This document shows, piece after piece, positions 1 to 64,000 of a stretch of 64,000 nucleotides of DNA. The position numbers and the translations under genes were made by a program. The notes beneath the pieces were generated by a model. It did no database searches, was not told where the DNA came from, and was given only the letters and a program-made list of their open reading frames with translations. The first letter of the stretch is position 1. Each line of letters begins with the position of its first letter. The stretch is from Taklimakanibacter albus (lineage in GTDB: Bacteria; Pseudomonadota; Alphaproteobacteria; Rhizobiales; Aestuariivirgaceae), in NCBI RefSeq assembly GCF_016595235.1, contig NZ_JAENHL010000008.1, positions 1,138,624-1,202,623 of the forward strand. The letters are read 5' to 3'.

Positions 1-918
1 AAGGCGCCCAAAGACGTGAAGCTGGAGATCCCGCAGGAGCAGACGAACAGAGGGGGTAAAACGGTGACAAGCGACGTCAAGCTCACCCATCCCGACCGCA
101 TTCTGTGGCCCGAGGACGGCATCACCAAGCAAGGCCTTGCCGAATTCTACACCGACATCGCGGAGTGGATCCTGCCGCATATCACCGGGCGCGTCCTGAG
201 CCTGGTGCGCTGTCCCGGCGGCGTCGGCAAGTCCTGCTTCTATGCCAAACACATCTGGGATGGCGCCGACAAGTCGCTGCTGCCTGTCGATATTGGCGAG
301 GCCGAGCCGATGCTCGCCATTCGCGATCTCGACGGCCTCATCGCCCTGGTGCAGGCAAATGTGCTGGAAATCCATCCCTGGGGCTCGCGCGTCGAAACGC
401 TGGAAAAGCCGGACCGGATCATTTTCGATCTCGATCCGGGCGAGGACGTCGCCTGGGAAGAGGTGATCGAAGGTGCCTTCGAAGTGCGCGAGCGGCTCAA
501 AAAGCTGCGCCTCGAAAGCTTCGTCAAGACGACAGGCGGCAAGGGCCTGCATGTGGTGGCGCCAATCTCACCCGCGGCCGACTGGGACAGAGCGAAGGAC
601 TTCACCCGCAAGCTCGCCGAGGCGATGGCGACAGATACGCCGCGCAAATATCTGGCGGTGATGACCAAGGCCCGCCGCAAGGGCCGCATCTTCGTCGACT
701 ATCTGCGCAATGGGCGCGGCGCCACCGCGGTCGCCGCCTATTCGACCCGCGCCCGCAAAGGCGCGGCAGTGTCGGTGCCATTGACCTGGAGCGAGCTCGA
801 GACCGGGATCCGCGCCAATCATTTCAGCATCGACAATCTGCGCCAGCGTCTCAGCCATCGCCGACGCGACGCCTGGGCCGGCTTCTTCGAGCTGAAGCAG
901 AAGCTGCCTAAAGCCTAG
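1..918 (+). CDS. ligD: DNA ligase D, C-terminal polymerase/primase domain (partial)
   Basis: The reading frame is open from the first base, so the gene very probably starts upstream; an in-frame GTG at 16 is an unconvincing start. The visible 300 or so residues match the LigD polymerase (archaeo-eukaryotic primase-like) domain: an N-terminal LTHPDRILWP segment, the SLVRCPGGVG strand, and the FDLDPG motif holding the metal-binding Asp-x-Asp pair. In the family this domain fills in and adds ribonucleotides at breaks during Ku-dependent non-homologous end joining. In many rhizobial LigD proteins it follows the phosphoesterase and ligase domains, which here would lie left of the window. No ku gene is in view. 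The stop codon shares the palindromic CTAG with the stop of the convergent TetR gene. Confidence 0.85.
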   Translation, partial: KAPKDVKLEIPQEQTNRGGKTVTSDVKLTHPDRILWPEDGITKQGLAEFYTDIAEWILPHITGRVLSLVRCPGGVGKSCFYAKHIWDGADKSLLPVDIGEAEPMLAIRDLDGLIALVQANVLEIHPWGSRVETLEKPDRIIFDLDPGEDVAWEEVIEGAFEVRERLKKLRLESFVKTTGGKGLHVVAPISPAADWDRAKDFTRKLAEAMATDTPRKYLAVMTKARRKGRIFVDYLRNGRGATAVAAYSTRARKGAAVSVPLTWSELETGIRANHFSIDNLRQRLSHRRRDAWAGFFELKQKLPKA

Positions 919-1478
919 TCCCTCAACATCGCCGCGATGAAACGCTTGAGGCTCGCTTCCACATAACGCCGTACATCATCCGTCGGCTCGAAACCCCACC
1001 AGAGCAATGAACCTTGCCAATGCGATGCGGTGAGGAGTCCCATATCCTTAGGCACCCCGGCACTCGAGGCGAAACACTGATCGAGCGCCTTCGAAAGCGC
1101 GCGTCGCCAGGCAGCTCCGCGCGCGCGCAAGACCGGATCGCTCAGATCCTCGCGCAAGACGAGAAGCCCTCTGGCATAGGCTTCGATGCCACCATAGCCT
1201 CCGGACAAAGCGGAGAGGAGCTTGATCGCGCCGGCGGGCGTCTTGGGCACTTGCCGGGCGAGCTCGGCGGTGCGGGCGTCGAACTTATCCCAGGCATGGA
1301 GCAAGGCGGCCTGCTTCAGCCCGTCCTTGCTTTTGAAACGCTGCACCAGCGTGGCTGGCGCGAGGCCGCAATAAAAGGCGAGCCGCGCAAAGGTCAGCGC
1401 TTCAGGTCCTTCCGCATGGAGAAGGCGGTGCGCGGCATCCAGAACATCGGCGTCGGTCTGCGTCTTCGGTCGAGGCAT
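915..1478 (-). CDS. TetR family transcriptional regulator
   Basis: 187 residues. The first 50 or so form a TetR helix-turn-helix (LTFARLAFYCGLAPATLVQRF) and the rest is the variable ligand-binding and dimerisation part. It is divergent from the SDR/DMT pair, with only about 67 bases between the two starts. An AT-rich repeated element in that gap is a plausible shared operator, so this is probably the local repressor of the SDR and exporter genes and of itself. The ligand cannot be told from the sequence. The 3' end is convergent with ligD and shares the four-base CTAG containing both stops. Confidence 0.85.
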   Translation of the reverse strand: MPRPKTQTDADVLDAAHRLLHAEGPEALTFARLAFYCGLAPATLVQRFKSKDGLKQAALLHAWDKFDARTAELARQVPKTPAGAIKLLSALSGGYGGIEAYARGLLVLREDLSDPVLRARGAAWRRALSKALDQCFASSAGVPKDMGLLTASHWQGSLLWWGFEPTDDVRRYVEASLKRFIAAMLRD

Positions 1479-1481
1479 CTT

Positions 1482-1521
1482 GACTCTTATTTATAAACGA
1501 ACGATCATTTATAAACAAGTC
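1482..1521. promoter_or_regulatory. Candidate TetR operator between divergent genes
   Basis: The 10-mer ATTTATAAAC occurs at 1489-1498 and again at 1507-1516, 18 bases apart. Each contains the self-complementary TTTATAAA, and the whole is flanked by GACT (1482) and AGTC (1518). It is the only AT-rich stretch between the TetR gene and the SDR gene, so it is a likely operator overlapping both promoters. Binding is inferred. Confidence 0.5.
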
Positions 1522-1545
1522 CAAAACCAGTCCGTGGAGTATCTG

Positions 1546-2454
1546 ATGACCTTGCAGGGAAAAGTCGCTCTCGTCGCCGGCGCCACCAGGGGTGCCGGAC
1601 GTGGCATCGCGGTCGAGCTCGGCGCTGCCGGCGCCACCGTCTATGTGACGGGCCGATCAACGCGCCAGCAGAAGTCCGATTATCAGCGGCCCGAAACCAT
1701 CGAGGAAACCGCTGAACTCGTTTCGGCAGCCGGCGGCAAAGGCATCGCCGTCCAGGTCGATCACCTCATCTCCGCCGATGTCGCGGATCTCGTGCGCCGC
1801 ATCCGCGCCGAGCAAGGCCGGCTCGACATTCTGGTCAATGACATATGGGGCGGCGAGCATCTGTTCGAATGGAACAAGCCGGTCTGGGACCATAATCTCG
1901 AAAATGGCCTGACGCTGCTGCGCCGCGGCATCGACACACATCTCATCACGGCGCATCACGCTTTGCCGCTGATGATCGAGAACACAGGCGGGCTTCTCGT
2001 CGAGGTGACGGACGGGACCGCCGACTACAATGCCCAGCATTACCGGCTGTCGCCCTTCTACGATCTCGCCAAGGTGGCGGTAAACCGCATGGCCTGGGCC
2101 CATGCCAAGGATCTGGCGCCCCATGGCGCCACCGCGGTGTCAATCACACCCGGCTGGCTGCGCTCGGAAATGATGCTGGAAGCCTATAAGGTCTCGGAAT
2201 TGAATTGGCGCGACGCGACGAAGATAGAGCCGCATTTCATCATTTCGGAAACGCCGCATTTCGTCGGCCGCGCGGTCGCGACCCTTGCCGGCGACCCCGA
2301 CAAGGCGCGGTTCAACGGCCAATCGCTGTCGAGCGGTGGCCTCGCGCAGATATATGGCTTCACCGATCTCGATGGTTCCCGGCCCGATGCCTGGCGCTAT
2401 GTCGTGGAGGTGCAGGATGCCGGCAAGTCGGCGGATGCGACGGGCTATCGCTGA
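1546..2454 (+). CDS. Short-chain dehydrogenase/reductase
   Basis: 302 residues from the ATG at 1546, chosen because it is preceded by GGAG at 1534-1538 and starts directly before the Rossmann motif (GATRGAGRG near residue 10); an in-frame codon at 1480 would add an unlikely tail inside the operator. The SDR catalytic pair is Tyr172-x3-Lys176 (YDLAK). NAD(P)-dependent oxidoreductase of unknown substrate. The DMT transporter gene follows after 27 bases and is probably cotranscribed. The divergent TetR gene suggests induction by a small molecule that the pair reduces and exports. Confidence 0.85.
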   Translation: MTLQGKVALVAGATRGAGRGIAVELGAAGATVYVTGRSTRQQKSDYQRPETIEETAELVSAAGGKGIAVQVDHLISADVADLVRRIRAEQGRLDILVNDIWGGEHLFEWNKPVWDHNLENGLTLLRRGIDTHLITAHHALPLMIENTGGLLVEVTDGTADYNAQHYRLSPFYDLAKVAVNRMAWAHAKDLAPHGATAVSITPGWLRSEMMLEAYKVSELNWRDATKIEPHFIISETPHFVGRAVATLAGDPDKARFNGQSLSSGGLAQIYGFTDLDGSRPDAWRYVVEVQDAGKSADATGYR

Positions 2455-2481
2455 GCCCTTATATCAGCCAGTAGTACGGGC

Positions 2482-3345
2482 ATGAGCGATTCGTCTTCAC
2501 GTCAGGCCACCGGCATCCTGCTGATGACCGCCGCGATGGTGTCGATTCCTTTGGTCGATGGCATCGCCAAATATCTGACCGCCACCCATTCGCCGCTGTT
2601 CGTCGGCTGGGCGCGTTATGCGGTGGCGGGCCTCATCGTGCTGCCCCTCGCGTTCCTGCGCAACGGGCGGCGGATCTTTCCGACCGAGCGGCGCGCTTCG
2701 CATCTCTTACGCACCTCCTTCCTCGCCCTGTCGATGACGCTCTATTTCCTGGCGCTGGCGCGCATTCCACTCGCCACCGCCATCAGCGCCTTCTTCATCG
2801 GTCCGATCATCGCGGTGGTTCTCTCCATCTTCATTCTGAAGGAGCGCATGACCTGGCCCAAAGTCACCAGCCTGGCGCTCGGCTTCATCGGCGCCATCGT
2901 CATCCTCAGACCGGGCGCGGCCCTCAATCCCGGTATTCTGCTCGCCTTCGGCGCCGGCTTATGCTTCGGCCTCTATCTGATCGCGACACGCTGGGCCTCG
3001 CAAAGCAGCGATCCGATCAAGACCCTCGCCTTTCAATGCGTGATCGGCACACTGCTTTTGACGCCCCAGGCGGCCTTGACCTGGACGACGCCGCAGTGGA
3101 ACGAGTTCGGCTTCTTTCTGTGCCTCGGGCTCTTCTCTGCCTTCAGCCACATGATGTCAATCGCCGCCTTCCGCTTCGCCGAGGCGTCGCTCCTGGCGCC
3201 GCTCGTATATCTGGAGCTGATCGGCGCGGCGCTCATCGGCTACTACGCCTTTGGCGAAATACCCGACGCCTATACGATCATCGGCGCCGGGTTCATCATC
3301 GCCGCGGGGCTGATCCTGCTCAAACGCAGCAGAGCTAGGCTTTGA
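2482..3345 (+). CDS. EamA/DMT superfamily transporter
   Basis: 287 residues, almost entirely hydrophobic, with about ten predicted membrane helices in two related halves, the usual EamA architecture and length. The second half contains the typical family segment around residues 215-285 (LLAPLVYLELIGAALIGYYA). Members export amino acids, metabolites or drugs from the cytoplasm; the substrate here is unknown. It follows the SDR gene by 27 bases and probably shares its promoter. Its 3' end overlaps the end of the convergent SRPBCC gene by 11 bases. Confidence 0.85.
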   Translation: MSDSSSRQATGILLMTAAMVSIPLVDGIAKYLTATHSPLFVGWARYAVAGLIVLPLAFLRNGRRIFPTERRASHLLRTSFLALSMTLYFLALARIPLATAISAFFIGPIIAVVLSIFILKERMTWPKVTSLALGFIGAIVILRPGAALNPGILLAFGAGLCFGLYLIATRWASQSSDPIKTLAFQCVIGTLLLTPQAALTWTTPQWNEFGFFLCLGLFSAFSHMMSIAAFRFAEASLLAPLVYLELIGAALIGYYAFGEIPDAYTIIGAGFIIAAGLILLKRSRARL

Positions 3346-3802
3346 GGAATTCTTCGAGGCGGTCCCAGGTTTCGACCGCGCCACCCTCGGCGCCCGATTG
3401 CAGCATGCCGTCTCGCGCCGCCAGGGTCTGAAAGACGGAACGCGTCGTCACCTTGGTGGCACCACCCGTCTCCTCGAAATCCACCGTCTCGAGCAGCACA
3501 TGCTCAGGCATCATCTCGAATTCGAAGGTGCGGACCAGTCTCTCGGGTGCCCGGCTCTCATGAAAGACGCCGCGGAAGGCATATTCATTGCCGGACGGAT
3601 CGCGCTGGATGAAACGCCAGAGTCCGCCATGGCGCGCGTCGAGCTTGTCCACCACCGTCGTAACGATGCGCGGTCCCCACCATTTGGGGATCGCCAGGGG
3701 ATCGACATGGGCGCCGAACACCTTGGCCCGCGGGGCGGCGAAGCTGCGGATCATAACGATCTCCTGCTTGCCGGGCTCAGCAATGAACTCAGTCTTACTC
3801 AT
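3335..3802 (-). CDS. SRPBCC (Aha1-like) domain protein
   Basis: 155 residues from the ATG at 3802, preceded by a GGAG-type ribosome site; upstream in-frame codons run back into the ArsR gene and are not needed. The protein is a single START/SRPBCC (Aha1-like) domain with the family's RSFAAPRAKVFGAHVDPLAIPKWWGP beginning at about residue 20 and the usual C-terminal helix ending in WDRLEEFLKA. The fold has a large hydrophobic cavity for small molecules; no enzymatic function can be assigned. It lies 29 bases after an ArsR regulator, a very common pairing in which the ArsR protein controls the SRPBCC gene. Confidence 0.85.
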   Translation of the reverse strand: MSKTEFIAEPGKQEIVMIRSFAAPRAKVFGAHVDPLAIPKWWGPRIVTTVVDKLDARHGGLWRFIQRDPSGNEYAFRGVFHESRAPERLVRTFEFEMMPEHVLLETVDFEETGGATKVTTRSVFQTLAARDGMLQSGAEGGAVETWDRLEEFLKA

Positions 3803-3831
3803 CAACGCTACTCCTTGATTGAACTTTTGAA

Positions 3832-4140
3832 CTATCTGGTGAGGAACTCGTCGAGACGGTCGAAACTCTCGTCCCAGAAGGCGCGATAGTCCCACATCCA
3901 TTTGGAGACCTCTTTCAGCGGCTCGGGCTCGATCCGGCAGGGCCGCCACTGGGCGCGGCGCCCCTGCGACACGAGCCCAGCGCGCTGCAGCACCTTGAGA
4001 TGCTTGGACACGGTCGGAAGCTTGAGATCGAAGGGCTCGGCCAGCTCGTTCACCGTGACCTCGCCCTGGGCGAGGCGCGCCAGGATGGCCCGGCGAGTCG
4101 GGTCCGCCAGCGCGTGAAAGGTAAGACTGAGCTGGTCCAC
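3832..4140 (-). CDS. ArsR family transcriptional regulator
   Basis: 102 residues forming one winged helix: LADPTRRAILARL near the start, then the recognition helix region (LKLPTVSKHLKVLQRAGLV, roughly residues 42-60). There are no cysteines, so it is of the non-metal-sensing ArsR type usually paired with SRPBCC proteins. First gene of a two-gene operon. A perfect 12-bp palindrome lies 18 bases upstream of the start and probably serves as its operator, which implies autorepression. Confidence 0.9.
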   Translation of the reverse strand: MDQLSLTFHALADPTRRAILARLAQGEVTVNELAEPFDLKLPTVSKHLKVLQRAGLVSQGRRAQWRPCRIEPEPLKEVSKWMWDYRAFWDESFDRLDEFLTR

Positions 4141-4157
4141 TTCTTATTCTCCCGATC

Positions 4158-4169
4158 AGCTAATTAGCT
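4158..4169. promoter_or_regulatory. Candidate ArsR operator (12-bp palindrome)
   Basis: AGCTAATTAGCT is a perfect palindrome immediately upstream of the ArsR gene. Its size and position suit a dimeric winged-helix repressor. Inference from position only. Confidence 0.5.
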
Positions 4170-4321
4170 ACTTGGCAGAATACTAGGGATTTCGCGTCTG
4201 TCAACGGGCGCAGAACAAGAATAATCCGATCCGGCAGGCTGACAGGTTCCGGACGTGGAACTTATGGCAACCAGATCTTACGGCTAAGGCATTGGCCTTC
4301 CACGTCATCTTGGAAAAATAC

Positions 4322-4346
4322 GGAACCAAGTCGGAAAGCGGGCGTT
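4322..4346 (+). promoter_or_regulatory. EcfG-type general stress response promoter
   Basis: GGAAC at 4322-4326 and CGTT at 4343-4346 are separated by exactly 16 bases, the consensus for alphaproteobacterial sigma EcfG. The site is 69 bases upstream of the small Q-rich protein at 4415. The ecfG gene itself is about 5 kb away. Confidence 0.85.
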
Positions 4347-4414
4347 GACGAAGTGAGTTTCCGGCCCGGAGACGGCCTGGATGCTCTCCCCTCTTTCCCA
4401 AAATGGAGACGATC

Positions 4415-4615
4415 ATGACCAATCGTAATCCGCAGGATCCCAAGATGCAGGACCCGAAACACGTTCAGGGCCAGAAGCCGCAGGAGGATCAACGCCAGAA
4501 GCAGCACCAGGCGGAGAATCCGGACCGCAACAAGCAGCAGGGCGGATTCGATCCTAACAAGGATCGCCAGCAGGGCAGCGACGAGCCGATCCGTCAGCCG
4601 GATCAGAGCCGCTAA
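4415..4615 (+). CDS. Small, highly polar Q/D/K-rich stress protein
   Basis: 66 residues from the ATG at 4415, preceded by GGAG at 4406 with good spacing; the in-frame ATG at 4403 lies inside that ribosome site. The protein has no hydrophobic core: it is made of Gln, Asp, Lys, Asn and Pro (starting MTNRNPQDPKMQDPKH) and should be disordered. The preceding EcfG-type promoter and the following terminator make it a single-gene stress-induced unit. It resembles the small hydrophilic, hydrophilin-like proteins often seen in stress regulons. Molecular role unknown. Confidence 0.75.
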   Translation: MTNRNPQDPKMQDPKHVQGQKPQEDQRQKQHQAENPDRNKQQGGFDPNKDRQQGSDEPIRQPDQSR

Positions 4616-4624
4616 CGATTCAGA

Positions 4625-4653
4625 GGGGCGCCGTTTTCGGCGCCCCTTTCTTT
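4625..4653 (+). terminator. Rho-independent terminator
   Basis: A 9-bp GC stem (GGGGCGCCG at 4625-4633 with CGGCGCCCC at 4638-4646), TTTT loop and following T-rich tract, ten bases after the stop of the small stress gene. Confidence 0.85.
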
Positions 4654-4663
4654 CGCAATCCAG

Positions 4664-5185
4664 ATGAGCTCCACGCTCCAGACGAAATTCGCGCAAGCGA
4701 CATCCTTCATCGCCCGCCAGGCCGGCAGCCCCTTGGCGTTCGCGGCGGCTGTGTTGCTGATTGCTCTCTGGGCGGTTGCCGGTCCCTTTCTCGGCTATTC
4801 GGACGTCTGGCAACTGACCATCAACACGGCAACGACGATCGTCACCTTCCTGATGGTCTTCGTGCTGCAGAATTCGCAGAACCGCGACACGGAAGCCCTG
4901 CAGATCAAGATAGACGAGTTGATCCGTGCCACTGAAGGCGCCCAGAATGCGCTGCTCGATCTCGAAAACCTTCCGCAGGACAATCTCGACACTTTTCGCG
5001 ATCATTATCGCAAGCTGGCCGAGCATGCGCGCAGCAAAGGCTTCGATCTTGCCTCGGTCGTCGCCGGCATGGAGGCAGAGAAGGAAATTCTCCAGCGCGG
5101 AAAGCGCGTTCGCCCACGGACTCGCAAGCGCAAAGCTGCGACACGGCGAAGGAACCTCGCTCGTGAAGAGGCGTTAGCTCCATGA
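4664..5185 (+). CDS. Low-affinity iron permease family protein
   Basis: 173 residues. Two membrane helices (about residues 25-43 and 50-70; AFAAAVLLIALWAVAGPFLGY and the TATTIVTFLMVFVLQNSQNRD segment) are followed by a helical cytoplasmic part with IDELIRATEGAQNALLDLE, the signature of the low-affinity iron permease family. Transport of iron is the family label; bacterial members are poorly tested. No strong promoter lies between the preceding terminator and the start, so expression may depend on read-through. The 3' end carries the EcfG-type promoter of the next gene, and the stop overlaps an in-frame ATG of the next gene's extended frame. Confidence 0.8.
   Translation: MSSTLQTKFAQATSFIARQAGSPLAFAAAVLLIALWAVAGPFLGYSDVWQLTINTATTIVTFLMVFVLQNSQNRDTEALQIKIDELIRATEGAQNALLDLENLPQDNLDTFRDHYRKLAEHARSKGFDLASVVAGMEAEKEILQRGKRVRPRTRKRKAATRRRNLAREEALAP
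5151..5175 (+). promoter_or_regulatory. EcfG-type promoter inside the end of the iron permease gene
   Basis: GGAAC at 5151-5155 and CGTT at 5172-5175 with a 16-base spacer. It lies within the last 12 codons of the permease gene and 37 bases upstream of the PRC-barrel start at 5212, allowing stress-specific transcription of that gene alone. Confidence 0.8.
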
Positions 5186-5211
5186 CGGCCACGATCAAAA
5201 GGAGTTTCATC

Positions 5212-5784
5212 ATGAAGAGATTTGCCCTTTCGGCAATCTCGCTCGCGGCTCTCATGGCGAGCGGAATCGCTATTGCGCAAACCACACCTGACCAGCAGCC
5301 CGCTCAGGATACGCAACAGAAGCAGGACTGCGTCGCCAATCCTCAGGCGGAAGGCTGCCCGACCCAGCCGCAGGCGCAGCAGCCGGCAACTCCGTCGCCG
5401 GATGCCAGCGCGGCCTCGGCAGTGACCATCGACGCCAGCAAAGCCATGCTGGTGACGCGCATCATCGGCAGCAGCGTTTATGCCGGTGACGAAAATGTCG
5501 GCGACGTCAACGATCTGATCTTCGACGACAAGGGCACGATCCAGGCAGCGATCATCGGCGTCGGCGGCTTCCTCGGCATGGGCGAGAAGGATGTCGCGGT
5601 GCCGCTCAGCCAGATCAATGCGATGCGTGACGAGACCAACGCGATCAAGCTGACGATCATGGCCTCGCGCGAGGAGCTGGAGAAGGCGCCGGCGTTCGAC
5701 AAGACCCTGTTCCTGGTCAAGACGCCGAAGCCCGACACGACCTTGCCAAGTCCGGGCGGATCCACGACGACACCTCAACAGTAA
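5212..5784 (+). CDS. Exported PRC-barrel domain protein
   Basis: 190 residues from the ATG at 5212, preceded by AAAAGGAG and directly followed by a signal peptide (MKRFALSAISLAALMASGIAIAQ, with cleavage likely after AIAQ). A Gln/Pro-rich linker with two cysteines runs to about residue 75. Then comes a PRC-barrel domain: VTRIIGSSVYAGDENVGDVNDLIFD, a conserved glycine-rich strand (IIGVGGFLGMGEKDVAVPL) and a C-terminal strand. Such periplasmic PRC-barrel proteins are frequent in rhizobial stress regulons; the molecular role is unknown. An EcfG-type promoter precedes it and a terminator follows nine bases after the stop. Confidence 0.85.
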   Translation: MKRFALSAISLAALMASGIAIAQTTPDQQPAQDTQQKQDCVANPQAEGCPTQPQAQQPATPSPDASAASAVTIDASKAMLVTRIIGSSVYAGDENVGDVNDLIFDDKGTIQAAIIGVGGFLGMGEKDVAVPLSQINAMRDETNAIKLTIMASREELEKAPAFDKTLFLVKTPKPDTTLPSPGGSTTTPQQ

Positions 5785-5792
5785 TCGAACTG

Positions 5793-5822
5793 GTCCGGCG
5801 GGCGGAACCCGCCGGACTTTTC
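5793..5822 (+). terminator. Rho-independent terminator
   Basis: A 10-bp stem (GTCCGGCGGG at 5793-5802 with CCCGCCGGAC at 5808-5817) with a five-base loop and TTTT, directly after the PRC-barrel gene. Confidence 0.85.
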
Positions 5823-5878
5823 CCAAGAAAGCGTGAGACAAATTGGTTTGTATGCGAATGTGTATAGAGTAGTGTGCC

Positions 5879-6922
5879 GTGCTTTCCAGTGACAGACCGC
5901 AAGCGAACATCGTGCGACAGACGGCCAAGGGCAGCAAAACGGGAAAAAGAAAACGCGCCGCCACCACGGTCGCGATGCCGGACGATATCGCAGCCGCCGC
6001 CAATCTTTCAGGCGCGATGCTTTACCATCAGGACAAGAACCTCAAATATGTCTGGGTGAACAACCCGCCGTCGGGTTATCTGCCGGCACAATTCGTCGGC
6101 TTTGGCGATGAGGATGTCTTCTCGACCGAAACGGTGAACATCATCGTCCCGGCCAAACGCAAGGCGCTCGAAAGCGGCGAAACGCAAACGGTCGAATTCC
6201 AGATGGCGGTGGACGGCAAGCCGCGCTGGTTCGAGCTGCGTATCGCTCCCCTCGGCAAAGCGAAATCACGCAAGGGTCTGCTCTGCGCCGCCATCGACAT
6301 CGGCGAGCGCAAACAGACGGAATATCACATGCGCGTCCTGCTGCTCGAGCTGGCGCACCGCTCCAAGAATCTCCTGGCGGTCATCCAGGGCATTGCCAAC
6401 CGCACCGCCCAGACATCCTCGACCATCGATGAGTTCAATCAGCGCTTCTCCGGGCGGCTGATGTCGCTGTCACGCGCCCATGACATTCTGACCGACGAGA
6501 ATTGGCGCGGCGCGGCGATGAGCCAGCTCATCCGCACCCAGGTGCTGCTCTTTGCGGGCAAGGCGGCGGAACGCGTGCATTACAAGGGCGACCAGGTCTC
6601 GCTCAGGCCCTCGGCGGCGCAGCATGTGGCGCTCGCTCTCTATGAGCTCACCGCCAACGCCCTCAAATTCGGCGCCCTGTCCGCCGAGACAGGCGAAGTC
6701 GAGATCAGCTGGGCTTTGCGCAAGAGTTCCGCCGGCGCCATGTTCCAGATCCTGTGGAATGAAAAAGGTGGCCCCAAGGTCACGCCGCCCAATACACGGC
6801 ATTTCGGCCGGGTGTTGCTTGAGGAGGTCGTGCCGCTGTCAGTTCAGGGCAAGGCCAAGCTCAGCTTCACGCCTGATGGCATCAGCTACAGCCTGACCAT
6901 GCCGCAAAGCGAGCTCATCTGA
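5879..6922 (+). CDS. PAS-containing HWE sensor histidine kinase
   Basis: 347 residues from a GTG; the ATG at 5975 (MPDDIAAAANLSG) is an equally good start and the basic N-terminal tail may not be real. There is no membrane segment. A PAS domain covers about residues 40-150 (GAMLYHQDKNLKYVWVNNPPSG to CAAIDIGERKQTE). The HWE kinase core follows, with phospho-acceptor box ELAHRSKNLLAVIQ, the N-box (ALYELTANALKFGAL) and the diagnostic Trp-x-Glu (LWNEKGGP). HWE kinases often feed the PhyR stress pathway, and phyR, nepR and ecfG lie 3-4 kb downstream, so a stress-sensing role is likely. The ligand is unknown. Confidence 0.88.
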   Translation: MLSSDRPQANIVRQTAKGSKTGKRKRAATTVAMPDDIAAAANLSGAMLYHQDKNLKYVWVNNPPSGYLPAQFVGFGDEDVFSTETVNIIVPAKRKALESGETQTVEFQMAVDGKPRWFELRIAPLGKAKSRKGLLCAAIDIGERKQTEYHMRVLLLELAHRSKNLLAVIQGIANRTAQTSSTIDEFNQRFSGRLMSLSRAHDILTDENWRGAAMSQLIRTQVLLFAGKAAERVHYKGDQVSLRPSAAQHVALALYELTANALKFGALSAETGEVEISWALRKSSAGAMFQILWNEKGGPKVTPPNTRHFGRVLLEEVVPLSVQGKAKLSFTPDGISYSLTMPQSELI

Positions 6923-6941
6923 TTCTTAGTTTGGCGCGGGA

Positions 6942-7018
6942 TCGGACGGAAAACCGGCGCCCACTTTTCCTGGCCACGCGCTTGCGCGCGTCCCGGTGAA
7001 GTGGAATCACTTCACCGG
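6942..7018. repeat. Rhizobial-type intergenic repeat with hairpin
   Basis: Contains the core CGGACGGAAAACCGG and CCACTTTTCCTG followed by CACGCGCT, found again at 62836 and inverted at 63923. It is followed by a perfect 11-bp stem (CCGGTGAAGTG at 6993-7003 with CACTTCACCGG at 7008-7018). This matches mosaic palindromic repeats common between genes in Hyphomicrobiales. It separates the HWE kinase and CsbD genes. Confidence 0.75.
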
Positions 7019-7045
7019 CAAGGACCCGCGCCAGCTCAGTATGTT

Positions 7046-7093
7046 AGAGCAAATCCTTATCGCCAAAGCCCTCAACTTGGCGGGATTTGCTCT
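7046..7093. repeat. Long inverted repeat next to the CsbD promoter
   Basis: AGAGCAAATCC at 7046-7056 pairs with GGATTTGCTCT at 7083-7093, and inner bases CGCCAA and TTGGCG also pair. The outer arm ends exactly where the GGAAC of the EcfG-type promoter begins. It could be another intergenic repeat unit or a terminator-like block upstream of the promoter. Confidence 0.6.
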
Positions 7094-7118
7094 GGAACCA
7101 TTGCACCGCCGCTCCGTT
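7094..7118 (+). promoter_or_regulatory. EcfG-type promoter of the CsbD gene
   Basis: GGAAC at 7094-7098 and CGTT at 7115-7118 with a 16-base spacer, 65 bases upstream of the CsbD start. Confidence 0.85.
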
Positions 7119-7182
7119 GACACCAGGAGCGAGCGGTTTCCATTCGCTCATCATCAGCAGCTTGCAAGCATTGGAGGACCCC

Positions 7183-7389
7183 ATGAACTGGGATCGCATC
7201 GAAGGCAATTGGAAGATCTTCAAGGGCCAGGCCCAACAGCAGTGGGGCAAGCTCACCAATGACGATCTCGACGTCATCGCCGGCAATCGCGAGGAGCTGG
7301 TCGGTCGGATCCAGAATACTTACGGCATCGCGCGCGACGAAGCGGAAAAACAAGTGGCGCTGTGGGAAAAGGATCGCAAGGTATTTTAA
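7183..7389 (+). CDS. CsbD-like stress protein
   Basis: 68 residues from the ATG at 7183, preceded by GGAGG at 7173-7177. The whole protein is a CsbD domain: MNWDRIEGNWKIFKGQ at the start, then WGKLTNDDLDVIAGNREELVGRIQ and a C-terminal helix, the family's normal length. CsbD proteins are small helical proteins of unknown mechanism that are widely under general stress control. The EcfG-type promoter upstream and the terminator 26 bases after the stop make this a single-gene stress unit. Confidence 0.93.
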   Translation: MNWDRIEGNWKIFKGQAQQQWGKLTNDDLDVIAGNREELVGRIQNTYGIARDEAEKQVALWEKDRKVF

Positions 7390-7414
7390 GACAGAACAAG
7401 GCGACTACCTGGAG

Positions 7415-7443
7415 CGCCGGTTCATCTGAGCCGGCGTTTTTTT
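7415..7443 (+). terminator. Rho-independent terminator
   Basis: CGCCGG at 7415-7420 pairs with CCGGCG at 7431-7436, with further pairing in the loop (TCA/TGA), followed by seven T residues. Confidence 0.88.
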
Positions 7444-7455
7444 GCTTGCTCTTAC

Positions 7456-7499
7456 GCATCGGCTTGCCCGAAAACCGCACGCACTTTTCGGGCCGATGC
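7456..7499. repeat. Variant intergenic palindromic repeat
   Basis: GCATCGGC...CCCGAAAA at 7456-7474 is mirrored by TTTTCGGG...CCGATGC at 7485-7499. This is another common rhizobial palindromic intergenic repeat, sharing the GAAAACCG...CACTTTTC core with the repeats at 6942, 62836 and 63923. It abuts the end of the next gene. Confidence 0.7.
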
Positions 7500-7500
7500 T

Positions 7501-8913
7501 TTACGCCGCGAGCGCATCCTTGCCGAAATCGAGCTGAATGCGGGTGCCGCGGCGCGGTCCCGTCGGCTGCACGTGATCGCGGCTGACATTGGCGCGCAGG
7601 CTCGCCGACAGGGCTTCGGTGATCTGGCTGCCGAGGCCACCCTTATTGGCGCTGCCCTCCTCGAAGCCGGCCCCGTCATCTTCAACGGTGAGGCGCAAGG
7701 GTTTCTTGTCGCGGTCACCCGCGAGCGTCACCTTGATTTCCACCGGACCTTTGCCCGCATGTTTGATGGCGTTGTTGATCGCCTCGGTGACGATCACTCC
7801 CATGCTCACCGCGTCGTGGCTCGGCGCCACCACCTCATCGGCGCTCAGCGAAATCGTCACGCGGTCATCACCACCCAGAGCCGAGCGCAAGTCCTGGAGC
7901 AGGCTGTCGAGAAAGTGATTGACCTCGACGAGATCATTGCTGCCGGTGAGGCGCACGCGCCGTTGCGCCGAGGCAATGGCGTGAACGCAGCCGCGTACCG
8001 ATTCGAGGATCTCGCGGGCCTCCTGGCTCTCGATGCGCGCGCCATGCATGCCGAGCAGCGATGAAACGATCTGCAGGCTGTTGCCGACACGGTGATTGAG
8101 ATCGGCGAGCAGTGCTTCGGCGCGATCCTTCTCGCGCTGGATCTCGGCCTTGGCGGTCTCTAGCTCAGCGGTGCGCTGGCGCACGCTCATTTCGAGCTGC
8201 GTATTGAACGCGGACAGAACGCGTTCGCTGGCCTTGAGCAGATTGACCCGTCGGCGCAGCCCGAATAAGGCGCCGATGCATAGCGCGGCGGACAACAGAA
8301 ATGAGGCCACCGAGGCCGCCGCCAGCCACCAGCGGCCGCTCTCGCTGTCGCTCAAATTCAGTTCCTGCTTGATCGTAGCGCTGCCGGCGATTTCGTTCAG
8401 AAGCCGCTCGACTTCGTCGAGCGAGGCCTCGTTGGCGCGGTTGAAGGCGGTATTATAGGCGAAGTCGATACCGCTGGCGCGCCGTCCGGTCACCGCTCCC
8501 TGGAAGCGCTGGGCGCGCCCGGCCAACCTGTCTCTCAGCACCTCGACGACGCCCAGATAGCGCTTGGAGCGCGTCGCCAGCGCGGCAAGGTCAGCAAGCC
8601 TGTCCTCCAGCGCCGCCTCGGCGCGGGCATGTTCTGACAGAGACGCCTCATCGCCGGAAATGATGAAGTTCTTGGCGGCAATCTCCTCGGCCCGCACCGC
8701 ATTGAGGAGCTCGAGGCTCGCCACGCGGACCTCGTTCGCCTCGCCCGCCTGCGCGTTGCGATTGGCGGTCTGCCAGGACAGATAGAGGGAGAGAGCCGCG
8801 ACCAGCAGCAAGACGCCAAGGCCAAGCAGAAGCGCTGCGCTGCTCGCCTCCTCGCGCATGCGCCAAAAGCTGCTCTTAGTCAGGAGCGATCCGATACGGC
8901 TTGGCGAAGACAC
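7501..8913 (-). CDS. CHASE3-like, membrane-bound HisKA_2 sensor kinase
   Basis: 470 residues from a GTG with a strong GGAAGGAAG ribosome site. A membrane helix at about 25-46 (AALLLGLGVLLLVAALSLYL), a periplasmic helical domain of about 140 residues with CHASE3-like features, a second helix at about 193-216, a coiled coil, then a HisKA_2 phospho-acceptor box (LLADLNHRVGNSLQIVSSLLG) and an ATPase domain with N-box (VIVTEAINNAIKHAGK) and G-box (DDGAGFEEG). HisKA_2 kinases are relatives of the PhyK-type activators of the general stress response, and the ecfG-nepR-phyR locus starts about 400 bases away, so it is a good candidate for the cognate sensor. No EcfG-type promoter is visible upstream. 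Confidence 0.85.
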   Translation of the reverse strand: MSSPSRIGSLLTKSSFWRMREEASSAALLLGLGVLLLVAALSLYLSWQTANRNAQAGEANEVRVASLELLNAVRAEEIAAKNFIISGDEASLSEHARAEAALEDRLADLAALATRSKRYLGVVEVLRDRLAGRAQRFQGAVTGRRASGIDFAYNTAFNRANEASLDEVERLLNEIAGSATIKQELNLSDSESGRWWLAAASVASFLLSAALCIGALFGLRRRVNLLKASERVLSAFNTQLEMSVRQRTAELETAKAEIQREKDRAEALLADLNHRVGNSLQIVSSLLGMHGARIESQEAREILESVRGCVHAIASAQRRVRLTGSNDLVEVNHFLDSLLQDLRSALGGDDRVTISLSADEVVAPSHDAVSMGVIVTEAINNAIKHAGKGPVEIKVTLAGDRDKKPLRLTVEDDGAGFEEGSANKGGLGSQITEALSASLRANVSRDHVQPTGPRRGTRIQLDFGKDALAA

Positions 8914-8992
8914 GTGTCGTTCTTCCTTCCGGCCGGGAACCCTGCCGTTATCCCCGCATTGTTATTAAACAACATTGTGAAAGGGTACAACA

Positions 8993-9250
8993 ATGACAAA
9001 ATCGATCGTCAATGAGGCGATTGCCGATGCGTCAAAAGTCTTCGACACACCCATGGCGGTGGTCGATGCCAAAGATCTTTCACGTGACGAAAAAATCAAG
9101 ATCCTCAAGAACTGGGAACTCGATGCACGGCGTCTGGTATCATCGGGTGACGAGAACATGATTGCCGAACGGGGCCCGCCGCGCAGTCGCTTGCCGGAAG
9201 TCCAGGCGGCACTCCGGGCACTCGAAGTCGAGCCCGTCGCCTCGACCTGA
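8993..9250 (+). CDS. Small conserved protein of the stress locus
   Basis: 85 residues with a good AAGGG ribosome site. The core TPMAVVDAKDLSRDEKIKIL followed by NWELDARRLVSSGDENM is a pattern I associate with small uncharacterised alphaproteobacterial proteins; the acidic/basic helical composition suggests a short helical hairpin. It is divergent from the sensor kinase and followed by a terminator, between the kinase and ecfG, so a link to the stress response is likely by position. Function unknown. The GGAAC at 8936 has no correctly spaced CGTT. Confidence 0.7.
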   Translation: MTKSIVNEAIADASKVFDTPMAVVDAKDLSRDEKIKILKNWELDARRLVSSGDENMIAERGPPRSRLPEVQAALRALEVEPVAST

Positions 9251-9274
9251 TCACCGACCGGCTTTGATATGGCA

Positions 9275-9306
9275 AGAGCGCCGATGGAAATCGGCGCTCT
9301 CTCTTT
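9275..9306. terminator. Bidirectional hairpin terminator
   Basis: A perfect 11-bp stem (AGAGCGCCGAT at 9275-9285 with ATCGGCGCTCT at 9290-9300), GGAA loop and a CTCTTT tail. It separates the convergent small gene and ecfG and could serve both. Confidence 0.75.
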
Positions 9307-9313
9307 GACTGTC

Positions 9314-9886
9314 TTACTCCGACTTGCCGGAAGTGCCGCTCTGGCGCAACGCCGAGAAAGTCGCCTCAGCGGTCGGATCAGGACCGATATCGGCGGTGCT
9401 TTCGATATTGAGGCGTTTGGCCAGATGGGTGCGGGCGCGGTTGACACGGCTCTTGATGGTGCCGATCGCCACGCCGCAGATCTTGGCGGCATCCTCATAG
9501 GAGAAGCCGGAAGCACCCACGAGGATCAGCGCCTCGCGCTGGTCGTCGGGAAGCTTCTGCAAGGCGGCTTTGAAGTCCACCATGTCAAGATGGCCGTATT
9601 GGGCAGGATGGGTGGCGAGCGTAGCGGAATAGCGACCCTCGACATCCTCGATCTCGCGCCGGCGCTTGCGGATCTCGGAGTAATAGTGATTGCGCAGGAT
9701 GGTGAAGAGCCAGGCCTGCAGATTTGTGCCCTCCTCGAACTTGTCGAGATTGGACCATGCCTTGACGATCGTCTCCTGGACCAGATCGTCAGCCAGATCG
9801 GTGCGGCCGCACAGCGAAACCGCAAAAGCACGCAGTGAACGCACCGATTGCAGCATCTCATCGGTTATTTGCGGCGTCAGCTTCAT
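9314..9886 (-). CDS. ecfG: General stress response sigma factor EcfG
   Basis: 190 residues with ECF sigma region 2 (LADDLVQETIVKAWSNLDKFEEGTNLQAWLFTILRN, about 31-66) and region 4 (LPDDQREALILVGASGFSYEDAAKICGVAIGTIKSRVNRAR, about 112-153). The sequence is of the EcfG group, which directs RNA polymerase to GGAAC-N16/17-CGTT promoters when released from NepR. The start overlaps the end of nepR by four bases, so the two are translationally coupled. Four matching promoters are found in this window, including one before phyR. Confidence 0.95.
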   Translation of the reverse strand: MKLTPQITDEMLQSVRSLRAFAVSLCGRTDLADDLVQETIVKAWSNLDKFEEGTNLQAWLFTILRNHYYSEIRKRRREIEDVEGRYSATLATHPAQYGHLDMVDFKAALQKLPDDQREALILVGASGFSYEDAAKICGVAIGTIKSRVNRARTHLAKRLNIESTADIGPDPTAEATFSALRQSGTSGKSE

Positions 9887-10077
9887 TCCTTGGTACGACC
9901 TTCGAGCTTGGCCAAAAGATCGAGAATTTCCTTCGGCAACGGCTCGGCCGCGACCTCGTCATAGACGGCCTTCAACTTTCGGCCGATATGAACCTGGACC
10001 TGACGATCGAGCACGGGTTTAGTTCCTGATTTGAGAGGCCGGCCTACTCCGGCCGTCCCGGTTTCATCTTTCGACAT
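9883..10077 (-). CDS. nepR: Anti-sigma factor NepR
   Basis: 64 residues with the conserved NepR core IGRKLKAVYDEVAAEPLPKEILDLL followed by a short acidic/basic tail. NepR holds EcfG inactive and is displaced by phosphorylated PhyR. It is the first gene of a nepR-ecfG operon, divergent from phyR. No GGAAC/CGTT pair on the minus strand is visible in the 192-base gap, so nepR-ecfG may be transcribed from a housekeeping promoter here. Confidence 0.93.
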   Translation of the reverse strand: MSKDETGTAGVGRPLKSGTKPVLDRQVQVHIGRKLKAVYDEVAAEPLPKEILDLLAKLEGRTKE

Positions 10078-10194
10078 CTATGAATTTGGCCTGCCTCGGC
10101 AGCACCCCTTCTGATTGTAATTTCAGCACCACATCCCCTTAACTCTCATCCCCCCGTCAGGTTTCCTAGGGTAGGGAAAATTTTTTTAGGGGTC

Positions 10195-10219
10195 GGAACC
10201 AGTGGGCTCGGCGGGCGTT
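10195..10219 (+). promoter_or_regulatory. EcfG-type promoter of phyR
   Basis: GGAAC at 10195-10199 and CGTT at 10216-10219 with a 16-base spacer, 51 bases before the phyR ATG. This implies positive feedback of sigma EcfG on phyR. Confidence 0.85.
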
Positions 10220-10269
10220 ATAGAGGACCAGTTATGTTGAAAAATACGCCAGAGGATCGAGGGAACGGC

Positions 10270-11073
10270 ATGGCCATCGCACAGAAAATTGCTCCGCATA
10301 TTCCGTATCTTAGACGGTATGCCCGGGCTCTTACGGGCAGCCAGAAATCAGGTGATGCCTATGTCGCGGCAGTGATTGAGTCTCTGCTGACCTCGCCGCA
10401 ATCCTTCAATACGGAAATAAATCCCAAGGTTGCGCTCTATCAGGTCTTCACCAAGCTCTGGCGCTCGCTCAGCGTGAACCGCCAGAAATCCGGCAGCACG
10501 AATTTCGACCATGACATCGACAGCCGGCTCGACATCATCACGCCGCCGGCGCGCCAGGCCTTCCTTCTCCTCTCGATCGAGGATTTCAGCAATGAAGAGG
10601 CCGCCGCCATCCTTGATGTCAGCCCGAAGGAGCTCGACGGGCTGATGGCCCAGGCCGGCCGCGAGATCGCCGAGCAGATCGCCACCAATATCCTCATCAT
10701 CGAGGATGAGCCCATCATCGCGATGGATATCGAACATATCGTGCGCTCGCTCGGCCATGAGGTGGCGGGCATCGCACGCACCCATAATGAGGCCGTGGCT
10801 CTCGCCCGCAAGGGCGGCATCGGCATGGTGCTGGCCGATATCCAGCTCGCCGACGGCAGCTCGGGCATCAATGCGGTGAACGAGATCCTGCGCAATATCG
10901 AATTGCCGGTGATCTTCATCACCGCCTATCCCGAGCGCCTGCTGACCGGCGAGCGGCCGGAGCCGACTTTCCTCATCACCAAGCCGTTCCAGCCGGAAAC
11001 GGTGAAAGCGGTGATCAGCCAGGCTCTGTTCTTCGAATCGGCCGCTCACACCCTGACCCGGCAAAGCGCTTAA
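10270..11073 (+). CDS. phyR: Anti-anti-sigma response regulator PhyR
   Basis: 267 residues from the ATG at 10270, which gives the family's usual beginning (MAIAQKIAPHIPYLRRYARALTGSQ); an ATG at 10234 would add 12 residues. The N-terminal half is a sigma-like domain (regions 2 and 4, to about residue 135). The C-terminal half is a receiver with acidic pocket EDEP, phospho-acceptor Asp in VLADIQLADGSSG, conserved Thr in IFITAYPE and Lys in LITKPF. On phosphorylation the sigma-like domain captures NepR and frees EcfG. Divergent from nepR-ecfG and preceded by an EcfG-type promoter. Confidence 0.95.
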   Translation: MAIAQKIAPHIPYLRRYARALTGSQKSGDAYVAAVIESLLTSPQSFNTEINPKVALYQVFTKLWRSLSVNRQKSGSTNFDHDIDSRLDIITPPARQAFLLLSIEDFSNEEAAAILDVSPKELDGLMAQAGREIAEQIATNILIIEDEPIIAMDIEHIVRSLGHEVAGIARTHNEAVALARKGGIGMVLADIQLADGSSGINAVNEILRNIELPVIFITAYPERLLTGERPEPTFLITKPFQPETVKAVISQALFFESAAHTLTRQSA

Positions 11074-11166
11074 TGCCGGATTGACGAAGGCGGGCCATTG
11101 ATCCTAGCTTTGCCTTTCGAGCGGCCCCGAATCCCCATCGGCCGCCAGAGGGCGCATGCCTGTGTG

Positions 11167-11823
11167 ATGGCTATATTCGAACCGACGACCGTCATCGGCC
11201 GCAAGGCCTCGAAGGAAGTACGCCGCCAGCAGCTGATCGAAGCCACCATCGATGTGATGGCGCGCAAGGGTTACTCCGGCACAACCATGTTCGACGTCGC
11301 CAAGGCGGCGGGGCTGTCGAGCGGCATCGTCAATTTTCATTTCGAGACCAAGGAGCGGCTCCTCGTCGAGACGCTCAAATATCTGGCCGAGGAATATCGC
11401 GCCAACTGGCACAAGGCGCTGAACGCCGCCGGCGCAGGCCCGGCCGAGCAGCTCGTGGCACTCCTGTTCTCCGATTTCAATCCCGACATCTGCTCGCCGC
11501 GCAAGCTTTCCGCCTGGTGCGCCTTCTGGGCCGAAGCGCAAAGCCGACCAACCTATCTCGAACATTGCGGCTCGAATGACGAGGAATATTCCGCCATCGT
11601 GCTCGATCTATGCGGAAAGATCATCAAAAAGGGCCGCTACCCTCTGTCGCCCGAGCTCATCGCGCGCGCCCTCGATGCGGTGCTCGAAGGCCTGTGGCTC
11701 GATCTCATGACCATGGCCAAGCCCTATTCACTGGATGACGCCAAGCAGACGATCGCCGCCTGCCTGCATGCTTTCTTTCCCAAGCATTACCCACCCGCAG
11801 GAGAAGGAATCCGGTCCAATTGA
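11167..11823 (+). CDS. BetI-like TetR family repressor
   Basis: 218 residues from the ATG at 11167. The N-terminal helix-turn-helix (RRQQLIEATIDVMARKGYSGTTMFDVAKAAGLSSGIVNFHFETKERLL, about residues 17-65) and the C-terminal helical part match the BetI branch of TetR regulators. Classical BetI senses choline, but here no bet genes are adjacent; instead a polyamine-type ABC importer follows. An 18-bp palindrome lies between the two. The inducer is therefore more likely a polyamine or related amine. Confidence is high for the family, low for the ligand. Confidence 0.85.
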   Translation: MAIFEPTTVIGRKASKEVRRQQLIEATIDVMARKGYSGTTMFDVAKAAGLSSGIVNFHFETKERLLVETLKYLAEEYRANWHKALNAAGAGPAEQLVALLFSDFNPDICSPRKLSAWCAFWAEAQSRPTYLEHCGSNDEEYSAIVLDLCGKIIKKGRYPLSPELIARALDAVLEGLWLDLMTMAKPYSLDDAKQTIAACLHAFFPKHYPPAGEGIRSN

Positions 11824-11856
11824 AACCACTTGAGGCACCCTGCGGCCCGAACTATG

Positions 11857-11874
11857 ATTGAATGATCATTCAAT
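11857..11874. promoter_or_regulatory. Perfect 18-bp palindrome, probable BetI-like operator
   Basis: ATTGAATGATCATTCAAT is a perfect palindrome in the gap between the repressor gene and the substrate-binding protein gene, 39 bases before the latter's start. It resembles the TTGAAnGnnCnTTCAA operators of BetI-type regulators. Confidence 0.7.
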
Positions 11875-11912
11875 GAAACGGCCGCAGAGCCGGTAACCAG
11901 GGAGCAAGCATA

Positions 11913-13019
11913 ATGGCGATTACCAGACGCACCGCGATTCAGCTTATCAGTGGCACGATCATCTCAGCGCCTTTCGTTAAAAGGGCGCGCGCCGAAGAAG
12001 GCAAAGTCCATGTCTATAACTGGGTGGACTATATCGGCGAGACGACGCTCGAGGATTTCAAGAAGGCCACCGGGATCGAAGTCGTCTACGACACCTATGA
12101 CTCGGCCGAGACGGTCGAGGCCAAGGTCATGGCGGGCTCGACCGGCTATGACGTCATCGATATCGCTTCGGTCAACCTGCCGCGTTTCATTCCGGGCGGC
12201 GCTTTCGAGAAGCTCGACAAATCGAAACTGCCCAATATCGTGAATATGGACCCGAAGATCATGGCGGTCCTCGCCGACCGCGATCCGGGCAATGAATATG
12301 CAGTCCCCTATATGTGGGGCACGGTAGGCACCACCTACAATGTCGACCTGGTCAAGGAGCGGCTGCCCGGCGCCGATCTGAAGTCGCTCGATACCCTGTT
12401 CAAGCCTGAGAACATCTCGAAGCTTGCCGACTGCGGCATCAACATGCTGGAGAGTCCCGGCGACATCGTGCCGATGGTGCTCAAATATCTTGGCCGCGAT
12501 CCCGATTCCGAAAAACAGGAGGACTATGACGCGGTGGTCGAGGCCTTCAAGCCGATCCGCCAATATATCAAGACGTTCGACTCGGCGAATTATCTCAACG
12601 CGCTGCCCAACAAGGAACTGTGCGTGTCGGGCACATGGTCGGGCGACTATGCCACCGCGGCAACCCGCGCCAAGGAAGCCGGCGTCGAGATCAAGCTGCA
12701 ATATGAAGTGCCCTCCTCCGGTTCGCCCGCCTGGTTCGACGTCTTCGTCATTCCGGCCGACGCGCCCAACAAGGAGGCCGCCTACAAGTTCGTGAACTAC
12801 CTGATGGATCCGGAAGTCATCGCCAAATGCACGAACTTCACCAACTATGCCAATGCCAATGTCGCGGCGAAGCCGTTCATCGACAAGGGCGTGCTCGAAG
12901 ACCCCGCGGTCTATCCGAGCGATGACATCATGAAGACCCTCTTCGTGCCCAAGATGCTGTCGCAGCAGGGCGAACGTCTCCGCACCCGCGCCTGGAACAG
13001 GATAAAGTCGGGCTCATAA
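11913..13019 (+). CDS. Polyamine-type ABC transporter substrate-binding protein
   Basis: 368 residues. The N-terminus has a twin arginine (MAITRRTAIQ) before a hydrophobic stretch ending in ARAEE, so export may be by the Tat route. The mature part begins VHVYNWVDYIGETTLEDFKKATGI, the hallmark of PotD/PotF periplasmic binding proteins, with the inner motif VPYMWGTVGTTYN (about 130-142). It should deliver putrescine or spermidine to the permeases encoded downstream. A strong hairpin separates it from the ATPase gene, which usually allows more binding protein than membrane components to be made. Confidence 0.88.
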   Translation: MAITRRTAIQLISGTIISAPFVKRARAEEGKVHVYNWVDYIGETTLEDFKKATGIEVVYDTYDSAETVEAKVMAGSTGYDVIDIASVNLPRFIPGGAFEKLDKSKLPNIVNMDPKIMAVLADRDPGNEYAVPYMWGTVGTTYNVDLVKERLPGADLKSLDTLFKPENISKLADCGINMLESPGDIVPMVLKYLGRDPDSEKQEDYDAVVEAFKPIRQYIKTFDSANYLNALPNKELCVSGTWSGDYATAATRAKEAGVEIKLQYEVPSSGSPAWFDVFVIPADAPNKEAAYKFVNYLMDPEVIAKCTNFTNYANANVAAKPFIDKGVLEDPAVYPSDDIMKTLFVPKMLSQQGERLRTRAWNRIKSGS

Positions 13020-13032
13020 CCCCACTGTATCG

Positions 13033-13060
13033 AAACCCGGTATCGCAAGATGCCGGGTTT
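13033..13060 (+). terminator. Intercistronic hairpin after the binding-protein gene
   Basis: A 12-bp stem (13033-13044 with 13049-13060, AAACCCGG paired with CCGGGTTT, one T-G pair) closed by a GCAA tetraloop. Only a short T-run follows, so it is better read as a partial terminator or mRNA-stabilising element than as a full stop. Confidence 0.65.
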
Positions 13061-13091
13061 TCACGTTCAGGCGACAGGAGCGCAGCAGACA

Positions 13092-14258
13092 ATGGACGTA
13101 GACACGAAGCCCCCCGGCAGCGAAAGTGGCGACAAACCCTGGCTCGATCAGAAAGCTAAACCCTTCATCCGCATCGACGGCGTGACCAAAAAATTCGGCG
13201 AGTTCACCGCCGTCGACAATGTCAGCCTGGATATCTTCAAGGGCGAGCTCTTCGCCCTCCTCGGGGGATCGGGCTGTGGCAAGACCACGCTCTTGCGCAT
13301 GCTGGCCGGCTTCGAGACGCCGACAGCGGGCCGTCTCTTTCTCGACGGCCAGGACATGACCGAGCTCCCGCCCTATGAACGTCCCGCCAACATGATGTTC
13401 CAGTCCTATGCGCTGTTCCCGCATATGACGGTGGAGAAGAATGTCGGCTACGGCCTCAAACATGAGGCTTTGACCGACGCCCAGCGCAAGGACCGCGTCA
13501 AGGAGCTGCTCGATCTCGTGCAACTGACGCCGCTCGCCGGGCGCAAGCCGCATCAGTTGTCGGGCGGACAGCGCCAGCGCGTGGCCCTCGCCCGGGCGCT
13601 CGCCAAACGGCCCAAGGTGCTGCTCCTCGACGAGCCTCTGGGCGCGCTCGACAAGAAGCTGCGCGAGCAGACGCAGTTCGAGCTCATCAACATCCAGTAC
13701 AAGCTCGGTGTGACTTTCATCGTCGTGACCCACGATCAGGAAGAGGCGATGACGCTCGCCACCCGCATCGCGGTGATGGACCGGGGCCTCATCCGCCAGA
13801 TCGGCACGCCGACCGAGATCTATGAATTCCCAAGGACGCGCTTCGTCGCCGACTTCATCGGCTCGATCAATATCTTCGATGGCGAAGTGAAGAGCGTGGC
13901 CAAGAACAAGGTCACCGTCGCAGCGCCCGCGCTGGGCGCCGATGTGATCGTCGAGCACACTGGCACAATGCCCGCTCCCGGTGCCAAAGTCTCGATCGCG
14001 GTGCGCCCCGAGAAGATCGCCATCGAGCGCAAGGAACCCGGAGCCGACGCGACCGGCAACACCATCGCCGGCAAGGTCATCGATCTCGGCTATTTCGGCA
14101 AAGATTCGCTTTACCGGGTCAAGCTTCCTTCCGGCACCATGGTGCGCGTCAACGCGGTGAACAGCCGGCGCGCCGACGAGAATGAACGCGTGGCGGTGTG
14201 GGAAGACAATGTCTGGCTCACTTTCGCGCCCTCCTCCGTCATCATCCTGACGGAGTAG
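13092..14258 (+). CDS. Polyamine ABC transporter ATP-binding protein
   Basis: 388 residues from the ATG at 13092 (ACAGGAG at 13074-13080). ABC ATPase with Walker A GGSGCGKTT (about 57-65), signature LSGGQRQRVALARAL, Walker B VLLLDEPLGALD, switch His in VTHDQEEAM, and a C-terminal TOBE domain (about 290-385), as in PotA/PotG. It powers uptake by the two permeases that follow. Third component of a four-gene operon with almost no gap to the next gene. Confidence 0.92.
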   Translation: MDVDTKPPGSESGDKPWLDQKAKPFIRIDGVTKKFGEFTAVDNVSLDIFKGELFALLGGSGCGKTTLLRMLAGFETPTAGRLFLDGQDMTELPPYERPANMMFQSYALFPHMTVEKNVGYGLKHEALTDAQRKDRVKELLDLVQLTPLAGRKPHQLSGGQRQRVALARALAKRPKVLLLDEPLGALDKKLREQTQFELINIQYKLGVTFIVVTHDQEEAMTLATRIAVMDRGLIRQIGTPTEIYEFPRTRFVADFIGSINIFDGEVKSVAKNKVTVAAPALGADVIVEHTGTMPAPGAKVSIAVRPEKIAIERKEPGADATGNTIAGKVIDLGYFGKDSLYRVKLPSGTMVRVNAVNSRRADENERVAVWEDNVWLTFAPSSVIILTE

Positions 14259-14261
14259 ACC

Positions 14262-15236
14262 ATGGCCGCGCTCGCTCCCGCTCCGCAAGCCGTGCAAGGC
14301 GATGAAAGCCATCTGCCGAAAGCCCATAGCTGGCGGCAATGGCTTGACCGCGAGGCCTGGCGCAAGACGATCATCGCCATACCCTATCTGTGGCTGCTGT
14401 TCTTCTTCATCGCCCCCTTCTTGATCGTGCTGGCGATCAGCGCGGGGACCTCGCAAGTGGGCATCCCGCCCGTCATCTGGAAGAGCACGTTCCCGTTCGG
14501 CACGCTCGACAACTATGTCTTTCTCACCCAGGACGACATCTATTGGCAGGGCTATCTCAATTCGCTCAGGAACGCGGCGATCTCGACCTTCTTCGCGCTC
14601 CTCATCGGCTATCCGATGGCGCTCGGCATTGCCCGCGCCTCAAGCACCTGGCGCAATGTGCTGCTGCTCCTCGTCATCCTGCCCTTCTGGACCTCGTTCC
14701 TGTTGCGCGTCTATGCGTGGATCGGGCTGCTCGGCAATACCAGCTGGTTCAATCGCGGCCTGACCTCCATCCTCGCGACTTTCTTTCCCTTCTGGGTCAC
14801 GGGCGACCACATACAGATGATGAACACGAATTTCGCCGTCGTGCTCGGCATCGTCTATTCCTATCTGCCCTTCATGATCCTGCCGCTCTACGCAACGCTC
14901 GAAAAACTCGACCGCACGCTCGATGAAGCGGCGATGGATCTGGGCTCCAAGCCGTGGGAAGTCTTCAGGGACATCACCCTGCCGCTGTCGCTGCCCGGCA
15001 TCATCGCCGGCGCCATGCTGGTCTTCATCCCGGCGACCGGCGAATATGTGATCCCCTCGCTCATGGGCCGTGGCGACAGCCCGATGATCGGGCGCGTGCT
15101 GGCGGACGAGTTCTTCCAAAACCGCGACTGGCCGGTCGCCTCGGCCGTCGCCGTGGCGCTGCTCGCGGTGCTGGTCATCCCGATCATGATCTACAACTTC
15201 TTCCAGGCGCGCGAAGCGCGGAGGAGCGCATCATGA
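14262..15236 (+). CDS. Polyamine ABC transporter permease, PotB/PotH type
   Basis: 324 residues with six main membrane helices. The cytoplasmic coupling loop EAAMDLGSKPWEVFRDITLPLSLPGIIAG (about residues 224-252) is the EAA motif of binding-protein-dependent permeases. The N-terminal 45 residues are cytoplasmic. It starts three bases after the ATPase stop, and its own stop overlaps the start of the partner permease (ATGA), indicating tight translational coupling. Confidence 0.92.
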   Translation: MAALAPAPQAVQGDESHLPKAHSWRQWLDREAWRKTIIAIPYLWLLFFFIAPFLIVLAISAGTSQVGIPPVIWKSTFPFGTLDNYVFLTQDDIYWQGYLNSLRNAAISTFFALLIGYPMALGIARASSTWRNVLLLLVILPFWTSFLLRVYAWIGLLGNTSWFNRGLTSILATFFPFWVTGDHIQMMNTNFAVVLGIVYSYLPFMILPLYATLEKLDRTLDEAAMDLGSKPWEVFRDITLPLSLPGIIAGAMLVFIPATGEYVIPSLMGRGDSPMIGRVLADEFFQNRDWPVASAVAVALLAVLVIPIMIYNFFQAREARRSAS

Positions 15237-16069
15237 AACGCCGTCCCTATTTCCTGATCTTCGCGCTGATCTTCGGCTACGCCTTCTTCTATGTGCCGAT
15301 CGCGTCGATGATCTTCTACTCCTTCAACAAGTCGAGGCTCGCCACCGTCTGGGGCGGCTTTTCGACTGAATGGTATGGCAAGCTCCTCGACAATCAGCAG
15401 GTGCTCGACGCGGCGTGGCTCTCCTTACGCATCGCTTTCGTCAGCGCGACCGTCGCGACAATCCTCGGCACCATGGCCGGCATGGCGCTCGCCCGCTTCG
15501 CGCGCTTCCGCGGCCGCACATTGTTCTCAGGTCTCGTCTCGGCACCGCTGGTGATGCCGGAAGTCATCACCGGCATCTCGCTGGTGCTGTTCTTCATCGC
15601 GCTCAACGGCATGATCGGCTGGCCAACCCGAGGCTTTACCACCATCACGCTCGCCCATATCACCTTCTCGCTGTCCTATGTGACGGTGGTGGTGCAATCG
15701 CGGCTCGCTTCGATGGACCGCGCGGTCGAAGAGGCGGCGATGGATCTGGGCTCGAAACCCTTGCGGGTGCTGTTCGATGTGACTTTGCCGATCATCGCCC
15801 CCGCCATCATCGCCGGCTGGCTGCTCTCCTTCACGCTGTCGCTCGATGATGTGGTGATCACCGCCTTCACCAACGGGCCGGGATCGACCACCTTGCCGCT
15901 CTACATCTTCTCGAAAGTACGACTCGGCGTGACGCCCGACATGAATGCTCTCGCCACCATCATCGTCGTCCTGGTCGGCAGCGGCGTCGCCATCGCCGGC
16001 TGGATCATGCATCGGGCCGACAAGAAGCGCGAACGCGATGTGCAGATGGCGATCGCGGCGAATAAATGA
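15233..16069 (+). CDS. Polyamine ABC transporter permease, PotC/PotI type
   Basis: 278 residues from the ATG at 15233, which overlaps the stop of the preceding permease. Six membrane helices and an EAA loop (EEAAMDLGSKPLRVLFDVTLPIIAPAIIAGW, about 165-195). Partner of the PotB/PotH-type permease in a heterodimeric channel. Last gene of the operon; the convergent LysE gene ends seven bases later. Confidence 0.92.
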   Translation: MKRRPYFLIFALIFGYAFFYVPIASMIFYSFNKSRLATVWGGFSTEWYGKLLDNQQVLDAAWLSLRIAFVSATVATILGTMAGMALARFARFRGRTLFSGLVSAPLVMPEVITGISLVLFFIALNGMIGWPTRGFTTITLAHITFSLSYVTVVVQSRLASMDRAVEEAAMDLGSKPLRVLFDVTLPIIAPAIIAGWLLSFTLSLDDVVITAFTNGPGSTTLPLYIFSKVRLGVTPDMNALATIIVVLVGSGVAIAGWIMHRADKKRERDVQMAIAANK

Positions 16070-16076
16070 CCGAAGG

Positions 16077-16727
16077 CTAGAGCGTGATGGCGAAGTAGCG
16101 CAGGATCAGATTGCCGAGGATGACGACACCGAAGACGGCGATCGCCACGCCGGCCCAGATATTGAGCCGGACCAGCGTGTAGCTGGTGACACGGCCTTTG
16201 ATATGGGTGACGAGATAGGTGACGAAACCCCACCAGAGCAAGGTGCCGAGAATGACGCCCACCACCGCATTGAGCGGGCGATAGGGCACGCTGCCCAGGT
16301 CAAGCACGCCGCCCAGGCCGCTGAAGATGGCGAAGAAGCCCAGAAGCGCGCCCGGATTGGTGACGGTGAGGAAGAAGCAGGTAAAACCCTTGCGCACATA
16401 GGCGCCGCGGCCGAGATCGGAAAGCGAGAGCTCGGCATCCTTGACGTGATGCATCGCGGTGCGCACGCCGATGAAAATGAGAAGCAGCCCGCCGACGATC
16501 TGGATGGCCTGCGAATGGGCATGAACCCAGTCCTCGACCCAGCGCACGCCATAGGCGGCGAGGGTGGCGAAGAGCGCATCGCCGGCGATCGAACCCGAGG
16601 CGGCCGCCATGCCACCCGCCATGCCGGCGCGTAGCGCCGAACGGATGACGGTGAGATTGACCGGGCCCAGGGGCGCGGTGACCGCGATGCCGATGGCCAT
16701 GCCGATGGCGATGAGTTCGGGATCCAT
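16077..16727 (-). CDS. LysE family exporter
   Basis: 216 residues with about six membrane helices. The N-terminal AVTAPLGPVNLTVIRSALRAG (about residues 15-35) is the LysE/RhtB signature with the conserved PxGP pattern. Family members export amino acids or other small metabolites. The start overlaps the stop of the upstream reductase gene, so both are cotranscribed. Substrate not deducible. Confidence 0.88.
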   Translation of the reverse strand: MDPELIAIGMAIGIAVTAPLGPVNLTVIRSALRAGMAGGMAAASGSIAGDALFATLAAYGVRWVEDWVHAHSQAIQIVGGLLLIFIGVRTAMHHVKDAELSLSDLGRGAYVRKGFTCFFLTVTNPGALLGFFAIFSGLGGVLDLGSVPYRPLNAVVGVILGTLLWWGFVTYLVTHIKGRVTSYTLVRLNIWAGVAIAVFGVVILGNLILRYFAITL

Positions 16728-17713
16728 CAGAGGTCGATCACCACGCGGCCGCGGATCTTGCCGGCGATGATGTCGGCGGCAAGCGCCGCCACATCATCGA
16801 GCTTCGCATGGCTCGTCAGCTCCTTGAGCTTGGTCATATCGAGATCATGGGCGAGACGCGACCAGGCTTCGACCCGGCGGGTCAGCGCGGCGGTCACCGA
16901 ATTGATGCCGATGAGCTTCACGCCGCGCAGGATGAAAGGCGCCACCGATGCCGGCAGGTCCATGCCCTGCGCCAGGCCGCAAGCGGCGACAGCACCTTCG
17001 GGCAGGATCTGCGAGAGCACATTGGCGAGCGTCGTCGAGCCGACGGCATCGACGGCGCCGGCGAATCGGGCTTTGGCGAGCGCCTTCACCGGTCCGGAAA
17101 ACTCGTTGCGGTCGATGATGGTCGAGGCGCCGAGGCTCTTGAGAAAGGCCTCCTCCTCCGGCCGGCCGGTCGAGGCCGCCACCTTGTAGCCGAGCTTGGA
17201 CAGGACGGCGATGGCGATCGACCCGACGCCGCCGGCGGCGCCGGTAACCAGAATCTCGCCATCCTCAGGCTTCACCCCTTGGCGTTCGAGCGCGATGATG
17301 CAGAGCATGGCGGTGTAGCCGGCCGTGCCGATGGCCATGGTCTGGGCGGTGGTCATGGTGTCCGGCACCGCGACCAGCCAATCACCCTTGACGCGGGCAA
17401 GACCGGCATAGCCGCCATGATGGCCCTCGCCCACACCCCAGCCATTGAGGATGACCTTGTCGCCCGCCTTGATCAGGCGATGGCCCGACTCGACCACGGT
17501 GCCGGCAAAGTCGATGCCTGGGATCAAAGGATAGTGCCGGATGATCGGGGCGCGGCCGGTGACCGCCAAGCCATCCTTGTAATTGACGGTCGAGTGCTCG
17601 ACGGCGACCGTCACATCGCCCGGCATGAGATCGGCCTCGCCGAGGGTCACGAAATCGAGCTTCTGCCCCTTCTCCGTCTTGCTGACCAGAATGGCGCGGA
17701 ATTGGCTGCTCAT
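16727..17713 (-). CDS. acuI: AcuI-type acryloyl-CoA reductase / quinone oxidoreductase
   Basis: 328 residues of the zinc-free medium-chain dehydrogenase type (YhdH/AcuI branch). Features: HSTVNYKDGLAVTGRAPIIRHYPLIPGIDFAGTV near the start, nucleotide-binding GAAGGVGSIAIAVL (about 155-168) and the C-terminal KIRGRVVIDL. AcuI reduces acryloyl-CoA to propionyl-CoA with NADPH, detoxifying a reactive intermediate; a broader enone reductase role is possible. It is followed immediately by the LysE exporter. The symbol reflects family resemblance, not proof of substrate. Confidence 0.8.
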   Translation of the reverse strand: MSSQFRAILVSKTEKGQKLDFVTLGEADLMPGDVTVAVEHSTVNYKDGLAVTGRAPIIRHYPLIPGIDFAGTVVESGHRLIKAGDKVILNGWGVGEGHHGGYAGLARVKGDWLVAVPDTMTTAQTMAIGTAGYTAMLCIIALERQGVKPEDGEILVTGAAGGVGSIAIAVLSKLGYKVAASTGRPEEEAFLKSLGASTIIDRNEFSGPVKALAKARFAGAVDAVGSTTLANVLSQILPEGAVAACGLAQGMDLPASVAPFILRGVKLIGINSVTAALTRRVEAWSRLAHDLDMTKLKELTSHAKLDDVAALAADIIAGKIRGRVVIDL

Positions 17714-17767
17714 AAATATTGGTTCCCCTCGATCAACCCCTCTCTCCGGACGGGTTTCATCGTTTTG

Positions 17768-19105
17768 TTATACAGAGGGGAGCGCTTCCATGAAAGCGAT
17801 GGGTTGTCCCTGGGCAGCCCCCAGAATCTCAGCCTCCCACATCACCCGCCGGCCACGGATGATCGTGCCGATGGGCCAGCCCTGGACCTCGACGCCGTCA
17901 TAGGGCGTCCAGCCGGCCCGGCTCTCCATCCAGCCATTGGTGATGGTCTGGCGGCGCTTCAGATCGACGATGGTGAAGTCGGCGTCATAGCCTTCAGCGA
18001 CGCGGCCCTTGCCGGCAATGCCGAAGATGCGGCCCGGTCCATGGCTCGTCAGATCGACAAAACGCTCGAGCGTCAGGCGGCCTTTGTTCACATGATCGAG
18101 CATGATCGGTACCAGGGTCTGGACGCCGGTCATGCCGGAAGGTGACTCAGGGTATGGTTTTGCCTTCTCGGCCAACGTATGCGGCGCGTGGTCGGATCCC
18201 AGCACATCGACGACGCCCGCCTGGAGCGCCCGCCAGATCGCGGCGCGATGCGGCTCATCACGCACCGGCGGATTCATCTGAGCCTTTGTGCCGAGACGCT
18301 CATAGGCCTCGGGCGCCACGAGGGTGAGATGGTGCGGCGTCACCTCAACCGTCGCCAGGTCCTTGTTGGCGGCGAGCAGCGGCATCTCGTCGGCGGTCGA
18401 GATATGCAGCACATGGATGCGCTTGCCATGCTTGCGGGCGATCCTGAGCAAACGTTCGGTGCATAAGCGCGCCGCTTCCGCGTCACGCCAGATCGGGTGG
18501 CTCGAGGCATCACCGGCGCGCTGCTCGGTCTTGCGGGCCTTCAGGCGAAACTCATCCTCGCTGTGAAAAGCGGCGCGGCGCCTGATCTGCGAGATGATCA
18601 GATCGATGCCCTGGTCGTCATCGACCAGAAGATCTCCGGTGGACGAACCCATGAAGACCTTGGTGCCGGCGCAGCCCGGCAGACGCTCGAGCTCGGGCAA
18701 TTGCTTCGCGTTCTCGCGGGTGCCGCCCATGTAAAAGGCGAAATCGCAGAACATCCGGTTGGTGGCGCGCTTGACCTTGTCAGCCAGGGTCTCGGCCGAC
18801 GTCGTCAAGGGCTTGGTGTTGGGCATTTCGAAGACGCCCGTGACGCCGCCCGCCACCGCCGCCCGGCTGCCGCTCTCGAGATCTTCCTTATGCTCGGCCC
18901 CCGGCTCACGGAAATGCACCTGGCTGTCGATGACGCCCGGCAGGACATGCAGGCCGGTGCAATCGATCACTTCTCCGGCACTCGGCCGGCCAAGGTTCCC
19001 TATGGCGGCGATCCGCCCGGCCCTGACACCCATGTCCCGGATTCCCACGCCATCCTGATTGACGACGGTTCCGCCTTTCAAAACAAGATCATAGCTGGCG
19101 GTCAT
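17768..19105 (-). CDS. pyrC: Dihydroorotase
   Basis: 445 residues from the ATG at 19105. Amidohydrolase with all metal-site elements visible: His-x-Arg in SQVHFREPG (about 62-64), carboxylated Lys in GTKVFMGSSTGDLL, His in VLHIST and TPHHL, and the catalytic Asp in LGSDHAPHT. It interconverts carbamoyl-aspartate and dihydroorotate in pyrimidine synthesis. The length and NxKPLTT segment suit the class I dihydroorotases; allantoinase or hydantoinase is less likely. Divergent from ygfZ. No aspartate carbamoyltransferase is nearby. Confidence 0.85.
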   Translation of the reverse strand: MTASYDLVLKGGTVVNQDGVGIRDMGVRAGRIAAIGNLGRPSAGEVIDCTGLHVLPGVIDSQVHFREPGAEHKEDLESGSRAAVAGGVTGVFEMPNTKPLTTSAETLADKVKRATNRMFCDFAFYMGGTRENAKQLPELERLPGCAGTKVFMGSSTGDLLVDDDQGIDLIISQIRRRAAFHSEDEFRLKARKTEQRAGDASSHPIWRDAEAARLCTERLLRIARKHGKRIHVLHISTADEMPLLAANKDLATVEVTPHHLTLVAPEAYERLGTKAQMNPPVRDEPHRAAIWRALQAGVVDVLGSDHAPHTLAEKAKPYPESPSGMTGVQTLVPIMLDHVNKGRLTLERFVDLTSHGPGRIFGIAGKGRVAEGYDADFTIVDLKRRQTITNGWMESRAGWTPYDGVEVQGWPIGTIIRGRRVMWEAEILGAAQGQPIAFMEALPSV

Positions 19106-19167
19106 CGGAGCTCCTTGAATAGATTCGGCAGCATTCGTAGATGTGTCCTTCCGGAGGTGCAATATCC

Positions 19168-20022
19168 ATGCAACGCCTGCCTTTCGCCACCCAGAAACTC
19201 CCATCCCGCGCAGTCATCACAGTCAGCGGCGAGGGCGCCAAGGATTTCCTGCAAAATCTGATCACCACCGACATCGAAGGGCTCAAACCCGGCGAGGCGG
19301 CCTATACCGCCCTTCTCCAGCCGCAAGGCAAGATCCTGTTCGATTTCTTCATCCTGGCCCAGGACGGACATTATCTGATCGACTGTTCCGCCGCCCAGCG
19401 GGCCGATCTCATCAAGCGGCTGACCTTCTACAGATTGCGCGCCAAGGTGACGATCGCCGAGAGCGACGAGGAGGTGGGTGTAGCCCCGGTCAAGCCGGCC
19501 AACGGGGCCTCCTTCACCGACCCGCGCGCGGCCCAGCTCGGCGCCAGGCTCATCGCTGCCAAAGGCAGCCTGCCTGCGGGCGAAGATGACGCCTATCGCG
19601 GCGGCCGCATCAGGCTCGGCCTCGCCGATACGGACGAGGATATCGGCTCAGGCGACTTGTTTCCGCATGAGGCCAATCTCGACCAGCTGGGCGGGGTGAG
19701 CTTCAAGAAGGGCTGCTTCATCGGCCAGGAAGTCGTCTCGCGCATGGAGCATCGCGGCACGGCACGCAATCGCATCGTGCCGGTCTATGCACCGAAGGGC
19801 GCTCCCGCCAAGGGCACCGAGATCAAGGCCGGCGACAAGCTTGTCGGCACGCTGCTGTCCTCCGCCGGCAGCGACGGGCTGGCCCTCATCCGGCTCGACC
19901 GGCTGAAGGACGCGGTCGAGTCCGGAATCGGGCTGCTGACAGAGACCGGGCCCGTCCATGTTAGGAAGCCGGCCTGGGCGCGATTCGACGTCGCCCTTCC
20001 GAAGGACAATGAGGACGAATGA
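19168..20022 (+). CDS. ygfZ: Folate-binding protein YgfZ
   Basis: 284 residues from the ATG at 19168. It has the GcvT-like fold: AVITVSGEGAKDFLQNLITTDI at the start and the diagnostic KGCFIGQEVVSRMEHRG (about 189-205) containing the conserved KGC-x-GQE. YgfZ helps maintain certain iron-sulfur enzymes in a tetrahydrofolate-dependent way in the cytoplasm. The last four bases overlap the start of the Tag glycosylase gene, placing the two in one operon with the HD hydrolase and phosphatase genes. Confidence 0.92.
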   Translation: MQRLPFATQKLPSRAVITVSGEGAKDFLQNLITTDIEGLKPGEAAYTALLQPQGKILFDFFILAQDGHYLIDCSAAQRADLIKRLTFYRLRAKVTIAESDEEVGVAPVKPANGASFTDPRAAQLGARLIAAKGSLPAGEDDAYRGGRIRLGLADTDEDIGSGDLFPHEANLDQLGGVSFKKGCFIGQEVVSRMEHRGTARNRIVPVYAPKGAPAKGTEIKAGDKLVGTLLSSAGSDGLALIRLDRLKDAVESGIGLLTETGPVHVRKPAWARFDVALPKDNEDE

Positions 20023-20636
20023 GCAAGACCACCGAATCGGTGATCAAACATGCAGACGGCATCCACCGCTGCTTCTGGTGCGGCACGGATCCCGTCTATG
20101 TCGCCTATCACGACGATGAATGGGGCGTGCCCGAATATGATTCCCGTGCGCTGTTCGAGAAATTGCTCCTCGACGGCTTTCAGGCCGGTCTTTCGTGGAT
20201 CACCATCCTGCGCAAGCGCGACGCCTTCCGTGAGGCCTTCGACGGCTTCGAGCCGGAGATCATGGCGCGCTACAATGCGCGCAAGCTGGCGAGCCTGATG
20301 AAGAACGAAGGCATCGTGCGCAACAAGCTCAAGGTCGAGGCCAGCGTCACCAACGCTCAGGCCTATCTGGCGCTGTCGGAGCACCAGGACTTCTCGACCT
20401 ATCTGTGGAACTTCATCGGCGACGGACCGCTGCAGCATCGCTTCCGCAGCCGCAAGGACGTGCCGGCCGCCACGCCTTTGGCGGAGACGATCTCGAAGGA
20501 TCTCAAGAAACGCGGCTTCCGCTTCTGCGGTCCGACCATCGTCTATGCCTTCATGCAGGCCTGCGGCCTCGTCAACGACCATATGGTGACCTGCCACCGC
20601 CATGGCGCTCACATCGACAGCAAGCGGCCGACATAA
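20019..20636 (+). CDS. tag: DNA-3-methyladenine glycosylase I
   Basis: 205 residues. The family hallmarks are present: RCFWCGTDPVYVAYHDDEWGVP (about 13-34) with the zinc-binding Cys and His, the substrate pocket LLLDGFQAGLSWITILRKRDAFREAF, and the C-terminal NDHMVTCHRH bearing the other zinc ligands. It removes 3-methyladenine from alkylated DNA. Translationally coupled to ygfZ by an ATGA overlap. Confidence 0.95.
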   Translation: MSKTTESVIKHADGIHRCFWCGTDPVYVAYHDDEWGVPEYDSRALFEKLLLDGFQAGLSWITILRKRDAFREAFDGFEPEIMARYNARKLASLMKNEGIVRNKLKVEASVTNAQAYLALSEHQDFSTYLWNFIGDGPLQHRFRSRKDVPAATPLAETISKDLKKRGFRFCGPTIVYAFMQACGLVNDHMVTCHRHGAHIDSKRPT

Positions 20637-20638
20637 CC

Positions 20639-21241
20639 ATGCCGCCGCGCAAAAGCGATGAGCCGCGCGCCTGGCAGCGCATGCTGTCGGGACGCAGGCT
20701 CGACCTCCTCAATCCCTCGCCGCTCGACATCGAGATCGAGGACATCGCCCATGGACTGGCGCGCGTGGCGCGCTGGAACGGCCAGACCAAAGGGCCGCAT
20801 GCCTTCTCGGTGGCGCAGCATTGCCTCCTGGTCGAGGCGCTGCTCGTCCATGCGCATGACAATCTCGACCGCCAGGCAAGGCTCGCAGCCCTTCTCCATG
20901 ATGCTCCCGAATATGTGATCGGCGACATGATCTCGCCTTTCAAGGCCGCCCTCGGCGTCGATTATAAAGCCTTCGAGCATAAGCTTCTCGCCGCCATTCA
21001 TCTGCGCTTCGGGCTGCCGCCGCACTGTTCCGAGGCGCTCAACAAGAAAATCAAGAAAGCCGACCATATCGCCGCCTATCTCGAGGCGACCCAACTGGCG
21101 GGGTTCAGCGTGGAAGAGGCTGGGAAATTCTTCGGCAGGCCGACGGGCCTCGATGGGGCGCGCGGCTTCCATGCGCTGCGCCCCCTTGCGCCCAATGACG
21201 CGGAAGCGGCATATGTGCGCAAGTTCAAGCAGCTCCTGTAA
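20639..21241 (+). CDS. HD-domain hydrolase, YfbR-like
   Basis: 200 residues from the ATG at 20639, two bases after the tag stop. An HD-type metal site is clear: His in FSVAQHCLL, the HD pair in AALLHDAPE (about 86-94) and a later Asp in KKADHIAAYLEA. The layout matches YfbR-like 5'-nucleotidase or phosphohydrolase proteins. Substrate is probably a nucleotide, but this is family knowledge only. Confidence 0.8.
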   Translation: MPPRKSDEPRAWQRMLSGRRLDLLNPSPLDIEIEDIAHGLARVARWNGQTKGPHAFSVAQHCLLVEALLVHAHDNLDRQARLAALLHDAPEYVIGDMISPFKAALGVDYKAFEHKLLAAIHLRFGLPPHCSEALNKKIKKADHIAAYLEATQLAGFSVEEAGKFFGRPTGLDGARGFHALRPLAPNDAEAAYVRKFKQLL

Positions 21242-21251
21242 GCAAAGTCAG

Positions 21252-21758
21252 ATGGAAATCATCGTCAGCCCGCTCTCCGCCGTGCAGCTCCTGGTCAACC
21301 GCCACAAGGTAAGCCATGTGGTGAGCCTTCTCGGCCCCGAGACGCCGCATCGCACCTTCTCCGGCATCACCGACGGCAATCACCTGAAGCTCACCTTCCA
21401 CGACATCACGGCGCCGGCGGAAGGCTTCACCGCACCTGCCTCGGATCATGTCGAGCAGCTCATCGGCTTTCTGAAGTCACGCCAGGGCGATGATCCGATG
21501 CTCATCCATTGCTGGGCCGGAATCAGCCGGTCGACGGCCTCGGCCTTCACCGCCATGTGCCTCTACAATCCCGATGCCGATGAGTACAAGCTCGCCCAGC
21601 AATTGCGCGCGCTCTCGCATGTCGCCACCCCCAACCGCCGCATCGTCGCCTTCGCCGACGACATGATGGGACGCCAGGGCCGCATGGTCGATGCGATCGA
21701 TGCGATCGGGCGCGGCGAGGACGCCTATGAAGGCGTCATCTTCCAGTGGAAGATCTAA
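21252..21758 (+). CDS. Protein-tyrosine-phosphatase-like protein
   Basis: 168 residues from the ATG at 21252. The phosphatase loop LIHCWAGISRSTASA (about 83-97) fits HCxxGxxRS(S/T), with nucleophilic Cys and phosphate-binding Arg; an upstream Asp-rich segment could supply the general acid. Cytoplasmic, and of the short dual-specificity-like bacterial type. Last gene of the ygfZ-tag-HD operon. Its 3' end overlaps the end of the convergent TetR gene by 23 bases. Confidence 0.8.
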   Translation: MEIIVSPLSAVQLLVNRHKVSHVVSLLGPETPHRTFSGITDGNHLKLTFHDITAPAEGFTAPASDHVEQLIGFLKSRQGDDPMLIHCWAGISRSTASAFTAMCLYNPDADEYKLAQQLRALSHVATPNRRIVAFADDMMGRQGRMVDAIDAIGRGEDAYEGVIFQWKI

Positions 21759-22353
21759 TCCTCAAGGCCTGATGGCAAAAGGCGCGGATCCCGTCGATGA
21801 GAGCCTCTCGCTCGGCCGGCTTGGGACTGACGATCACCGAATCCACCGCGCCATGCACGGCGTGAAACAGCATCAAGGCCGATAGATTCGCATCCTTTGT
21901 AGTCCACGCCCCGCGGCGCGCCCCTGCCGCGAGGAGGGCCGCAAGCTGCGTGATCACCGGATCGTCATGTCCGATGCGCAGATGCGACGAAACATGTTCA
22001 TGAAACACCAGATCATGCAACGCCACATGATCCAGATAGCCGTGGACCACGGTTTCGATCCAGGCGTCCAGACGGTCGCTCCAGGCCTCTACCGGAGGTC
22101 CGTCCATGGCCTTGGTCAGACGGGCGCAAAAGGTCGCGACAAAGCGCTCCCGCAAAGCGACAAGCACGTCTTCCTTGGTCTTGAACTGCAAGTAGAACGT
22201 GCCCTTGGCAACGTCCGCCTGCTTCACGATCTCATCGACGCTGGTGGCGGCGAAGCCTTTCTCCAGAAACAGCGCCTGGGCGGCGTCCATGAGCTCCTCA
22301 CGGCGAATTTCGGCTGGCTTGGTGCGCGGACGCTTGGCGGTGCTGGCGATCAT
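21736..22353 (-). CDS. TetR family repressor of the exporter operon
   Basis: 205 residues from the ATG at 22353 (an ATG at 22389 would add 12 residues). Helix-turn-helix: RREELMDAAQALFLEKGFAATSVDEIVKQADVAKGTFYLQFKTKEDVL (about 17-64), a typical TetR DNA-binding domain. It is the last gene of a minus-strand set with a hypothetical protein and a two-subunit ABC exporter, and a TetR-type operator sits in the promoter at the head of that set. It is therefore probably an autoregulating repressor lifted by an exported compound. Confidence 0.85.
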   Translation of the reverse strand: MIASTAKRPRTKPAEIRREELMDAAQALFLEKGFAATSVDEIVKQADVAKGTFYLQFKTKEDVLVALRERFVATFCARLTKAMDGPPVEAWSDRLDAWIETVVHGYLDHVALHDLVFHEHVSSHLRIGHDDPVITQLAALLAAGARRGAWTTKDANLSALMLFHAVHGAVDSVIVSPKPAEREALIDGIRAFCHQALRIRSSTGR

Positions 22354-22391
22354 GCTGGCTAATCTGGCTGGCGTTGGGAAAGAATGCAATC

Positions 22392-22826
22392 TTATGGATT
22401 CTCAAGACTCCTGGCGATCCTCGAACGGTCCAGCTTGATGCGACGGGTCAACAGGCCGTTCTCCTCGATCCAGTCGAGCGCCGCGCCGATATCGATGAAG
22501 AGCCGGGCCGGAACGCCGAAGAGCCGCTCGGCATCGATGCGGCTCATCCGCTCATAGTGGCCGGGCAGCACGACGGTCGCGATGCCGCCGACGAGACGGC
22601 GCAGGCGGCCGCGATTCTCCCAGAGCCAGGCTTTCATCTCCTGAGCCCCGCCGCGCGGCCGCAAATGCGCGTCGTCGTCGGCGAACGCACGCAGCGCGAC
22701 GAAAGGCTCACCGCGATCCAGCCAGCATGTCCATTGCGCCAGGAAATCGAGCTGGTCATCGAGGGTGGTGGTGCCGCGGGCGCGGGAGACGACCAGCGGC
22801 CAATATGTCAGATCATGGCGGATCAT
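22392..22826 (-). CDS. Conserved hypothetical protein in the exporter operon
   Basis: 144 residues beginning MIRHDLTYWPLVVSRARGTTT. Soluble, no signal peptide, rich in Arg and aromatic residues; the central segment WLDRGEPFVALRAFADDDAHLRP and the later YERMSRIDAERLFGVPARLFID suggest a mixed alpha/beta fold. The overall pattern (an N-terminal strand, then a helical middle) faintly recalls STAS-like proteins, but I do not assign a family. Its start overlaps the stop of the upstream ABC subunit by four bases, so it is made together with the exporter. Confidence 0.75.
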   Translation of the reverse strand: MIRHDLTYWPLVVSRARGTTTLDDQLDFLAQWTCWLDRGEPFVALRAFADDDAHLRPRGGAQEMKAWLWENRGRLRRLVGGIATVVLPGHYERMSRIDAERLFGVPARLFIDIGAALDWIEENGLLTRRIKLDRSRIARSLENP

Positions 22827-24571
22827 TCCAGGTCCTCCGGAAGAGATACGAGCCGGGCATAGACTCCGTTGCGCGCCATCAGCTCTTCGTGACTTCCCTC
22901 CTCGGCGACCCTGCCCTGATCAAGAACGACAATGCGATCGGCGCTGCGGATGGTCGACAGCCGATGCGCGATGATGAGGACCGTGCGATTGCGGCGCACT
23001 TCCTGCAGCGCCATCTGGAAGGCGCGCTCATTCTCGGTGTCGAGGCTCGATGACGCTTCATCGAGGATCAGGATCGGCGCATCGAGCAGCAAAGCACGGG
23101 CAATGGCGATGCGCTGGCGCTGACCACCGGAAAGCCGCGCCCCTCTTTCACCACATGAGGCGGCATAACCATCAGGCAGCTCACGAATGAAGCCATCCGC
23201 CTGGGCCAGCCGGGCGGCTTCCTCGACCGCGGCCATCGGCGCATCGGGACGACCGAGACGGATATTGTCGGCGACCGTCTCGTTGAACAGATGCACGTCC
23301 TGGGGGACGTAAGCGACGATCTTACGCAAGGCCGCGATGGGCAAATGACGAATATCGCGGCCGCCAATGCTGATGCTGCCTGACGCTACATCCCAGAAAC
23401 GCAGGAGCAGATTGGCGCTGGTGCTCTTGCCGGCGCCGGATGAGCCGACGAGCGCCACGGTTTCACCGGCGCCGATCGTGAAATCCGCTCCCTTCAGCAC
23501 CGAAGCGCGATCGCCACCATAAGAGAATCCAACCTTCTCGAAACGCACCGCTGTATCCGCCGCGGGCTCCAGCCGTCCTTTGTCCGCGATCTGCGGCCTT
23601 TGGTGAAATATAGTCAGAATTCGCTGAGCGCCGGCGCGCAGTTCGCCGAGCTTGCGGGCCGTCTGGGTGACTTCGACAATGGGCGTCAACGCCGCGCCCG
23701 CGACGACGATCACGAAAGGCAGCAGCGACCGGTCGAGTCTCCCCTGCTCGATCAAGCTGATCGCCACGAGTGTCGCGACCAGGATGGCCAATGCGGTGAG
23801 CATGTCGATGGCGGCATATTCGAGCCCGGCGCGCGAGCCGTAGCGGCGTTGCGCCGCGGCCAGAAGCCTGGTCTGGGCAAGAAGGCGATCGAGGAAATCG
23901 CGCGCCCGGCCGAAGATGGCGAGCTCGCGCTGCCCCTGGATCATCTCGACGGTCTCGGCATTGAGCAGGCCGAGCTTCTCCATGACCAGCTTGCCCTGAT
24001 CGCCAGCGCGGCGCGCCAGCCAGAAGGGCACCGAGGCGACAGGCGGCAAGAAGGGGAACAAAGCCATGGCGATAAGGGGATGGACGAAAGCGAGCGCAAC
24101 AAGAGCGACCAACGGCACGACGATGGCTCCGATGTAATCGGCAAGCGTGTGGGCGTAGAACATCTCCATCAGCTCGGCATCGGCGGTCGCTACGGCCGCC
24201 AGCTCACCGGTCCGCCGCCCGAGCACATAAGCTGGTGCTGAACAAGCGAGGCCGTCATAGATGCCGACCTGCAGCGTCTCGATGAGCGCGAAAGCGAGAT
24301 CATGCGAGATATAGGCCTGCCACCAGCGCGCCGCCGCCGTCGCCAGGACCAGCACAGCGAGAAGCCAGAAGCCTGGTATCAGGCTCTCAGGCGCCGGTCC
24401 TGAGATCGCATGGCCCACGAGCCAGCCGCCGAAGGCAAGGCTCGCCAGCAGGCCGAGCTGCGCCAATATTCCAGCGAGAATGGTGAGGACGAGGACCAGC
24501 TTCCGGCTGCGCATCAGAGGAATGAGATTCAGCAGTCCGGTGCGCTCATGAGTCATCACAGTGTCGGTCAT
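22823..24571 (-). CDS. ABC exporter subunit (CydC-like permease-ATPase)
   Basis: 582 residues: six membrane helices over about residues 15-310, then an ABC ATPase with Walker A GSSGAGKST (about 373-381), signature LSGGQRQRIAIARALL, Walker B ILILDEASSSLD with an intact catalytic Glu, and switch His in IAHRLSTI. Together with the overlapping upstream gene it forms a heterodimeric exporter. The arrangement recalls CydDC, but the TetR operator and repressor point to export of a toxic or signalling compound instead. Overlaps both neighbours by four bases. Confidence 0.85.
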   Translation of the reverse strand: MTDTVMTHERTGLLNLIPLMRSRKLVLVLTILAGILAQLGLLASLAFGGWLVGHAISGPAPESLIPGFWLLAVLVLATAAARWWQAYISHDLAFALIETLQVGIYDGLACSAPAYVLGRRTGELAAVATADAELMEMFYAHTLADYIGAIVVPLVALVALAFVHPLIAMALFPFLPPVASVPFWLARRAGDQGKLVMEKLGLLNAETVEMIQGQRELAIFGRARDFLDRLLAQTRLLAAAQRRYGSRAGLEYAAIDMLTALAILVATLVAISLIEQGRLDRSLLPFVIVVAGAALTPIVEVTQTARKLGELRAGAQRILTIFHQRPQIADKGRLEPAADTAVRFEKVGFSYGGDRASVLKGADFTIGAGETVALVGSSGAGKSTSANLLLRFWDVASGSISIGGRDIRHLPIAALRKIVAYVPQDVHLFNETVADNIRLGRPDAPMAAVEEAARLAQADGFIRELPDGYAASCGERGARLSGGQRQRIAIARALLLDAPILILDEASSSLDTENERAFQMALQEVRRNRTVLIIAHRLSTIRSADRIVVLDQGRVAEEGSHEELMARNGVYARLVSLPEDLE

Positions 24572-26289
24572 GCGGCTTCTCCCTGCGCGAGCATCAATCT
24601 GGAATAATGTTCGCCGCGTCTTTCGAGCTGATCATGCGGGCCTTCCTCGACGATGCGGCCGTCCGCCATCACCAGAATGCGATCCGCCTTGCGGATGGTG
24701 GAGAGACGATGGGCGATCACCAAAGTGGTGCGGCGGCGGGCCAGGGCGTCGAGCGAGTCCTGGATCGCCTTCTCATTGCGCGGATCGACGCTGGAGGTCG
24801 CCTCATCGAGCAGCAGGATCGGCGCGTCCTTGAGGAGCGCGCGGGCGATGGCGATGCGCTGACGCTGGCCGCCGGAAAGATGCGCACCACGTTCGCCGAT
24901 CTCCGTCTCGTAGCCTTTGGGCAGGCTCAGGATGAAGGCGTCGATATGCGCGGCCTGCGCCGCCGCCTGGATCTCAGGCATCGTGGCCGACGGCTTGGCG
25001 AGCCGCAGATTGTCGGCGATCGTGCCGTGGAACAAATAGGTGTCCTGCGATACGACACTTATCAACGAGCGCAGCGTATCGAGCGGCAGGTCACAAATAT
25101 TCGTGCCGCCAATGCGGATGACACCCGCTTGAGGATTGAAGAGGCGCAGGAGCAGCGAGATGACCGTCGACTTGCCAGCACCCGACGGGCCGACCAGCGC
25201 CACGAACTCATTCTCCTTGACGGTGAAGGAGACGGAACTCAGGGCAGGCTTGGCGTCGTCCTCATAGTTGAAAGCCACGCTTTCGAAGGAAATGTCCGTG
25301 TGCCTGGGCAGTGAAGCCGGCCGCTCCGGCTCGCTCACCAGCGGTGCGGCCGCCAAGAGCTCGGCGATCGGCGCCGCGGCGCCGCTTGCCGACCAGGCGG
25401 TGTGAAACTCCTTCTCCAGGCGCTCGAGCGGGCGGAAGGCTTCACGCGCCAGGAACAATGCCATGAAAAGTGCGACGGGCGCCAGATCACCGGCGGCGAC
25501 ACGCCAGCTGTTGAAGGAGAGAACGACGGCAATACCGAGAAGCGTGATGAGGCCGGTGAGGCCCGTGCGCATCAAAGTCACGGCGAGCGCCGCCATCGCT
25601 TCACGGCGCAGATCGCCGGCGCGGTCCGCGAGCGCGGCGCGACGCCTGTCGATCGCATGAAAGGCCTTCAGCGTGACGATGCCTTGCAGGCTGTCGAGCA
25701 GATAGGCGCCGAACTCCCCCATCGCGACGAAGATGCCGGAGGATTTTGGCATGCGCCAACGCAGCCAGAAAAAGTCGGCGATCGGAAGTGCGGCGACAAA
25801 TGCGCCAAGCAGCAAGGCAGAGCGCCAATCCACGAAGGCGAGGCCGAGAAGCACCGAAAGGCACCCGAAGACGGCGACAAAGACCGCCGGCAGATAACGG
25901 CTGTAATAGCTCTCCAGCGCCTCGACGCCGGCGACGATGGTCGTCTGCAAGTCGCCTGTCTTGCGCCGCGCGGCGGCCCCCGGCCCGATCTCGATCAGAC
26001 GGGTGAGCAGTTTGCGGCGGAGCTCCTCCTTGGTGGCGAGCGCCGTCGCTTGGGCAGCCATCTCGGCGAGCCAGGCCAGGCCGCCACGGATCAGAACGAC
26101 CGAAGCAAAGCCGAACAGCCAGGGCACGGCGCCGGCCAGACCGCCTTCCGCGATCAACGCCGCCAGAATGAGGGCAAGAAGCACACCTTGCAGGAGATAA
26201 CACCCGGTGATTAGCGCCCCGATCATGACACTCATGGCGATCTTCGATCGTACCGGCCAAGCCAGGTCCAGCAGCTGCCTGCTCATCAC
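24568..26289 (-). CDS. ABC exporter subunit (CydD-like permease-ATPase)
   Basis: 573 residues. Membrane part to about residue 310, including the segment ALESYYSRYLPAVFVAVF, which is like the CydD family; then the ATPase with Walker A GPSGAGKST, signature LSGGQRQRIAIARALL, Walker B ILLLDEATSSVD and IAHRLSTI. Both ATP sites of the heterodimer look competent. First gene of the operon; its promoter carries a perfect TetR-type palindrome. Substrate unknown. Confidence 0.85.
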   Translation of the reverse strand: MMSRQLLDLAWPVRSKIAMSVMIGALITGCYLLQGVLLALILAALIAEGGLAGAVPWLFGFASVVLIRGGLAWLAEMAAQATALATKEELRRKLLTRLIEIGPGAAARRKTGDLQTTIVAGVEALESYYSRYLPAVFVAVFGCLSVLLGLAFVDWRSALLLGAFVAALPIADFFWLRWRMPKSSGIFVAMGEFGAYLLDSLQGIVTLKAFHAIDRRRAALADRAGDLRREAMAALAVTLMRTGLTGLITLLGIAVVLSFNSWRVAAGDLAPVALFMALFLAREAFRPLERLEKEFHTAWSASGAAAPIAELLAAAPLVSEPERPASLPRHTDISFESVAFNYEDDAKPALSSVSFTVKENEFVALVGPSGAGKSTVISLLLRLFNPQAGVIRIGGTNICDLPLDTLRSLISVVSQDTYLFHGTIADNLRLAKPSATMPEIQAAAQAAHIDAFILSLPKGYETEIGERGAHLSGGQRQRIAIARALLKDAPILLLDEATSSVDPRNEKAIQDSLDALARRRTTLVIAHRLSTIRKADRILVMADGRIVEEGPHDQLERRGEHYSRLMLAQGEAA

Positions 26290-26316
26290 GTCACTCCATC
26301 ATTGCCTCCTCTTTAT

Positions 26317-26333
26317 TGACTGACTGTCAGTCA
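26317..26333. promoter_or_regulatory. TetR-type operator in the exporter promoter
   Basis: TGACTGACTGTCAGTCA: two perfect 8-base arms around one T, 28 bases before the exporter start. On the minus strand a TTGACA (-35) lies just upstream and AATAAA about 18 bases further, so the palindrome fills the promoter spacer, the classic place for a TetR repressor to block transcription. Confidence 0.75.
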
Positions 26334-26488
26334 TTTGTCAAGAATGCAAGAAGCATCCCTGCGGAGAGGTTATCCGGAGGACGCGGAGAGTTCCTTTGAT
26401 CGGCCTGGCTGATGTCCGGCCGCACTCGATCTGTCCGCAACGTGGCGGAACCAAAACAAGGTCAAATGTGGGAAAAGGCTACGGTGCT

Positions 26489-27346
26489 TCAGCCGCCATG
26501 CGCGAATTCCCAATAGAGCTCACGCGCTTTCTTGAACAAGGGTCCGGGCTGAAGGTCGCGCGTTTCGAGGCGCGTCACCGGGATAACCTTGCCGTAATTG
26601 CCGGTCGAGAAGACTTCATCGGCGGCCAGCACTTCCGGCCATGAGACGACGCGCTCGAACACCTCGATGCCGGCCTTGCGCAGAAGCTTGATGACGCGCT
26701 GGCGGGTAATGCCGTTGAGCAACGTGCCGTTGGGGATCGGCGTGTGCACGGCACCGTCCTTGGCATAGAACAGATTGGAGGTGGTGAATTCCGACACCTT
26801 GCCCACCGGATCGAGAAGCACCGCATTGTCGAAGCCACGCTTCTGCGCCTCGCGCACGGCGCGGCCGGAATTGGCGTAGTGGCAGGCCGCCTTGGCGTCG
26901 GTCGGGGCATATTCATAGGACGGGCGGCGGAAGCTCGACAGCGCGGCCGAGAAGCCTTTGGGCGCCGGCATCGCCGATTCATAGACCGAGATCGCATAAC
27001 GCGTCTCGACCGGGCCGGGATCGAGGAAATTGGTTTCGGCCCAGAACATCGGGCGCAAATAGAGTGGCGTGTTCTTCGCGAACTTGCCGATGCCGTCGCG
27101 GATCAGCTCTTCGATGGCGCCGGCCTTCAAGGGGGTGAGCCCGAAAGCCAGGGCGGAACGCTCACAGCGCTGGCAGTGCATATCGAGATCGGGCGTCACG
27201 TCTTCGAAGGCGCGTCCACCGTCAAATATGGCCGAACCGAGCCAGGACGCATCGCTCCACGGCCCCATGAGGGCCGGATTGCCCTGCCGCCACTCGCCCT
27301 CGAAATAAGTCCAGCATTTGCTGTTGTCGTATTGTGAAATTGCCAT
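26489..27346 (-). CDS. Class IV aminotransferase, branched-chain type
   Basis: 285 residues from the ATG at 27346. PLP fold-type IV: N-terminal AIFDGGRAFEDVTPDLDMHCQRCERSALAFGL, catalytic Lys in TDAKAACHYANSGRA (about 150-164) and the PLP-phosphate loop STGNYGKVIPVTRLETR near residues 250-266. Such enzymes move amino groups between branched-chain amino acids and 2-oxoglutarate, or act on D-amino acids. The IlvE-like branch fits best; the exact substrate is unproven. Divergent from the DUF3108 gene, which has about 125 bases between starts. Confidence 0.85.
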   Translation of the reverse strand: MAISQYDNSKCWTYFEGEWRQGNPALMGPWSDASWLGSAIFDGGRAFEDVTPDLDMHCQRCERSALAFGLTPLKAGAIEELIRDGIGKFAKNTPLYLRPMFWAETNFLDPGPVETRYAISVYESAMPAPKGFSAALSSFRRPSYEYAPTDAKAACHYANSGRAVREAQKRGFDNAVLLDPVGKVSEFTTSNLFYAKDGAVHTPIPNGTLLNGITRQRVIKLLRKAGIEVFERVVSWPEVLAADEVFSTGNYGKVIPVTRLETRDLQPGPLFKKARELYWEFAHGG

Positions 27347-27471
27347 TCTTCGTTCTCCCATTGTCCATAAGCTTAGGCTCAACGCTGACAAAAGACAAAG
27401 TACGGGAGATCAAAAAATGGTCACAGAATTGGTCGATGCCTCTCCCGATGACAACGGCGAGGAATATGGCG

Positions 27472-28299
27472 ATGCCGAAAGGGAAGATTCTGTCTCTGGC
27501 CTCAGCGCTGGCCATGGGAGCCATGGCGAGTGTTGCGCCTGTCGGCGCCAACGCCGCCGAAAGCGAGCTTGCCGTCACTTATGAGGTCGAGGTCGGCAGC
27601 CTCTCGGCGATGCGTATCGCCTACAAAGCGGCCCTCACCGCAGATGGTTATGAATCGACCGCCTCGATCAAGACGAAGGGACTCGCGGATCTGTTCTCGG
27701 ATTACCGGATGGAGATGGCGAGTGCCGGCGGTTTCGCTGCCGGCGCCCTCAAACCGTCGCATTACCGCTCCGAATCGAAGAACAGCAAGAAGACGAAGGT
27801 CCTCGAAGTGCGCTGGAAGGGCGACAATCCCGCCGTCGCCTCGACGCCCAAGGACAAGGACGACGACGCACTGGTCGCGCCAGGCCTCACCTCCGGCCTC
27901 GTCGATCCACTGTCCATGCTGCTGCGCAAGGCCGTCCTGCAAGAGGGCCAGCCCTGTCCGAGCGTCGAGCGCGTTGTCGACGGGCGGGAAGTCTATGACT
28001 TGCGCTTCACGCTCTCCGGCGAAGTGAAGCTCGGCTCGAAAAGCCCCGGCGTCTATCGCGGCAAGGCGCTCAAATGCAGCATGACCTATACGCCGGTGGC
28101 GGGGCGCCCGGCGGTGAAGTTCAAGAAGAAGGGCGGCGTGCCGTCCAAATTCGACATCTGGTTCGCAGCCATCGATCCGGCCGGCTCCGGCAAGGCCATG
28201 TATGTGCCGGTGCTCGCGACCGGCAAGCTGCAGGGCATGAGCTTCGTCGCCTATGCGCGCGAGGCGAGCGTCGACGGCAGCAAGCTCAGCGAAAACTAG
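27472..28299 (+). CDS. Exported DUF3108 protein
   Basis: 275 residues from the ATG at 27472, chosen for the GAGG at 27459-27462 and because a signal peptide follows at once (MPKGKILSLASALAMGAMAS to ANAAE); longer in-frame starts exist. The mature part has the DUF3108 pattern: AVTYEVEVGSLSAMRIAYKA, repeated beta strands, ending VPVLATGKLQGMSFVAYARE. DUF3108 proteins are periplasmic lipid-cavity-like beta proteins of unknown function. The stop shares CTAG with the convergent outer-membrane protein gene. Confidence 0.75.
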   Translation: MPKGKILSLASALAMGAMASVAPVGANAAESELAVTYEVEVGSLSAMRIAYKAALTADGYESTASIKTKGLADLFSDYRMEMASAGGFAAGALKPSHYRSESKNSKKTKVLEVRWKGDNPAVASTPKDKDDDALVAPGLTSGLVDPLSMLLRKAVLQEGQPCPSVERVVDGREVYDLRFTLSGEVKLGSKSPGVYRGKALKCSMTYTPVAGRPAVKFKKKGGVPSKFDIWFAAIDPAGSGKAMYVPVLATGKLQGMSFVAYAREASVDGSKLSEN

Positions 28300-28997
28300 A
28301 ATCTCACCCGCAGACCGGTGGTGATGAAGGACGAGCCGCTATAGACGCCGTCGATCGTTCCGAAAATGCCGGAGCGATGATGCAGCCTCAGCACCAGTTC
28401 GATGTCCTTGTAGTCGGGACTGGCGAACGTGATCTCGGGCGAGAAATTATGCAGCACCAGCGATGAATCGCCGTCGCTGCGGTCACGCTCGAAGTCGGAC
28501 GACTCGGTGAGGATGCTGAGGCCCGTATTGATGGCAAGTGTCGTGTAGATCGTGTCGTTCCACGGCAGGCCGTCATAACGGAAATAAAGCGAGCCCCAGA
28601 ACTCGCCCTGCGATTCCTCGCCGAAACGATAGGCGGCCCCCGCCTCCGGCTCGACCATCAGATGATCGCCGAAATAACCGAGCGTGCCCGAATCGAACAA
28701 TTCGTTGAGCGTGCCCAGGCGATAGGAATAGGTGATGCCGAGCATCGTCAGGTCGACGAAATTCGTCTTCCAGGGCTGGCTGACGATGGTGGTGAAATCC
28801 GTATCGGTGCCGCGGCCGACGAGGAAGGTGACGGCATTGGGCGAGTTCGGTTGCTCCGCGTTGGCAGCTGTTGAGAGGCACGCGCAAGCAAGTGCCGCTA
28901 CGCAAGCCAAGAGCCTCGGATATCCGCTGCTCGCCTTTTCGATTTCAGCCTCCGCCGTTTGGCGTTTTGTCGTTCCTAAAGAAGCCGCCCCGAACAA
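28296..28997 (-). CDS. Outer-membrane beta-barrel, PagL-like lipid A deacylase candidate
   Basis: 233 residues with an N-terminal signal sequence (PRLLACVAALACACLSTAANA) after an unusually long 25-residue leader, so the true start may be later. The mature part alternates amphipathic strands and ends in VRF, the C-terminal Phe typical of outer-membrane barrels. The last strands contain LRLHHRSGIFG, resembling the His-x-Ser active-site segment of PagL-type 3-O-deacylases, followed by a family-like acidic position. That would remove an acyl chain from lipid A. Identity is moderately supported; a plain porin-like barrel remains possible. Confidence 0.6.
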   Translation of the reverse strand: MFGAASLGTTKRQTAEAEIEKASSGYPRLLACVAALACACLSTAANAEQPNSPNAVTFLVGRGTDTDFTTIVSQPWKTNFVDLTMLGITYSYRLGTLNELFDSGTLGYFGDHLMVEPEAGAAYRFGEESQGEFWGSLYFRYDGLPWNDTIYTTLAINTGLSILTESSDFERDRSDGDSSLVLHNFSPEITFASPDYKDIELVLRLHHRSGIFGTIDGVYSGSSFITTGLRVRF

Positions 28998-29159
28998 AAT
29001 CCGATCCTTATCTTACGCACTAACGCCCGCAACCGACCCAATAATTTCACGCCCCAAATGCTGGCACAAGGGGCCTAAAGGCTTATACGCAAATGTGAAA
29101 TTTTTGTTAGCCGCGTCGCATTTGGCGAAACGTCAACCCATTGTCAATGGGGACAGGGC

Positions 29160-30155
29160 CTAGCTGTCGGAATAGAAGATGTGGCGGCCGATCTTGATCA
29201 GCTTGCGCATCTCTTTCGCCCATTTGGGGCGCACATAATCGGCATGATAATTGGTGGCAGCACCGATGACGCGGATCGTCTGGTCGCCGGCGATCGCCTT
29301 CTGGGCGACCTTCTTGGAGCGGTCCCAGGCCGCCTTGCTCTTCACCTCGTCGGCGACGCCGTCACAGGCGAAAGAGAACTGGCAGGAATTGCGGCGATCC
29401 GAACCTTGATAGACCACGCCGCAGATCGTCTTGGGATAGTTCGGATCCTTGACGCGGTTCAGCACGACTTTCGCCACCGCGAGCTGGCCCAATTCCGATT
29501 CGGACCGGGCCTCGAAATAAACCGCCTTGGCGAGGCAATTCTCTTCGGCGAGGCGGATGCGGCGTTGGGCTACGACTTTCTGCTTCTCGTTGCGCTTGAG
29601 CTTGAAGGTCGATTCGAGCTTCCACACCGGCGGCGTCATGGCCAGGCGCTTCTCGACCTCGACCTTTTCCGGCTGTGTCGGCTGGGCCGGCAAAGCGGCC
29701 AGCACCGGCACATCGGGCTCCGGCGAAATGTAGTCGCTCTTGCCGTTCGACACGACTTCCTGCTCGCGGATGATCGGCAGAGTGATGAGATCCAGAGTCG
29801 CATCGCTCGGCATGAGCGAGCCCTTCTGGATCAAAGTCGAAACAGGGGAACTGACGGCGATGTCGGTGTCTTCAGGGACGAGTCCGTGAGCGTCGGCATT
29901 GCGGCCCATATAGTGGCCGGCGAAAGCAAAGCTCGCGACCAGCATGGCGCCACCGAAGACATAAGGCACGTAACTCAGGACACCATTGCGCTCTTCCGGC
30001 TGCAACGGCTCGTGATAGTCCGGCTCAAAATGCCTATGCGTTCGCCTTGATGGTCTCACTTCCCCTCGCGCTACCGTCTCAACTCTTAAAGTTTCCCGAA
30101 CAGGCGGTAGTATGATCCCTGAGCGTTTAGCATAGGTTAACCATGCCAGCAACAC
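29160..30155 (-). CDS. Membrane-anchored SleB-type cell wall hydrolase
   Basis: 331 residues. A basic cytoplasmic N-terminus, one membrane helix (about 61-82, VLSYVPYVFGGAMLVASFAFAG), a linker, then a Hydrolase_2 (SleB) domain from about residue 205: ENCLAKAVYFEARSESELGQ with the catalytic Glu, VVLNRVKDPNYPKTICGVVYQG and SCQFSFACDG. Such enzymes cleave peptidoglycan as lytic transglycosylases or amidases in the periplasm. The 3' end is followed by 160 bases without a visible gene. Confidence 0.88.
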   Translation of the reverse strand: MLLAWLTYAKRSGIILPPVRETLRVETVARGEVRPSRRTHRHFEPDYHEPLQPEERNGVLSYVPYVFGGAMLVASFAFAGHYMGRNADAHGLVPEDTDIAVSSPVSTLIQKGSLMPSDATLDLITLPIIREQEVVSNGKSDYISPEPDVPVLAALPAQPTQPEKVEVEKRLAMTPPVWKLESTFKLKRNEKQKVVAQRRIRLAEENCLAKAVYFEARSESELGQLAVAKVVLNRVKDPNYPKTICGVVYQGSDRRNSCQFSFACDGVADEVKSKAAWDRSKKVAQKAIAGDQTIRVIGAATNYHADYVRPKWAKEMRKLIKIGRHIFYSDS

Positions 30156-30225
30156 AAAGGCGCCTATAATCAGCCACTAAATGCTTCAAGGTTAACAAGG
30201 CCTTAGATAGGTGTATTGCCATAAT

Positions 30226-32907
30226 TCAGCCACGTTTTGCGAGGGCTGATTGAGCCGCCGCAAGCCGGGCGATGGGGACGCGGAAGGGCGAGCAGGACAC
30301 ATAATCGAGCCCGACTGTCTCGCAGAATTGGATCGAGGCCGGATCGCCGCCATGCTCGCCGCAAATGCCGAGCTTGATATCGGCGCGCGTCGAGCGGCCA
30401 CGGTCGGCGGCAATCTGCACCAGTTCGCCCACCCCTTCGGTATCGAGCGTCACGAATGGATCGGTCTTGAACACGCCCTTGGCGGTGTATTCGCCGAGGA
30501 AACGGGCCGAATCGTCCCGGCTGATGCCGAAGGTGGTCTGGGTCAAGTCATTGGTGCCGAAGGAGAAAAACTCCGCCGTCTGAGCGATCTCAGCGGCTCT
30601 CAGGGCGGCGCGGGGCAATTCGATCATGGTGCCGACGAGATAATCGAGCTTGGCGCCGGTCTCCTTGCGGACCTCGTCCGCAATGGCGACGATGCGATCG
30701 CGCACGATGTCGAGCTCGGCCTTGCTGGCGACCAGCGGCACCATGACCTCCGGGATCGGCGGCGCGCCGGTTTTGCGGCCGACCTCGGCCGCCGCCTCGA
30801 AAATGGCGCGCGCCTGCATCTCGGCAATCTCAGGATAAGACACCGCCAGGCGGACGCCGCGATGGCCGAGCATCGGGTTGAATTCATGCAGATCGGCGAC
30901 CCGTGCCCTGAGCACGTCCGGTGTGACGCCGATCACCGCCGCCACCTCGGCGATTTCCTCCTCGCTATGTGGCAGGAATTCGTGCAGCGGCGGATCGAGC
31001 AGACGGATGGTGACCGGCAGGCCGGCCATGATCTCGAACAGCTCGATGAAATCCTGGCGCTGCATCGGCAGGATCTTGGCAAGGGCCGCGCGCCTGCCCT
31101 TCTCATCCGAGGCCAGGATCATCTCGCGCATCGCGACGATGCGGTCGGCCTCGAAGAACATATGCTCGGTGCGGCAGAGCCCGATGCCCTCGGCGCCGAA
31201 ATCGCGCGCCGCTCTGGCATCGAGCGGTGTTTCGGCATTGGCGCGCACCTTCATGCGCCGCGCTTTGTCCGCCCATTCCATGATGATGGCGAAATCGCCC
31301 GAGAGCTCGGGCTTGATGGTGGGAACGGCGCCCTTCATCACCTGGCCGGTCGAGCCGTCGATGGTGACGATATCGCCTTTCTTGAGCACGGTGCCGAGTG
31401 CTGTGAGCGTCGCCTGGCGATAATCGACGCGGATGCTGCCGGCGCCCGAGACGCAGGGCTTGCCCATGCCGCGCGCCACCACCGCCGCATGCGAAGTCAT
31501 GCCGCCGCGCGTGGTGAGGATGCCCTCCGCCGCATGCATGCCGTGAATATCCTCCGGCGACGTCTCGACGCGCACCAGGATGACATTGCGGCCCTGCTCT
31601 TTCAGCTTCTCGGCCTCGTCTGAATCGAAGACGATCTCGCCCGAGGCGGCACCTGGCGAGGCCGGCAGGCCCTGGCCAATGATGTCGCGCTTGGCGGAGG
31701 GATCGAGGGTCGGATGGAGAAGCTGGTCGAGCGAGGCCGGATCGATGCGGCGTACCGCTTCCTCGCGGCTGATCAGCCCTTCATTGGCCAGATCGACGGC
31801 GATCTTCAGTGCCGCCTTGGCGGTGCGTTTGCCGGCCCGCGTCTGCAGCATCCACAGCTTGCCGCTCTGGATGGTGAATTCCATGTCCTGCATGTCGCGG
31901 TAATGCTTCTCGAGCTGCGCGAAGGTGCGGACCAGTTCGGTATAGGTCTCGGGCATCAGCTTCTCGAGCGACGGCGCCTTGGAGCCGGCCTCGATACGCG
32001 CAGCCTCTGTGATGTTCTGCGGCGTGCGGATGCCGGCCACAACGTCCTCGCCCTGCGCATTGACGAGGAACTCGCCGTAAAGCTCATGCGTGCCGGTCGA
32101 GGGATTGCGGGTGAAGGCGACGCCCGTGGCCGACGAGTCGCCGAGATTGCCGAACACCATTGCCTGGACATTGACGGCGGTGCCCCAGTCTTCCGGAATA
32201 TTGTGCAGCCGGCGATAGGTGTTGGCGCGCGCCGACATCCACGACTGGAAGACAGCGCCGATGGCGCCCCAGAGCTGCTCCTTCACATCCTGCGGGAAGG
32301 GCTTGCCGGTCGCCTTCTCGACACAGGCCTTGTATTTGGCGATGACCTTCAGCCAGTCCTCGGCGGTGAGATCGGTGTCGAGGCCGAAAGCCTTCTCGTC
32401 CTTGTATTCGCCGAGAATGTCCTCGAACTGATGATGCTCGACGCCGAGCACGACGTCGGAATACATGTGGATGAAGCGGCGATAGCTGTCATAGGCGAAG
32501 CGGCGGTCCTTGGCGTGCTTGGCCAAGCCTTCGACGGTCTCGTCATTGAGGCCGAGATTGAGGACCGTGTCCATCATGCCCGGCATCGACGCGCGCGCAC
32601 CCGAACGGACCGATACGAGAAGCGGATTGCCGGCATCGCCGAAGGTCGCGCCGACGATACGGCCGACTTCGCTCAGCGCCGCATCGACATCGGGACCAAG
32701 CGCCTTGGGATAGGTGCGGTCGTTTTTGTAAAAGTTGGTGCAGACTTCGGTGGTGATGGTGAAGCCGGGCGGGACCGGCAGTCCCAGATTGGCCATCTCG
32801 GCCAGATTGGCGCCCTTGCCGCCGAGCAGATTCTTCATTCCCGCCTCGCCATCGGCCTTGCCGTCGCCGAAGCGGAATACGAGTTTCCCATTCGCCTGCT
32901 GATTCAC
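30226..32907 (-). CDS. ppdK: Pyruvate, phosphate dikinase
   Basis: 893 residues from a GTG with AAGGGAG upstream, the normal length of the family. Order: N-terminal ATP-grasp nucleotide-binding part (GGKGANLAEMANLGLPVPPGF), central phospho-His domain with GGMTSHAAVVARGMGKPCV (about 448-466) and C-terminal PEP/pyruvate TIM barrel (GLCRTEHMFF, EVMVPLV, FSFGTNDLTQTTFG). It interconverts pyruvate, ATP and phosphate with phosphoenolpyruvate, AMP and diphosphate, in many rhizobia supporting gluconeogenesis. It lies alone, 128 bases after the sulfotransferase stop. Confidence 0.97.
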   Translation of the reverse strand: MNQQANGKLVFRFGDGKADGEAGMKNLLGGKGANLAEMANLGLPVPPGFTITTEVCTNFYKNDRTYPKALGPDVDAALSEVGRIVGATFGDAGNPLLVSVRSGARASMPGMMDTVLNLGLNDETVEGLAKHAKDRRFAYDSYRRFIHMYSDVVLGVEHHQFEDILGEYKDEKAFGLDTDLTAEDWLKVIAKYKACVEKATGKPFPQDVKEQLWGAIGAVFQSWMSARANTYRRLHNIPEDWGTAVNVQAMVFGNLGDSSATGVAFTRNPSTGTHELYGEFLVNAQGEDVVAGIRTPQNITEAARIEAGSKAPSLEKLMPETYTELVRTFAQLEKHYRDMQDMEFTIQSGKLWMLQTRAGKRTAKAALKIAVDLANEGLISREEAVRRIDPASLDQLLHPTLDPSAKRDIIGQGLPASPGAASGEIVFDSDEAEKLKEQGRNVILVRVETSPEDIHGMHAAEGILTTRGGMTSHAAVVARGMGKPCVSGAGSIRVDYRQATLTALGTVLKKGDIVTIDGSTGQVMKGAVPTIKPELSGDFAIIMEWADKARRMKVRANAETPLDARAARDFGAEGIGLCRTEHMFFEADRIVAMREMILASDEKGRRAALAKILPMQRQDFIELFEIMAGLPVTIRLLDPPLHEFLPHSEEEIAEVAAVIGVTPDVLRARVADLHEFNPMLGHRGVRLAVSYPEIAEMQARAIFEAAAEVGRKTGAPPIPEVMVPLVASKAELDIVRDRIVAIADEVRKETGAKLDYLVGTMIELPRAALRAAEIAQTAEFFSFGTNDLTQTTFGISRDDSARFLGEYTAKGVFKTDPFVTLDTEGVGELVQIAADRGRSTRADIKLGICGEHGGDPASIQFCETVGLDYVSCSPFRVPIARLAAAQSALAKRG

Positions 32908-33035
32908 CCTTAGTGCTCCCTTTAAGACAGGATCGGTCGGTTCAGTAGCGAGCGCTGCTCGTGAGGCGCACTAGCCATATCGCAGATGCGAAATCAAGTG
33001 TGCAGTTGCGCTGCGGCGGCCGCAGCCTTAACGCA

Positions 33036-34163
33036 TCAACAAAAATGGGCCAGCCGTTGTCTGATTTCTTCCGGCGTCTGGGCGAAGTCGGCGGCTGAAT
33101 AGATGTGGCGGCCATGTTTGTCCTTGGGGTTCCCGGCGATGAACGCCTGGAACCGCTGTGTGAGATCGGCCCCGATCACCAGACCCAGGCGCTGATAGAT
33201 GACCGAAACCACATCGAGCGGCCGGCGTGTCAACGCCTCATAGTCGACTTCCAGAATATGACCGGGGCATGTCCGGCGTGCCGACACGTAACGTGCCGTT
33301 TCGGCAGCATAGAAAGCGAGATTGGACCGCCCCAGCCGCACGCGGTCGGCGTCCTGCGCCGTCACCCGATGCAAGCCGTCGATGAGGCTGTTGAAACTCG
33401 TCAAAGAGACGGCGGGATCGCGCCGGCATACGACGATGAGGGCCTCCGGCACGGCGGCGATGAGCTCGGCCAGCGAGCCCAGATGATCCGGCGCCTTGAG
33501 CAGCAGCCGCCGTGCCGGCGCGCGGCGCTGCAGGAGCATCAGGATGTCGCGATATTCACGGTATTTCTGCCGGCGATCGGCACCCGCATACCAGGCGAGG
33601 TAGGACTGCACCGGCGCCAATGTCCAGGGCAGCATGGTGCGGAAGGAGATCGCCAAGGCGAACATGCATTCCTCCGGCTCATCGCTCCGGGTGAAATGCC
33701 GCGCATCGAGCTCACGATTGAGGAAGCGCATCACCCAGAGCTCGATATCGAGCCGGAGATCGCGCAGGAAGCGGCGCAGGCCGCGCTTGCGCGCGACCGG
33801 CTCGACCAGCTCGCTGAGCGTCGGCGCGCGCATCGTTTCATCGGCGGCGAGAAGACGGTGGAGAAAGGTCGTGCCGCTGCGCGGCATGCCGGTGATGATG
33901 ACGGGCGGCAGCAGGGGCGCGCCGAACAGTCCGGGCTCGGTCCTCCTCAGCTCCTGGATCAGCAGGCGCTGTTCAAGCGCCAGCGCGATGCTGCGCTTGA
34001 GCAGTGTGCGGCCGATGAAGGTGAGCCGCACGTCGCGGCGCAGGGCGCGCAGAAGAACGCGCAATCCCGTGCGGTAGTAAGGATCACCGAAATCATCCAG
34101 TCCGGTGGAACGACGGGCGGCTTCACTGAATCTCGCGAGGCAGCTTTGAGGCCGCCGCCGCAT
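33036..34163 (-). CDS. Sulfotransferase family protein
   Basis: 375 residues. The PAPS 5'-phosphosulfate loop is clear (VIITGMPRSGTTFLHRLLAAD, about 88-108), followed by the 3'-phosphate motif (ALIVVCRRDPAVSLTSFNSL, about 230-249). The basic, helical first 80 residues and length match bacterial sulfotransferase_3-type proteins, which act on lipids, glycans or small molecules. The start directly abuts the glyS stop with no spacing, so it may be translated by read-on from glyS. Acceptor unknown. Confidence 0.85.
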   Translation of the reverse strand: MRRRPQSCLARFSEAARRSTGLDDFGDPYYRTGLRVLLRALRRDVRLTFIGRTLLKRSIALALEQRLLIQELRRTEPGLFGAPLLPPVIITGMPRSGTTFLHRLLAADETMRAPTLSELVEPVARKRGLRRFLRDLRLDIELWVMRFLNRELDARHFTRSDEPEECMFALAISFRTMLPWTLAPVQSYLAWYAGADRRQKYREYRDILMLLQRRAPARRLLLKAPDHLGSLAELIAAVPEALIVVCRRDPAVSLTSFNSLIDGLHRVTAQDADRVRLGRSNLAFYAAETARYVSARRTCPGHILEVDYEALTRRPLDVVSVIYQRLGLVIGADLTQRFQAFIAGNPKDKHGRHIYSAADFAQTPEEIRQRLAHFC

Positions 34164-36239
34164 CTATCCTTCGATCCGGGAGAAGTCCGCGACTTCACGG
34201 GTCGCGGCGCGGATGCGGTTCAGGAGCTTCAGTCGGTTCTCGCGGAAGGACGGGTCGTCGGCATTGACGGTGACCTTGTCGAAGAAGGCATCGACCGGCG
34301 CCCGGAGCTTGGCGATAGAGCGCATCGCCGCCTCGAAGTCCTCGGCCGCCACGGCTTTGCGGGCCTGGGCCGCGGCCGCGTTGACCGCGGTGTTGAGCTC
34401 GCGCTCCTCGCCCTGGATGAGAATATTGGTGTTCACATTGCCGTCGAAACCACGGCCGTCCTTCTTCTCCTCGATCTTGAGGATGTTGGTGGCGCGCTTG
34501 ACGCCGGCGAGCAGATTCTTGCCGTCATCGGTCTCGAGGAATTTCGACAGAGCCTCGACGCGTTTGACTATCATCAGGAGATCGTCCTGGCCACCGAGCG
34601 CGAAGACCGCGTCGATGAGATCATGGCGCATGCCCTGATCGCGCAGATAGACCTTCAAACGGTCGGCGAAGAAGGAGAGAAGATCGGTACGGTCGAAGCT
34701 GGCGCCGAACTCCGCCCCGCGCTGGTTGCGATAGAGCTGCAGGCCGGCATCGAAAAGCGAAAGAAGCGGCAGCCGGACCTTATTCTCCTGCACGATGCGG
34801 ATCACGCCGAGAGCGGCGCGGCGCAAGGCGTAAGGATCCTTCGAGCCGGTGGGTTTCTCGTCGATGGCCCAGAAGCCGACCAGCGTGTCGAGCTTGTCGG
34901 CGAGCGCCGAGACGATCGACAGCGGCTTCGCCGGCACCGCGTCATTAGGCCCCTGCGGGCGGTAATGCTCCTGGATCGCCGCGGCAACGTCCTCGTTCTT
35001 GCCTTCGTTGAGCGCGTAGTAGCGCCCCATCAGGCCCTGCAATTCGGGGAACTCACCAACCACGCCGGTCAGGAGGTCGGATTTGGTCAGGCGCACCGCC
35101 AATTGCGCCGACGCCTTATCGGCGCGGCAGAAGCCAGCGAGATCGTTGGCCCAGCCTTCGAAGCGTTTCACTCGCTCACCCTGCGTGCCGAGCTTGGCGT
35201 GGAAGGTGATCTGGTCGAGCTTGGGCAGGAGTTTTTCGAGCGGGACTTTCTTGTCCTGGTCCCAGAAGAATTTCGCATCCGACAGGCGCGCCGCGATGAC
35301 CTTGTTGTTGCCCTGGACGATCTGCTCACCGCCGTCGCGCGCGATCATGTTGGACACGAGCAGATAGCGGTTGGCGAGGTTGCCGGTCTTGCCGTCTTTC
35401 AGCGCGAAACATTTCTGGTGCTGCTTGATCGAGGTGACGATCACTTCCGGCGGCACGTCGAGGAAGCTCTCCTCGAACGAGCCCATCAGCACCACCGGCC
35501 ATTCGACGAGGCCGGCGGTCTCTTTCAGCAACGCTTCGTCCTCGATCAGCTCGAGGCCCTGCGCGAAGCTCAAATTCTTCGCCTCGACACGGATGAGCTC
35601 GGCGCGGCGGCCGGAATCGACCACGACCTTGGCATCATAGAGCTTCTGGGCGTAATCCTCGAAGCGGCGCGCGGTGATTTCCTGCGGCGCCATGAAACGA
35701 TGGCCCCGCGTGACGGCGCCGCTCTTCAGACCGGCGATCTCGAAGTCCACCACCTCGCCATCGAAGCAGCACAGAATGGATTTCAGCGGACGCACCCAGC
35801 GCAGATCACCCGAGCCCCAGCGCATCGATTTGGGCCACGGGAATTTGCGGATGACGTCCGGCACGATCGCGGCGATCACGTCCGTTGTGGCGCGGCCGGG
35901 CTTGCTGATCACCGCGATATAGAACTTGCCCTTCTTGTCGTCCTGGATGGTGAGGTCGTCGAGCGAAAGGCCGGTCGATTTGAGGAAGCCCTGGATCGCC
36001 TGTTCCGGCGCATCGACACGCGGGCCTTTGCGCTCCTCGCGCACGTCCTTGGTCTTGGTGCCAAGGCCCTCGACCGACAGCACGAGACGGCGCGGCGTCG
36101 CATGGGCCTGGGCGCCTTCATAAACGAGGCCCGCCTCGACCAGCGCATTGGTGACGAGCGACTTCAGATCCTCGGCCGCCTTGGCCTGCATGCGCGCCGG
36201 GATTTCCTCGGAAAAAAGTTCGAGAAGGAGCTCAGCCAT
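34164..36239 (-). CDS. glyS: Glycyl-tRNA synthetase beta subunit
   Basis: 691 residues, family length. N-terminus [22 protein letters not shown]-domain-like centre, [15 protein letters not shown] region, and C-terminal anticodon-binding part ending [11 protein letters not shown]. Works with GlyQ in the alpha2beta2 bacterial glycyl-tRNA synthetase. It overlaps the glyQ gene by eight bases, giving translational coupling, and is followed without a gap by the sulfotransferase gene. Confidence 0.97.
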
Positions 36240-37170
36240 GGGCGGCCTCCTTCACGGCGGTCATACCGACGCCACCGCCAGAGGTCCTGGCCCAGGCCTC
36301 GCAGCAACCCTTGGCCAATTCGCGCACGCGCAGAATATAGGCCTGGCGCTCGGTGACCGAGATCACGCCCCTGGCATCGAGCAGATTGAACACGTGGCTC
36401 GCCTTTATGCACTGGTCGTAGGCGGGCAGCGCCAGTTCGTGGCGGCCGCCTTTGTCGCCCGCCTTCAACAGCGCCAGGCACTCCTTCTCGGCATCCTTGA
36501 AATGCTGAAGCAGGATGTCGGTGTCGGCATATTCGAAATTGAAGCGCGAGAATTCCTGCTCGGCCTGCAGGAACACATCGCCATAGCTGATGCGCTTCGC
36601 CCCGTCCTGGCCGTTGAAATTCAGGTCATAGACATTGTCGACGCCCTGCACATACATCGCGAGGCGCTCGAGCCCATAAGTGAGCTCGCCCGAGACCGGC
36701 GCGCAATCGAGGCCGCCGACCTGCTGAAAGTAAGTGAACTGCGAGACTTCCATGCCGTCGCACCACACTTCCCAGCCGAGGCCCCAAGCGCCCAGCGTCG
36801 GGCTTTCCCAGTCGTCCTCGACGAAGCGGAGGTCATGCAGGTCAGGCTCGATGCCGATCGCGTAGAGCGAACCCAGATAGAGCTCCTGGAGATCGGGCGG
36901 GGACGGCTTGATGATCACCTGATACTGATAATAGTGCTGCAGCCGGTTGGGGTTCTCGCCATAGCGGCCGTCCTTCGGGCGCCGGGAGGGCTGCACATAG
37001 GCCGCTGCCCAGGGCTTCGGCCCGACCGAGCGCAAGGTCGTCGCCGGGTGGAAGGTGCCGGCGCCCACTTCCATGTCGTAAGGCTGCAGGATGACGCAAC
37101 CCTTCTCACCCCAATATTGATGCAGGGTGAGGATCAGGTCCTGGAAGGATTTGCGTGGATTCAAAGACAT
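36232..37170 (-). CDS. glyQ: Glycyl-tRNA synthetase alpha subunit
   Basis: 312 residues from the ATG at 37170 ([20 protein letters not shown]). Contains the class II catalytic core: [44 protein letters not shown] and [10 protein letters not shown]. Activates glycine together with GlyS. The ORF could be extended 12 residues upstream, but this start matches the family. Confidence 0.97.
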
Positions 37171-37245
37171 TTGCGCCCGCAGGAATGGGTTCCGTTGCGG
37201 GCGCAAACTATGGGGCTAACCCCTATGGGTCAAGGAGAAGTCGTC

Positions 37246-38400
37246 TTACTTCTTCTTCGGCGCCTGGGACTCTTCGTCCTCATCGCCCTGGGTGTCGTCG
37301 GGATTGACCTCGTCACCGCCGGTGTCGGTCGTGTCGACGTCATCGCCCTGGGTGTCGTCGTCGGTGACCTCACCGCCATCGTCACCGCCCTTGTCGGCGT
37401 CCTTCATCCAGGCCTGCAGCGTGTAGAAGGCCTCTTCATTGATGCGCTGGCCCCACAGGTCGGCGCCCTTGAGCGGGCCGCCATGGAGGGCGATCAGCAT
37501 CGGACCGTTGGACTGCTTGTCGACGACCCAGATGCCCGCGCCCGCCATGCCTTCGAGCGGCTTCTTGAGCGGGCAGTTATAGACGATGAAGGACTTGTCG
37601 GCGCCTTTCACCGGGCAAGTGGTCTCCCACATGGTGAAGTCGGGCACGCCCGCCGGATAGCCGGTCATAGCCGGGCCCTTGGGGATCTGCGGCAGGTGGC
37701 CGAAACCGAACCAGCCATTCTGCTCACCGACATCGCTCTGCAGCTCGACCAGGCCGAAGGCCATGGTCCAGTCAGCCTTTTCAGCGAAGCCCTTGGTCAC
37801 CCAGGCGTTCTTCCACTGGACGCCGCCGAAGGGACGGCTTTCACCATTGATGCCCGGATAGAAATCGAGATTCTGGTCCCATTGCTTGTTCTCCGGATTG
37901 AAGATGCAATAGGCGGCGGTGAGCACGAAACGCTTGCCGATGAGGGTGCCCGAGCAGCCATTCGACAGCAGGCCGACGGCGGTATAGGGATATTGAGTCG
38001 TGTCCTTGATGGGCACGAGCTTGCCGGGCTTCGGCGCTTCCTGGATCGCCTGGGCGCCCTTGCCCTTGAGAATCATGCCCTTGAGGCGTCTCGGTACCTT
38101 GACGGTGCCGGCCTTGCCGTCGCGGCTCATCGACATGCCGGTCAAGGCGTCGAGCTGGGCGGCCGGCGCCTGCTGTCCGGCGCCCTTGCGGGTCACGTTC
38201 ATGGCGCCCGGCTTGGCGGTCGGCCCTTTGGCGTCACCGGTCTTGGGCGCATTCGCAGCACCTGCCCCCGCTTCCACCGCGGGCCACTGGCCGCGCTTGA
38301 GCTTGGCGCCCTCCTGGGCGACTGCCGGGCCGGCCAAGGCCGTGGCGAGGAGGAGCGAGCTGGTCAAAACGAGGGAGGTGATCGATGGAGATCGAATCAT
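37246..38400 (-). CDS. Exported trypsin-fold protein lacking catalytic His and Ser
   Basis: 384 residues. Signal peptide (to about residue 29, AVAQE), a low-complexity Ala/Gly/Lys linker to about 130, then a chymotrypsin-like domain. The canonical disulfide pair is kept (Cys149 in NGCSGTLIG and Cys165) and the Asp is in EKADWTMAFG (Asp210). But the LTAAHC motif reads LTAAYC (Tyr164 from TAT), and the GDSGGP-type loop reads EGMAGAG (Ala286). Two of three catalytic residues are therefore gone. The C-terminal 45 residues are an acidic repeat tail (DDTQGDD, DTGGDE, DDTQGDE) ending in Lys. Probably a secreted binding or structural protein. No partner gene is evident. Confidence 0.8.
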   Translation of the reverse strand: MIRSPSITSLVLTSSLLLATALAGPAVAQEGAKLKRGQWPAVEAGAGAANAPKTGDAKGPTAKPGAMNVTRKGAGQQAPAAQLDALTGMSMSRDGKAGTVKVPRRLKGMILKGKGAQAIQEAPKPGKLVPIKDTTQYPYTAVGLLSNGCSGTLIGKRFVLTAAYCIFNPENKQWDQNLDFYPGINGESRPFGGVQWKNAWVTKGFAEKADWTMAFGLVELQSDVGEQNGWFGFGHLPQIPKGPAMTGYPAGVPDFTMWETTCPVKGADKSFIVYNCPLKKPLEGMAGAGIWVVDKQSNGPMLIALHGGPLKGADLWGQRINEEAFYTLQAWMKDADKGGDDGGEVTDDDTQGDDVDTTDTGGDEVNPDDTQGDEDEESQAPKKK

Positions 38401-38429
38401 GGGCCGTCCTTAACGGTTGCTGATTGGGT

Positions 38430-38447
38430 ATGTCGCTTATACGACAT
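38430..38447. promoter_or_regulatory. Inverted repeat in the promoter region of the pseudo-protease gene
   Basis: ATGTCG at 38430-38435 and CGACAT at 38442-38447 around CTTATA, 30 bases before the gene. Read on the minus strand the spacer is TATAAG, a possible -10 element, so a regulator binding here could control transcription. Confidence 0.35.
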
Positions 38448-38619
38448 GACAATCTAGCCATGTTCGCGCGGCGAAAACTAGACCCGGCGGCAATAATTTA
38501 AGGGCGGAAAAGTGTCCTTACGTCGATTTTTGTCGAAAACGACGGTAATCGAACAACTTAAGCGAGAATTATCCGTGGTCCAGCACCTCGGATAAGGCCG
38601 ATCCGAGGCAGTCCTCGTA

Positions 38620-38802
38620 TCAGGCGTCCGGATAGTAAATGCCGGTCCTCGGGTCCTGCCGGAGGCGGGTGACGGCGCGCGGATCGACCGGGCGGCGCTT
38701 GACGGCAACCCGGGCTTTGGCGGCGTTAAGACCATCCACCAGCTGCTTCAGGGCGGCGGCGGCCAGGAGGCCGACCAGGGTAATCGTCAACGCTTTCAAC
38801 AT
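38620..38802 (-). CDS. Small single-helix membrane protein
   Basis: 60 residues with a good AAGGA ribosome site seven bases before the ATG. Residues 3-20 are a membrane helix (KALTITLVGLLAAAALKQ); the remainder is basic and ends RLRQDPRTGIYYPDA. The DPxTGxY ending is a small-protein pattern in which the tail may be exposed. Function unknown. It lies between the S49 peptidase and the pseudo-protease genes, both on the same strand. Confidence 0.65.
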   Translation of the reverse strand: MLKALTITLVGLLAAAALKQLVDGLNAAKARVAVKRRPVDPRAVTRLRQDPRTGIYYPDA

Positions 38803-38834
38803 GAAACGGTCCTTCCAGTCTCAATCCAGTGGCA

Positions 38835-39674
38835 TCATAAACCGAAACGGGCCCATAATGCACGTAATTCCATGGCATCAATGAGGCCTGACGCGGGGTC
38901 TAAAGTGGTGCCGAAACCCAGCCTGCGCAAGCCCCAGCCGGCCGGTTTGGCGATGACCTTGAACTCGGTCTTGTCGCCGAATTTGCCGCGCATGACGTCG
39001 CGCATATGGCCTATCCCGTCGATCAGCCCCAGAGTCAGAGCCTGCCGGCCGGACCAGAAGGCACCCGAAAAAAGCTCGGCCTCTTCGCCCTTGAGCTTGC
39101 CTTGCCGGCGCGTCCGGACCAGCGTCTTGAACTCTTCGTGAACGTCGCGCTGCAGGCCCAGCAGGCGTTCGACATCCTCCGGCTTCTCAGGCTGGAAAGG
39201 ATCGAGAATCGATTTGCTTTCGCCCGCGGTATGGACGCGCCGCTCGATGCCGAGCTTGCGGATCGCCTCGACGAAGCCGAAGCCCGCGGCGATGACGCCG
39301 ATCGAGCCGACGATCGAGCTGGCATCGGCATAGATCTCATCGCCGGCGCAAGCGAGCCAATAGCCGCCGGACGCTGCGACATCCTCGCAGAACGTGTAGA
39401 CCGGGATGTTCTTTTCGGCGCTCAGAGCGCGGATGCGCTCATGGATCAAAGCCGACTGGACCGCCGCACCGCCTGGTGAATTGACGATCAAGGCGACGGC
39501 GGTGATGCCTTTGCGGGCGAAGGCGCGCTCCAAAGTCCCGGCTATTCCTTCGAGCGTCAACGGCGGCTTGAAAGGCGTGCCGACACCGATGGCGCCCTGC
39601 AGGCGCACGACATGGACGAGAGGCGTTTTTTTACGCCAGCGGCGCGGGATCAGACGGTGCAGCAAATTGGGCAT
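38835..39674 (-). CDS. S49 family signal-peptide peptidase (SppA-like)
   Basis: 279 residues from the ATG at 39674 (MPNLLHRLIPRRWRKKTPLVHVV). The protease fold has SPGGAAVQSA, the ASGGYWLACAGDEIYAD strand, catalytic Ser in ASSIVGSIGV (about 132-141) and the Lys in AGESKSILDPFQP, the Ser-Lys dyad of S49 peptidases. It is the short, single-domain form. No obvious N-terminal membrane helix; the basic, hydrophobic N-terminus could associate with the membrane. It would degrade signal peptides or misfolded membrane fragments. Confidence 0.9.
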   Translation of the reverse strand: MPNLLHRLIPRRWRKKTPLVHVVRLQGAIGVGTPFKPPLTLEGIAGTLERAFARKGITAVALIVNSPGGAAVQSALIHERIRALSAEKNIPVYTFCEDVAASGGYWLACAGDEIYADASSIVGSIGVIAAGFGFVEAIRKLGIERRVHTAGESKSILDPFQPEKPEDVERLLGLQRDVHEEFKTLVRTRRQGKLKGEEAELFSGAFWSGRQALTLGLIDGIGHMRDVMRGKFGDKTEFKVIAKPAGWGLRRLGFGTTLDPASGLIDAMELRALWARFGL

Positions 39675-39742
39675 TAGCAACAGATAGGACCTCGGCACGC
39701 TGACGACAAGACGAGCCGCTCCCCGGCGCGCCTGCTAACCGC

Positions 39743-40381
39743 TCAGTCAACCTGTTCGCGGCATGATGCGGCCGCGGCCAGATCTTGCGCCTGGCGCTCA
39801 ATATCCGCATGCGAAAAGAGCGCCTTGCCGATCACAGCGAGATCGACCTCTTGGCGCCGCAGGCGATCGAAATGGGTTTGATCGATGTTGCCGTCGACGA
39901 TGGCGGGCAGATTCCGCGGCAGGCTCGCGAGCCGCTGAAAGGCATTCGCGTCGAAGCCGCCGCCGCCCGCCGGCGCGGTCAGCAGTAAAATACCGTCGAC
40001 CGCAGCGAGCATCCCGGCGATTTGCTCGACCGGCGTCGTGTGGCGCAGCGCCAGATTGGCCAGAGCGCCCTCCCGCCTGATCTCGACGGCAAGTTTCTCG
40101 ACATCCACGCCGCTCTCAAAATGGAAGGCGACGCTGCGCACGCCCAGACCTGCGAAGCGAACCGCCCAGCTCGCCGGATCACAGATCATCAGATGCATGT
40201 CGATGGGCACATCGCATTCGCGCATCAGACCGCTCACCAGGCGCTCGTCACAGCCGAATGCCGGTGCGAACCGGCCATCCATCACATCGATATGGAAGGA
40301 ACCGACATGCGGGGCGACGGCGGCGACTGAGTGAGCCAGGCGAAACGGATTCGCGGCATAGAGGCTGGCGGACAATTTCAT
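39743..40381 (-). CDS. Ribulose-phosphate-3-epimerase-like protein
   Basis: 212 residues, TIM barrel of the Rpe family: HIDVMDGRFAPAFG holds the first catalytic Asp and metal ligands, MHLMICDP the His-Leu-Met strand, FHFES the next ligand, and IVDGNIDQTHFDRL the second catalytic Asp. The usual GGQ-F-I loop is changed to GGGGFDANAF and the C-terminus is short. It is the last gene of a sugar import operon, overlapping the ATPase gene by ATGA. A phosphorylated ketose (pentulose or hexulose, as for AlsE) is the likely substrate rather than a housekeeping role. Confidence 0.75.
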   Translation of the reverse strand: MKLSASLYAANPFRLAHSVAAVAPHVGSFHIDVMDGRFAPAFGCDERLVSGLMRECDVPIDMHLMICDPASWAVRFAGLGVRSVAFHFESGVDVEKLAVEIRREGALANLALRHTTPVEQIAGMLAAVDGILLLTAPAGGGGFDANAFQRLASLPRNLPAIVDGNIDQTHFDRLRRQEVDLAVIGKALFSHADIERQAQDLAAAASCREQVD

Positions 40382-41877
40382 GCAGGGGCCGCCCAGGCCG
40401 CTTGCCGCAACGCCGCGAGGGTGACATCGCTCACCGGAACCGGGGCGTATTCACAGCGACCGTGATGGAACACCGTGACACGATCGGCGATCTCGAGGAG
40501 TTCTTCTTCCTCGCTGGAGACGACCACGACGCACCGCCCCTCATCCGCCAGCGACCGGATGATCTCATAGATGTCTTGCTTGGCCCCGATGTCGACGCCC
40601 TTGGTCGGCTCATCGAGCAGGATGAGGCGCGCATCCTGCTCGATGATGCGGCCGAAGAGAACCTTCTGCTGATTACCCCCGGAAAGCGATTTGATCGGCG
40701 CATCGAGCCGCCCGCGTGTGCCGATACGGGCAAGCGTATGGCGTGCGGATCTTGCGGCGGCGGCATGGTCGATCAACCCGTTCATGCGGTACCGCTTCAA
40801 AGTGGAGAGCACGACATTCTCATAAGCCGACATCAGGGGAATGAAGCCATCGCGCTTGCGCTCCTCGGTCAGGAGCGCAATGCCGGCCGCCAGGGCATCC
40901 CTGGCCGAGCGCGGCTCATAACGCTTGCCGTCGATCAGGATCTCTCCGCCCGTCACCGGCTCGGTGCCGAACAAGGATCGGAGGAAACGGGTGCGGCCGG
41001 AGCCGACAAGTCCGTAGACGCCAAGCACCTCGCCGGTCTTCGCCGCAAGCGTCACCCCGGAAAGACGCCGTCCGACCAGTCCGCGCACTTCCAGAAATGT
41101 CTTTCCATCCGCCGGCGCCCTGGACAGCCGCGCCGGTCCGGCGTGATGCGCGTCGCCGACGATGGCGTCGACGATCGTCTCCTTCTTCAGCTTCTCGCGC
41201 TCCGCATGGAGAATGACGCGCCCACCGGAGAGCACGGTGGCCTCGTCACACACGCCGAGCACCTCATCGAGCTTGTGCGAGACGAGAACGACACCAATCT
41301 GCCGCTCGAGAGCGATCCGGCGAATCGCCGCGAGGAGGCTCGCCGCCTGCCCGCCATCGAGCGCCGTCGTCGGTTCGTCGAGAAACAGGAAACGCGCCTT
41401 GCGATCGAGATTGGCGATCACCTCGACCATCTGTTTTTCGGGATGCGACAATGTCCCCACGCGCGCCGAGGCGGCGGTCCTCAGCCCATAGCCATCGAGC
41501 AGCGACTGCGTGTAGGCGGCCATGCCGTTGCCGTCCTTCAGGCCGTTCCTGCGCAATTCCCGGCCGAGGAACAGATTCTCCGCCACGGTGAGATTCGAGA
41601 TCAGGCGCAGCTCCTGGTAGACACAGGCAATTCCCTGTTCGAGCGCATCGCGCGGCGAGGCAAGCGTGATCGCCCTGCCCGCTATGGACAGGGCTCCATC
41701 ATCCTGCGGCTGCGCGCCGGCGAGAATCTTCAGGAGCGTGGACTTGCCGGCACCATTGTGCCCGAACAATCCGTGAATGGTCCCCGGCCGCACCACGAAA
41801 TCGACACCGTGAAGCACGCCCACGCCGGCAAACGACTTGGTGATGCGACTTGCCCGGTAGGCGCCGTCCGATGTCAT
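40378..41877 (-). CDS. Sugar ABC transporter ATP-binding protein (RbsA-like)
   Basis: 499 residues from the ATG at 41877 (GGAG six bases before). Two fused ABC domains: first Walker A GHNGAGKST and Walker B FLFLDEPTTALD, with a degenerate signature (LSHPEKQ); second with the usual weak Walker A GLVGSGRT, signature LSGGNQQKV and LILLDEPTKGVD. This is the RbsA/XylG/MglA layout, energising pentose or hexose import. Separated from the binding-protein gene by a strong hairpin. Confidence 0.9.
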   Translation of the reverse strand: MTSDGAYRASRITKSFAGVGVLHGVDFVVRPGTIHGLFGHNGAGKSTLLKILAGAQPQDDGALSIAGRAITLASPRDALEQGIACVYQELRLISNLTVAENLFLGRELRRNGLKDGNGMAAYTQSLLDGYGLRTAASARVGTLSHPEKQMVEVIANLDRKARFLFLDEPTTALDGGQAASLLAAIRRIALERQIGVVLVSHKLDEVLGVCDEATVLSGGRVILHAEREKLKKETIVDAIVGDAHHAGPARLSRAPADGKTFLEVRGLVGRRLSGVTLAAKTGEVLGVYGLVGSGRTRFLRSLFGTEPVTGGEILIDGKRYEPRSARDALAAGIALLTEERKRDGFIPLMSAYENVVLSTLKRYRMNGLIDHAAAARSARHTLARIGTRGRLDAPIKSLSGGNQQKVLFGRIIEQDARLILLDEPTKGVDIGAKQDIYEIIRSLADEGRCVVVVSSEEEELLEIADRVTVFHHGRCEYAPVPVSDVTLAALRQAAWAAPA

Positions 41878-41899
41878 GTCCTGCTCCACGCGGGGTTGC

Positions 41900-41928
41900 G
41901 GGACGCGGCCCCGGGGGGGCCGCGTCCC
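41900..41928 (-). terminator. Intercistronic hairpin after the sugar-binding protein gene
   Basis: An 11-bp GC stem (GGGACGCGGCC at 41900-41910 with GGCCGCGTCCC at 41918-41928) with a seven-base loop. No long T-run follows on the minus strand, so it probably attenuates or stabilises mRNA so that the binding protein outnumbers the membrane parts. Confidence 0.6.
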
Positions 41929-41939
41929 GTTTCATAAGG

Positions 41940-42896
41940 TCAGTAGGCCTTGTCGATCGTGTCGGCGGCATTGTCCTTGTTGACGAGCAGCGGGGGGCTG
42001 TTGATCACCGCCTCGAGCGTCTCGCCGGCCAGGTGCTTCCTGATGTTCTCGACCTGGATCTGCGCCAGCTTCGCCGGCTCCTGGATTGCTCCCGCCTTTA
42101 GGATGGAATTGCCCTGAATGTGCTGCACGCCCAGCTTGTCGACGAAGGCGTAGAGCGTGACATCGGTGCGGCCGAGCTGCTCGATCGCCGCGATGGCGCC
42201 CAGCGCCGATGGTTCGGTATCGGAATAGACCACGGTGATTTCGGGATTGCCCTGCAGCATCTCCGTCGTGACCTTGAGCGAGGTGGTTTCCTCGACCTTG
42301 CCATTGACGAGCGCGACGAACTTCACATTCGGATTGGAGGCCAGCGCCTCCTTGAAGCCTTCATCACGCAAATTGGCGGAGACCGATGTCGGTTCGCCGA
42401 CGATGCCGATGATGGCCTTGCCGTCCGCACCGATGTCCTTGAGGAGCTGCTGCCCGATATAGGTGCCGCCCGCCTTCTGGTCGGTCTGAACCGCCTGCAC
42501 GACCGTGAGCTTCTCCGCCTTCAAAGCCTCCGGATCAGGCAGGAGATTGATGGTGAAGACCGGAATTTTCGCCTGGTTCAATTCCGCCACGGAGGCGACG
42601 CAGGGACCGGACGAGACGCAATTTAGCGCCACGGCATCGACGCCCTGCTGCACGAAGCTCTGCACCTGCGAGAGCTGCTTGGCATCGTCATTGTCGGCGA
42701 TCAGCACCTTGACGGTGAAGCCCTGGGCCGCGCCATTCTCCTCGAAGCTCTTCTTCATTGCGACATAATAGGGATTGGTGAGATTGGGCAGGGCCACGCC
42801 CAGCGTCTTGCCATTCGCCGCTTGCGCCTGGCTCGCGATGGCCAGCAACGACGCTCCCGCCGCGGCCGAGATGCAGTTCCTCCAAAAATCAGTCAT
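41940..42896 (-). CDS. Sugar ABC transporter substrate-binding protein (RbsB-like)
   Basis: 318 residues with a signal peptide (cleavage near QAQAAN, residue 27) and the type I periplasmic binding fold: LGVALPNLTNPYYVAMKKSFEENGAAQGF, SQVQSFVQQGVDAVALNCV, and YSDTEPSALGAIAAIEQLG. Delivers a monosaccharide to the permease encoded upstream. The ligand cannot be deduced. Confidence 0.9.
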   Translation of the reverse strand: MTDFWRNCISAAAGASLLAIASQAQAANGKTLGVALPNLTNPYYVAMKKSFEENGAAQGFTVKVLIADNDDAKQLSQVQSFVQQGVDAVALNCVSSGPCVASVAELNQAKIPVFTINLLPDPEALKAEKLTVVQAVQTDQKAGGTYIGQQLLKDIGADGKAIIGIVGEPTSVSANLRDEGFKEALASNPNVKFVALVNGKVEETTSLKVTTEMLQGNPEITVVYSDTEPSALGAIAAIEQLGRTDVTLYAFVDKLGVQHIQGNSILKAGAIQEPAKLAQIQVENIRKHLAGETLEAVINSPPLLVNKDNAADTIDKAY

Positions 42897-42971
42897 CTTG
42901 TTCTCCCTTTTGAGTGATGATGATGGTCCAGGGACGGCATCGGTTGAAAATCCGTCCCGCTTCGCCGGCCC

Positions 42972-43994
42972 TTAGCTGCCGGTCGAAATCTTTCGTTTCA
43001 GAAGCCTCTTCCACGGCAAGGACAGCCGGCGCGAGGAGCGCATGGTGTCGAAGGTGACGCCGACGAGAATGATCACGCCGATCACCAGCGGCTGCCAGTA
43101 GGCATTGACGTTGAGAACGTTCATGAGATTCGAAATGGTGGCGATCAGCGTCGCGCCGATCATCGCGCCATAGATGGAGCCGGTGCCGCCGAACAGGCTG
43201 ACACCCCCGACCACCGCGCCGGCGATCGAGAAGAACAGTTCATCGCCGCGCCCGGCGGTGGGATAGCCGGTCATCAGCCGGGAGCCATAGATCAACCCGC
43301 CGCAGGCGCCGCAGAAGCCGGAGATCGCGTAGACGAGCACGGTGATCCGCGAGATGTTGACGCCGGCGAGCCGAGCGGCATCCGCATTGCCCCCGACGGC
43401 GAAGATGTGCGTGCCGGTGATCGTGCGCCGCAGGAACAGCGCGGCGACGGCCGTGGCGATGGCAAGGGCGATCACCGGAAAAGGAATGCCCAGAATGCGC
43501 GACTGGCCGATCATCCGGTAGCCGAGCTGCAGGACGCGGATCGACTCCGCGCCGGTGATGATCTGGGGAATCGAAGCCGCCACGCCCATCATGGCGAAGG
43601 TGACGATGAAGGGCGGAACGCCGGTCCGGTCGATGATGAGGCCATTGACGGCGCCTGCCAGGGCACCGATGCCGAGCACGATGATGCAGGCGAGCGGCCA
43701 GGGCAGCCCCACCGTCTGGATCAGCACGGCCGCGAGCACACAGGTCATGGCGACGATCGAGCCGCAGGAGAGATCGATCCCGCCGGTGAACAGCACGAAG
43801 GACTGGCCCAGGCAAAGAAAGCCGATCACGGCACCGTTGAGCAGCAGGATCAAGAGATTCGACATGGTGAAGAAGTTCGGCGACGCCAGGGCCCCCGAAA
43901 TCAGGACGACCAGCAGAACGAAGGCGATGCCGGATTCGGCCGGCAGCCGGATGCGCTTGTCGGGGGTCTGCGTCGGTTCGGCCAGCACTGCCAT
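42972..43994 (-). CDS. Sugar ABC transporter permease (RbsC-like)
   Basis: 340 residues from the ATG at 43994, with GGAGAG upstream; a longer frame to 44240 is only the shadow of the kinase gene. About ten membrane helices, including GGIDLSCGSIVAMTCVLAAVLIQ and the conserved cytoplasmic loop AVGGNADAARLAGVNISRI (about 226-244) of the RbsC family. Confidence 0.9.
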   Translation of the reverse strand: MAVLAEPTQTPDKRIRLPAESGIAFVLLVVLISGALASPNFFTMSNLLILLLNGAVIGFLCLGQSFVLFTGGIDLSCGSIVAMTCVLAAVLIQTVGLPWPLACIIVLGIGALAGAVNGLIIDRTGVPPFIVTFAMMGVAASIPQIITGAESIRVLQLGYRMIGQSRILGIPFPVIALAIATAVAALFLRRTITGTHIFAVGGNADAARLAGVNISRITVLVYAISGFCGACGGLIYGSRLMTGYPTAGRGDELFFSIAGAVVGGVSLFGGTGSIYGAMIGATLIATISNLMNVLNVNAYWQPLVIGVIILVGVTFDTMRSSRRLSLPWKRLLKRKISTGS

Positions 43995-44022
43995 GTTTCT
44001 CTCCATCCTCTCGCCGGACGCT

Positions 44023-45462
44023 TCAGATCCGCTCGATGGTCTTGCGGTATTTCTCGCGCACGCCCTCGGCGGAGGCCTGCGCGGCGGGCTCGGCAACGAG
44101 CTCGAGGGGCACGGCCCAGGCATCGGCGATTTCCTGGATCGGCGCGCCGGTGAGCGCGGCGGCGGCCTGGACGCCCGCGCCGCCCGCGGCGCTCTCGACC
44201 ATGGGGCAGGTCCAGACGGCGCGACCGGTAAGATCGGCAAGGATCTGCCGGTAAGCCTTGGACCGCGATGCGCCGCCAGTCAGAATCAAGCGTCCGCTAT
44301 CCGCAACCCCGGCCTGCTTCAGCAGATCTCCCCCTTCGAGCAGGCCGCACAGCACGCCCTCGACGGCCGCCCGGGCGATCTGGGCCGGCGTCGTGTCGCT
44401 GCGCAGCCCAGCCAGATGCCCGGTGGCGTGCGGCAAATTGGGAGTGCGCTCGCCGTCGAGATAAGGCACGAGGGTGAGGCCGCCCGATCCAGCGGGGCAA
44501 GCAAGGGCCAAACGGTCGAATTCCTCGACGCCGGTGCCCAGCAGACGGCGGAATGTATCGGTGACCTTGGCGGCGTTGAGCGTCGTCACCATCGGCAGGA
44601 AGGCACCCGTTGCGTCGGCATAGCCGTTGATCGCGCCACTGCCGTCGCGCACGCCATGCGGTGTCACGCCATAGATCGTGCCGCTGGTTCCCAGCGAAAT
44701 GACGGTATCGCCGGCACGGATGGCCATGCCCAGCGCGGCAGTCATGTTGTCGCCGGTGCCAGCCCCGACCACGGCGCCCTCAAGAGCGCCAAGGCCGGCC
44801 GGCGCCGTGACCTTGCCGGCCACAGCGCCGGAACCGATGATCTCGGGCAACACAGCCGCCCAGTCGATGTCAGAGACCGCAAGGCTGGCCAGAGCAGGTT
44901 CCCAGCGGTTGGTGAAAGGATTGAAGTAGCCGGTGCCGGAAGATCCGCCCCGCTCCGTCACGGCATGCCCGCTCAACCGGTAGATGATGTAGTCGAATGG
45001 CAACATGATGCGGCGCGCCTGCGCAACGAGGCCGGGATGGACGCGCTCGGTCCAAGCGAGCTTCGCAACAGTGAGCGCCGGGGCGGGAACGGATCCCGTG
45101 AGAACCGCCCATTCCCGTGCCGGTCGGCGGCGCAGTAGGGCTTCGGCATCCGGCGCAGACTCCGTGTCATTCCAGAGTTTTGCCTTTCGCAGCGGCCTGT
45201 CGCTTCCGTCCAGCATGACAAGGCCGTGGCCTTGGCCGCCGACAGAGATCGCGGCGATGCGCGCCAGATGCCCATTCACCTGTTCGAGGCATGCCTGCAA
45301 TGCGCTCCACCAGGCTTGCGGGTCCTGCTCGCTGATGGGCGGCGTCGTTGGCGGATGCGGTGCGCGGGCCTCGGCAACGACCGCGCCGTCATCGAGCCGG
45401 CGCAACATCACCGTGCAGGATTGGGTGGAGGAGTCGATACCGGCTACGAGATCGCGCGCCAT
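44023..45462 (-). CDS. FGGY carbohydrate kinase (xylulokinase-like)
   Basis: 479 residues from the ATG at 45462. FGGY kinase: phosphate loop AGIDSSTQSC at the start, substrate region NDTESAPDAEAL, catalytic Asp in GAGTGDNMTAALG (about 228-240), adenosine motif LILTGGASRSKAYRQILADL. It phosphorylates a sugar, probably a ketose, after import by the neighbouring transporter. The closest general type is XylB, but the epimerase and SIS isomerase suggest a rarer ketose. Four bases separate it from the SIS gene. Confidence 0.85.
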   Translation of the reverse strand: MARDLVAGIDSSTQSCTVMLRRLDDGAVVAEARAPHPPTTPPISEQDPQAWWSALQACLEQVNGHLARIAAISVGGQGHGLVMLDGSDRPLRKAKLWNDTESAPDAEALLRRRPAREWAVLTGSVPAPALTVAKLAWTERVHPGLVAQARRIMLPFDYIIYRLSGHAVTERGGSSGTGYFNPFTNRWEPALASLAVSDIDWAAVLPEIIGSGAVAGKVTAPAGLGALEGAVVGAGTGDNMTAALGMAIRAGDTVISLGTSGTIYGVTPHGVRDGSGAINGYADATGAFLPMVTTLNAAKVTDTFRRLLGTGVEEFDRLALACPAGSGGLTLVPYLDGERTPNLPHATGHLAGLRSDTTPAQIARAAVEGVLCGLLEGGDLLKQAGVADSGRLILTGGASRSKAYRQILADLTGRAVWTCPMVESAAGGAGVQAAAALTGAPIQEIADAWAVPLELVAEPAAQASAEGVREKYRKTIERI

Positions 45463-45466
45463 CGCC

Positions 45467-46099
45467 TCAGCTTCCGGCTCCTGCTCCGGCCAGCCGCTTG
45501 AGGCTCGCCTCGGCGTCGCGGCCGACCGCACCCGAGGGATGAGTGAAGAGGATCTTGTCCCAGCCGTAACCGCGCGCCACGCGCGTCACCTCGACCAGAG
45601 CGTCGGTGACGGCGGCAGATGCCAGAGAGCTTCCCGTCGCCACGACCGACCCGAGATCGGCGTCGTCCGGCAGAGCCAGACGGATCACATGATCAGACAT
45701 GCGGCCCAGTTCGGACTCGGGCACCGCGGTAATCGAAACCAGGCAGCCACAGAGCGTTCGGGCACGCGCGCAGAAGCTGTTCAATTCGGCGGAGCTGCCG
45801 CCCTTCGACAGGGCCAGGACGATATCGCCAGGCTGCAATACACCAAGCCCGCCATGAAGGCCGTCGGCGGGCGGCAGGTAGAAAGCCGGCGTGCCGCCGA
45901 CCGAGAGAAGATGCGCGGCGCGACTGGCGACCGCACCGGATGTGCCGCTGCCGGTGACCAGAATCTTTCCCGCGCAGGTGCTGAGAAGGCCGGCGACTTC
46001 GAGAAACGCATCATCAACTGCTGCAAGAGTCGCCAGCACGGCGTCCGCATCCGCACGAATGACCCGCCTCGCCCGATCCAGCAACTCCGCAGACGACAT
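45467..46099 (-). CDS. SIS-domain sugar isomerase
   Basis: 210 residues from the ATG at 46099, preceded by GGGAG. One SIS domain with phosphosugar-binding segments GKILVTGSGTSGAVASRAAH (about 41-60) and LALSKGGSSAELNSF (about 93-107). No CBS domains, unlike KdsD/GutQ. It is likely to interconvert a ketose phosphate and aldose phosphate, or to be a hexuloisomerase. First gene of the transport and catabolism operon, downstream of a candidate SorC operator. Confidence 0.78.
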   Translation of the reverse strand: MSSAELLDRARRVIRADADAVLATLAAVDDAFLEVAGLLSTCAGKILVTGSGTSGAVASRAAHLLSVGGTPAFYLPPADGLHGGLGVLQPGDIVLALSKGGSSAELNSFCARARTLCGCLVSITAVPESELGRMSDHVIRLALPDDADLGSVVATGSSLASAAVTDALVEVTRVARGYGWDKILFTHPSGAVGRDAEASLKRLAGAGAGS

Positions 46100-46193
46100 C
46101 GATAGGCTCCCATTATCCGGCCAGGAATGATCCCTTTGTCCCGAGCCGAGATCATTAAATCCTGTATCAAATATCGTCAAGTGAGCAATATTA

Positions 46194-46207
46194 CGCTCAT
46201 TTGAGCG
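46194..46207. promoter_or_regulatory. Candidate SorC operator before the sugar operon
   Basis: CGCTCA-TT-TGAGCG is a perfect interrupted palindrome. Its 12-base core GCTCATTTGAGC (46195-46206) recurs with one change upstream of the regulator gene (47225-47236). Confidence 0.6.
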
Positions 46208-46271
46208 AATATGAGGCACAACTTGCCCTTTGTCAGACTGCACCTCGAGAAATCAGGACCGAGATAGGCCG

Positions 46272-47207
46272 TCAGGCCAGCAGCCGGCGGGCCACACCGG
46301 CGTCGGTGACGAGAACATTGATCCACCCGCCGCGCAGCACTGCGGCTATCGCCTCGGCCTTTTCCAGCCCGCCGCCGATGCCGATGACTTCGGGGATGCG
46401 GCGCAATTGCGCGGTTGTGATGCTCAACCCCATTTCATCCAGCAGGTTCGGCACGGCGTTGCCGGCATCATCGATCAGGGTTGCGCACAGGTCGGCGCGG
46501 ACGCCTTTCGCGAGCGCCGCCTCCCGCCATGCCGGTGGAAAGCCGGAACACAGGCAGGATTCCTCGGGATGCCAGGACCCTATGCCGACGACGAGAACGT
46601 CGATCGCATCGTAGCGCGCCATCACACTGGCGATGGAGGGTTCGCTGCGCAGCCTCTCGATGAGCTGGGAGTCCTCGGCCCACATCGGGCCATAGACCGG
46701 ATAAGCCGCTCCGCCGCTGACGCTGGCAAGCCGGTGAACAAGTTCGACCGGACTTTGGGTGAAGTCTAACCCGGCAGGGCTGCCCGCTGCCTGAATAACA
46801 TCCACCTTTGGCAATCTGGCGGCGGCGCGCGCCGTCGCCGCCAGCGTCCGGCCCCAGGCAACGCCGAGCAACTGGCCATCCTCCAAGGTTTCCTCGAGCA
46901 GCTGTGCCGCCAGGATGCCCAAGGGCTGCGTCAGCGCGTTGGTCGGCAGGTCGGGACCGCTCAGGACCAGCGCGGCTTTCAGGTTGAATTTCTGCCGGAT
47001 GGCCTGCGCCAATTCCGTATCCAGATCGCCCTCCTCGGCGATCACGAAACGCACGATGCCGCTCTCAATGGCAGCATCGATCAACCGTGCGACCTTGAAT
47101 CGCGATATACCGAGCTCATCGGCGATCTGCGACTTGGTGCGCCGGCCAACGAAATACCGCTTCGCAACGAGCGCGGCCTGCACACGTTGAAGGGGACGGC
47201 GGGTCAT
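46272..47207 (-). CDS. SorC/DeoR family sugar-binding transcriptional regulator
   Basis: 311 residues from the ATG at 47207 (a GTG at 47213 is possible). An N-terminal helix-turn-helix (RTKSQIADELGISRFKVARLIDAAIESGIV, about 22-51) followed by the SorC sugar-phosphate-binding domain (GVAWGRTLAATARAA, AGSPAGLDFTQSPVELVHRLA, IGIGGGLEKAEAIAAVLRGG). It probably senses a phosphorylated intermediate of the sugar handled by the downstream operon. Matching palindromic elements precede this gene and the operon. Confidence 0.9.
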   Translation of the reverse strand: MTRRPLQRVQAALVAKRYFVGRRTKSQIADELGISRFKVARLIDAAIESGIVRFVIAEEGDLDTELAQAIRQKFNLKAALVLSGPDLPTNALTQPLGILAAQLLEETLEDGQLLGVAWGRTLAATARAAARLPKVDVIQAAGSPAGLDFTQSPVELVHRLASVSGGAAYPVYGPMWAEDSQLIERLRSEPSIASVMARYDAIDVLVVGIGSWHPEESCLCSGFPPAWREAALAKGVRADLCATLIDDAGNAVPNLLDEMGLSITTAQLRRIPEVIGIGGGLEKAEAIAAVLRGGWINVLVTDAGVARRLLA

Positions 47208-47224
47208 TTCCACTCTCTCAAAAA

Positions 47225-47236
47225 GCTCATTTGTGC
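47225..47236. promoter_or_regulatory. Second candidate SorC operator, upstream of the regulator
   Basis: GCTCATTTGTGC matches the core of the palindrome at 46195-46206 at 11 of 12 positions and lies just before the regulator start, with a wider inverted repeat CTCATT...AATGAG to about 47255. Suggests autoregulation. Confidence 0.5.
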
Positions 47237-47343
47237 ATGAATGTACTCGAATGAGAGATTTTTCAAGGTGGGATGGCCCGTCCCTTGAGATAGTCCGGGC
47301 CGGCGCTCCTCCCTAATGCTGGGCCAAACCACCCGCTAGAATG

Positions 47344-48723
47344 CTATTTCGCCACAAGCCGGGCGATCGCCTGGGCCACCTCATCGAAGCTGCCGCCGAG
47401 ATGATGGCCGCCCGCGAGCTTGAAATCGATGACACTGCCCTTGGCGAGATCGGGACAGATACTGTCGGTCTCGCTGTCGCCATAGACGCACAGCACCGGC
47501 GTGGGTTTGAGCTTCTCGATCTCGGGCTTGGTCGAAGGCCCCGCATTGTCGCCCCCCAGCCAGTCGGCGACATGGAATTCGAAGCTCGCATTAGGGGAAG
47601 AGCCGAGCAACGCGACAGCGGCCAGCGCCGGTTTCACGTCCGGGCCGAGCCGGTTGACCGCGAAGGGCAGAGCATCGGCGCCGAAGGAATAGCCGGCCAG
47701 GATGATCCTCTTCTTGTTCCACTGGCTCAGATAATAACGCGCGATGCGCCCGATATCATCGGCAAGCCCCTCGGGCGTGCGGGTTTCCCAGAAATATTTG
47801 ATCGACGAAATGCCGATGACCGGTATGCCCTTTGCCGCGAGGCTGCGCGCGACGCCATCGTCGAGATCGGCCCAGCCGCCATCGCCCGACAAAAAAATCG
47901 CGAAAGTATCGCTCTCGCTCACCGACGGGTCGCGGATCTCGGTGATCGGCAAATCCGCGAGCGCGTCGCTGAGAGCCGGCTTAAAGCCGGAATCGGCCCC
48001 GGCGATGGTCCAGTATGCGTCGATCAAGGCCGGCTGATAATCGGGCGGATTCAGGAACTCGTGCCCGACCTTGGGCAGATCGACGACGGTCGCGCCGTTC
48101 ATCGACTGGAAAAAAGCATGGGTCTTGTCGGGCGCGCAGGTCTGGTCGTCGGCGCCCTGAAGCGCGGTGAAGGGAGCCGGGAGCGCCGCCGTCGACGGGA
48201 GTTTCCCGGCAGCTTGAATGGCCGGGAAATTCACCGCCTTGCAGAGCGCATGCGCGACCGTCGCATCGGGACAGAAGCTCAAGGCCAGGCCGCCCTTGAA
48301 GGTGTTGGGTGGTGATCCCGCGACCGCCGCATAGGCCATGGTGGCTCCCGCCGAATAGCCGACGACCATCGGCTCGATATAATCCTTGAGATCGAGCTGC
48401 TTCTCGATCGCGCGCGCCGTGTCCTGGAGAACACCGGCAAGATAGAGGCAGGATTTGCCGTAGGAGCCGAGATTCTTCGTGAAGACCGCCATGTCGATCC
48501 CGAGCACCAGCGTGTCGGCATCGCTCAGATAGCCGGCCATCGTCACCGCCGTCTGATCCCAGCCCTTCTCGCCCGAAAAGAAGAAGGCGACCGATTTCGA
48601 TTCGCCCGATGGACGGATGATTTCGATATCGCCAAAAGGCGCGACGGTGATTTTCTCGGCGCTTGCCGGTTCGGCAGCGCCGAGCGCCGCTCCGGCGAGA
48701 AGAAAGGCAATCACACGTTTCAT
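47344..48723 (-). CDS. acvB: AcvB/VirJ-like periplasmic lysyl-phosphatidylglycerol hydrolase
   Basis: 459 residues from the ATG at 48723; a frame extending to 49293 is the shadow of the mprF gene. A signal peptide (MKRVIAFLLAGAALGAAEPASAE) leads into two alpha/beta hydrolase-like halves. The first has VVGYSAGATMAYA and the second ILAGYSFGADALPF, the VirJ-type nucleophile elbow, with a final GGHHLGG bearing the likely catalytic His. In Agrobacterium AcvB hydrolyses lysyl-phosphatidylglycerol made by LpiA, tuning membrane charge. Here it directly follows the mprF/lpiA homologue, the same order, supporting this function. Confidence 0.88.
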   Translation of the reverse strand: MKRVIAFLLAGAALGAAEPASAEKITVAPFGDIEIIRPSGESKSVAFFFSGEKGWDQTAVTMAGYLSDADTLVLGIDMAVFTKNLGSYGKSCLYLAGVLQDTARAIEKQLDLKDYIEPMVVGYSAGATMAYAAVAGSPPNTFKGGLALSFCPDATVAHALCKAVNFPAIQAAGKLPSTAALPAPFTALQGADDQTCAPDKTHAFFQSMNGATVVDLPKVGHEFLNPPDYQPALIDAYWTIAGADSGFKPALSDALADLPITEIRDPSVSESDTFAIFLSGDGGWADLDDGVARSLAAKGIPVIGISSIKYFWETRTPEGLADDIGRIARYYLSQWNKKRIILAGYSFGADALPFAVNRLGPDVKPALAAVALLGSSPNASFEFHVADWLGGDNAGPSTKPEIEKLKPTPVLCVYGDSETDSICPDLAKGSVIDFKLAGGHHLGGSFDEVAQAIARLVAK

Positions 48724-48755
48724 TGTCCGCCACTCCCTGCGAGCACCATCCCATT

Positions 48756-51377
48756 TCACGGAACGTCTCCTTCTCCATTCGCCGCGACGACGGAAGCCTT
48801 GCGCCGCCGCGATATCAGCACCGCGACATCGAGCAGAACCAGAGGCAGCGACAATCCACCCGGGCAGGCCAGATAACGCGGCCGCCAGTCCGGGCGGAAT
48901 TTCTCCTTGAAGGCGCGCAGCCCCTCGAAACCATAGATCTGCTCGCCATGCTGGAAGATGAGATTGCCGGCCTTGTGCCAGGCCGGCGCCAAAGGATGGC
49001 CTTCGAGACCTGAAAGCGGCGCCATGCCGAGACTGAAACATTTGAAGCCCTGCGCCTTGCCCCACAGGAGCAGCTGGACGAAGAGGAAATCCATATGGCC
49101 GCGCGGCGCATCGGTGCGATGGCGCATCAGGTCGACGGAAAGCTCGCGCTTGCCGGCGCTCTGCCAGAGATTGGCGAACGCGACGATCTTGCCCGCATGC
49201 CGGATCACCGCGAGATCGAAGCCCGAGAGATAGGCCGGATCGAAATGACCGACCGAGAATTGCTTCTCGACAGCGCCTTTCGCGGCGAGCCATTCATCCG
49301 AAATCTCGCGCAGCTCAGGGATGAGCGCTCCAACGCCACCGGCCGGCACGACGGCGAAGGCAAGCCCCTGACGCTCCGCCTTGTGGCTCGACTGCCGGAG
49401 ATTGGCGCGCGCGCCGCCTTCGAGGGAGAAGGCCTGGAGATCGATGAGCGCCTCCTCGCCGAGCTTGAGGAGGGAAAGCCCGAGATCGAGATATCGCGGC
49501 AGGTTCGCGGCATTCACCTCATAGAAGACCGGCTTGCCGCCACGCCGGTCGACAAGCTCGCGGAAGCGCCAGAGCAAATCGTCGAAGCGCTCTTCGGCGC
49601 CGATCGGATCGCCCATCACGATCCAGCTCATCCCCTGGATATCATACATGAGAAATGCATCGCGCTCGGGCGCGATCAGGAATTGCTTGTCGCCGGTGAG
49701 GGCCAGATTGGCTTCCGTGTTGCCGGCCTGAGCGACGATGCGCACCACATCCGGCGAGATTGCGTAGGAGCGCGTGAGGCGGCCGCGCGCCGGGCGCAGC
49801 AGCAGATAGGCGCCGAGGCCACCGGCGATCAGTACCACCAGCAGGCTGGCCCGTAGAAAGCGCGGCGCATCGGCCGAATAGGCGATCTGCCACCAGAGCT
49901 CATTGGAGTAGCCGACCTGCTTGTAAGAGAGATTACCCACCCAGATCGAAGCGGCGCAGGCCAGCGTTACGGCGACCACGGCCATCGGCGAGGGATCTTC
50001 ATTGAGGAGCGACGACTGGCGATAGAAAGCGCTTCGGCTCAGGAGAACGAGCACCAGCACGACGGCGAGGACGCTCGCCTCTTCCCAATCCAGCCCCTTG
50101 GCGAGCGATACCACGATGCCGCAGCCGAGCAGCAGGACGACCAGCGACCAGGCGGCGTCGAGGCGCCGGTACAGTCCGATCGACAGCAGCAGGAGGAAGA
50201 AGCCGGCGACGCTGCCGATGAGATGCGAGAGCTCGATGAAGGGAAGCGGCACGAGATCGGTAAGGATTTCCATGCGGATCTCGAGCGTCGGTGTCGCGCC
50301 GGAGACCAGCAGGACGAGACCGCCGGTGAAGACCGCGATGGCGATGACCGGCGGCAGCAGCGCATGGAAGATCGGCCGCGCTGCCAGCGTCGCGGCCTTG
50401 ATCCTGAAGAGATGCGGCTGCGCCTCGCGCACCGCCATGAGCGCCGCGGCAATAAGGAACGGCAAGATGTAATAGAGGCAGCGATAGAGGAGGACCGCAG
50501 CCAGAAGACTATGCGGCGGAACCTGTGGCAGCGCCAGCAGCATGCCGGCCTCGAGCACGCCGAGGCTTCCCGGTATATGCGAGATGAAGCCCGCGACGAC
50601 GATGAGCGCGAAGAGGCCGGTGAAGGCGATGAGGCTCATATCCGCTTCCGGCGGCAGCAGCACCCAGAGGGCTGACGCGCTCACCAGCATGTCGATGGCG
50701 CCCAGGAGGATCTGCGCCGCGCTCATGGGCAGGCCCGGCAGACGCAGCGACCAGCCGCCGATGGTCAAGGGCGCCGGCCAGTTCCAGCGATAGATCAGGT
50801 AGGCCGCAACCAATCCCGCGAGCCCTGCCCCCAACAACGACACGACGATGCGCGGCGCCGCCAGCATGCGGGCAAGGAAGTCCGGCTCGGCGATCATCGA
50901 GAGCGCGGCGACCGCCGCGAGCCCCAGCCAGAAGGAAAGGCCGGTAATGACGACGATGCGGCCGATCTCGGCGGCGGAAAGCCCGAGGCTGCCATAGATG
51001 CGGAACCTGACCGCACCACCGGTCAAGGCACCGAAGCCCAGGGTCTGGCTCATGGCGCTTGCGATGAAACCGACATAGGCGGCGTCCGATGACCGCAGCT
51101 TCTTGGAGATGCTGCGCAACGCCAGCACATCATAGGCCATCAGCACGAGATAGCTCATGCAGGTAAAAGCCAGACACAAAGCGAGGGCACGCCAGGAAGC
51201 GGACCAGAAACTGCCGCTGATGTCGGCGAAGGTAACTTCGGCCAGCGTCATGTGCAGGAAAGCCGCGGAGAGCGCGAACAGCACCACGCCCAAGGCGACC
51301 GGCGCCCAGTGCAGAACGCGCCGCGCCGTTTCTCCCGGCAATGAAAGATGGCCCTCTTTCGACAGGTGGCTGTCCAT
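48756..51377 (-). CDS. lpiA: Bifunctional lysylphosphatidylglycerol flippase/synthase
   Basis: 873 residues from the ATG at 51377. The first 530 or so residues contain about 14 membrane helices (flippase part; FGALTGGAVRFRIYGSLGLS is the conserved loop). The remainder is the cytoplasmic DUF2156/GNAT-like synthase (FLIAPERDAFLMYDIQGMSWIVMGDPIG, FYEVNA, and the C-terminal PLSGLEGHPLAPAWHKAGNLIFQHGEQIYGFEGLRAFKEKF part that matches MprF). It transfers lysine from Lys-tRNA to phosphatidylglycerol and flips the lipid, lowering membrane negative charge against acid and cationic peptides. Operon with acvB. Confidence 0.94.
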   Translation of the reverse strand: MDSHLSKEGHLSLPGETARRVLHWAPVALGVVLFALSAAFLHMTLAEVTFADISGSFWSASWRALALCLAFTCMSYLVLMAYDVLALRSISKKLRSSDAAYVGFIASAMSQTLGFGALTGGAVRFRIYGSLGLSAAEIGRIVVITGLSFWLGLAAVAALSMIAEPDFLARMLAAPRIVVSLLGAGLAGLVAAYLIYRWNWPAPLTIGGWSLRLPGLPMSAAQILLGAIDMLVSASALWVLLPPEADMSLIAFTGLFALIVVAGFISHIPGSLGVLEAGMLLALPQVPPHSLLAAVLLYRCLYYILPFLIAAALMAVREAQPHLFRIKAATLAARPIFHALLPPVIAIAVFTGGLVLLVSGATPTLEIRMEILTDLVPLPFIELSHLIGSVAGFFLLLLSIGLYRRLDAAWSLVVLLLGCGIVVSLAKGLDWEEASVLAVVLVLVLLSRSAFYRQSSLLNEDPSPMAVVAVTLACAASIWVGNLSYKQVGYSNELWWQIAYSADAPRFLRASLLVVLIAGGLGAYLLLRPARGRLTRSYAISPDVVRIVAQAGNTEANLALTGDKQFLIAPERDAFLMYDIQGMSWIVMGDPIGAEERFDDLLWRFRELVDRRGGKPVFYEVNAANLPRYLDLGLSLLKLGEEALIDLQAFSLEGGARANLRQSSHKAERQGLAFAVVPAGGVGALIPELREISDEWLAAKGAVEKQFSVGHFDPAYLSGFDLAVIRHAGKIVAFANLWQSAGKRELSVDLMRHRTDAPRGHMDFLFVQLLLWGKAQGFKCFSLGMAPLSGLEGHPLAPAWHKAGNLIFQHGEQIYGFEGLRAFKEKFRPDWRPRYLACPGGLSLPLVLLDVAVLISRRRKASVVAANGEGDVP

Positions 51378-51532
51378 GGCGACCACTATTTGCCGCGCCG
51401 GGCCCCCTGTCAAAGCCGTTCGCGGAAGCCTGTGAGTTTCCACACAGACGGCGGCGGCGCTTCGCCGTTAAATCATCCCATCAATTTCCAAGCCGGCCAT
51501 TCGAGAACCGGGGCAACAAAGGAAAGAGACCC

Positions 51533-51820
51533 ATGAGCACGCATGTCGAGCATCGCGCCATTGCCCGTCCACCCCAGCTTTCTCTGCTCAGCAGATTCAC
51601 CACGTGGCTGGGCGCCGGATTCAAGACCTGGCGGGCGCAGCAAATCGAGCGCGCCAATATCGAAGCGCTGACAGCACTCGGCCCCGAGCTCCTGGATGAC
51701 GTCGGCGTGACCATCCATAAGGCCGGCAAACCACCGAAATCCATCGCCATCTGCAACCCGCATCTGATCGCCATGGATTCGCTGTCCATGTCCAAGCCGA
51801 CCGAACGCGGCGAGTTCTAG
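51533..51820 (+). CDS. DUF1127-like small protein
   Basis: 95 residues from the ATG at 51533, with GGAAAGAG upstream. The middle part WRAQQIERANIEALTALGPELLDDVGV resembles the short DUF1127 (YjiS-like) arginine-rich motif, flanked by a basic start and a longer tail than usual. In alphaproteobacteria these small proteins act in phosphate, stress or RNA-related regulation, but evidence is limited. Divergent from lpiA with about 155 bases between them, and followed by a terminator-like hairpin. Confidence 0.65.
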   Translation: MSTHVEHRAIARPPQLSLLSRFTTWLGAGFKTWRAQQIERANIEALTALGPELLDDVGVTIHKAGKPPKSIAICNPHLIAMDSLSMSKPTERGEF

Positions 51821-51841
51821 GCCATCTCGAACTCGGCCCGT

Positions 51842-51880
51842 GCAGGGCTGTCCGGTAATGCCCTCTCCGGGCAGCCCTGC
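51842..51880. terminator. Bidirectional hairpin between convergent genes
   Basis: A 14-bp stem with one T-G pair (GCAGGGCTGTCCGG at 51842-51855 with CCGGGCAGCCCTGC at 51867-51880), lying between the DUF1127-like gene and the end of the oxidase operon. Only weak T-runs follow on each side. Confidence 0.65.
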
Positions 51881-51893
51881 CTCTATTTCCTGG

Positions 51894-52301
51894 TCACGCC
51901 TCGGTGTTCATGTTGTAGCTGTCATAGAGGACTTTCCAGCCGCCCTTCTCCTTGCGCCAGACCACGACATATTTGGCGATTTCCATGACCGGCTTGCCAT
52001 CGACCTCGTGACCGAACTCGACTTTGCCGAAATCGGATGCGAGCGAGCCGTCGTCGGAGATCACGATGCGCTCGGGCGTGAAGCGGAGATTGAGGCCGGG
52101 AATGGTGTCCATCATCTTCTTCCAGCTGGCGCGGATATGCGCGGTGCCATGCACCGCCGGTTCGCCCGGCCACACCAATGAACCGTCATGGGCGTAGAAG
52201 CCGACCACGGCGTCGAGCTTCTTGGCCGACGCGGCCTTGCCCCATTCCTCATCCAGCCGACGGATCGCCGCTTCATCGGCCTTGTGCTTTTCACCCTGCA
52301 T
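51894..52301 (-). CDS. SnoaL-like / DUF4440 protein, last gene of the oxidase operon
   Basis: 135 residues of NTF2-like fold: N-terminal helix AIRRLDEEWGKAASAKKLDAVVGFYAHDGSLVWPG, central VHGTAHIRASWKKMM, and C-terminal strand ending YVVVWRKEKGGWKVLYDSYNMN. Proteins of this type bind small molecules; some are isomerases or cyclases. Its start overlaps the cyclase gene stop by 11 bases, so it belongs to the operon. Whether it acts on the oxidase product is not known. Confidence 0.8.
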   Translation of the reverse strand: MQGEKHKADEAAIRRLDEEWGKAASAKKLDAVVGFYAHDGSLVWPGEPAVHGTAHIRASWKKMMDTIPGLNLRFTPERIVISDDGSLASDFGKVEFGHEVDGKPVMEIAKYVVVWRKEKGGWKVLYDSYNMNTEA

Positions 52302-55300
52302 ATTTCACTCCTCTGTTGCGCAAATGGGACCGAAGCTCGTCGAGAAAAGCCTTGGCGTCCTTCAGATCGCGGGTCGCGAAGCCTTCGGTGAACCAGCCAT
52401 GGACCGCCGACAGCAAATCGAAGGCCTGGGCATGATCGCCCCTGTCGGCGAGAAGCCGGGCCAACGTCGTCGCTATGCGCAATTCCCATGACCTGGCCCC
52501 TTGCGCACGCGCGACGGCGAGCGCGGCGCGCAGTTGCTCTTCGGCCTCGTCCGGCCTTGCCTGCTCGATCAGCAGCCAGCCTTTAAGGCGCAGCACCTCG
52601 GCCAGATGACAGCGCTCCTCGCCCGCCAAAATCCTGGCGATGCTCACATCGAGCAGCTTTTCGGCGGCCTGGATATCACCGCTGAGCGCCAGCGCCTCGG
52701 CCTGGAGAGCACATAAATAACCGATCCAGATGCGATGGCCGGTGGCGGCGAGGCGGGTGATGGCGCGGTCGAGGCGTATGGCGGCGTCGGCATGACGCCC
52801 GGCTCTGAGCCAGGCGATGCCACGGCTCACTTCCGCCATCACCTCGAAAAAGAGCGAGACGCCGAAGCGGCGGCCGACGCTGTCGGCCTCCTCGGCGCGG
52901 CGCATCAATTCGTCGGGCTCGCACAGGAAATCGAAGGCCTGGGCGCCCAGCGTCAGCGAGAAAGCGAGATCGAAGGGATGATTGCGGCGGCGCGCATGAT
53001 CGTCCCTGTCGTTGCTCGCCGCCACCGCCTGATCCGGATAGCCGATGATCCACAGATATTGGGCGCGGTAGATTCCTTCACCGGTGAGAGGATCTGTGTT
53101 GGTGAGCTGCGCCACATGCCAATGCCGCCCGGCGTCATACATTGCGAGCAGCTTGTCGCCATGTGCCTTGGCCACGTCGAAGCGGCCCTGCCAGAAAGCG
53201 GAGCCTGAAACGGCGCGGTGGCCGACGATGACCAGATTGTCGTCACCGGTCTCGGCGCCGACCTCCAGAAGCTTCTCAGCCCAGCGCAGCGACACGTCGA
53301 GACGGTCGACACACATGTAATGCACCCAGAGCGCATTCAGGATCGGCAGATAACCCTGCCGATGCTGGAGCCGATGCGCCAGCGACCAGGCGGGCTCCAG
53401 CGCCGCGCTCAATTCCGGATGACCCCAGCCGCGCCCGGCGACGAGGGCCGGCCCTAGCGACGCGCGGAAACGCAGTTCCAGGAGATCGCGCTCAGGCCCC
53501 GGCGATGCGGTCTCGAGCAGGTTTATGCCCTTGCGCAAATGGCTGACGGCCTCGGGCACCGCGAAGCGCTGCATCGCCACCTCGCCCGCCTTGAGCCAGA
53601 GCGGCGCCGCGGCCGCCTGATCGTCGGCTGCCGTATAATGATGGGCGAGCAGTTCCGGCTCGCGGATGCGCGTCTCGGGATGACGCTCCTCCAGCACCTG
53701 AGCGATCCGCGCATGCAAGGGCTTGCGCTGGCTGCGCAGCAGCGAGTCATAAGCCACATCGCGGATCAAAGCGTGCTTGAATGTGTAGGAGACGGGCCCC
53801 GGCGCCACGCCTGAGCTCACCGCGAGGCCCGATGCGGTCAGTTCCGCCAGGCCCTCGGCGAGAGCCCGCTCGTCCATGTGATGCAAGGCCTGGATGATCT
53901 CGTGGCTGAAGGTGCGCCCGACGACGGAGCCGATCTGGGCGACGGCCTTGGCCTTGGCGAGGCGGTCGAGACGCGCCGCGAGCGAATCGCGCAAAGTCTC
54001 GGGGATGGCGAAGCCCGGCGTTGTGCCGGCATAGACATAGCGCCCGCCGGCTTCGGCGAGCCCGCCCGATTCGAGGATCGTGCGCGTCAGCTCCTCTACG
54101 AAGAGCGGCACGCCGTCGGTCTTGGCGATGATCTGCTCGACGATCTCCGCCGGCAGCGATTTGCCCTCGGCGATGCGCGAGATCATCTCGCCGCATTGCT
54201 GGCCGGTGAGCTTGGCGAGGTTGAGCAGAGCGACATTGACATGGCTCGACCAGTGCGGCTCGAATTCCGGCCGATAGGTGGCGACGATCAGCAAGGGAAT
54301 GCCGGCGAGCTTGCCGATCAGCCGCTCCAGGGTCTCGAGCGTCGTCGGATCGGCCCAATGCATGTCCTCGAACAGCAGCAGCGTGTGACGCAAACGCGAG
54401 GCGGCCGCCACCATGTCCTCCATCACGCGGACGGTTTCCTGCTTGGCAAGCCTCGGCGATATGTCGAGAGGACCATAGCGCTCCTCGCACGGGATCGACA
54501 TCATGTTGGCGATGAAACGCACATCGGAAAGCGGCAGGCCATAGCGCCCGACGATCAGCGCCTCCAACTTGTCGAGCCGCATATCGGCCGGGCTGTCGTC
54601 GCCGATCTGCAGTACCTCGTCGAGATGCGTCCTTATCGGGTAGAAGGCGCTGTTGAGATGGAAGGGCGAGCATTGGAAGCGCCAGATCTGTGCGTGCTCA
54701 TGCTCGAGGCTGGCGCAGAGCGCATCGGCGATGTGGCTCTTGCCGATGCCCGGCTCGCCGCAGACATTGACGGTGAAGCCCTTGCCCGCATCGTGGACGC
54801 GCCGCCATTTGTCGAGCAGCGTCTCCATCTCGGCACCGCGCCCGATGAGCGGCTTGTCGTTGCCTTGGCGGCTCTCGGCGGCGGCAAGGCCCAGCACATG
54901 GTGGAGATGTACGGGCAGCGTGATGCCCTTGAGGCTGTGCGCGCCCATATCCTCGTAGTCGAAGACATCACCGGCGAGCTTGCGCACCTTGGAACTCACC
55001 ACGATAGCGCCGGGCTCAGCCGCGCTTTGCAGACGCGCCGCGAGATTCATCGTCTCGCTGACGGCGGTGCGGCCATCGGCGGAAACGACGACGATGCCGG
55101 TGGCGATGCCGATGCGGACCTCGAGCTTCGCCCCCTCGGGCGCATTGAAGCGCCCCATGGCGTCGATGATGTCGAGCCCGGCACGGATGGCGCGCTCGGC
55201 CTCGCGCTCATGGGCGAGCGGAAAGCCGAAGAAGGCGACGATGCCGTCGCCCAGGCGCTGGAACAGATAGCCCTCGTAGCGGGCGATGCAGGCGGCGCAG

Positions 55301-55620
55301 GCATCCTCATAGCCGCGCACGATGTCCTTCAGAACCTCGGGATCGACGCGCTGGGCGAGCGCGGTGAAGCCCACCATGTCGCAGAACATCACGGTGAGCT
55401 GGCGCCGCTCCTCAGCCCGCGTGTCCGGCTCGGGCTTCTGCACCTTGGCCGCGGCGAGCGCGTTCAGCAGACGCCTGCGGGCGCCGAAGGACAGGCCGAG
55501 CTCCTTCAGATCGTCGTCGGTGAGAAGCAGCAAAGTGGGGAAGTCGACATCGTTCTCGACGAAGAGCTGGGCATGCTCGGCGAAGCCATGCGCCTCGAGC
55601 CATCGGGTGAGCACGGTCAT
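52291..55620 (-). CDS. SAM-domain / class III adenylate cyclase / AAA ATPase / TPR protein
   Basis: 1109 residues. A SAM-type helical domain (1-58), then a class III nucleotide cyclase domain (about 73-240) with both metal Asp residues (Asp81 in FCDMVGFT and Asp125 in RLGDGIVAFFG, 44 apart as in known cyclases) and the transition-state Asn192/Arg196 pair (MNLAARLQ). The active site therefore looks intact. A signal-transduction AAA/NTPase part follows (Walker A GEPGIGKS at 288-295; Walker B LLLFEDMHWAD), then TPR-like helices to the end. It overlaps its neighbours by ATGA and by 11 bases. Nearby, a divergent Crp/Fnr protein keeps cAMP-contacting residues. Confidence 0.9.
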   Translation of the reverse strand: MTVLTRWLEAHGFAEHAQLFVENDVDFPTLLLLTDDDLKELGLSFGARRRLLNALAAAKVQKPEPDTRAEERRQLTVMFCDMVGFTALAQRVDPEVLKDIVRGYEDACAACIARYEGYLFQRLGDGIVAFFGFPLAHEREAERAIRAGLDIIDAMGRFNAPEGAKLEVRIGIATGIVVVSADGRTAVSETMNLAARLQSAAEPGAIVVSSKVRKLAGDVFDYEDMGAHSLKGITLPVHLHHVLGLAAAESRQGNDKPLIGRGAEMETLLDKWRRVHDAGKGFTVNVCGEPGIGKSHIADALCASLEHEHAQIWRFQCSPFHLNSAFYPIRTHLDEVLQIGDDSPADMRLDKLEALIVGRYGLPLSDVRFIANMMSIPCEERYGPLDISPRLAKQETVRVMEDMVAAASRLRHTLLLFEDMHWADPTTLETLERLIGKLAGIPLLIVATYRPEFEPHWSSHVNVALLNLAKLTGQQCGEMISRIAEGKSLPAEIVEQIIAKTDGVPLFVEELTRTILESGGLAEAGGRYVYAGTTPGFAIPETLRDSLAARLDRLAKAKAVAQIGSVVGRTFSHEIIQALHHMDERALAEGLAELTASGLAVSSGVAPGPVSYTFKHALIRDVAYDSLLRSQRKPLHARIAQVLEERHPETRIREPELLAHHYTAADDQAAAAPLWLKAGEVAMQRFAVPEAVSHLRKGINLLETASPGPERDLLELRFRASLGPALVAGRGWGHPELSAALEPAWSLAHRLQHRQGYLPILNALWVHYMCVDRLDVSLRWAEKLLEVGAETGDDNLVIVGHRAVSGSAFWQGRFDVAKAHGDKLLAMYDAGRHWHVAQLTNTDPLTGEGIYRAQYLWIIGYPDQAVAASNDRDDHARRRNHPFDLAFSLTLGAQAFDFLCEPDELMRRAEEADSVGRRFGVSLFFEVMAEVSRGIAWLRAGRHADAAIRLDRAITRLAATGHRIWIGYLCALQAEALALSGDIQAAEKLLDVSIARILAGEERCHLAEVLRLKGWLLIEQARPDEAEEQLRAALAVARAQGARSWELRIATTLARLLADRGDHAQAFDLLSAVHGWFTEGFATRDLKDAKAFLDELRSHLRNRGVKYAG

Positions 55621-56996
55621 GGCCGGGCCTCGACCAGGACGCCGTTGTTGCGCAGCCAGATGGCGATCGACAAAGCGGATTTGAACGGCATGCGATGCGA
55701 CCAGCCCTGCGCGATCTCGACCAGCGTCGCACTCGAATTGAGCTCGCTCAGGAGCGGGGCCAGCGGCTGATTGCCGAGATAGGCGACGGGCGCCGCCAGC
55801 CCGGGATGGCGCAGCGCCTTTTTGAGCGTCACGAACTCACCGTCGATGCAGGGCAGGTCTTCGATGACGAGATCGCGCGACAGCTCGACGCGATGCGACG
55901 CGACACTTGCCGCATCGGCCGCGACCACCGGCCGGCGGGACGCCTCGTCGGCGGTGGGCCCGGCGCGCCGTCGCCAGAAGACATCCGGCCGCGCGCGTGC
56001 GGCCTCGGCATAGTAGCTCATGGCCCACTTGCGATGACGGGCCGAGGCCTCGCCAAGAGTCGTCGCATAGAAGGCCATGGCCGCGGCGGCCGAGGCCCTG
56101 GACTTCACGAGCGTATTGGCGACGATGGCGCCGGCGAGTGCCGTCTGGATCGCCTTCTGCACACCCGACGACGACAAGGGATCAAGCGCCAGAGCCGTTT
56201 CACCGAGCGCGATGCTGGAGGGCGTCGCCGCATTGAGAGCAACAGAGGGCGTCGCATCGGTCGCCTGGACCGGGCTTTGACATGCGCCGGTCTTGAAGCC
56301 CGAAGGACCGAGAAGCTCCAGATAGCGCGCCTCCAGCGTGGCCTTCGGAAGGGCGCCGAACTCTTTGGCATCGACGAAGACCTGCAGATGGCAGGTACCG
56401 TCGGGAAGCGGCACAGCCCAATACCAGGCCGCATCGCCGGCCCGGATCACCGGATGGGCGGGCAGCGCGGCGCCTTTCCAATAGGCATGAAGGGCCAAGG
56501 TGGCAGGCCCGGTCGTGTCTCTGCGCCAGGCAGCGGCGCCGGCGCGGCCGCGGGCATCGGCGAGGAAATCAACCTGGAGAATTTCCTTTCCCGCTGCCGC
56601 GGCGACGGCGAGACGCCAGCCGTTCTCGGTTTGCTTCCGATCGACAATCCTGGCCGACTGATGAACACGAACCCCAAGCCGGCGCGCCCGATCGAGCAGC
56701 GCGCCGTCGAAATAACCGCGATCGACCAGCAATCCCGCTTCGCGCTCATCATTGCGGATCAGCGCCGGGCCGTCCCAGGCGACCTCGACTTTGCGTACCG
56801 GTAAGGCACCATCGAGCGCGCCGGCGGCGCTGACGCTCTGCAGCAGCACCTGAACCCCGCGACTCAGGGATTCCCCCAGATGCGGGCGCGGGAAGGCGGC
56901 GGCTTCGATGACGTCCACCTGATGGCCGAGCTCGGCCATGCGGATGGCGAAGATGCTCCCCGCCGGACCGCCGCCCATGACGCAAACCCTGGCCAT
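55617..56996 (-). CDS. FAD-dependent monooxygenase, LodB/QhpG-like, with C-terminal extension
   Basis: 459 residues. The FAD-binding Rossmann motif is at the start (VMGGGPAGS, residues 6-14, with VDVIEAA), the halogenase/monooxygenase-type fold continues to about 370, including GETALALDPLSSSGVQKAIQTALAG. LodB (for LodA) and QhpG (for quinohemoprotein amine dehydrogenase) are flavoproteins of this type that hydroxylate the Trp that becomes the quinone. LodB and QhpG are shorter; here about 90 residues (370-459) with alternating helices and a FVTLKKALRHPGL start form a possible winged-helix, peptide-binding module. Sits between the radical-SAM and cyclase genes. Confidence 0.75.
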   Translation of the reverse strand: MARVCVMGGGPAGSIFAIRMAELGHQVDVIEAAAFPRPHLGESLSRGVQVLLQSVSAAGALDGALPVRKVEVAWDGPALIRNDEREAGLLVDRGYFDGALLDRARRLGVRVHQSARIVDRKQTENGWRLAVAAAAGKEILQVDFLADARGRAGAAAWRRDTTGPATLALHAYWKGAALPAHPVIRAGDAAWYWAVPLPDGTCHLQVFVDAKEFGALPKATLEARYLELLGPSGFKTGACQSPVQATDATPSVALNAATPSSIALGETALALDPLSSSGVQKAIQTALAGAIVANTLVKSRASAAAAMAFYATTLGEASARHRKWAMSYYAEAARARPDVFWRRRAGPTADEASRRPVVAADAASVASHRVELSRDLVIEDLPCIDGEFVTLKKALRHPGLAAPVAYLGNQPLAPLLSELNSSATLVEIAQGWSHRMPFKSALSIAIWLRNNGVLVEARP

Positions 56997-57000
56997 GGCT

Positions 57001-58338
57001 CTAGCCCGCCAATGGCTGTTGGGCGGCTTGGCCGAGACGCAGATAGGCTTCCAGACAGTAATGCAGCCAACCCCTGATATAGTCGCAGGCCGGGCGGCCG
57101 CGCTTCGTCACCTCATGATGGCAGCCCCCGCCGCAAAGATAGCGCGCCCAGCATCCGTTGCAGGGCTCCTGGCGGTGCACATGGCGGTCGGCGAGCCACG
57201 CCGCCTGGCGTGCGACGTCCAGCCCTTGCTCGAGCGAGCCCATGGCGCCGTCCGCATCATCGACGAAGCGGTGGCAGGCCGCGAGGTCGCCCGAAGCCGA
57301 GACGCCGAGATAGCCGGCGCCGGCGCCGCAGGGATAAGGCCGATGCGTGCCGCGTCCGATCTCGCGCATCGCATTCAGCATGTTGGCGAAGGGGTAGCGC
57401 TCATGCGCCAACGTGCGGCGCTCGAATTCGCGGCCGCAGCCGATCATCTGCTCGAGCATGAGTGCCAGATCCTCGGCCTGCATCTCGCCTTGGCCCGAGG
57501 GCGAAGCGAGCATCGGCGAGAAGCCGACACTGTGAAAGCCCGCGGCGATGAAGGCGTCGAGCGTCGGGCGCAGATCGAGATTGCGCGGCGTGACGGTGAC
57601 ACGCGCCGAGACCTGCATGCGGCGCTGGCGGGCGAGAAGCGGTTCGATCCGGCGCATGATGCGGTCGAAACTTCCTCGCCCGTCGCGGTATGGCCGCTGG
57701 GCATCATGCGCCGCGCCGACGCCGTCGAGGCTGATCGTCACCGCGAAACCATGCTCCTCGAAGAAGTCCGCATCGGCTTCGCTGACCAGCGTGCCGTTGG
57801 TGGTGATCGAGAAGGTGATCGGCGTCCCCTTGCGGCGCGCGAGATCGGCGGCATGGCGGGTCGTCGCCTGGAGCACCGGCCGGTTGACCAGCGGCTCGCC
57901 ACCGAGAAAGGAGAGATTGAGCTTCGCCCCCGGTGCCGCATGGCCGATGAGCTGCTCGACCGCCTGAAGCGCCGTCTCCTGCGGCATGTTCTTCGGCGCT
58001 CCACCGAAGCCGCCCTGCTCGGCATAACAATAGGTACAGCCGAGATTGCATTTCTGCGCCACCGCGAGAGACAGCGCATGGATCGGTGGCGGCGCCAGCG
58101 GCACGTCGTCGATCAGCGGGGCGCCGTCGAGTCCCGCCAACGCGAGCAGGCTTGCAACCTTGCGGGCATCATGCCCGGTCAAGGCCGCTTCAAATTCGGC
58201 AAAGAGATCGGCATCGATATCGAACAGCCGGCTGCCGTCGGCGACGAAGAGATGCCGCCCGGCTTGCGTCGCGATGAGATGCGCCGCCGGCAGGCGCGGG
58301 CCCGAGGCCTTAATATATTGGCGGGCGAGACTGCTCAC
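57001..58338 (-). CDS. SPASM radical-SAM maturase, QhpD-like
   Basis: 445 residues from the GTG at 58338, which overlaps the oxidase stop (GTGA) and has GAGGA just upstream; a longer ATG start at 58398 is possible. The radical-SAM cluster motif is Cys97-x3-Cys101-x2-Cys104 (KCNLGCTYCY), then GGEP. The SPASM domain holds Cys393-x2-Cys396-x5-Cys402-x3-Cys406 (CNGCWARYLCGGGC) with more Cys after it. The first 80 residues resemble a small recognition domain. QhpD makes thioether cross-links in the tryptophylquinone subunit of an amine dehydrogenase, so this is a strong candidate for modifying the neighbouring LodA-like protein. Confidence 0.88.
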   Translation of the reverse strand: MSSLARQYIKASGPRLPAAHLIATQAGRHLFVADGSRLFDIDADLFAEFEAALTGHDARKVASLLALAGLDGAPLIDDVPLAPPPIHALSLAVAQKCNLGCTYCYAEQGGFGGAPKNMPQETALQAVEQLIGHAAPGAKLNLSFLGGEPLVNRPVLQATTRHAADLARRKGTPITFSITTNGTLVSEADADFFEEHGFAVTISLDGVGAAHDAQRPYRDGRGSFDRIMRRIEPLLARQRRMQVSARVTVTPRNLDLRPTLDAFIAAGFHSVGFSPMLASPSGQGEMQAEDLALMLEQMIGCGREFERRTLAHERYPFANMLNAMREIGRGTHRPYPCGAGAGYLGVSASGDLAACHRFVDDADGAMGSLEQGLDVARQAAWLADRHVHRQEPCNGCWARYLCGGGCHHEVTKRGRPACDYIRGWLHYCLEAYLRLGQAAQQPLAG

Positions 58339-60554
58339 GATGGTTCCTCGCCCGGTGCGTCGCGGCCCTTCACCTGGAAGCGCAGCCATGTTTCCCACTC
58401 AGTGAACAGGTCGTCGTAGAAGACGAGGCGGGAATCGACATAGTCATCGGGCACATACTGGCCGGTGCGCGTCTTCTGCAGCCAGTTGTCGCCTAGACTG
58501 AGGCCCTTGGGACCGGGCTCGACATTCACATAATCGGGCCGCGCCGAGGCCCAGTAATAGCAGGAGCATTCGCGGTAATCATTCTGCCAGGGCGAGCACA
58601 GGCCTTGAGTGAGTTCGCCCGCCTCGGCCAGGGCCGCGGAGATGACCGCCGTGTCGGGCACGAAGAAATGGCGGACCTTGAAGCGATGAGTCTCGTAATT
58701 CCTGTCATCGCCGTCGAGACGCGGCACTTGCGCATCTTCCTCAGCGCGCGAGATGTCACAGTCGACTTCCCGGCCCTGAAAACCGTCGAGGAGGCGCGCC
58801 AGCGCGTTCGACCATTCGAGCGGGGCGAGGCCATAGGGATTCTCATCCGTCGTCAGGATGATGTGGCCGTCGGGATCGGACGCCGCCGGCCCCTTGATGT
58901 AGTTCATAGGCTCGATCGGCGGCTGGCCGTCCGGCAGATTGATGCGCAGCAGTCGATGGCCCTTCAATTGCGCGAAGGCCGGGTCGGCATTGACGATGAG
59001 ATTGTCATATTCGCGCAGCTCCAGGCCTTCAAACATGCGCCGCCAGATGGCGCGGAAATCCACCTCGAGGCCTGGACAGCAATTGGCGACCGACGTCACC
59101 GGGCGCGAGCTCACCGGATTGCCCGCCGCTTCATAATGGAGCTGGGCGGTGAGATTGCGCGGCGTGAGGGCGGGCGTCTTCGGCGCTGCCGCGGTAACGC
59201 CAAGCATGCCCTCGGCCACTTTGCGGATGGTATCGATCTGGCGATAGGTGAGAGCCAGATAGCTGTTGTCGGCGCCGCACATCAAAGCCGGCATCTTGCG
59301 GCGGCCCCGATCGGTGAAATCGGAGACCTCTTCCGGCTTGCGCAGCAACCGCAAGAACCACGGCGCCGCGCCGCCGCGCAATGCGGCGAAAACCTGCTGA
59401 TGCAAGGTGAGAATGGCCAGCGTGTCGGCCCCTTCCGGCGTGATCACCGGACGGATGGCACGCTCGGTATCGGCGGCCTCCTCCTCGGGCATGGAATCGA
59501 GCGACAGCGCCGAGCGGCCTTTGTAGTCATTGCCGTTCAGCACCGCGACATTGAGGAAGCGCACCGTCTCGAAGGCGCGGCGCACGATATCCTCGGCCCG
59601 TGCCTGGGTGACTTCCGGCGGCTCGTCATTCGCCACCGTCGGGCCGTGGATGACCTGCTCGAGATCGTCCGCGAGGCTGCGCACGAAGAGCGAATCCGGC
59701 ACCACGGCGGGCGGCGACGCGCAGACCCGCGCCATGGCGGTGAGTACCTTGCCGCCCGGCAGCGTCAGCCTCACCTCGACGAAGCCGTCGCAGGCATCGT
59801 CGAAATAGCCGCGGCTGATGGCGATGTTGTCATTGAGCCAGGACGGCGCCGGCGGTTCGATGGCGAAGAGCGATGGGGGAATGGTCTCATCCTTGCCATC
59901 GGACTTAAAATGATACCAGTTGCCCTTGCCGCGATCATAGATCGCGCGCTCGGGCGGGATGACGCGATCTTTGCCGTCGGGCGCATGTGTCCCGTAAATG
60001 AGCCCCTTGGCCGGCGTGAAGCGCAGGCGGATCTGTGGATAGCGCTGATTGGGCCTGATGAAGCGCGCACTGCCGAAATCGACAAAAACGTCATCCGAGA
60101 TGAAGTTCCGGCAAAAACCTTTGAGCGGCTGCGGCGCGTGATCGGAGAACCAGCCGGTGTGGGCGGCGACGAGATCGTTCTCGTCGCGGGTGCGCCGGAC
60201 GACCTTACGGTTGGCGACGCTGACGCGCCAGGCGAGTTCAGCGCCTGCCAGCATGTCCAGCGTCACCGGCACCAGCCTGTCGTCGTCGGTCAGTGCGAAG
60301 ACCTCAAGGAACGGCGCCACCGGGCGTATCCGGCCATCCTGCTTGAACTGCATCTCGGCGGGCGTATGGCTGCCGGAGATCTCGCCCGTCACGTCGTCGA
60401 CGGTCAGCGTCTTGACTGGCTTGATGGTGCGGAAGTCCAGGGGCGCCGTCGCGTCCGCCTCGATGGTGTAATTGTCGAGCGGATCGGGCGCCGAACCGAG
60501 CCTGCCGATGGCGAAAGGCGGCAGGATGCGAAGCTCTTTTATCGTTGTCTTCAC
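58335..60554 (-). CDS. LodA/GoxA-like oxidase, putative tryptophylquinone enzyme
   Basis: 739 residues from a GTG overlapping the ferritin-like gene stop. N-terminus ILPPFAIGRLGSAPDPLDNY resembles the IxPPIGIARVGNS start of LodA-like oxidases. Further landmarks are KMPALMCGADNSYLALTYRQ (about 417-436), CCPGLEVDFR (492-501) and PWQNDYRECSCYYWASARPD (655-674). LodA-type proteins carry a cysteine tryptophylquinone (CTQ) made from one Cys and one Trp and oxidise amino acids with release of H2O2 and ammonia. I cannot say which Cys/Trp pair is used here: candidates are Cys599 or Cys663 with Trp656 or Trp720. No signal peptide is visible. The maturation genes around it support the family call. Confidence 0.72.
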   Translation of the reverse strand: MKTTIKELRILPPFAIGRLGSAPDPLDNYTIEADATAPLDFRTIKPVKTLTVDDVTGEISGSHTPAEMQFKQDGRIRPVAPFLEVFALTDDDRLVPVTLDMLAGAELAWRVSVANRKVVRRTRDENDLVAAHTGWFSDHAPQPLKGFCRNFISDDVFVDFGSARFIRPNQRYPQIRLRFTPAKGLIYGTHAPDGKDRVIPPERAIYDRGKGNWYHFKSDGKDETIPPSLFAIEPPAPSWLNDNIAISRGYFDDACDGFVEVRLTLPGGKVLTAMARVCASPPAVVPDSLFVRSLADDLEQVIHGPTVANDEPPEVTQARAEDIVRRAFETVRFLNVAVLNGNDYKGRSALSLDSMPEEEAADTERAIRPVITPEGADTLAILTLHQQVFAALRGGAAPWFLRLLRKPEEVSDFTDRGRRKMPALMCGADNSYLALTYRQIDTIRKVAEGMLGVTAAAPKTPALTPRNLTAQLHYEAAGNPVSSRPVTSVANCCPGLEVDFRAIWRRMFEGLELREYDNLIVNADPAFAQLKGHRLLRINLPDGQPPIEPMNYIKGPAASDPDGHIILTTDENPYGLAPLEWSNALARLLDGFQGREVDCDISRAEEDAQVPRLDGDDRNYETHRFKVRHFFVPDTAVISAALAEAGELTQGLCSPWQNDYRECSCYYWASARPDYVNVEPGPKGLSLGDNWLQKTRTGQYVPDDYVDSRLVFYDDLFTEWETWLRFQVKGRDAPGEEPS

Positions 60555-62002
60555 GTGCGCTTACTCCCCTGGCCGTCGATCACTGCGTCGATCGAGGCGA
60601 TGGCCTTGTGGTCGAGCGCCTTCAAGGCGAGGAGATAGTCGCGCCCCGTGCCGGCCGCCGTCTCCAGCAGAAGCTCCATCACCTCGATCGAACCCTGGAG
60701 AAACTCCCGATGCAGCCGCCAGGCATCGGATTCGCTCTCGGGCAGCATCAGCGAGTAAGGCATCTCGAAGGGCGGGCCGGCGAATTTGGCGCCCGAAGCA
60801 TCGGTGCCGCTCTCATGCAGGTCGAGCCCGACGAGAATGCCGGAGATCGTCTTGATGTTGTACATCTCGCCGAAAACCCGGTGCATGACCATGCCGCGCA
60901 GATTGGGCTCGCCCGCCTTCGCACTGCGCGCCAGACGAAAGGAATGAGTGAGGCAGGTGAGAAGCAGCCGGTAGCGGTAATTGAACAGCGTCGCCCAGTC
61001 GCGCGCATGGTTGTTGTCGATATAGACGGCGTCATCCTTGTTGTACTTCCGGGTTGTCGGATTGTCCGGAATGTCGCGCGTCGGCACCCAGTCCTCGGGA
61101 AATTGCTGGAAGATCTTGAGGAAGCGTTCGAAATGCGAGAGCTCGTCGACGCGCCCCGGTGCCAGGTGAATGGCCTCGCCCTGGCTGCCGATCGCCTTCA
61201 GCGCCGCAAGCGCGTCGGTGCGCGTGGCAGCGCGCATGATGATGACATTCGCCTCGCGCTGGCGATGCGGATCCTCCTTTGACGATCCGCTCGCATCGAG
61301 GAGGCGCGCCTCGGGCCCATAGCTCCTTCCCCAATCGTCCCAGGAAGCCTGGTAGACATAACTCTCTTCATCGAAAGCCTGATCAGGGATCAGCTTCTCG
61401 TTGCCGATGATGCCGATGATGTCGTCATATATGGCGGCAACGGTATGCACCGAGCCTGGCGCGCGCTCCTTGATCAGGCGGTCGATCTCGGCCTTGTCCG
61501 TCGCGACGAAGTGCGCGAAGCGCTGGGAAAGCTCGGGATATTTCTTCAGCATCGCGGTGATGGACGGCGGCATCTCGGCATGGACGTAGCAGGCGAGCGA
61601 CGAGCGGGTGAGCTTCTCGAGCCGGAAGGGGTAAGGATAATAGGGAACGGTCCAGGGATAGTCCTCGCGTCCGAAATGCGCCGGCGCACCCAAGAGACAC
61701 AGGATGTTCTGGACGGTGAGGAGATGGCCCATCTCCTCCTTGGCTATTTTGATCAGGCTCGTCTGCCAGTGCTTGATGAGGGATTGACGCTCAGGGGTGG
61801 CGGCGTCGGGACCGCCCAGCGAATAGGCGGCATAGAGATACTGGACCATGAGACCGTGCTCGATCTCGGCGGCGACATGCAGCAGCATGACGAGATGGTC
61901 GTGCCAAGTCAGGCCCGGATGCTTGCCCGCACGCGATGTCGGCTCGTGTTCCTCGGCCTGCACAGGTTCCAGAACGAGAAACTGCCGCCATCCCTGGGCC
62001 AT
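60551..62002 (-). CDS. Ferritin-like (VioB-type) diiron protein
   Basis: 483 residues, first gene of the operon, with AAGGGG before the ATG. A ferritin-like helical domain carries two Glu-x-x-His pairs (Glu46-His49 in AAEIEHGLMVQYLYA; Glu90-His93 in AKEEMGHLLTVQ), typical diiron ligands. The ferritin-like domain of the VioB/StaD/RebD group has the same architecture. In violacein and rebeccamycin pathways a VioB-type protein couples imines made by an amino acid oxidase; here the partner would be the LodA-like oxidase. The remaining 250 residues are a lesser-known C-terminal part (MHRVFGEMYNIKTISGIL). Cytoplasmic by sequence. Confidence 0.78.
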   Translation of the reverse strand: MAQGWRQFLVLEPVQAEEHEPTSRAGKHPGLTWHDHLVMLLHVAAEIEHGLMVQYLYAAYSLGGPDAATPERQSLIKHWQTSLIKIAKEEMGHLLTVQNILCLLGAPAHFGREDYPWTVPYYPYPFRLEKLTRSSLACYVHAEMPPSITAMLKKYPELSQRFAHFVATDKAEIDRLIKERAPGSVHTVAAIYDDIIGIIGNEKLIPDQAFDEESYVYQASWDDWGRSYGPEARLLDASGSSKEDPHRQREANVIIMRAATRTDALAALKAIGSQGEAIHLAPGRVDELSHFERFLKIFQQFPEDWVPTRDIPDNPTTRKYNKDDAVYIDNNHARDWATLFNYRYRLLLTCLTHSFRLARSAKAGEPNLRGMVMHRVFGEMYNIKTISGILVGLDLHESGTDASGAKFAGPPFEMPYSLMLPESESDAWRLHREFLQGSIEVMELLLETAAGTGRDYLLALKALDHKAIASIDAVIDGQGSKRT

Positions 62003-62080
62003 GCGAACCCCTTGTTTTTTCTCTCCCCCGTCGCCCTCCTAACATTATTGTCAGGCGGCGTCGATTGCGCGAAGCGTCCG

Positions 62081-62109
62081 TTGACCAAATACGGCGGAGC
62101 TTCCATTAT
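62081..62109 (+). promoter_or_regulatory. Possible promoter of the Crp/Fnr regulator gene
   Basis: TTGACC at 62081-62086 and CATTAT at 62104-62109 with a 17-base spacer, 25 bases before the start at 62134. In the 130-base gap I see no clear TGTGA-N6-TCACA box for a cAMP receptor. Confidence 0.35.
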
Positions 62110-62133
62110 TTCGGGAGAGGGGAAAATGCCGAC

Positions 62134-62829
62134 ATGGTAAAGCACTCGAAGGATGCATTGCGGACGATCGCCTATTTCAAGTCGCTCGGCGATGCCGCTT
62201 TCGCCGAGCTGGCGCAGCAATGCGCGCTCCGCGAATATACCGCGCAAGAGCTGATTATCGGCCATAATGACGAGACTTTCGACGTCCTCTTCCTGCTGGA
62301 GGGCCAGGCGCGGGTCAGCATCTATTCGGCGGACGGGCAGCGTGTCGGCTTCCGCGACATCGCCGCCGGGACGATCTTCGGTGAGCTCTCGGCGATCGAC
62401 GGCCATCCGCGCTCGGCCAGTGTCGAAGCCATGGAAACCTGCGTCGCCGCGGTGATGCGGCGGCCGCAATTCCTCGCCGCGGTCGCCAATCACCCGGAAT
62501 TTACCATGGCGGTGGCGAAGCATCTGACCGGCCAGGTGCGCGTCCTCACCCAACGCGTCTTCGAGTTCAGCACCATGGCGGTGCGGCAGCGGCTGTGGTC
62601 GGAATTGCTGCGGATGGCGGAGGCTGCCGCCAAGGGCAAGGGCCAGGCGCGTCTCTCGCCCGCCCCCACCCATGCCGAGTTCGCCAGCCGCATCAGCACG
62701 CATCGCGAAGCGGTGACGCGTGAGTTCGCCTGGCTCGAAGCGCAAGGCTTCATCGAAAAGGAAGGCCGGGCCCTGAAGGTGCCCGATCTCGAGAAATTAC
62801 GCGGGCTGGTCGGGACTTTGGAAGTCTAG
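62134..62829 (+). CDS. Crp/Fnr family regulator with conserved cAMP contacts
   Basis: 231 residues from the ATG at 62134; a GGAGAGGGG about 12-20 bases upstream serves as ribosome site, and an extended frame reaching to 61936 runs through the oxidase operon and is rejected. The cyclic-nucleotide domain carries the phosphate-binding cassette with FGEL (Glu84) and PRSASV (Arg93, Ser94), the residues that hold cAMP in E. coli CRP. The C-terminal winged helix (FASRISTHREAVTREFAWLEAQGFI, about 183-207) binds DNA. No FNR-type cysteines. Divergent from the oxidase operon, whose fifth gene contains a cyclase. Confidence 0.9.
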   Translation: MVKHSKDALRTIAYFKSLGDAAFAELAQQCALREYTAQELIIGHNDETFDVLFLLEGQARVSIYSADGQRVGFRDIAAGTIFGELSAIDGHPRSASVEAMETCVAAVMRRPQFLAAVANHPEFTMAVAKHLTGQVRVLTQRVFEFSTMAVRQRLWSELLRMAEAAAKGKGQARLSPAPTHAEFASRISTHREAVTREFAWLEAQGFIEKEGRALKVPDLEKLRGLVGTLEV

Positions 62830-62835
62830 TTGGCG

Positions 62836-62875
62836 CGTCGGACGGGGCCCACTTTTCCTGATCACGCGCTAGCGC
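62836..62875. repeat. Intergenic repeat overlapping the end of the methyltransferase gene
   Basis: GTCGGACGGGGCCCACTTTT and CCTGATCACGCGCTAGCGC match the core of the repeats at 6942 and 63923. The last seven bases lie within the 3' end of the convergent methyltransferase gene, so the gene seems to end in the repeat. Confidence 0.65.
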
Positions 62876-63678
62876 ACCGGCCAGGCGGCGCCTTCACGCA
62901 ACACCGCCTCGGCGACAGAGCTGAACTTTCCGTCATCGCCATGCAGCACGAGACCCGGCAGCAGCTGGACCGGGGCGCGCGAGCCTTTGACGCCCTGGAC
63001 GATGATGCGGGTCGCGGCGAGGCCATGGCGCGGGAATAAGGGGGCGATGACGATATCTCCGAAACGGCCCTCGAAGAGGCTGAGCACCTTGCTCAAGGCC
63101 TCGGCCCGGTAGATCAAAGTGGCCGTGCCCTTGCTCTCGAGCATCGCATGCATGGCCTTGATCCAGAGGTCGAGATCCTCAGGCGAAAAATTATGGGCGC
63201 CGGCCTTCAGCGCCACCGGCGACGGGGTCGATCTGCCGTCCTCGAAATAAGGCGGGTTGGCGAAGGCATGGGCGAAGGAACCGGCGGCCGGCATATGGGC
63301 GACGTCCCGGCGCAGCGCGTCCTTGATATCGGCATGGATGACCTTGACGCCGGCCCCACACTCATTGCGGCGGGCATTTTCCTCGGCCAGCATCGCATAG
63401 CGGGCGGCCACCTCGACGCCGGTAATCTGGACGCCGGGCACCCGGTGGGCAAGGCAGAGAGCGGCGACCCCCGTCCCCATGCCGGCCTCGAAGACCTTGT
63501 CGCCCGGGGCGCAGGGCACGCTCGCCGCCAGGAAAACGGCGTCGATGCCTGCCCGGTAGCCCTTTTCCGGCTGCAGAATGCGCAGGCGGCCATTGAGAAA
63601 GCCGTCCTCGGTCAAGGTCGGGGGAATGGCCCCGCTTGAGGCGGGGGACGAGGCATGGGCGGGCGAGGGTTCCTGCAT
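62869..63678 (-). CDS. TrmN6-like methyltransferase
   Basis: 269 residues. SAM-binding motif I VFEAGMGTGVAALCLAHR (about 62-79), ITGVEVAARYAMLAEENARRN, and the catalytic NPPYF (about 141-145) of N6-adenine methyltransferases. The N-terminal FLNGRLRILQPEKGYRAGIDAVFLAA fits the tRNA1(Val) A37 methyltransferase group. The first 20 residues are low-complexity. A tRNA substrate is likely, but the exact base is unproven. Confidence 0.82.
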   Translation of the reverse strand: MQEPSPAHASSPASSGAIPPTLTEDGFLNGRLRILQPEKGYRAGIDAVFLAASVPCAPGDKVFEAGMGTGVAALCLAHRVPGVQITGVEVAARYAMLAEENARRNECGAGVKVIHADIKDALRRDVAHMPAAGSFAHAFANPPYFEDGRSTPSPVALKAGAHNFSPEDLDLWIKAMHAMLESKGTATLIYRAEALSKVLSLFEGRFGDIVIAPLFPRHGLAATRIIVQGVKGSRAPVQLLPGLVLHGDDGKFSSVAEAVLREGAAWPVR

Positions 63679-63689
63679 GGCGCGCCAAC

Positions 63690-63905
63690 CTACAGCTGCG
63701 GGGTTATCGCAACGTTACCCAATTCGCGCAAAGCTTTGATAATGTCGTCATCCCCGACCATCAGGCGGCGCGGGAAGGCCCCGATCGAGCCCTCGACGGC
63801 GCTCATATGGGCATCGAAGACCGTGGCCTCGATCCCGGCTTCCGCCAGAATATGAGTGGCATAGGACAGGAGCACGAGATCGTTGGTCCTGAGCACTTCC
63901 TTCAT
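63690..63905 (-). CDS. DUF2007 domain protein
   Basis: 71 residues, beginning MKEVLRTNDLVLLSYATHILAEAGIEATVFDAHMS and ending with a helix; this is a small ferredoxin-like DUF2007 domain of normal length. Function unknown, described as a putative signal transducer. It precedes the methyltransferase gene by 11 bases on the same strand, so the two are probably cotranscribed. Confidence 0.85.
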   Translation of the reverse strand: MKEVLRTNDLVLLSYATHILAEAGIEATVFDAHMSAVEGSIGAFPRRLMVGDDDIIKALRELGNVAITPQL

Positions 63906-63922
63906 CGTCCCATTCCTCTATT

Positions 63923-63976
63923 CTAGCGCGTGGTCAGGAAAAGTGGGCACCGGTTTTCCGTCCGACCACACGCTAA
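63923..63976. repeat. Intergenic repeat, inverted relative to the other copies
   Basis: CTAGCGCGTGGTCAGGAAAA, GTGGGCACCGGTTTTCCGTC and CGACCACACGCTA are the reverse complement of the repeat type at 6942 (about 50 bases, most of them identical). It is in the gap upstream of the DUF2007 gene; the last 24 bases of the window show nothing else. Confidence 0.75.
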
Positions 63977-64000
63977 ACTTAAGATTTCGATCACGTTTAT

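Follow-up and report, generated by a model that had tools for sequence, protein, structure and literature searches.

Two routes to tryptophylquinone cofactors have been described as distinct: LodA and GoxA use a flavoprotein, LodB or GoxB, and QHNDH uses the radical-SAM enzyme QhpD together with the flavoprotein QhpG. The paper on QhpG presents the cofactor as generated convergently by "markedly divergent strategies" (PMC7876137). In the second route, QhpD joins Cys27 of the QhpC subunit to Asp33 and Cys41 to Asp49 (PMC8172795). The window (the whole stretch of 64,000 nucleotides that was analysed) contains, according to its ORF list, a minus-strand operon of six intact ORFs. Four of these, the genes for a ferritin-like protein, a LodA-like oxidase, a SPASM radical-SAM enzyme and a flavoprotein, form what we call the cassette, which we surveyed in 80 fetched loci. 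The features are as follows, with counts referring to those loci:

60551-62002, minus strand: VioB-type ferritin-like protein (PF12902) of 483 aa, whose gene opens the cassette
58335-60554, minus strand: LodA-like oxidase of 739 aa with a GTG start codon, the predicted CTQ enzyme, on which both maturases are predicted to act
57001-58398, minus strand: SPASM radical-SAM enzyme, QhpD-like, 465 aa; CX3CX2C and SPASM-region cysteines common to a true QhpD (L101)
55617-56996, minus strand: FAD monooxygenase of the QhpG family, 459 aa
52291-55620, minus strand: nucleotidyl cyclase/SAM/AAA/TPR protein, an accessory with a probable regulatory role, present in 17 of 80 loci (one weak)
51894-52301, minus strand: SnoaL-like/DUF4440 protein, also an accessory, present in 6 of 80 loci (one weak and on the opposite strand)
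61936-62829, plus strand: divergent Crp/Fnr regulator, rarely a neighbour of other cassettes (4 of 80 loci, weak in three)

The six minus-strand genes had been described as overlapping, which is true of four of the five junctions. Starting from the SnoaL-like end, overlaps of 11 and 4 nt are followed by the single gap of the operon, 4 nt between the flavoprotein and radical-SAM genes, and then by overlaps of 64 and 4 nt. The region, which ends at 62829, also includes the divergent Crp/Fnr gene. An Rfam scan of positions 51000 to 64000 gave no match.

The window oxidase scored below the Pfam cut-offs for both LodA_N (24.9 bits, cut-off 26.3) and LodA_C (16.7 bits, cut-off 25), and among seven relatives or halves scanned one, L080, reached the LodA_C cut-off (26.7 bits). 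All 50 Foldseek matches at E<=0.001 were GoxA or LodA chains, with the fold match spanning about 600-700 columns and TM-scores to GoxA of only about 0.3. Around the CTQ loop, hhalign of the cassette against a LodA/GoxA profile gave a probability of 86 and an E-value of 5e-6. These results support the earlier label of LodA-like, as a remote relationship, and do not place the 739-residue protein outside the LodA/GoxA family. The CTQ cysteine and tryptophan, C663 and W668, were present in all 57 full-length cassette oxidases. The GoxA motif aligned with C663 and D659, and W668 aligned with the Trp that is invariant in the WPA motif of ordinary LodA proteins; by alignment, D659 is the counterpart of the LodA/GoxA catalytic Asp. 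The window oxidase has these three residues and the C255 motif in common with LodA and GoxA. In contrast to them, it carries two extra invariant cysteines and an invariant D674. The relevant codons are located as follows:

58533-58598, minus strand: CTQ/cross-link loop of the oxidase
58596-58598, minus strand: codon of C653
58578-58580, minus strand: codon of D659
58569-58571, minus strand: codon of E662
58566-58568, minus strand: codon of C663
58560-58562, minus strand: codon of C665
58551-58553, minus strand: codon of W668
58533-58535, minus strand: codon of D674
59064-59081, minus strand: C492-x4-E497 of the PGLE loop, where a third thioether may form

The pattern C653-X5-D659-X3-C663-X-C665-X2-W668-X5-D674 was found in all 81 cassette motifs read, including that of the deep relative L145. 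In contrast, a Cys at position 653 or 665 occurred in none of the 23 ordinary LodA genes read and in none of three ordinary copies beside cassettes, and Asp at position 674 in only 3 of the 23. At the three loci with both kinds of LodA, the extra cysteines were confined to the cassette copy. Because no Cys was conserved at 95% or more in the ferritin-like (75 sequences) or flavoprotein (69 sequences) sets, the oxidase is the likeliest substrate of the radical-SAM enzyme within the cassette. It carries the additional cysteines that cross-linking of its active site by QHNDH-like helpers would require. In the structural model of the oxidase, the motif itself (654-677) is the longest stretch with a pLDDT below 50, and 492-495 is another; this is weak evidence, since residues 226-229, 241-243 and 736-739, which have no such cysteines, also fall below 50.

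Comparison with QhpC revealed that C653-X5-D659-X3-C663 has a spacing identical to that of C27-X5-D33-X3-C37, and that W668-X5-D674 matches W43-X5-D49, with C653 and C665 falling at or near Cys27 and Cys41. The latter match needs an indel, because C665 lies three residues before W668 and two after C663, and Cys41 two before Trp43 and four after Cys37. C492 was present in 53 of the 57 full-length proteins, with a C492-E497 spacing of x4 versus x8 in Cys7-Glu16 of QhpC; since four proteins do not have it, a third link would not be universal. Alignment of the cassette C-halves to QhpC with hhalign was not significant (E 0.069, a score reached by 17 of 200 column shuffles), whereas canonical LodA against QhpC (0 of 200 shuffles) and the combined motif region (probability 77, 0 of 200) did better. 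The window's genome gave no match to the QHNDH gamma subunit QhpC (PF08992) or to the diheme alpha and beta subunits (TIGR03908, TIGR03907), and no CXXCH flag, as for a heme partner that would make the enzyme a dehydrogenase and not an oxidase, was seen in the 22 largest neighbour clusters. The missing PF08992 match and the overlap of the lodA and rsam genes in the window make it unlikely that the true substrate is a QhpC-like peptide from an overlooked gene, as far as neighbouring ORFs of at least 100 aa were compared.

The radical-SAM enzyme matched best the NCBIfam model for QhpD (TIGR03906; 303 bits, below the 453 cut-off). Ten cysteines (C117, C121, C124, C357, C375, C413, C416, C422, C426 and C438) were invariant in all 26 aligned radical-SAM proteins, one of them a true QhpD, which agrees with the QhpD-like Cys layout originally noticed. 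The second-best model was that of the PapB/freyrasin ranthipeptide maturases (NF047865; 253 bits, below the 340 cut-off). PapB forms a Cys-Asp thioether, and both QhpD and PapB are associated with thioethers of the Cys-Asp/Glu type (PMC8172795); the substrate of PapB is a small peptide, whereas that predicted for the cassette is a large oxidase. As far as a partial check goes, the enzyme was not assigned to a family with another known substrate peptide.

We consider that the product of the cassette is probably a CTQ-dependent oxidase of amines or amino acids, with the LodA fold and a QHNDH-like maturation that gives CTQ and two Cys-Asp thioethers. The original prediction of a quinone cofactor or cross-link not yet described is retained in part: extra cross-links are the best reading, but new chemistry is not required, because CTQ together with Cys-Asp thioethers, already known from QhpC, accounts for the arrangement of the residues. 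It is unlikely that another link in the same loop (C665 or C653 to E662, a Cys-Trp bond or a cyclophane) makes the quinone cofactor itself new. All 57 full-length proteins have E662, which lies between the cysteines, and the lower-scoring SPASM families matched carry names for several bond types; however, E662 is replaced by Asp in L145, the spacing of D659 and D674 is that of the QhpC acceptors, and the two closest models are those tied to Cys-Asp/Glu thioethers.

The ferritin-like protein, described earlier as VioB-type, matched PF12902 at 4.5e-26. It has in common with VioB/PF12902 proteins a ferritin-like domain and conserved Glu and ExxH residues of the diiron type, and residues E48, E89, E90, H93, E143, E276, H290 and E379, but no Cys, are conserved among the cassette ferritin-like proteins. 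Its score on the VioB model was far below the cut-off (46.6 versus 1250 bits). In L145 the ferritin-like domain is fused to the CTQ half, which would predict contact between the oxidase and its ferritin-like partner. VioB acts after the amino-acid oxidase VioA. Fungal lodA genes also have PF12902 genes nearby, with radical SAM unmentioned in the part of the source that describes them (PMC4417212).

The cassette is a widespread bacterial gene set. All four genes were found in 68 of the 80 fetched loci, so that their co-occurrence goes beyond chance, and contig ends cut 10 of the remaining 12. The LodA-like protein is paired, as proposed, with the flavoprotein and the QhpD-like radical-SAM enzyme, and this arrangement is conserved. 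The radical-SAM gene was present in 69 of the 70 loci free of contig-end cuts. As a point against the main reading, L019 has an intact motif but no radical-SAM relative in its assembly. Among 25 ordinary LodA regions, 24 had no radical-SAM gene related to the cassette enzyme and the remaining one has HxsB. Clustering of neighbouring ORFs of at least 100 aa gave no further cluster in more than 15 of the 80 loci. Mirror-tree correlations among cassette proteins ranged from 0.77 to 0.93 (52 loci), values that carry little weight because they are uncorrected for species relatedness. A less probable alternative still is that C653 and C665 are metal ligands or form a disulfide, and that the radical-SAM enzyme has its target outside the cassette. 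A C-x-C with a nearby Cys could bind metal, and the ferritin-like protein is a near-constant neighbour. Against this, the operon that has the extra cysteines also encodes a QhpD-type enzyme, D674 turns invariant alongside the cysteines, and neither the two other cassette proteins, with their lack of conserved Cys, nor any frequent neighbour cluster offers another target.

The flavoprotein had been called LodB/QhpG-type. The window protein passed the cut-off of the QhpG model NF049967 (289.7 bits, cut-off 240), as did its L145 counterpart with 269.6 bits, and failed those of GoxB (95 bits) and LodB (80 bits), both set at 400. By E-value only, 25 of 25 other flavoproteins scanned matched the QhpG model at E<=1e-20. 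In a phylogenetic tree, nine ordinary LodB-like proteins (one of ten rows, B_L108, being left out as a wrong ORF) formed a branch apart from the cassette flavoproteins (99/100). The curated cut-offs and the tree rule out the LodB half of the assignment and leave the QhpG half standing. An ordinary LodA/LodB system with an incidental radical-SAM gene is very improbable: all 25 flavoproteins also reach E<=1e-20 against LodB and GoxB, but these cut-offs, the separate LodB-like branch and the near-constant radical-SAM gene argue against it.

The reading of the cassette as a CTQ oxidase matured like QHNDH does not bear out the claim that two maturation logics are combined on one oxidase, as both helpers are of the QHNDH kind. 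Compared with LodA/GoxA systems (PF17990/PF18417, with LodB/GoxB), the cassette has a QhpG-type flavoprotein and a radical-SAM gene, and its oxidase is split in 16 of the 80 loci, where the CTQ half is encoded as its own gene, as in QHNDH, whose CTQ half is on a separate gene and subunit. In L063, one of the split versions, the CTQ subunit is small. Like QHNDH maturation by QhpD and QhpG, it has a QhpD-like radical-SAM enzyme with ten common invariant cysteines, a QhpG-family flavoprotein and the Cys/Asp spacing at the CTQ pair; unlike it, the predicted maturase target is a large oxidase and no QhpC-type leader peptide is apparent. Judged from sequence, the cassette applies the maturation logic of QHNDH to a LodA scaffold, because its flavoprotein is of the QhpG and not the LodB type and QHNDH subunits are missing from the window's genome.

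From gene order, family assignments and residue conservation with its correlation with the radical-SAM gene, all observed directly, we infer the chemical steps, the ferritin-like one most weakly. First, the QhpD-like enzyme would modify the C-terminal loop of the oxidase to give the thioethers C653-D659 and C665-D674, with a possible third, C492-E497, in most members. W668 would then be dihydroxylated by the QhpG-type flavoprotein, and C663 would add to the hydroxylated indole, oxidation giving CTQ. The mature oxidase would deaminate an amine or amino acid and pass electrons to O2, as in LodA/GoxA. Finally, by analogy with VioA/VioB, the diiron ferritin-like partner might handle the imine product or H2O2.

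In a literature search that covered few subscription journals, we found no publication that pairs a LodA-like protein with a radical-SAM enzyme; Cys-Asp thioethers are known from QhpC, and we found no report of them for a LodA-type protein. The cassette sets the QhpD and QhpG route on the LodA scaffold and the residues to be linked are predicted exactly, so that the relation between the two routes becomes directly testable. Its radical-SAM enzyme would staple a large enzyme and not a small peptide, and its oxidases are an uncharacterised family with a near-constant ferritin-like partner. We tentatively propose that they may represent an unrecognised branch of CTQ oxidases in about eight phyla, in which QHNDH-style Cys-Asp staples would be built into a LodA-fold enzyme of ~80 kDa by QhpD-like and QhpG-like enzymes acting on the whole protein without a cleaved leader, LodA and QhpC being related through a common CTQ segment. 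If this is true, the QHNDH gamma subunit and the CTQ subunit of split LodA would mark opposite ends of a single evolutionary series.

The six genes of the operon are transcribed in the order VioB-type ferritin-like protein, LodA-like oxidase (739 aa), SPASM radical-SAM enzyme, FAD monooxygenase, cyclase/SAM/AAA/TPR protein and SnoaL-like protein, and four of the five junctions between them overlap, the remaining one having a 4-nt gap. The block and the gene that diverges from it are located as follows:

51894-62002, minus strand, operon block of six genes
61936-62829, plus strand, Crp/Fnr gene, divergent from the operon

Counted from its listed ATG, the Crp/Fnr gene shares 67 bases with the ferritin-like gene of the opposite strand, and its actual start probably lies downstream of that codon. 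A phosphatidylglycerol lysyltransferase-type gene (LPG_synthase_C, 4e-99) is found near the operon at 48756-51443. The genome measures 7.17 Mb, and the closest among the named records found is 'Rhizobiales bacterium Y(2018)' (locus L001), at 99%.

The oxidase is a remote relative of LodA and GoxA. It matched the Pfam LodA models slightly below cut-off, and a sequence search of the PDB scarcely detected GoxA (E 0.33). Profile-profile comparison of the C-terminal halves of cassette oxidases with those of ordinary LodA proteins gave a match around the CTQ loop (probability 86, E 5e-6). Foldseek searches with an AlphaFold model built from 41 sequences (mean pLDDT 82.9, pTM 0.89) returned 50 matches at E<=0.001, exclusively GoxA and LodA, with 11-14% identity and a TM of ~0.3. 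The longest run with pLDDT <50 in this model, residues 654-677, corresponds to the motif, further runs being 492-495, 226-229, 241-243 and 736-739. Low values in the motif and at 492-495 are compatible with, but weak evidence for, loops that are fixed by covalent links.

With the oxidase as query, 130 confirmed relatives were obtained from the 84,980 species of the genome_contigs collection, and the best 80 were kept. Linkage was directly observed: ferritin-like, oxidase, radical-SAM and flavoprotein genes occurred together in 68 of these best 80 loci, and in this order in 66 of the 68 (the flavoprotein comes first in L002, and very long frames blur the order in L060). Ten of the 12 incomplete loci were truncated by a contig end. 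Locus L067 has its radical-SAM gene upstream of the oxidase, at a distance of ~7 kb, and no flavoprotein was seen within it. Locus L019 stands as an exception to the oxidase/radical-SAM pairing, its oxidase motif being intact and a radical-SAM relative being absent from the entire assembly searched, which may be incomplete. In L022, a short metagenome contig, the oxidase frame is broken into five ORFs (7-2446), by either assembly error or decay. Judged by record titles, and with the phylum of some genera presumed, the 80 loci belong to Pseudomonadota, Acidobacteriota, Verrucomicrobiota, Planctomycetota, Myxococcota, Gemmatimonadota, Bacteroidota and Actinomycetota. The distribution of the cassette is patchy; among 40 genomes around the window's own, a clear relative was present in three besides it (G747, G749 and the deep relative G753), and G748 gave a weak partial match without an adjoining cassette. 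Beyond the four genes, clusters of neighbouring ORFs (>=100 aa) reached at most 15 of the 80 loci under a strict clustering that may split families. The SAM-domain/nucleotidyl cyclase/AAA/TPR protein (52291-55620 in the window) was detected with phmmer beside the cassette in 17 of the 80 loci, one weakly and one on the opposite strand; it partially resembles the TOMM kinase/cyclase model and is possibly a regulator.

Residue patterns of the oxidase were also directly observed. C255, C653, C663, C665, D659, E662, W668 and D674 were invariant in 57 full-length oxidases. The motif was also read directly in 81 copies, namely all 78 fetched loci that reach it (L017 and L018 stop short) together with L145, L147 and L148, the last apparently the same contig as L001. 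C653, D659, C663, C665, W668 and D674 were present in 81/81, and the single deviation among the tallied residues was an Asp for E662 in L145. C255 is part of a motif common to GoxA and the cassette oxidases. Alignment places C663 and D659 at the GoxA motif containing Asp678, a residue named in PMC7876137. W668 falls in the alignment on the Trp that is invariant in the WPA motif of ordinary LodA, and is taken to be the CTQ Trp.

As a control, PF18417 was used to identify ordinary LodA genes, which were found in 12 of 385 genomes from the class and in 11 of 398 from the phylum. The 27 matches represented 25 distinct genes (one in both sets, two inside one gene), and 23 were read, L096 and L132 being left out as not fitting the reading pattern. 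All 23 had A, G or S at 653 and a residue other than Cys at 665, and three had D at 674. No related radical-SAM gene was found in 15 regions around ordinary LodA genes, profile repeat included, six of these regions abutting a contig end with shorter flanks. Ten further regions contained one such gene, HxsB of a His-Xaa-Ser system (L151, 2271-4043), which lies ~3.5 kb from the ordinary lodA. An ordinary LodA gene was also present in three cassette loci:

L030, 13199-15136, ordinary LodA gene near the cassette
L061, 14494-17580, ordinary LodA gene near the cassette
L079, 1297-3402, ordinary LodA gene near the cassette

Two kinds of CTQ oxidase thus share one locus in each case, and in L030 a LodB-like gene directly follows the ordinary LodA gene. 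Both extra Cys are missing from these copies. Because ordinary LodA proteins lack them even beside cassettes, C653 and C665 follow the radical-SAM gene and not the LodA fold.

The radical-SAM enzyme scored best among curated models with QhpD (303 bits, cut-off 453), followed by PapB (253, cut-off 340), and ten Cys were invariant in 26/26 aligned proteins, one of them a true QhpD. The window flavoprotein exceeded the QhpG cut-off, and its closest solved structure is QhpG itself (7ctq). In an unrooted flavoprotein tree, nine LodB-like proteins of ordinary lodA loci formed one branch (99/100) and three QhpG proteins a separate one (100/100); QhpG was nested, with weak support, among the cassette flavoproteins, LodB standing apart from both. 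The window's genome gave no match to the gamma, alpha or beta subunits of QHNDH, so that the QhpD-like enzyme and its QhpG-like companion are not extra copies serving QHNDH there.

The radical-SAM enzyme's own Cys aside, invariant Cys among cassette proteins were confined to the oxidase; neither the 75 ferritin-like sequences nor the 69 flavoprotein sequences had a Cys conserved at >=95%. CXXCH was not flagged in any of the 22 largest neighbour clusters (ORFs >=100 aa). The chemistry of the cassette we infer throughout: O2 would be the electron acceptor, since the oxidase resembles LodA/GoxA and the clusters seen contain no heme partner.

The ferritin-like protein was modelled with a ferritin-like fold, 3hl1_A being the sole Foldseek match at E<=0.001. 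This structure is CC_0557 of Caulobacter vibrioides, which alone among 14 control genomes had a LodA_C match, and the two genes may be neighbours. A VioB-like role for this partner is a guess. In L145, a deep relative whose genome belongs to the family of the window's organism, the CTQ half is fused to a PF12902 ferritin-like domain (8331-10172), which supports contact between the oxidase and its ferritin-like partner.

The QhpG paper treats LodA maturation and QHNDH maturation as separate strategies (PMC7876137), and a literature search lying mostly outside subscription journals found no report of a LodA-like protein combined with a radical-SAM enzyme. The oxidase is encoded by two genes in 16 loci, making its CTQ half a separate protein like the QHNDH gamma subunit. 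The second start codon falls between 7 nt inside and 100 nt beyond the first gene's stop, mostly with an overlap of a few bases; an 'NLxAQ' motif follows the start codon after about 5-15 residues. The split point corresponds to a low-confidence linker near residue 455. Five true QhpC proteins share L-C-x-P-x3-D-x3-C-x3-C-W-W-P-A-Q-x2-D, with links Cys37-Trp43 (CTQ), Cys27-Asp33, Cys41-Asp49 and Cys7-Glu16 described in a review (PMC8172795). The cassette motif reads L-C653-x-P-x3-D659-x3-C663-x-C665-x2-W668-x5-D674. The Cys27-Asp33-Cys37 spacing equals that of C653-D659-C663 exactly and the Trp43-Asp49 spacing that of W668-D674, whereas pairing Cys41 with C665 requires a small indel. Hhalign recovered this alignment unaided, although weakly (E 0.069). 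In column shuffles against QhpC, the cassette profile alone was non-significant (17/200 reached the real score), whereas canonical LodA (0/200) and the pooled motif region (0/200, probability 77) exceeded every shuffle. For this reason common descent of the cassette motif and QhpC is proposed only as possible, and their functional parallel with confidence. The score of the pooled LodA region is a hint that the QHNDH gamma subunit and LodA share an origin.
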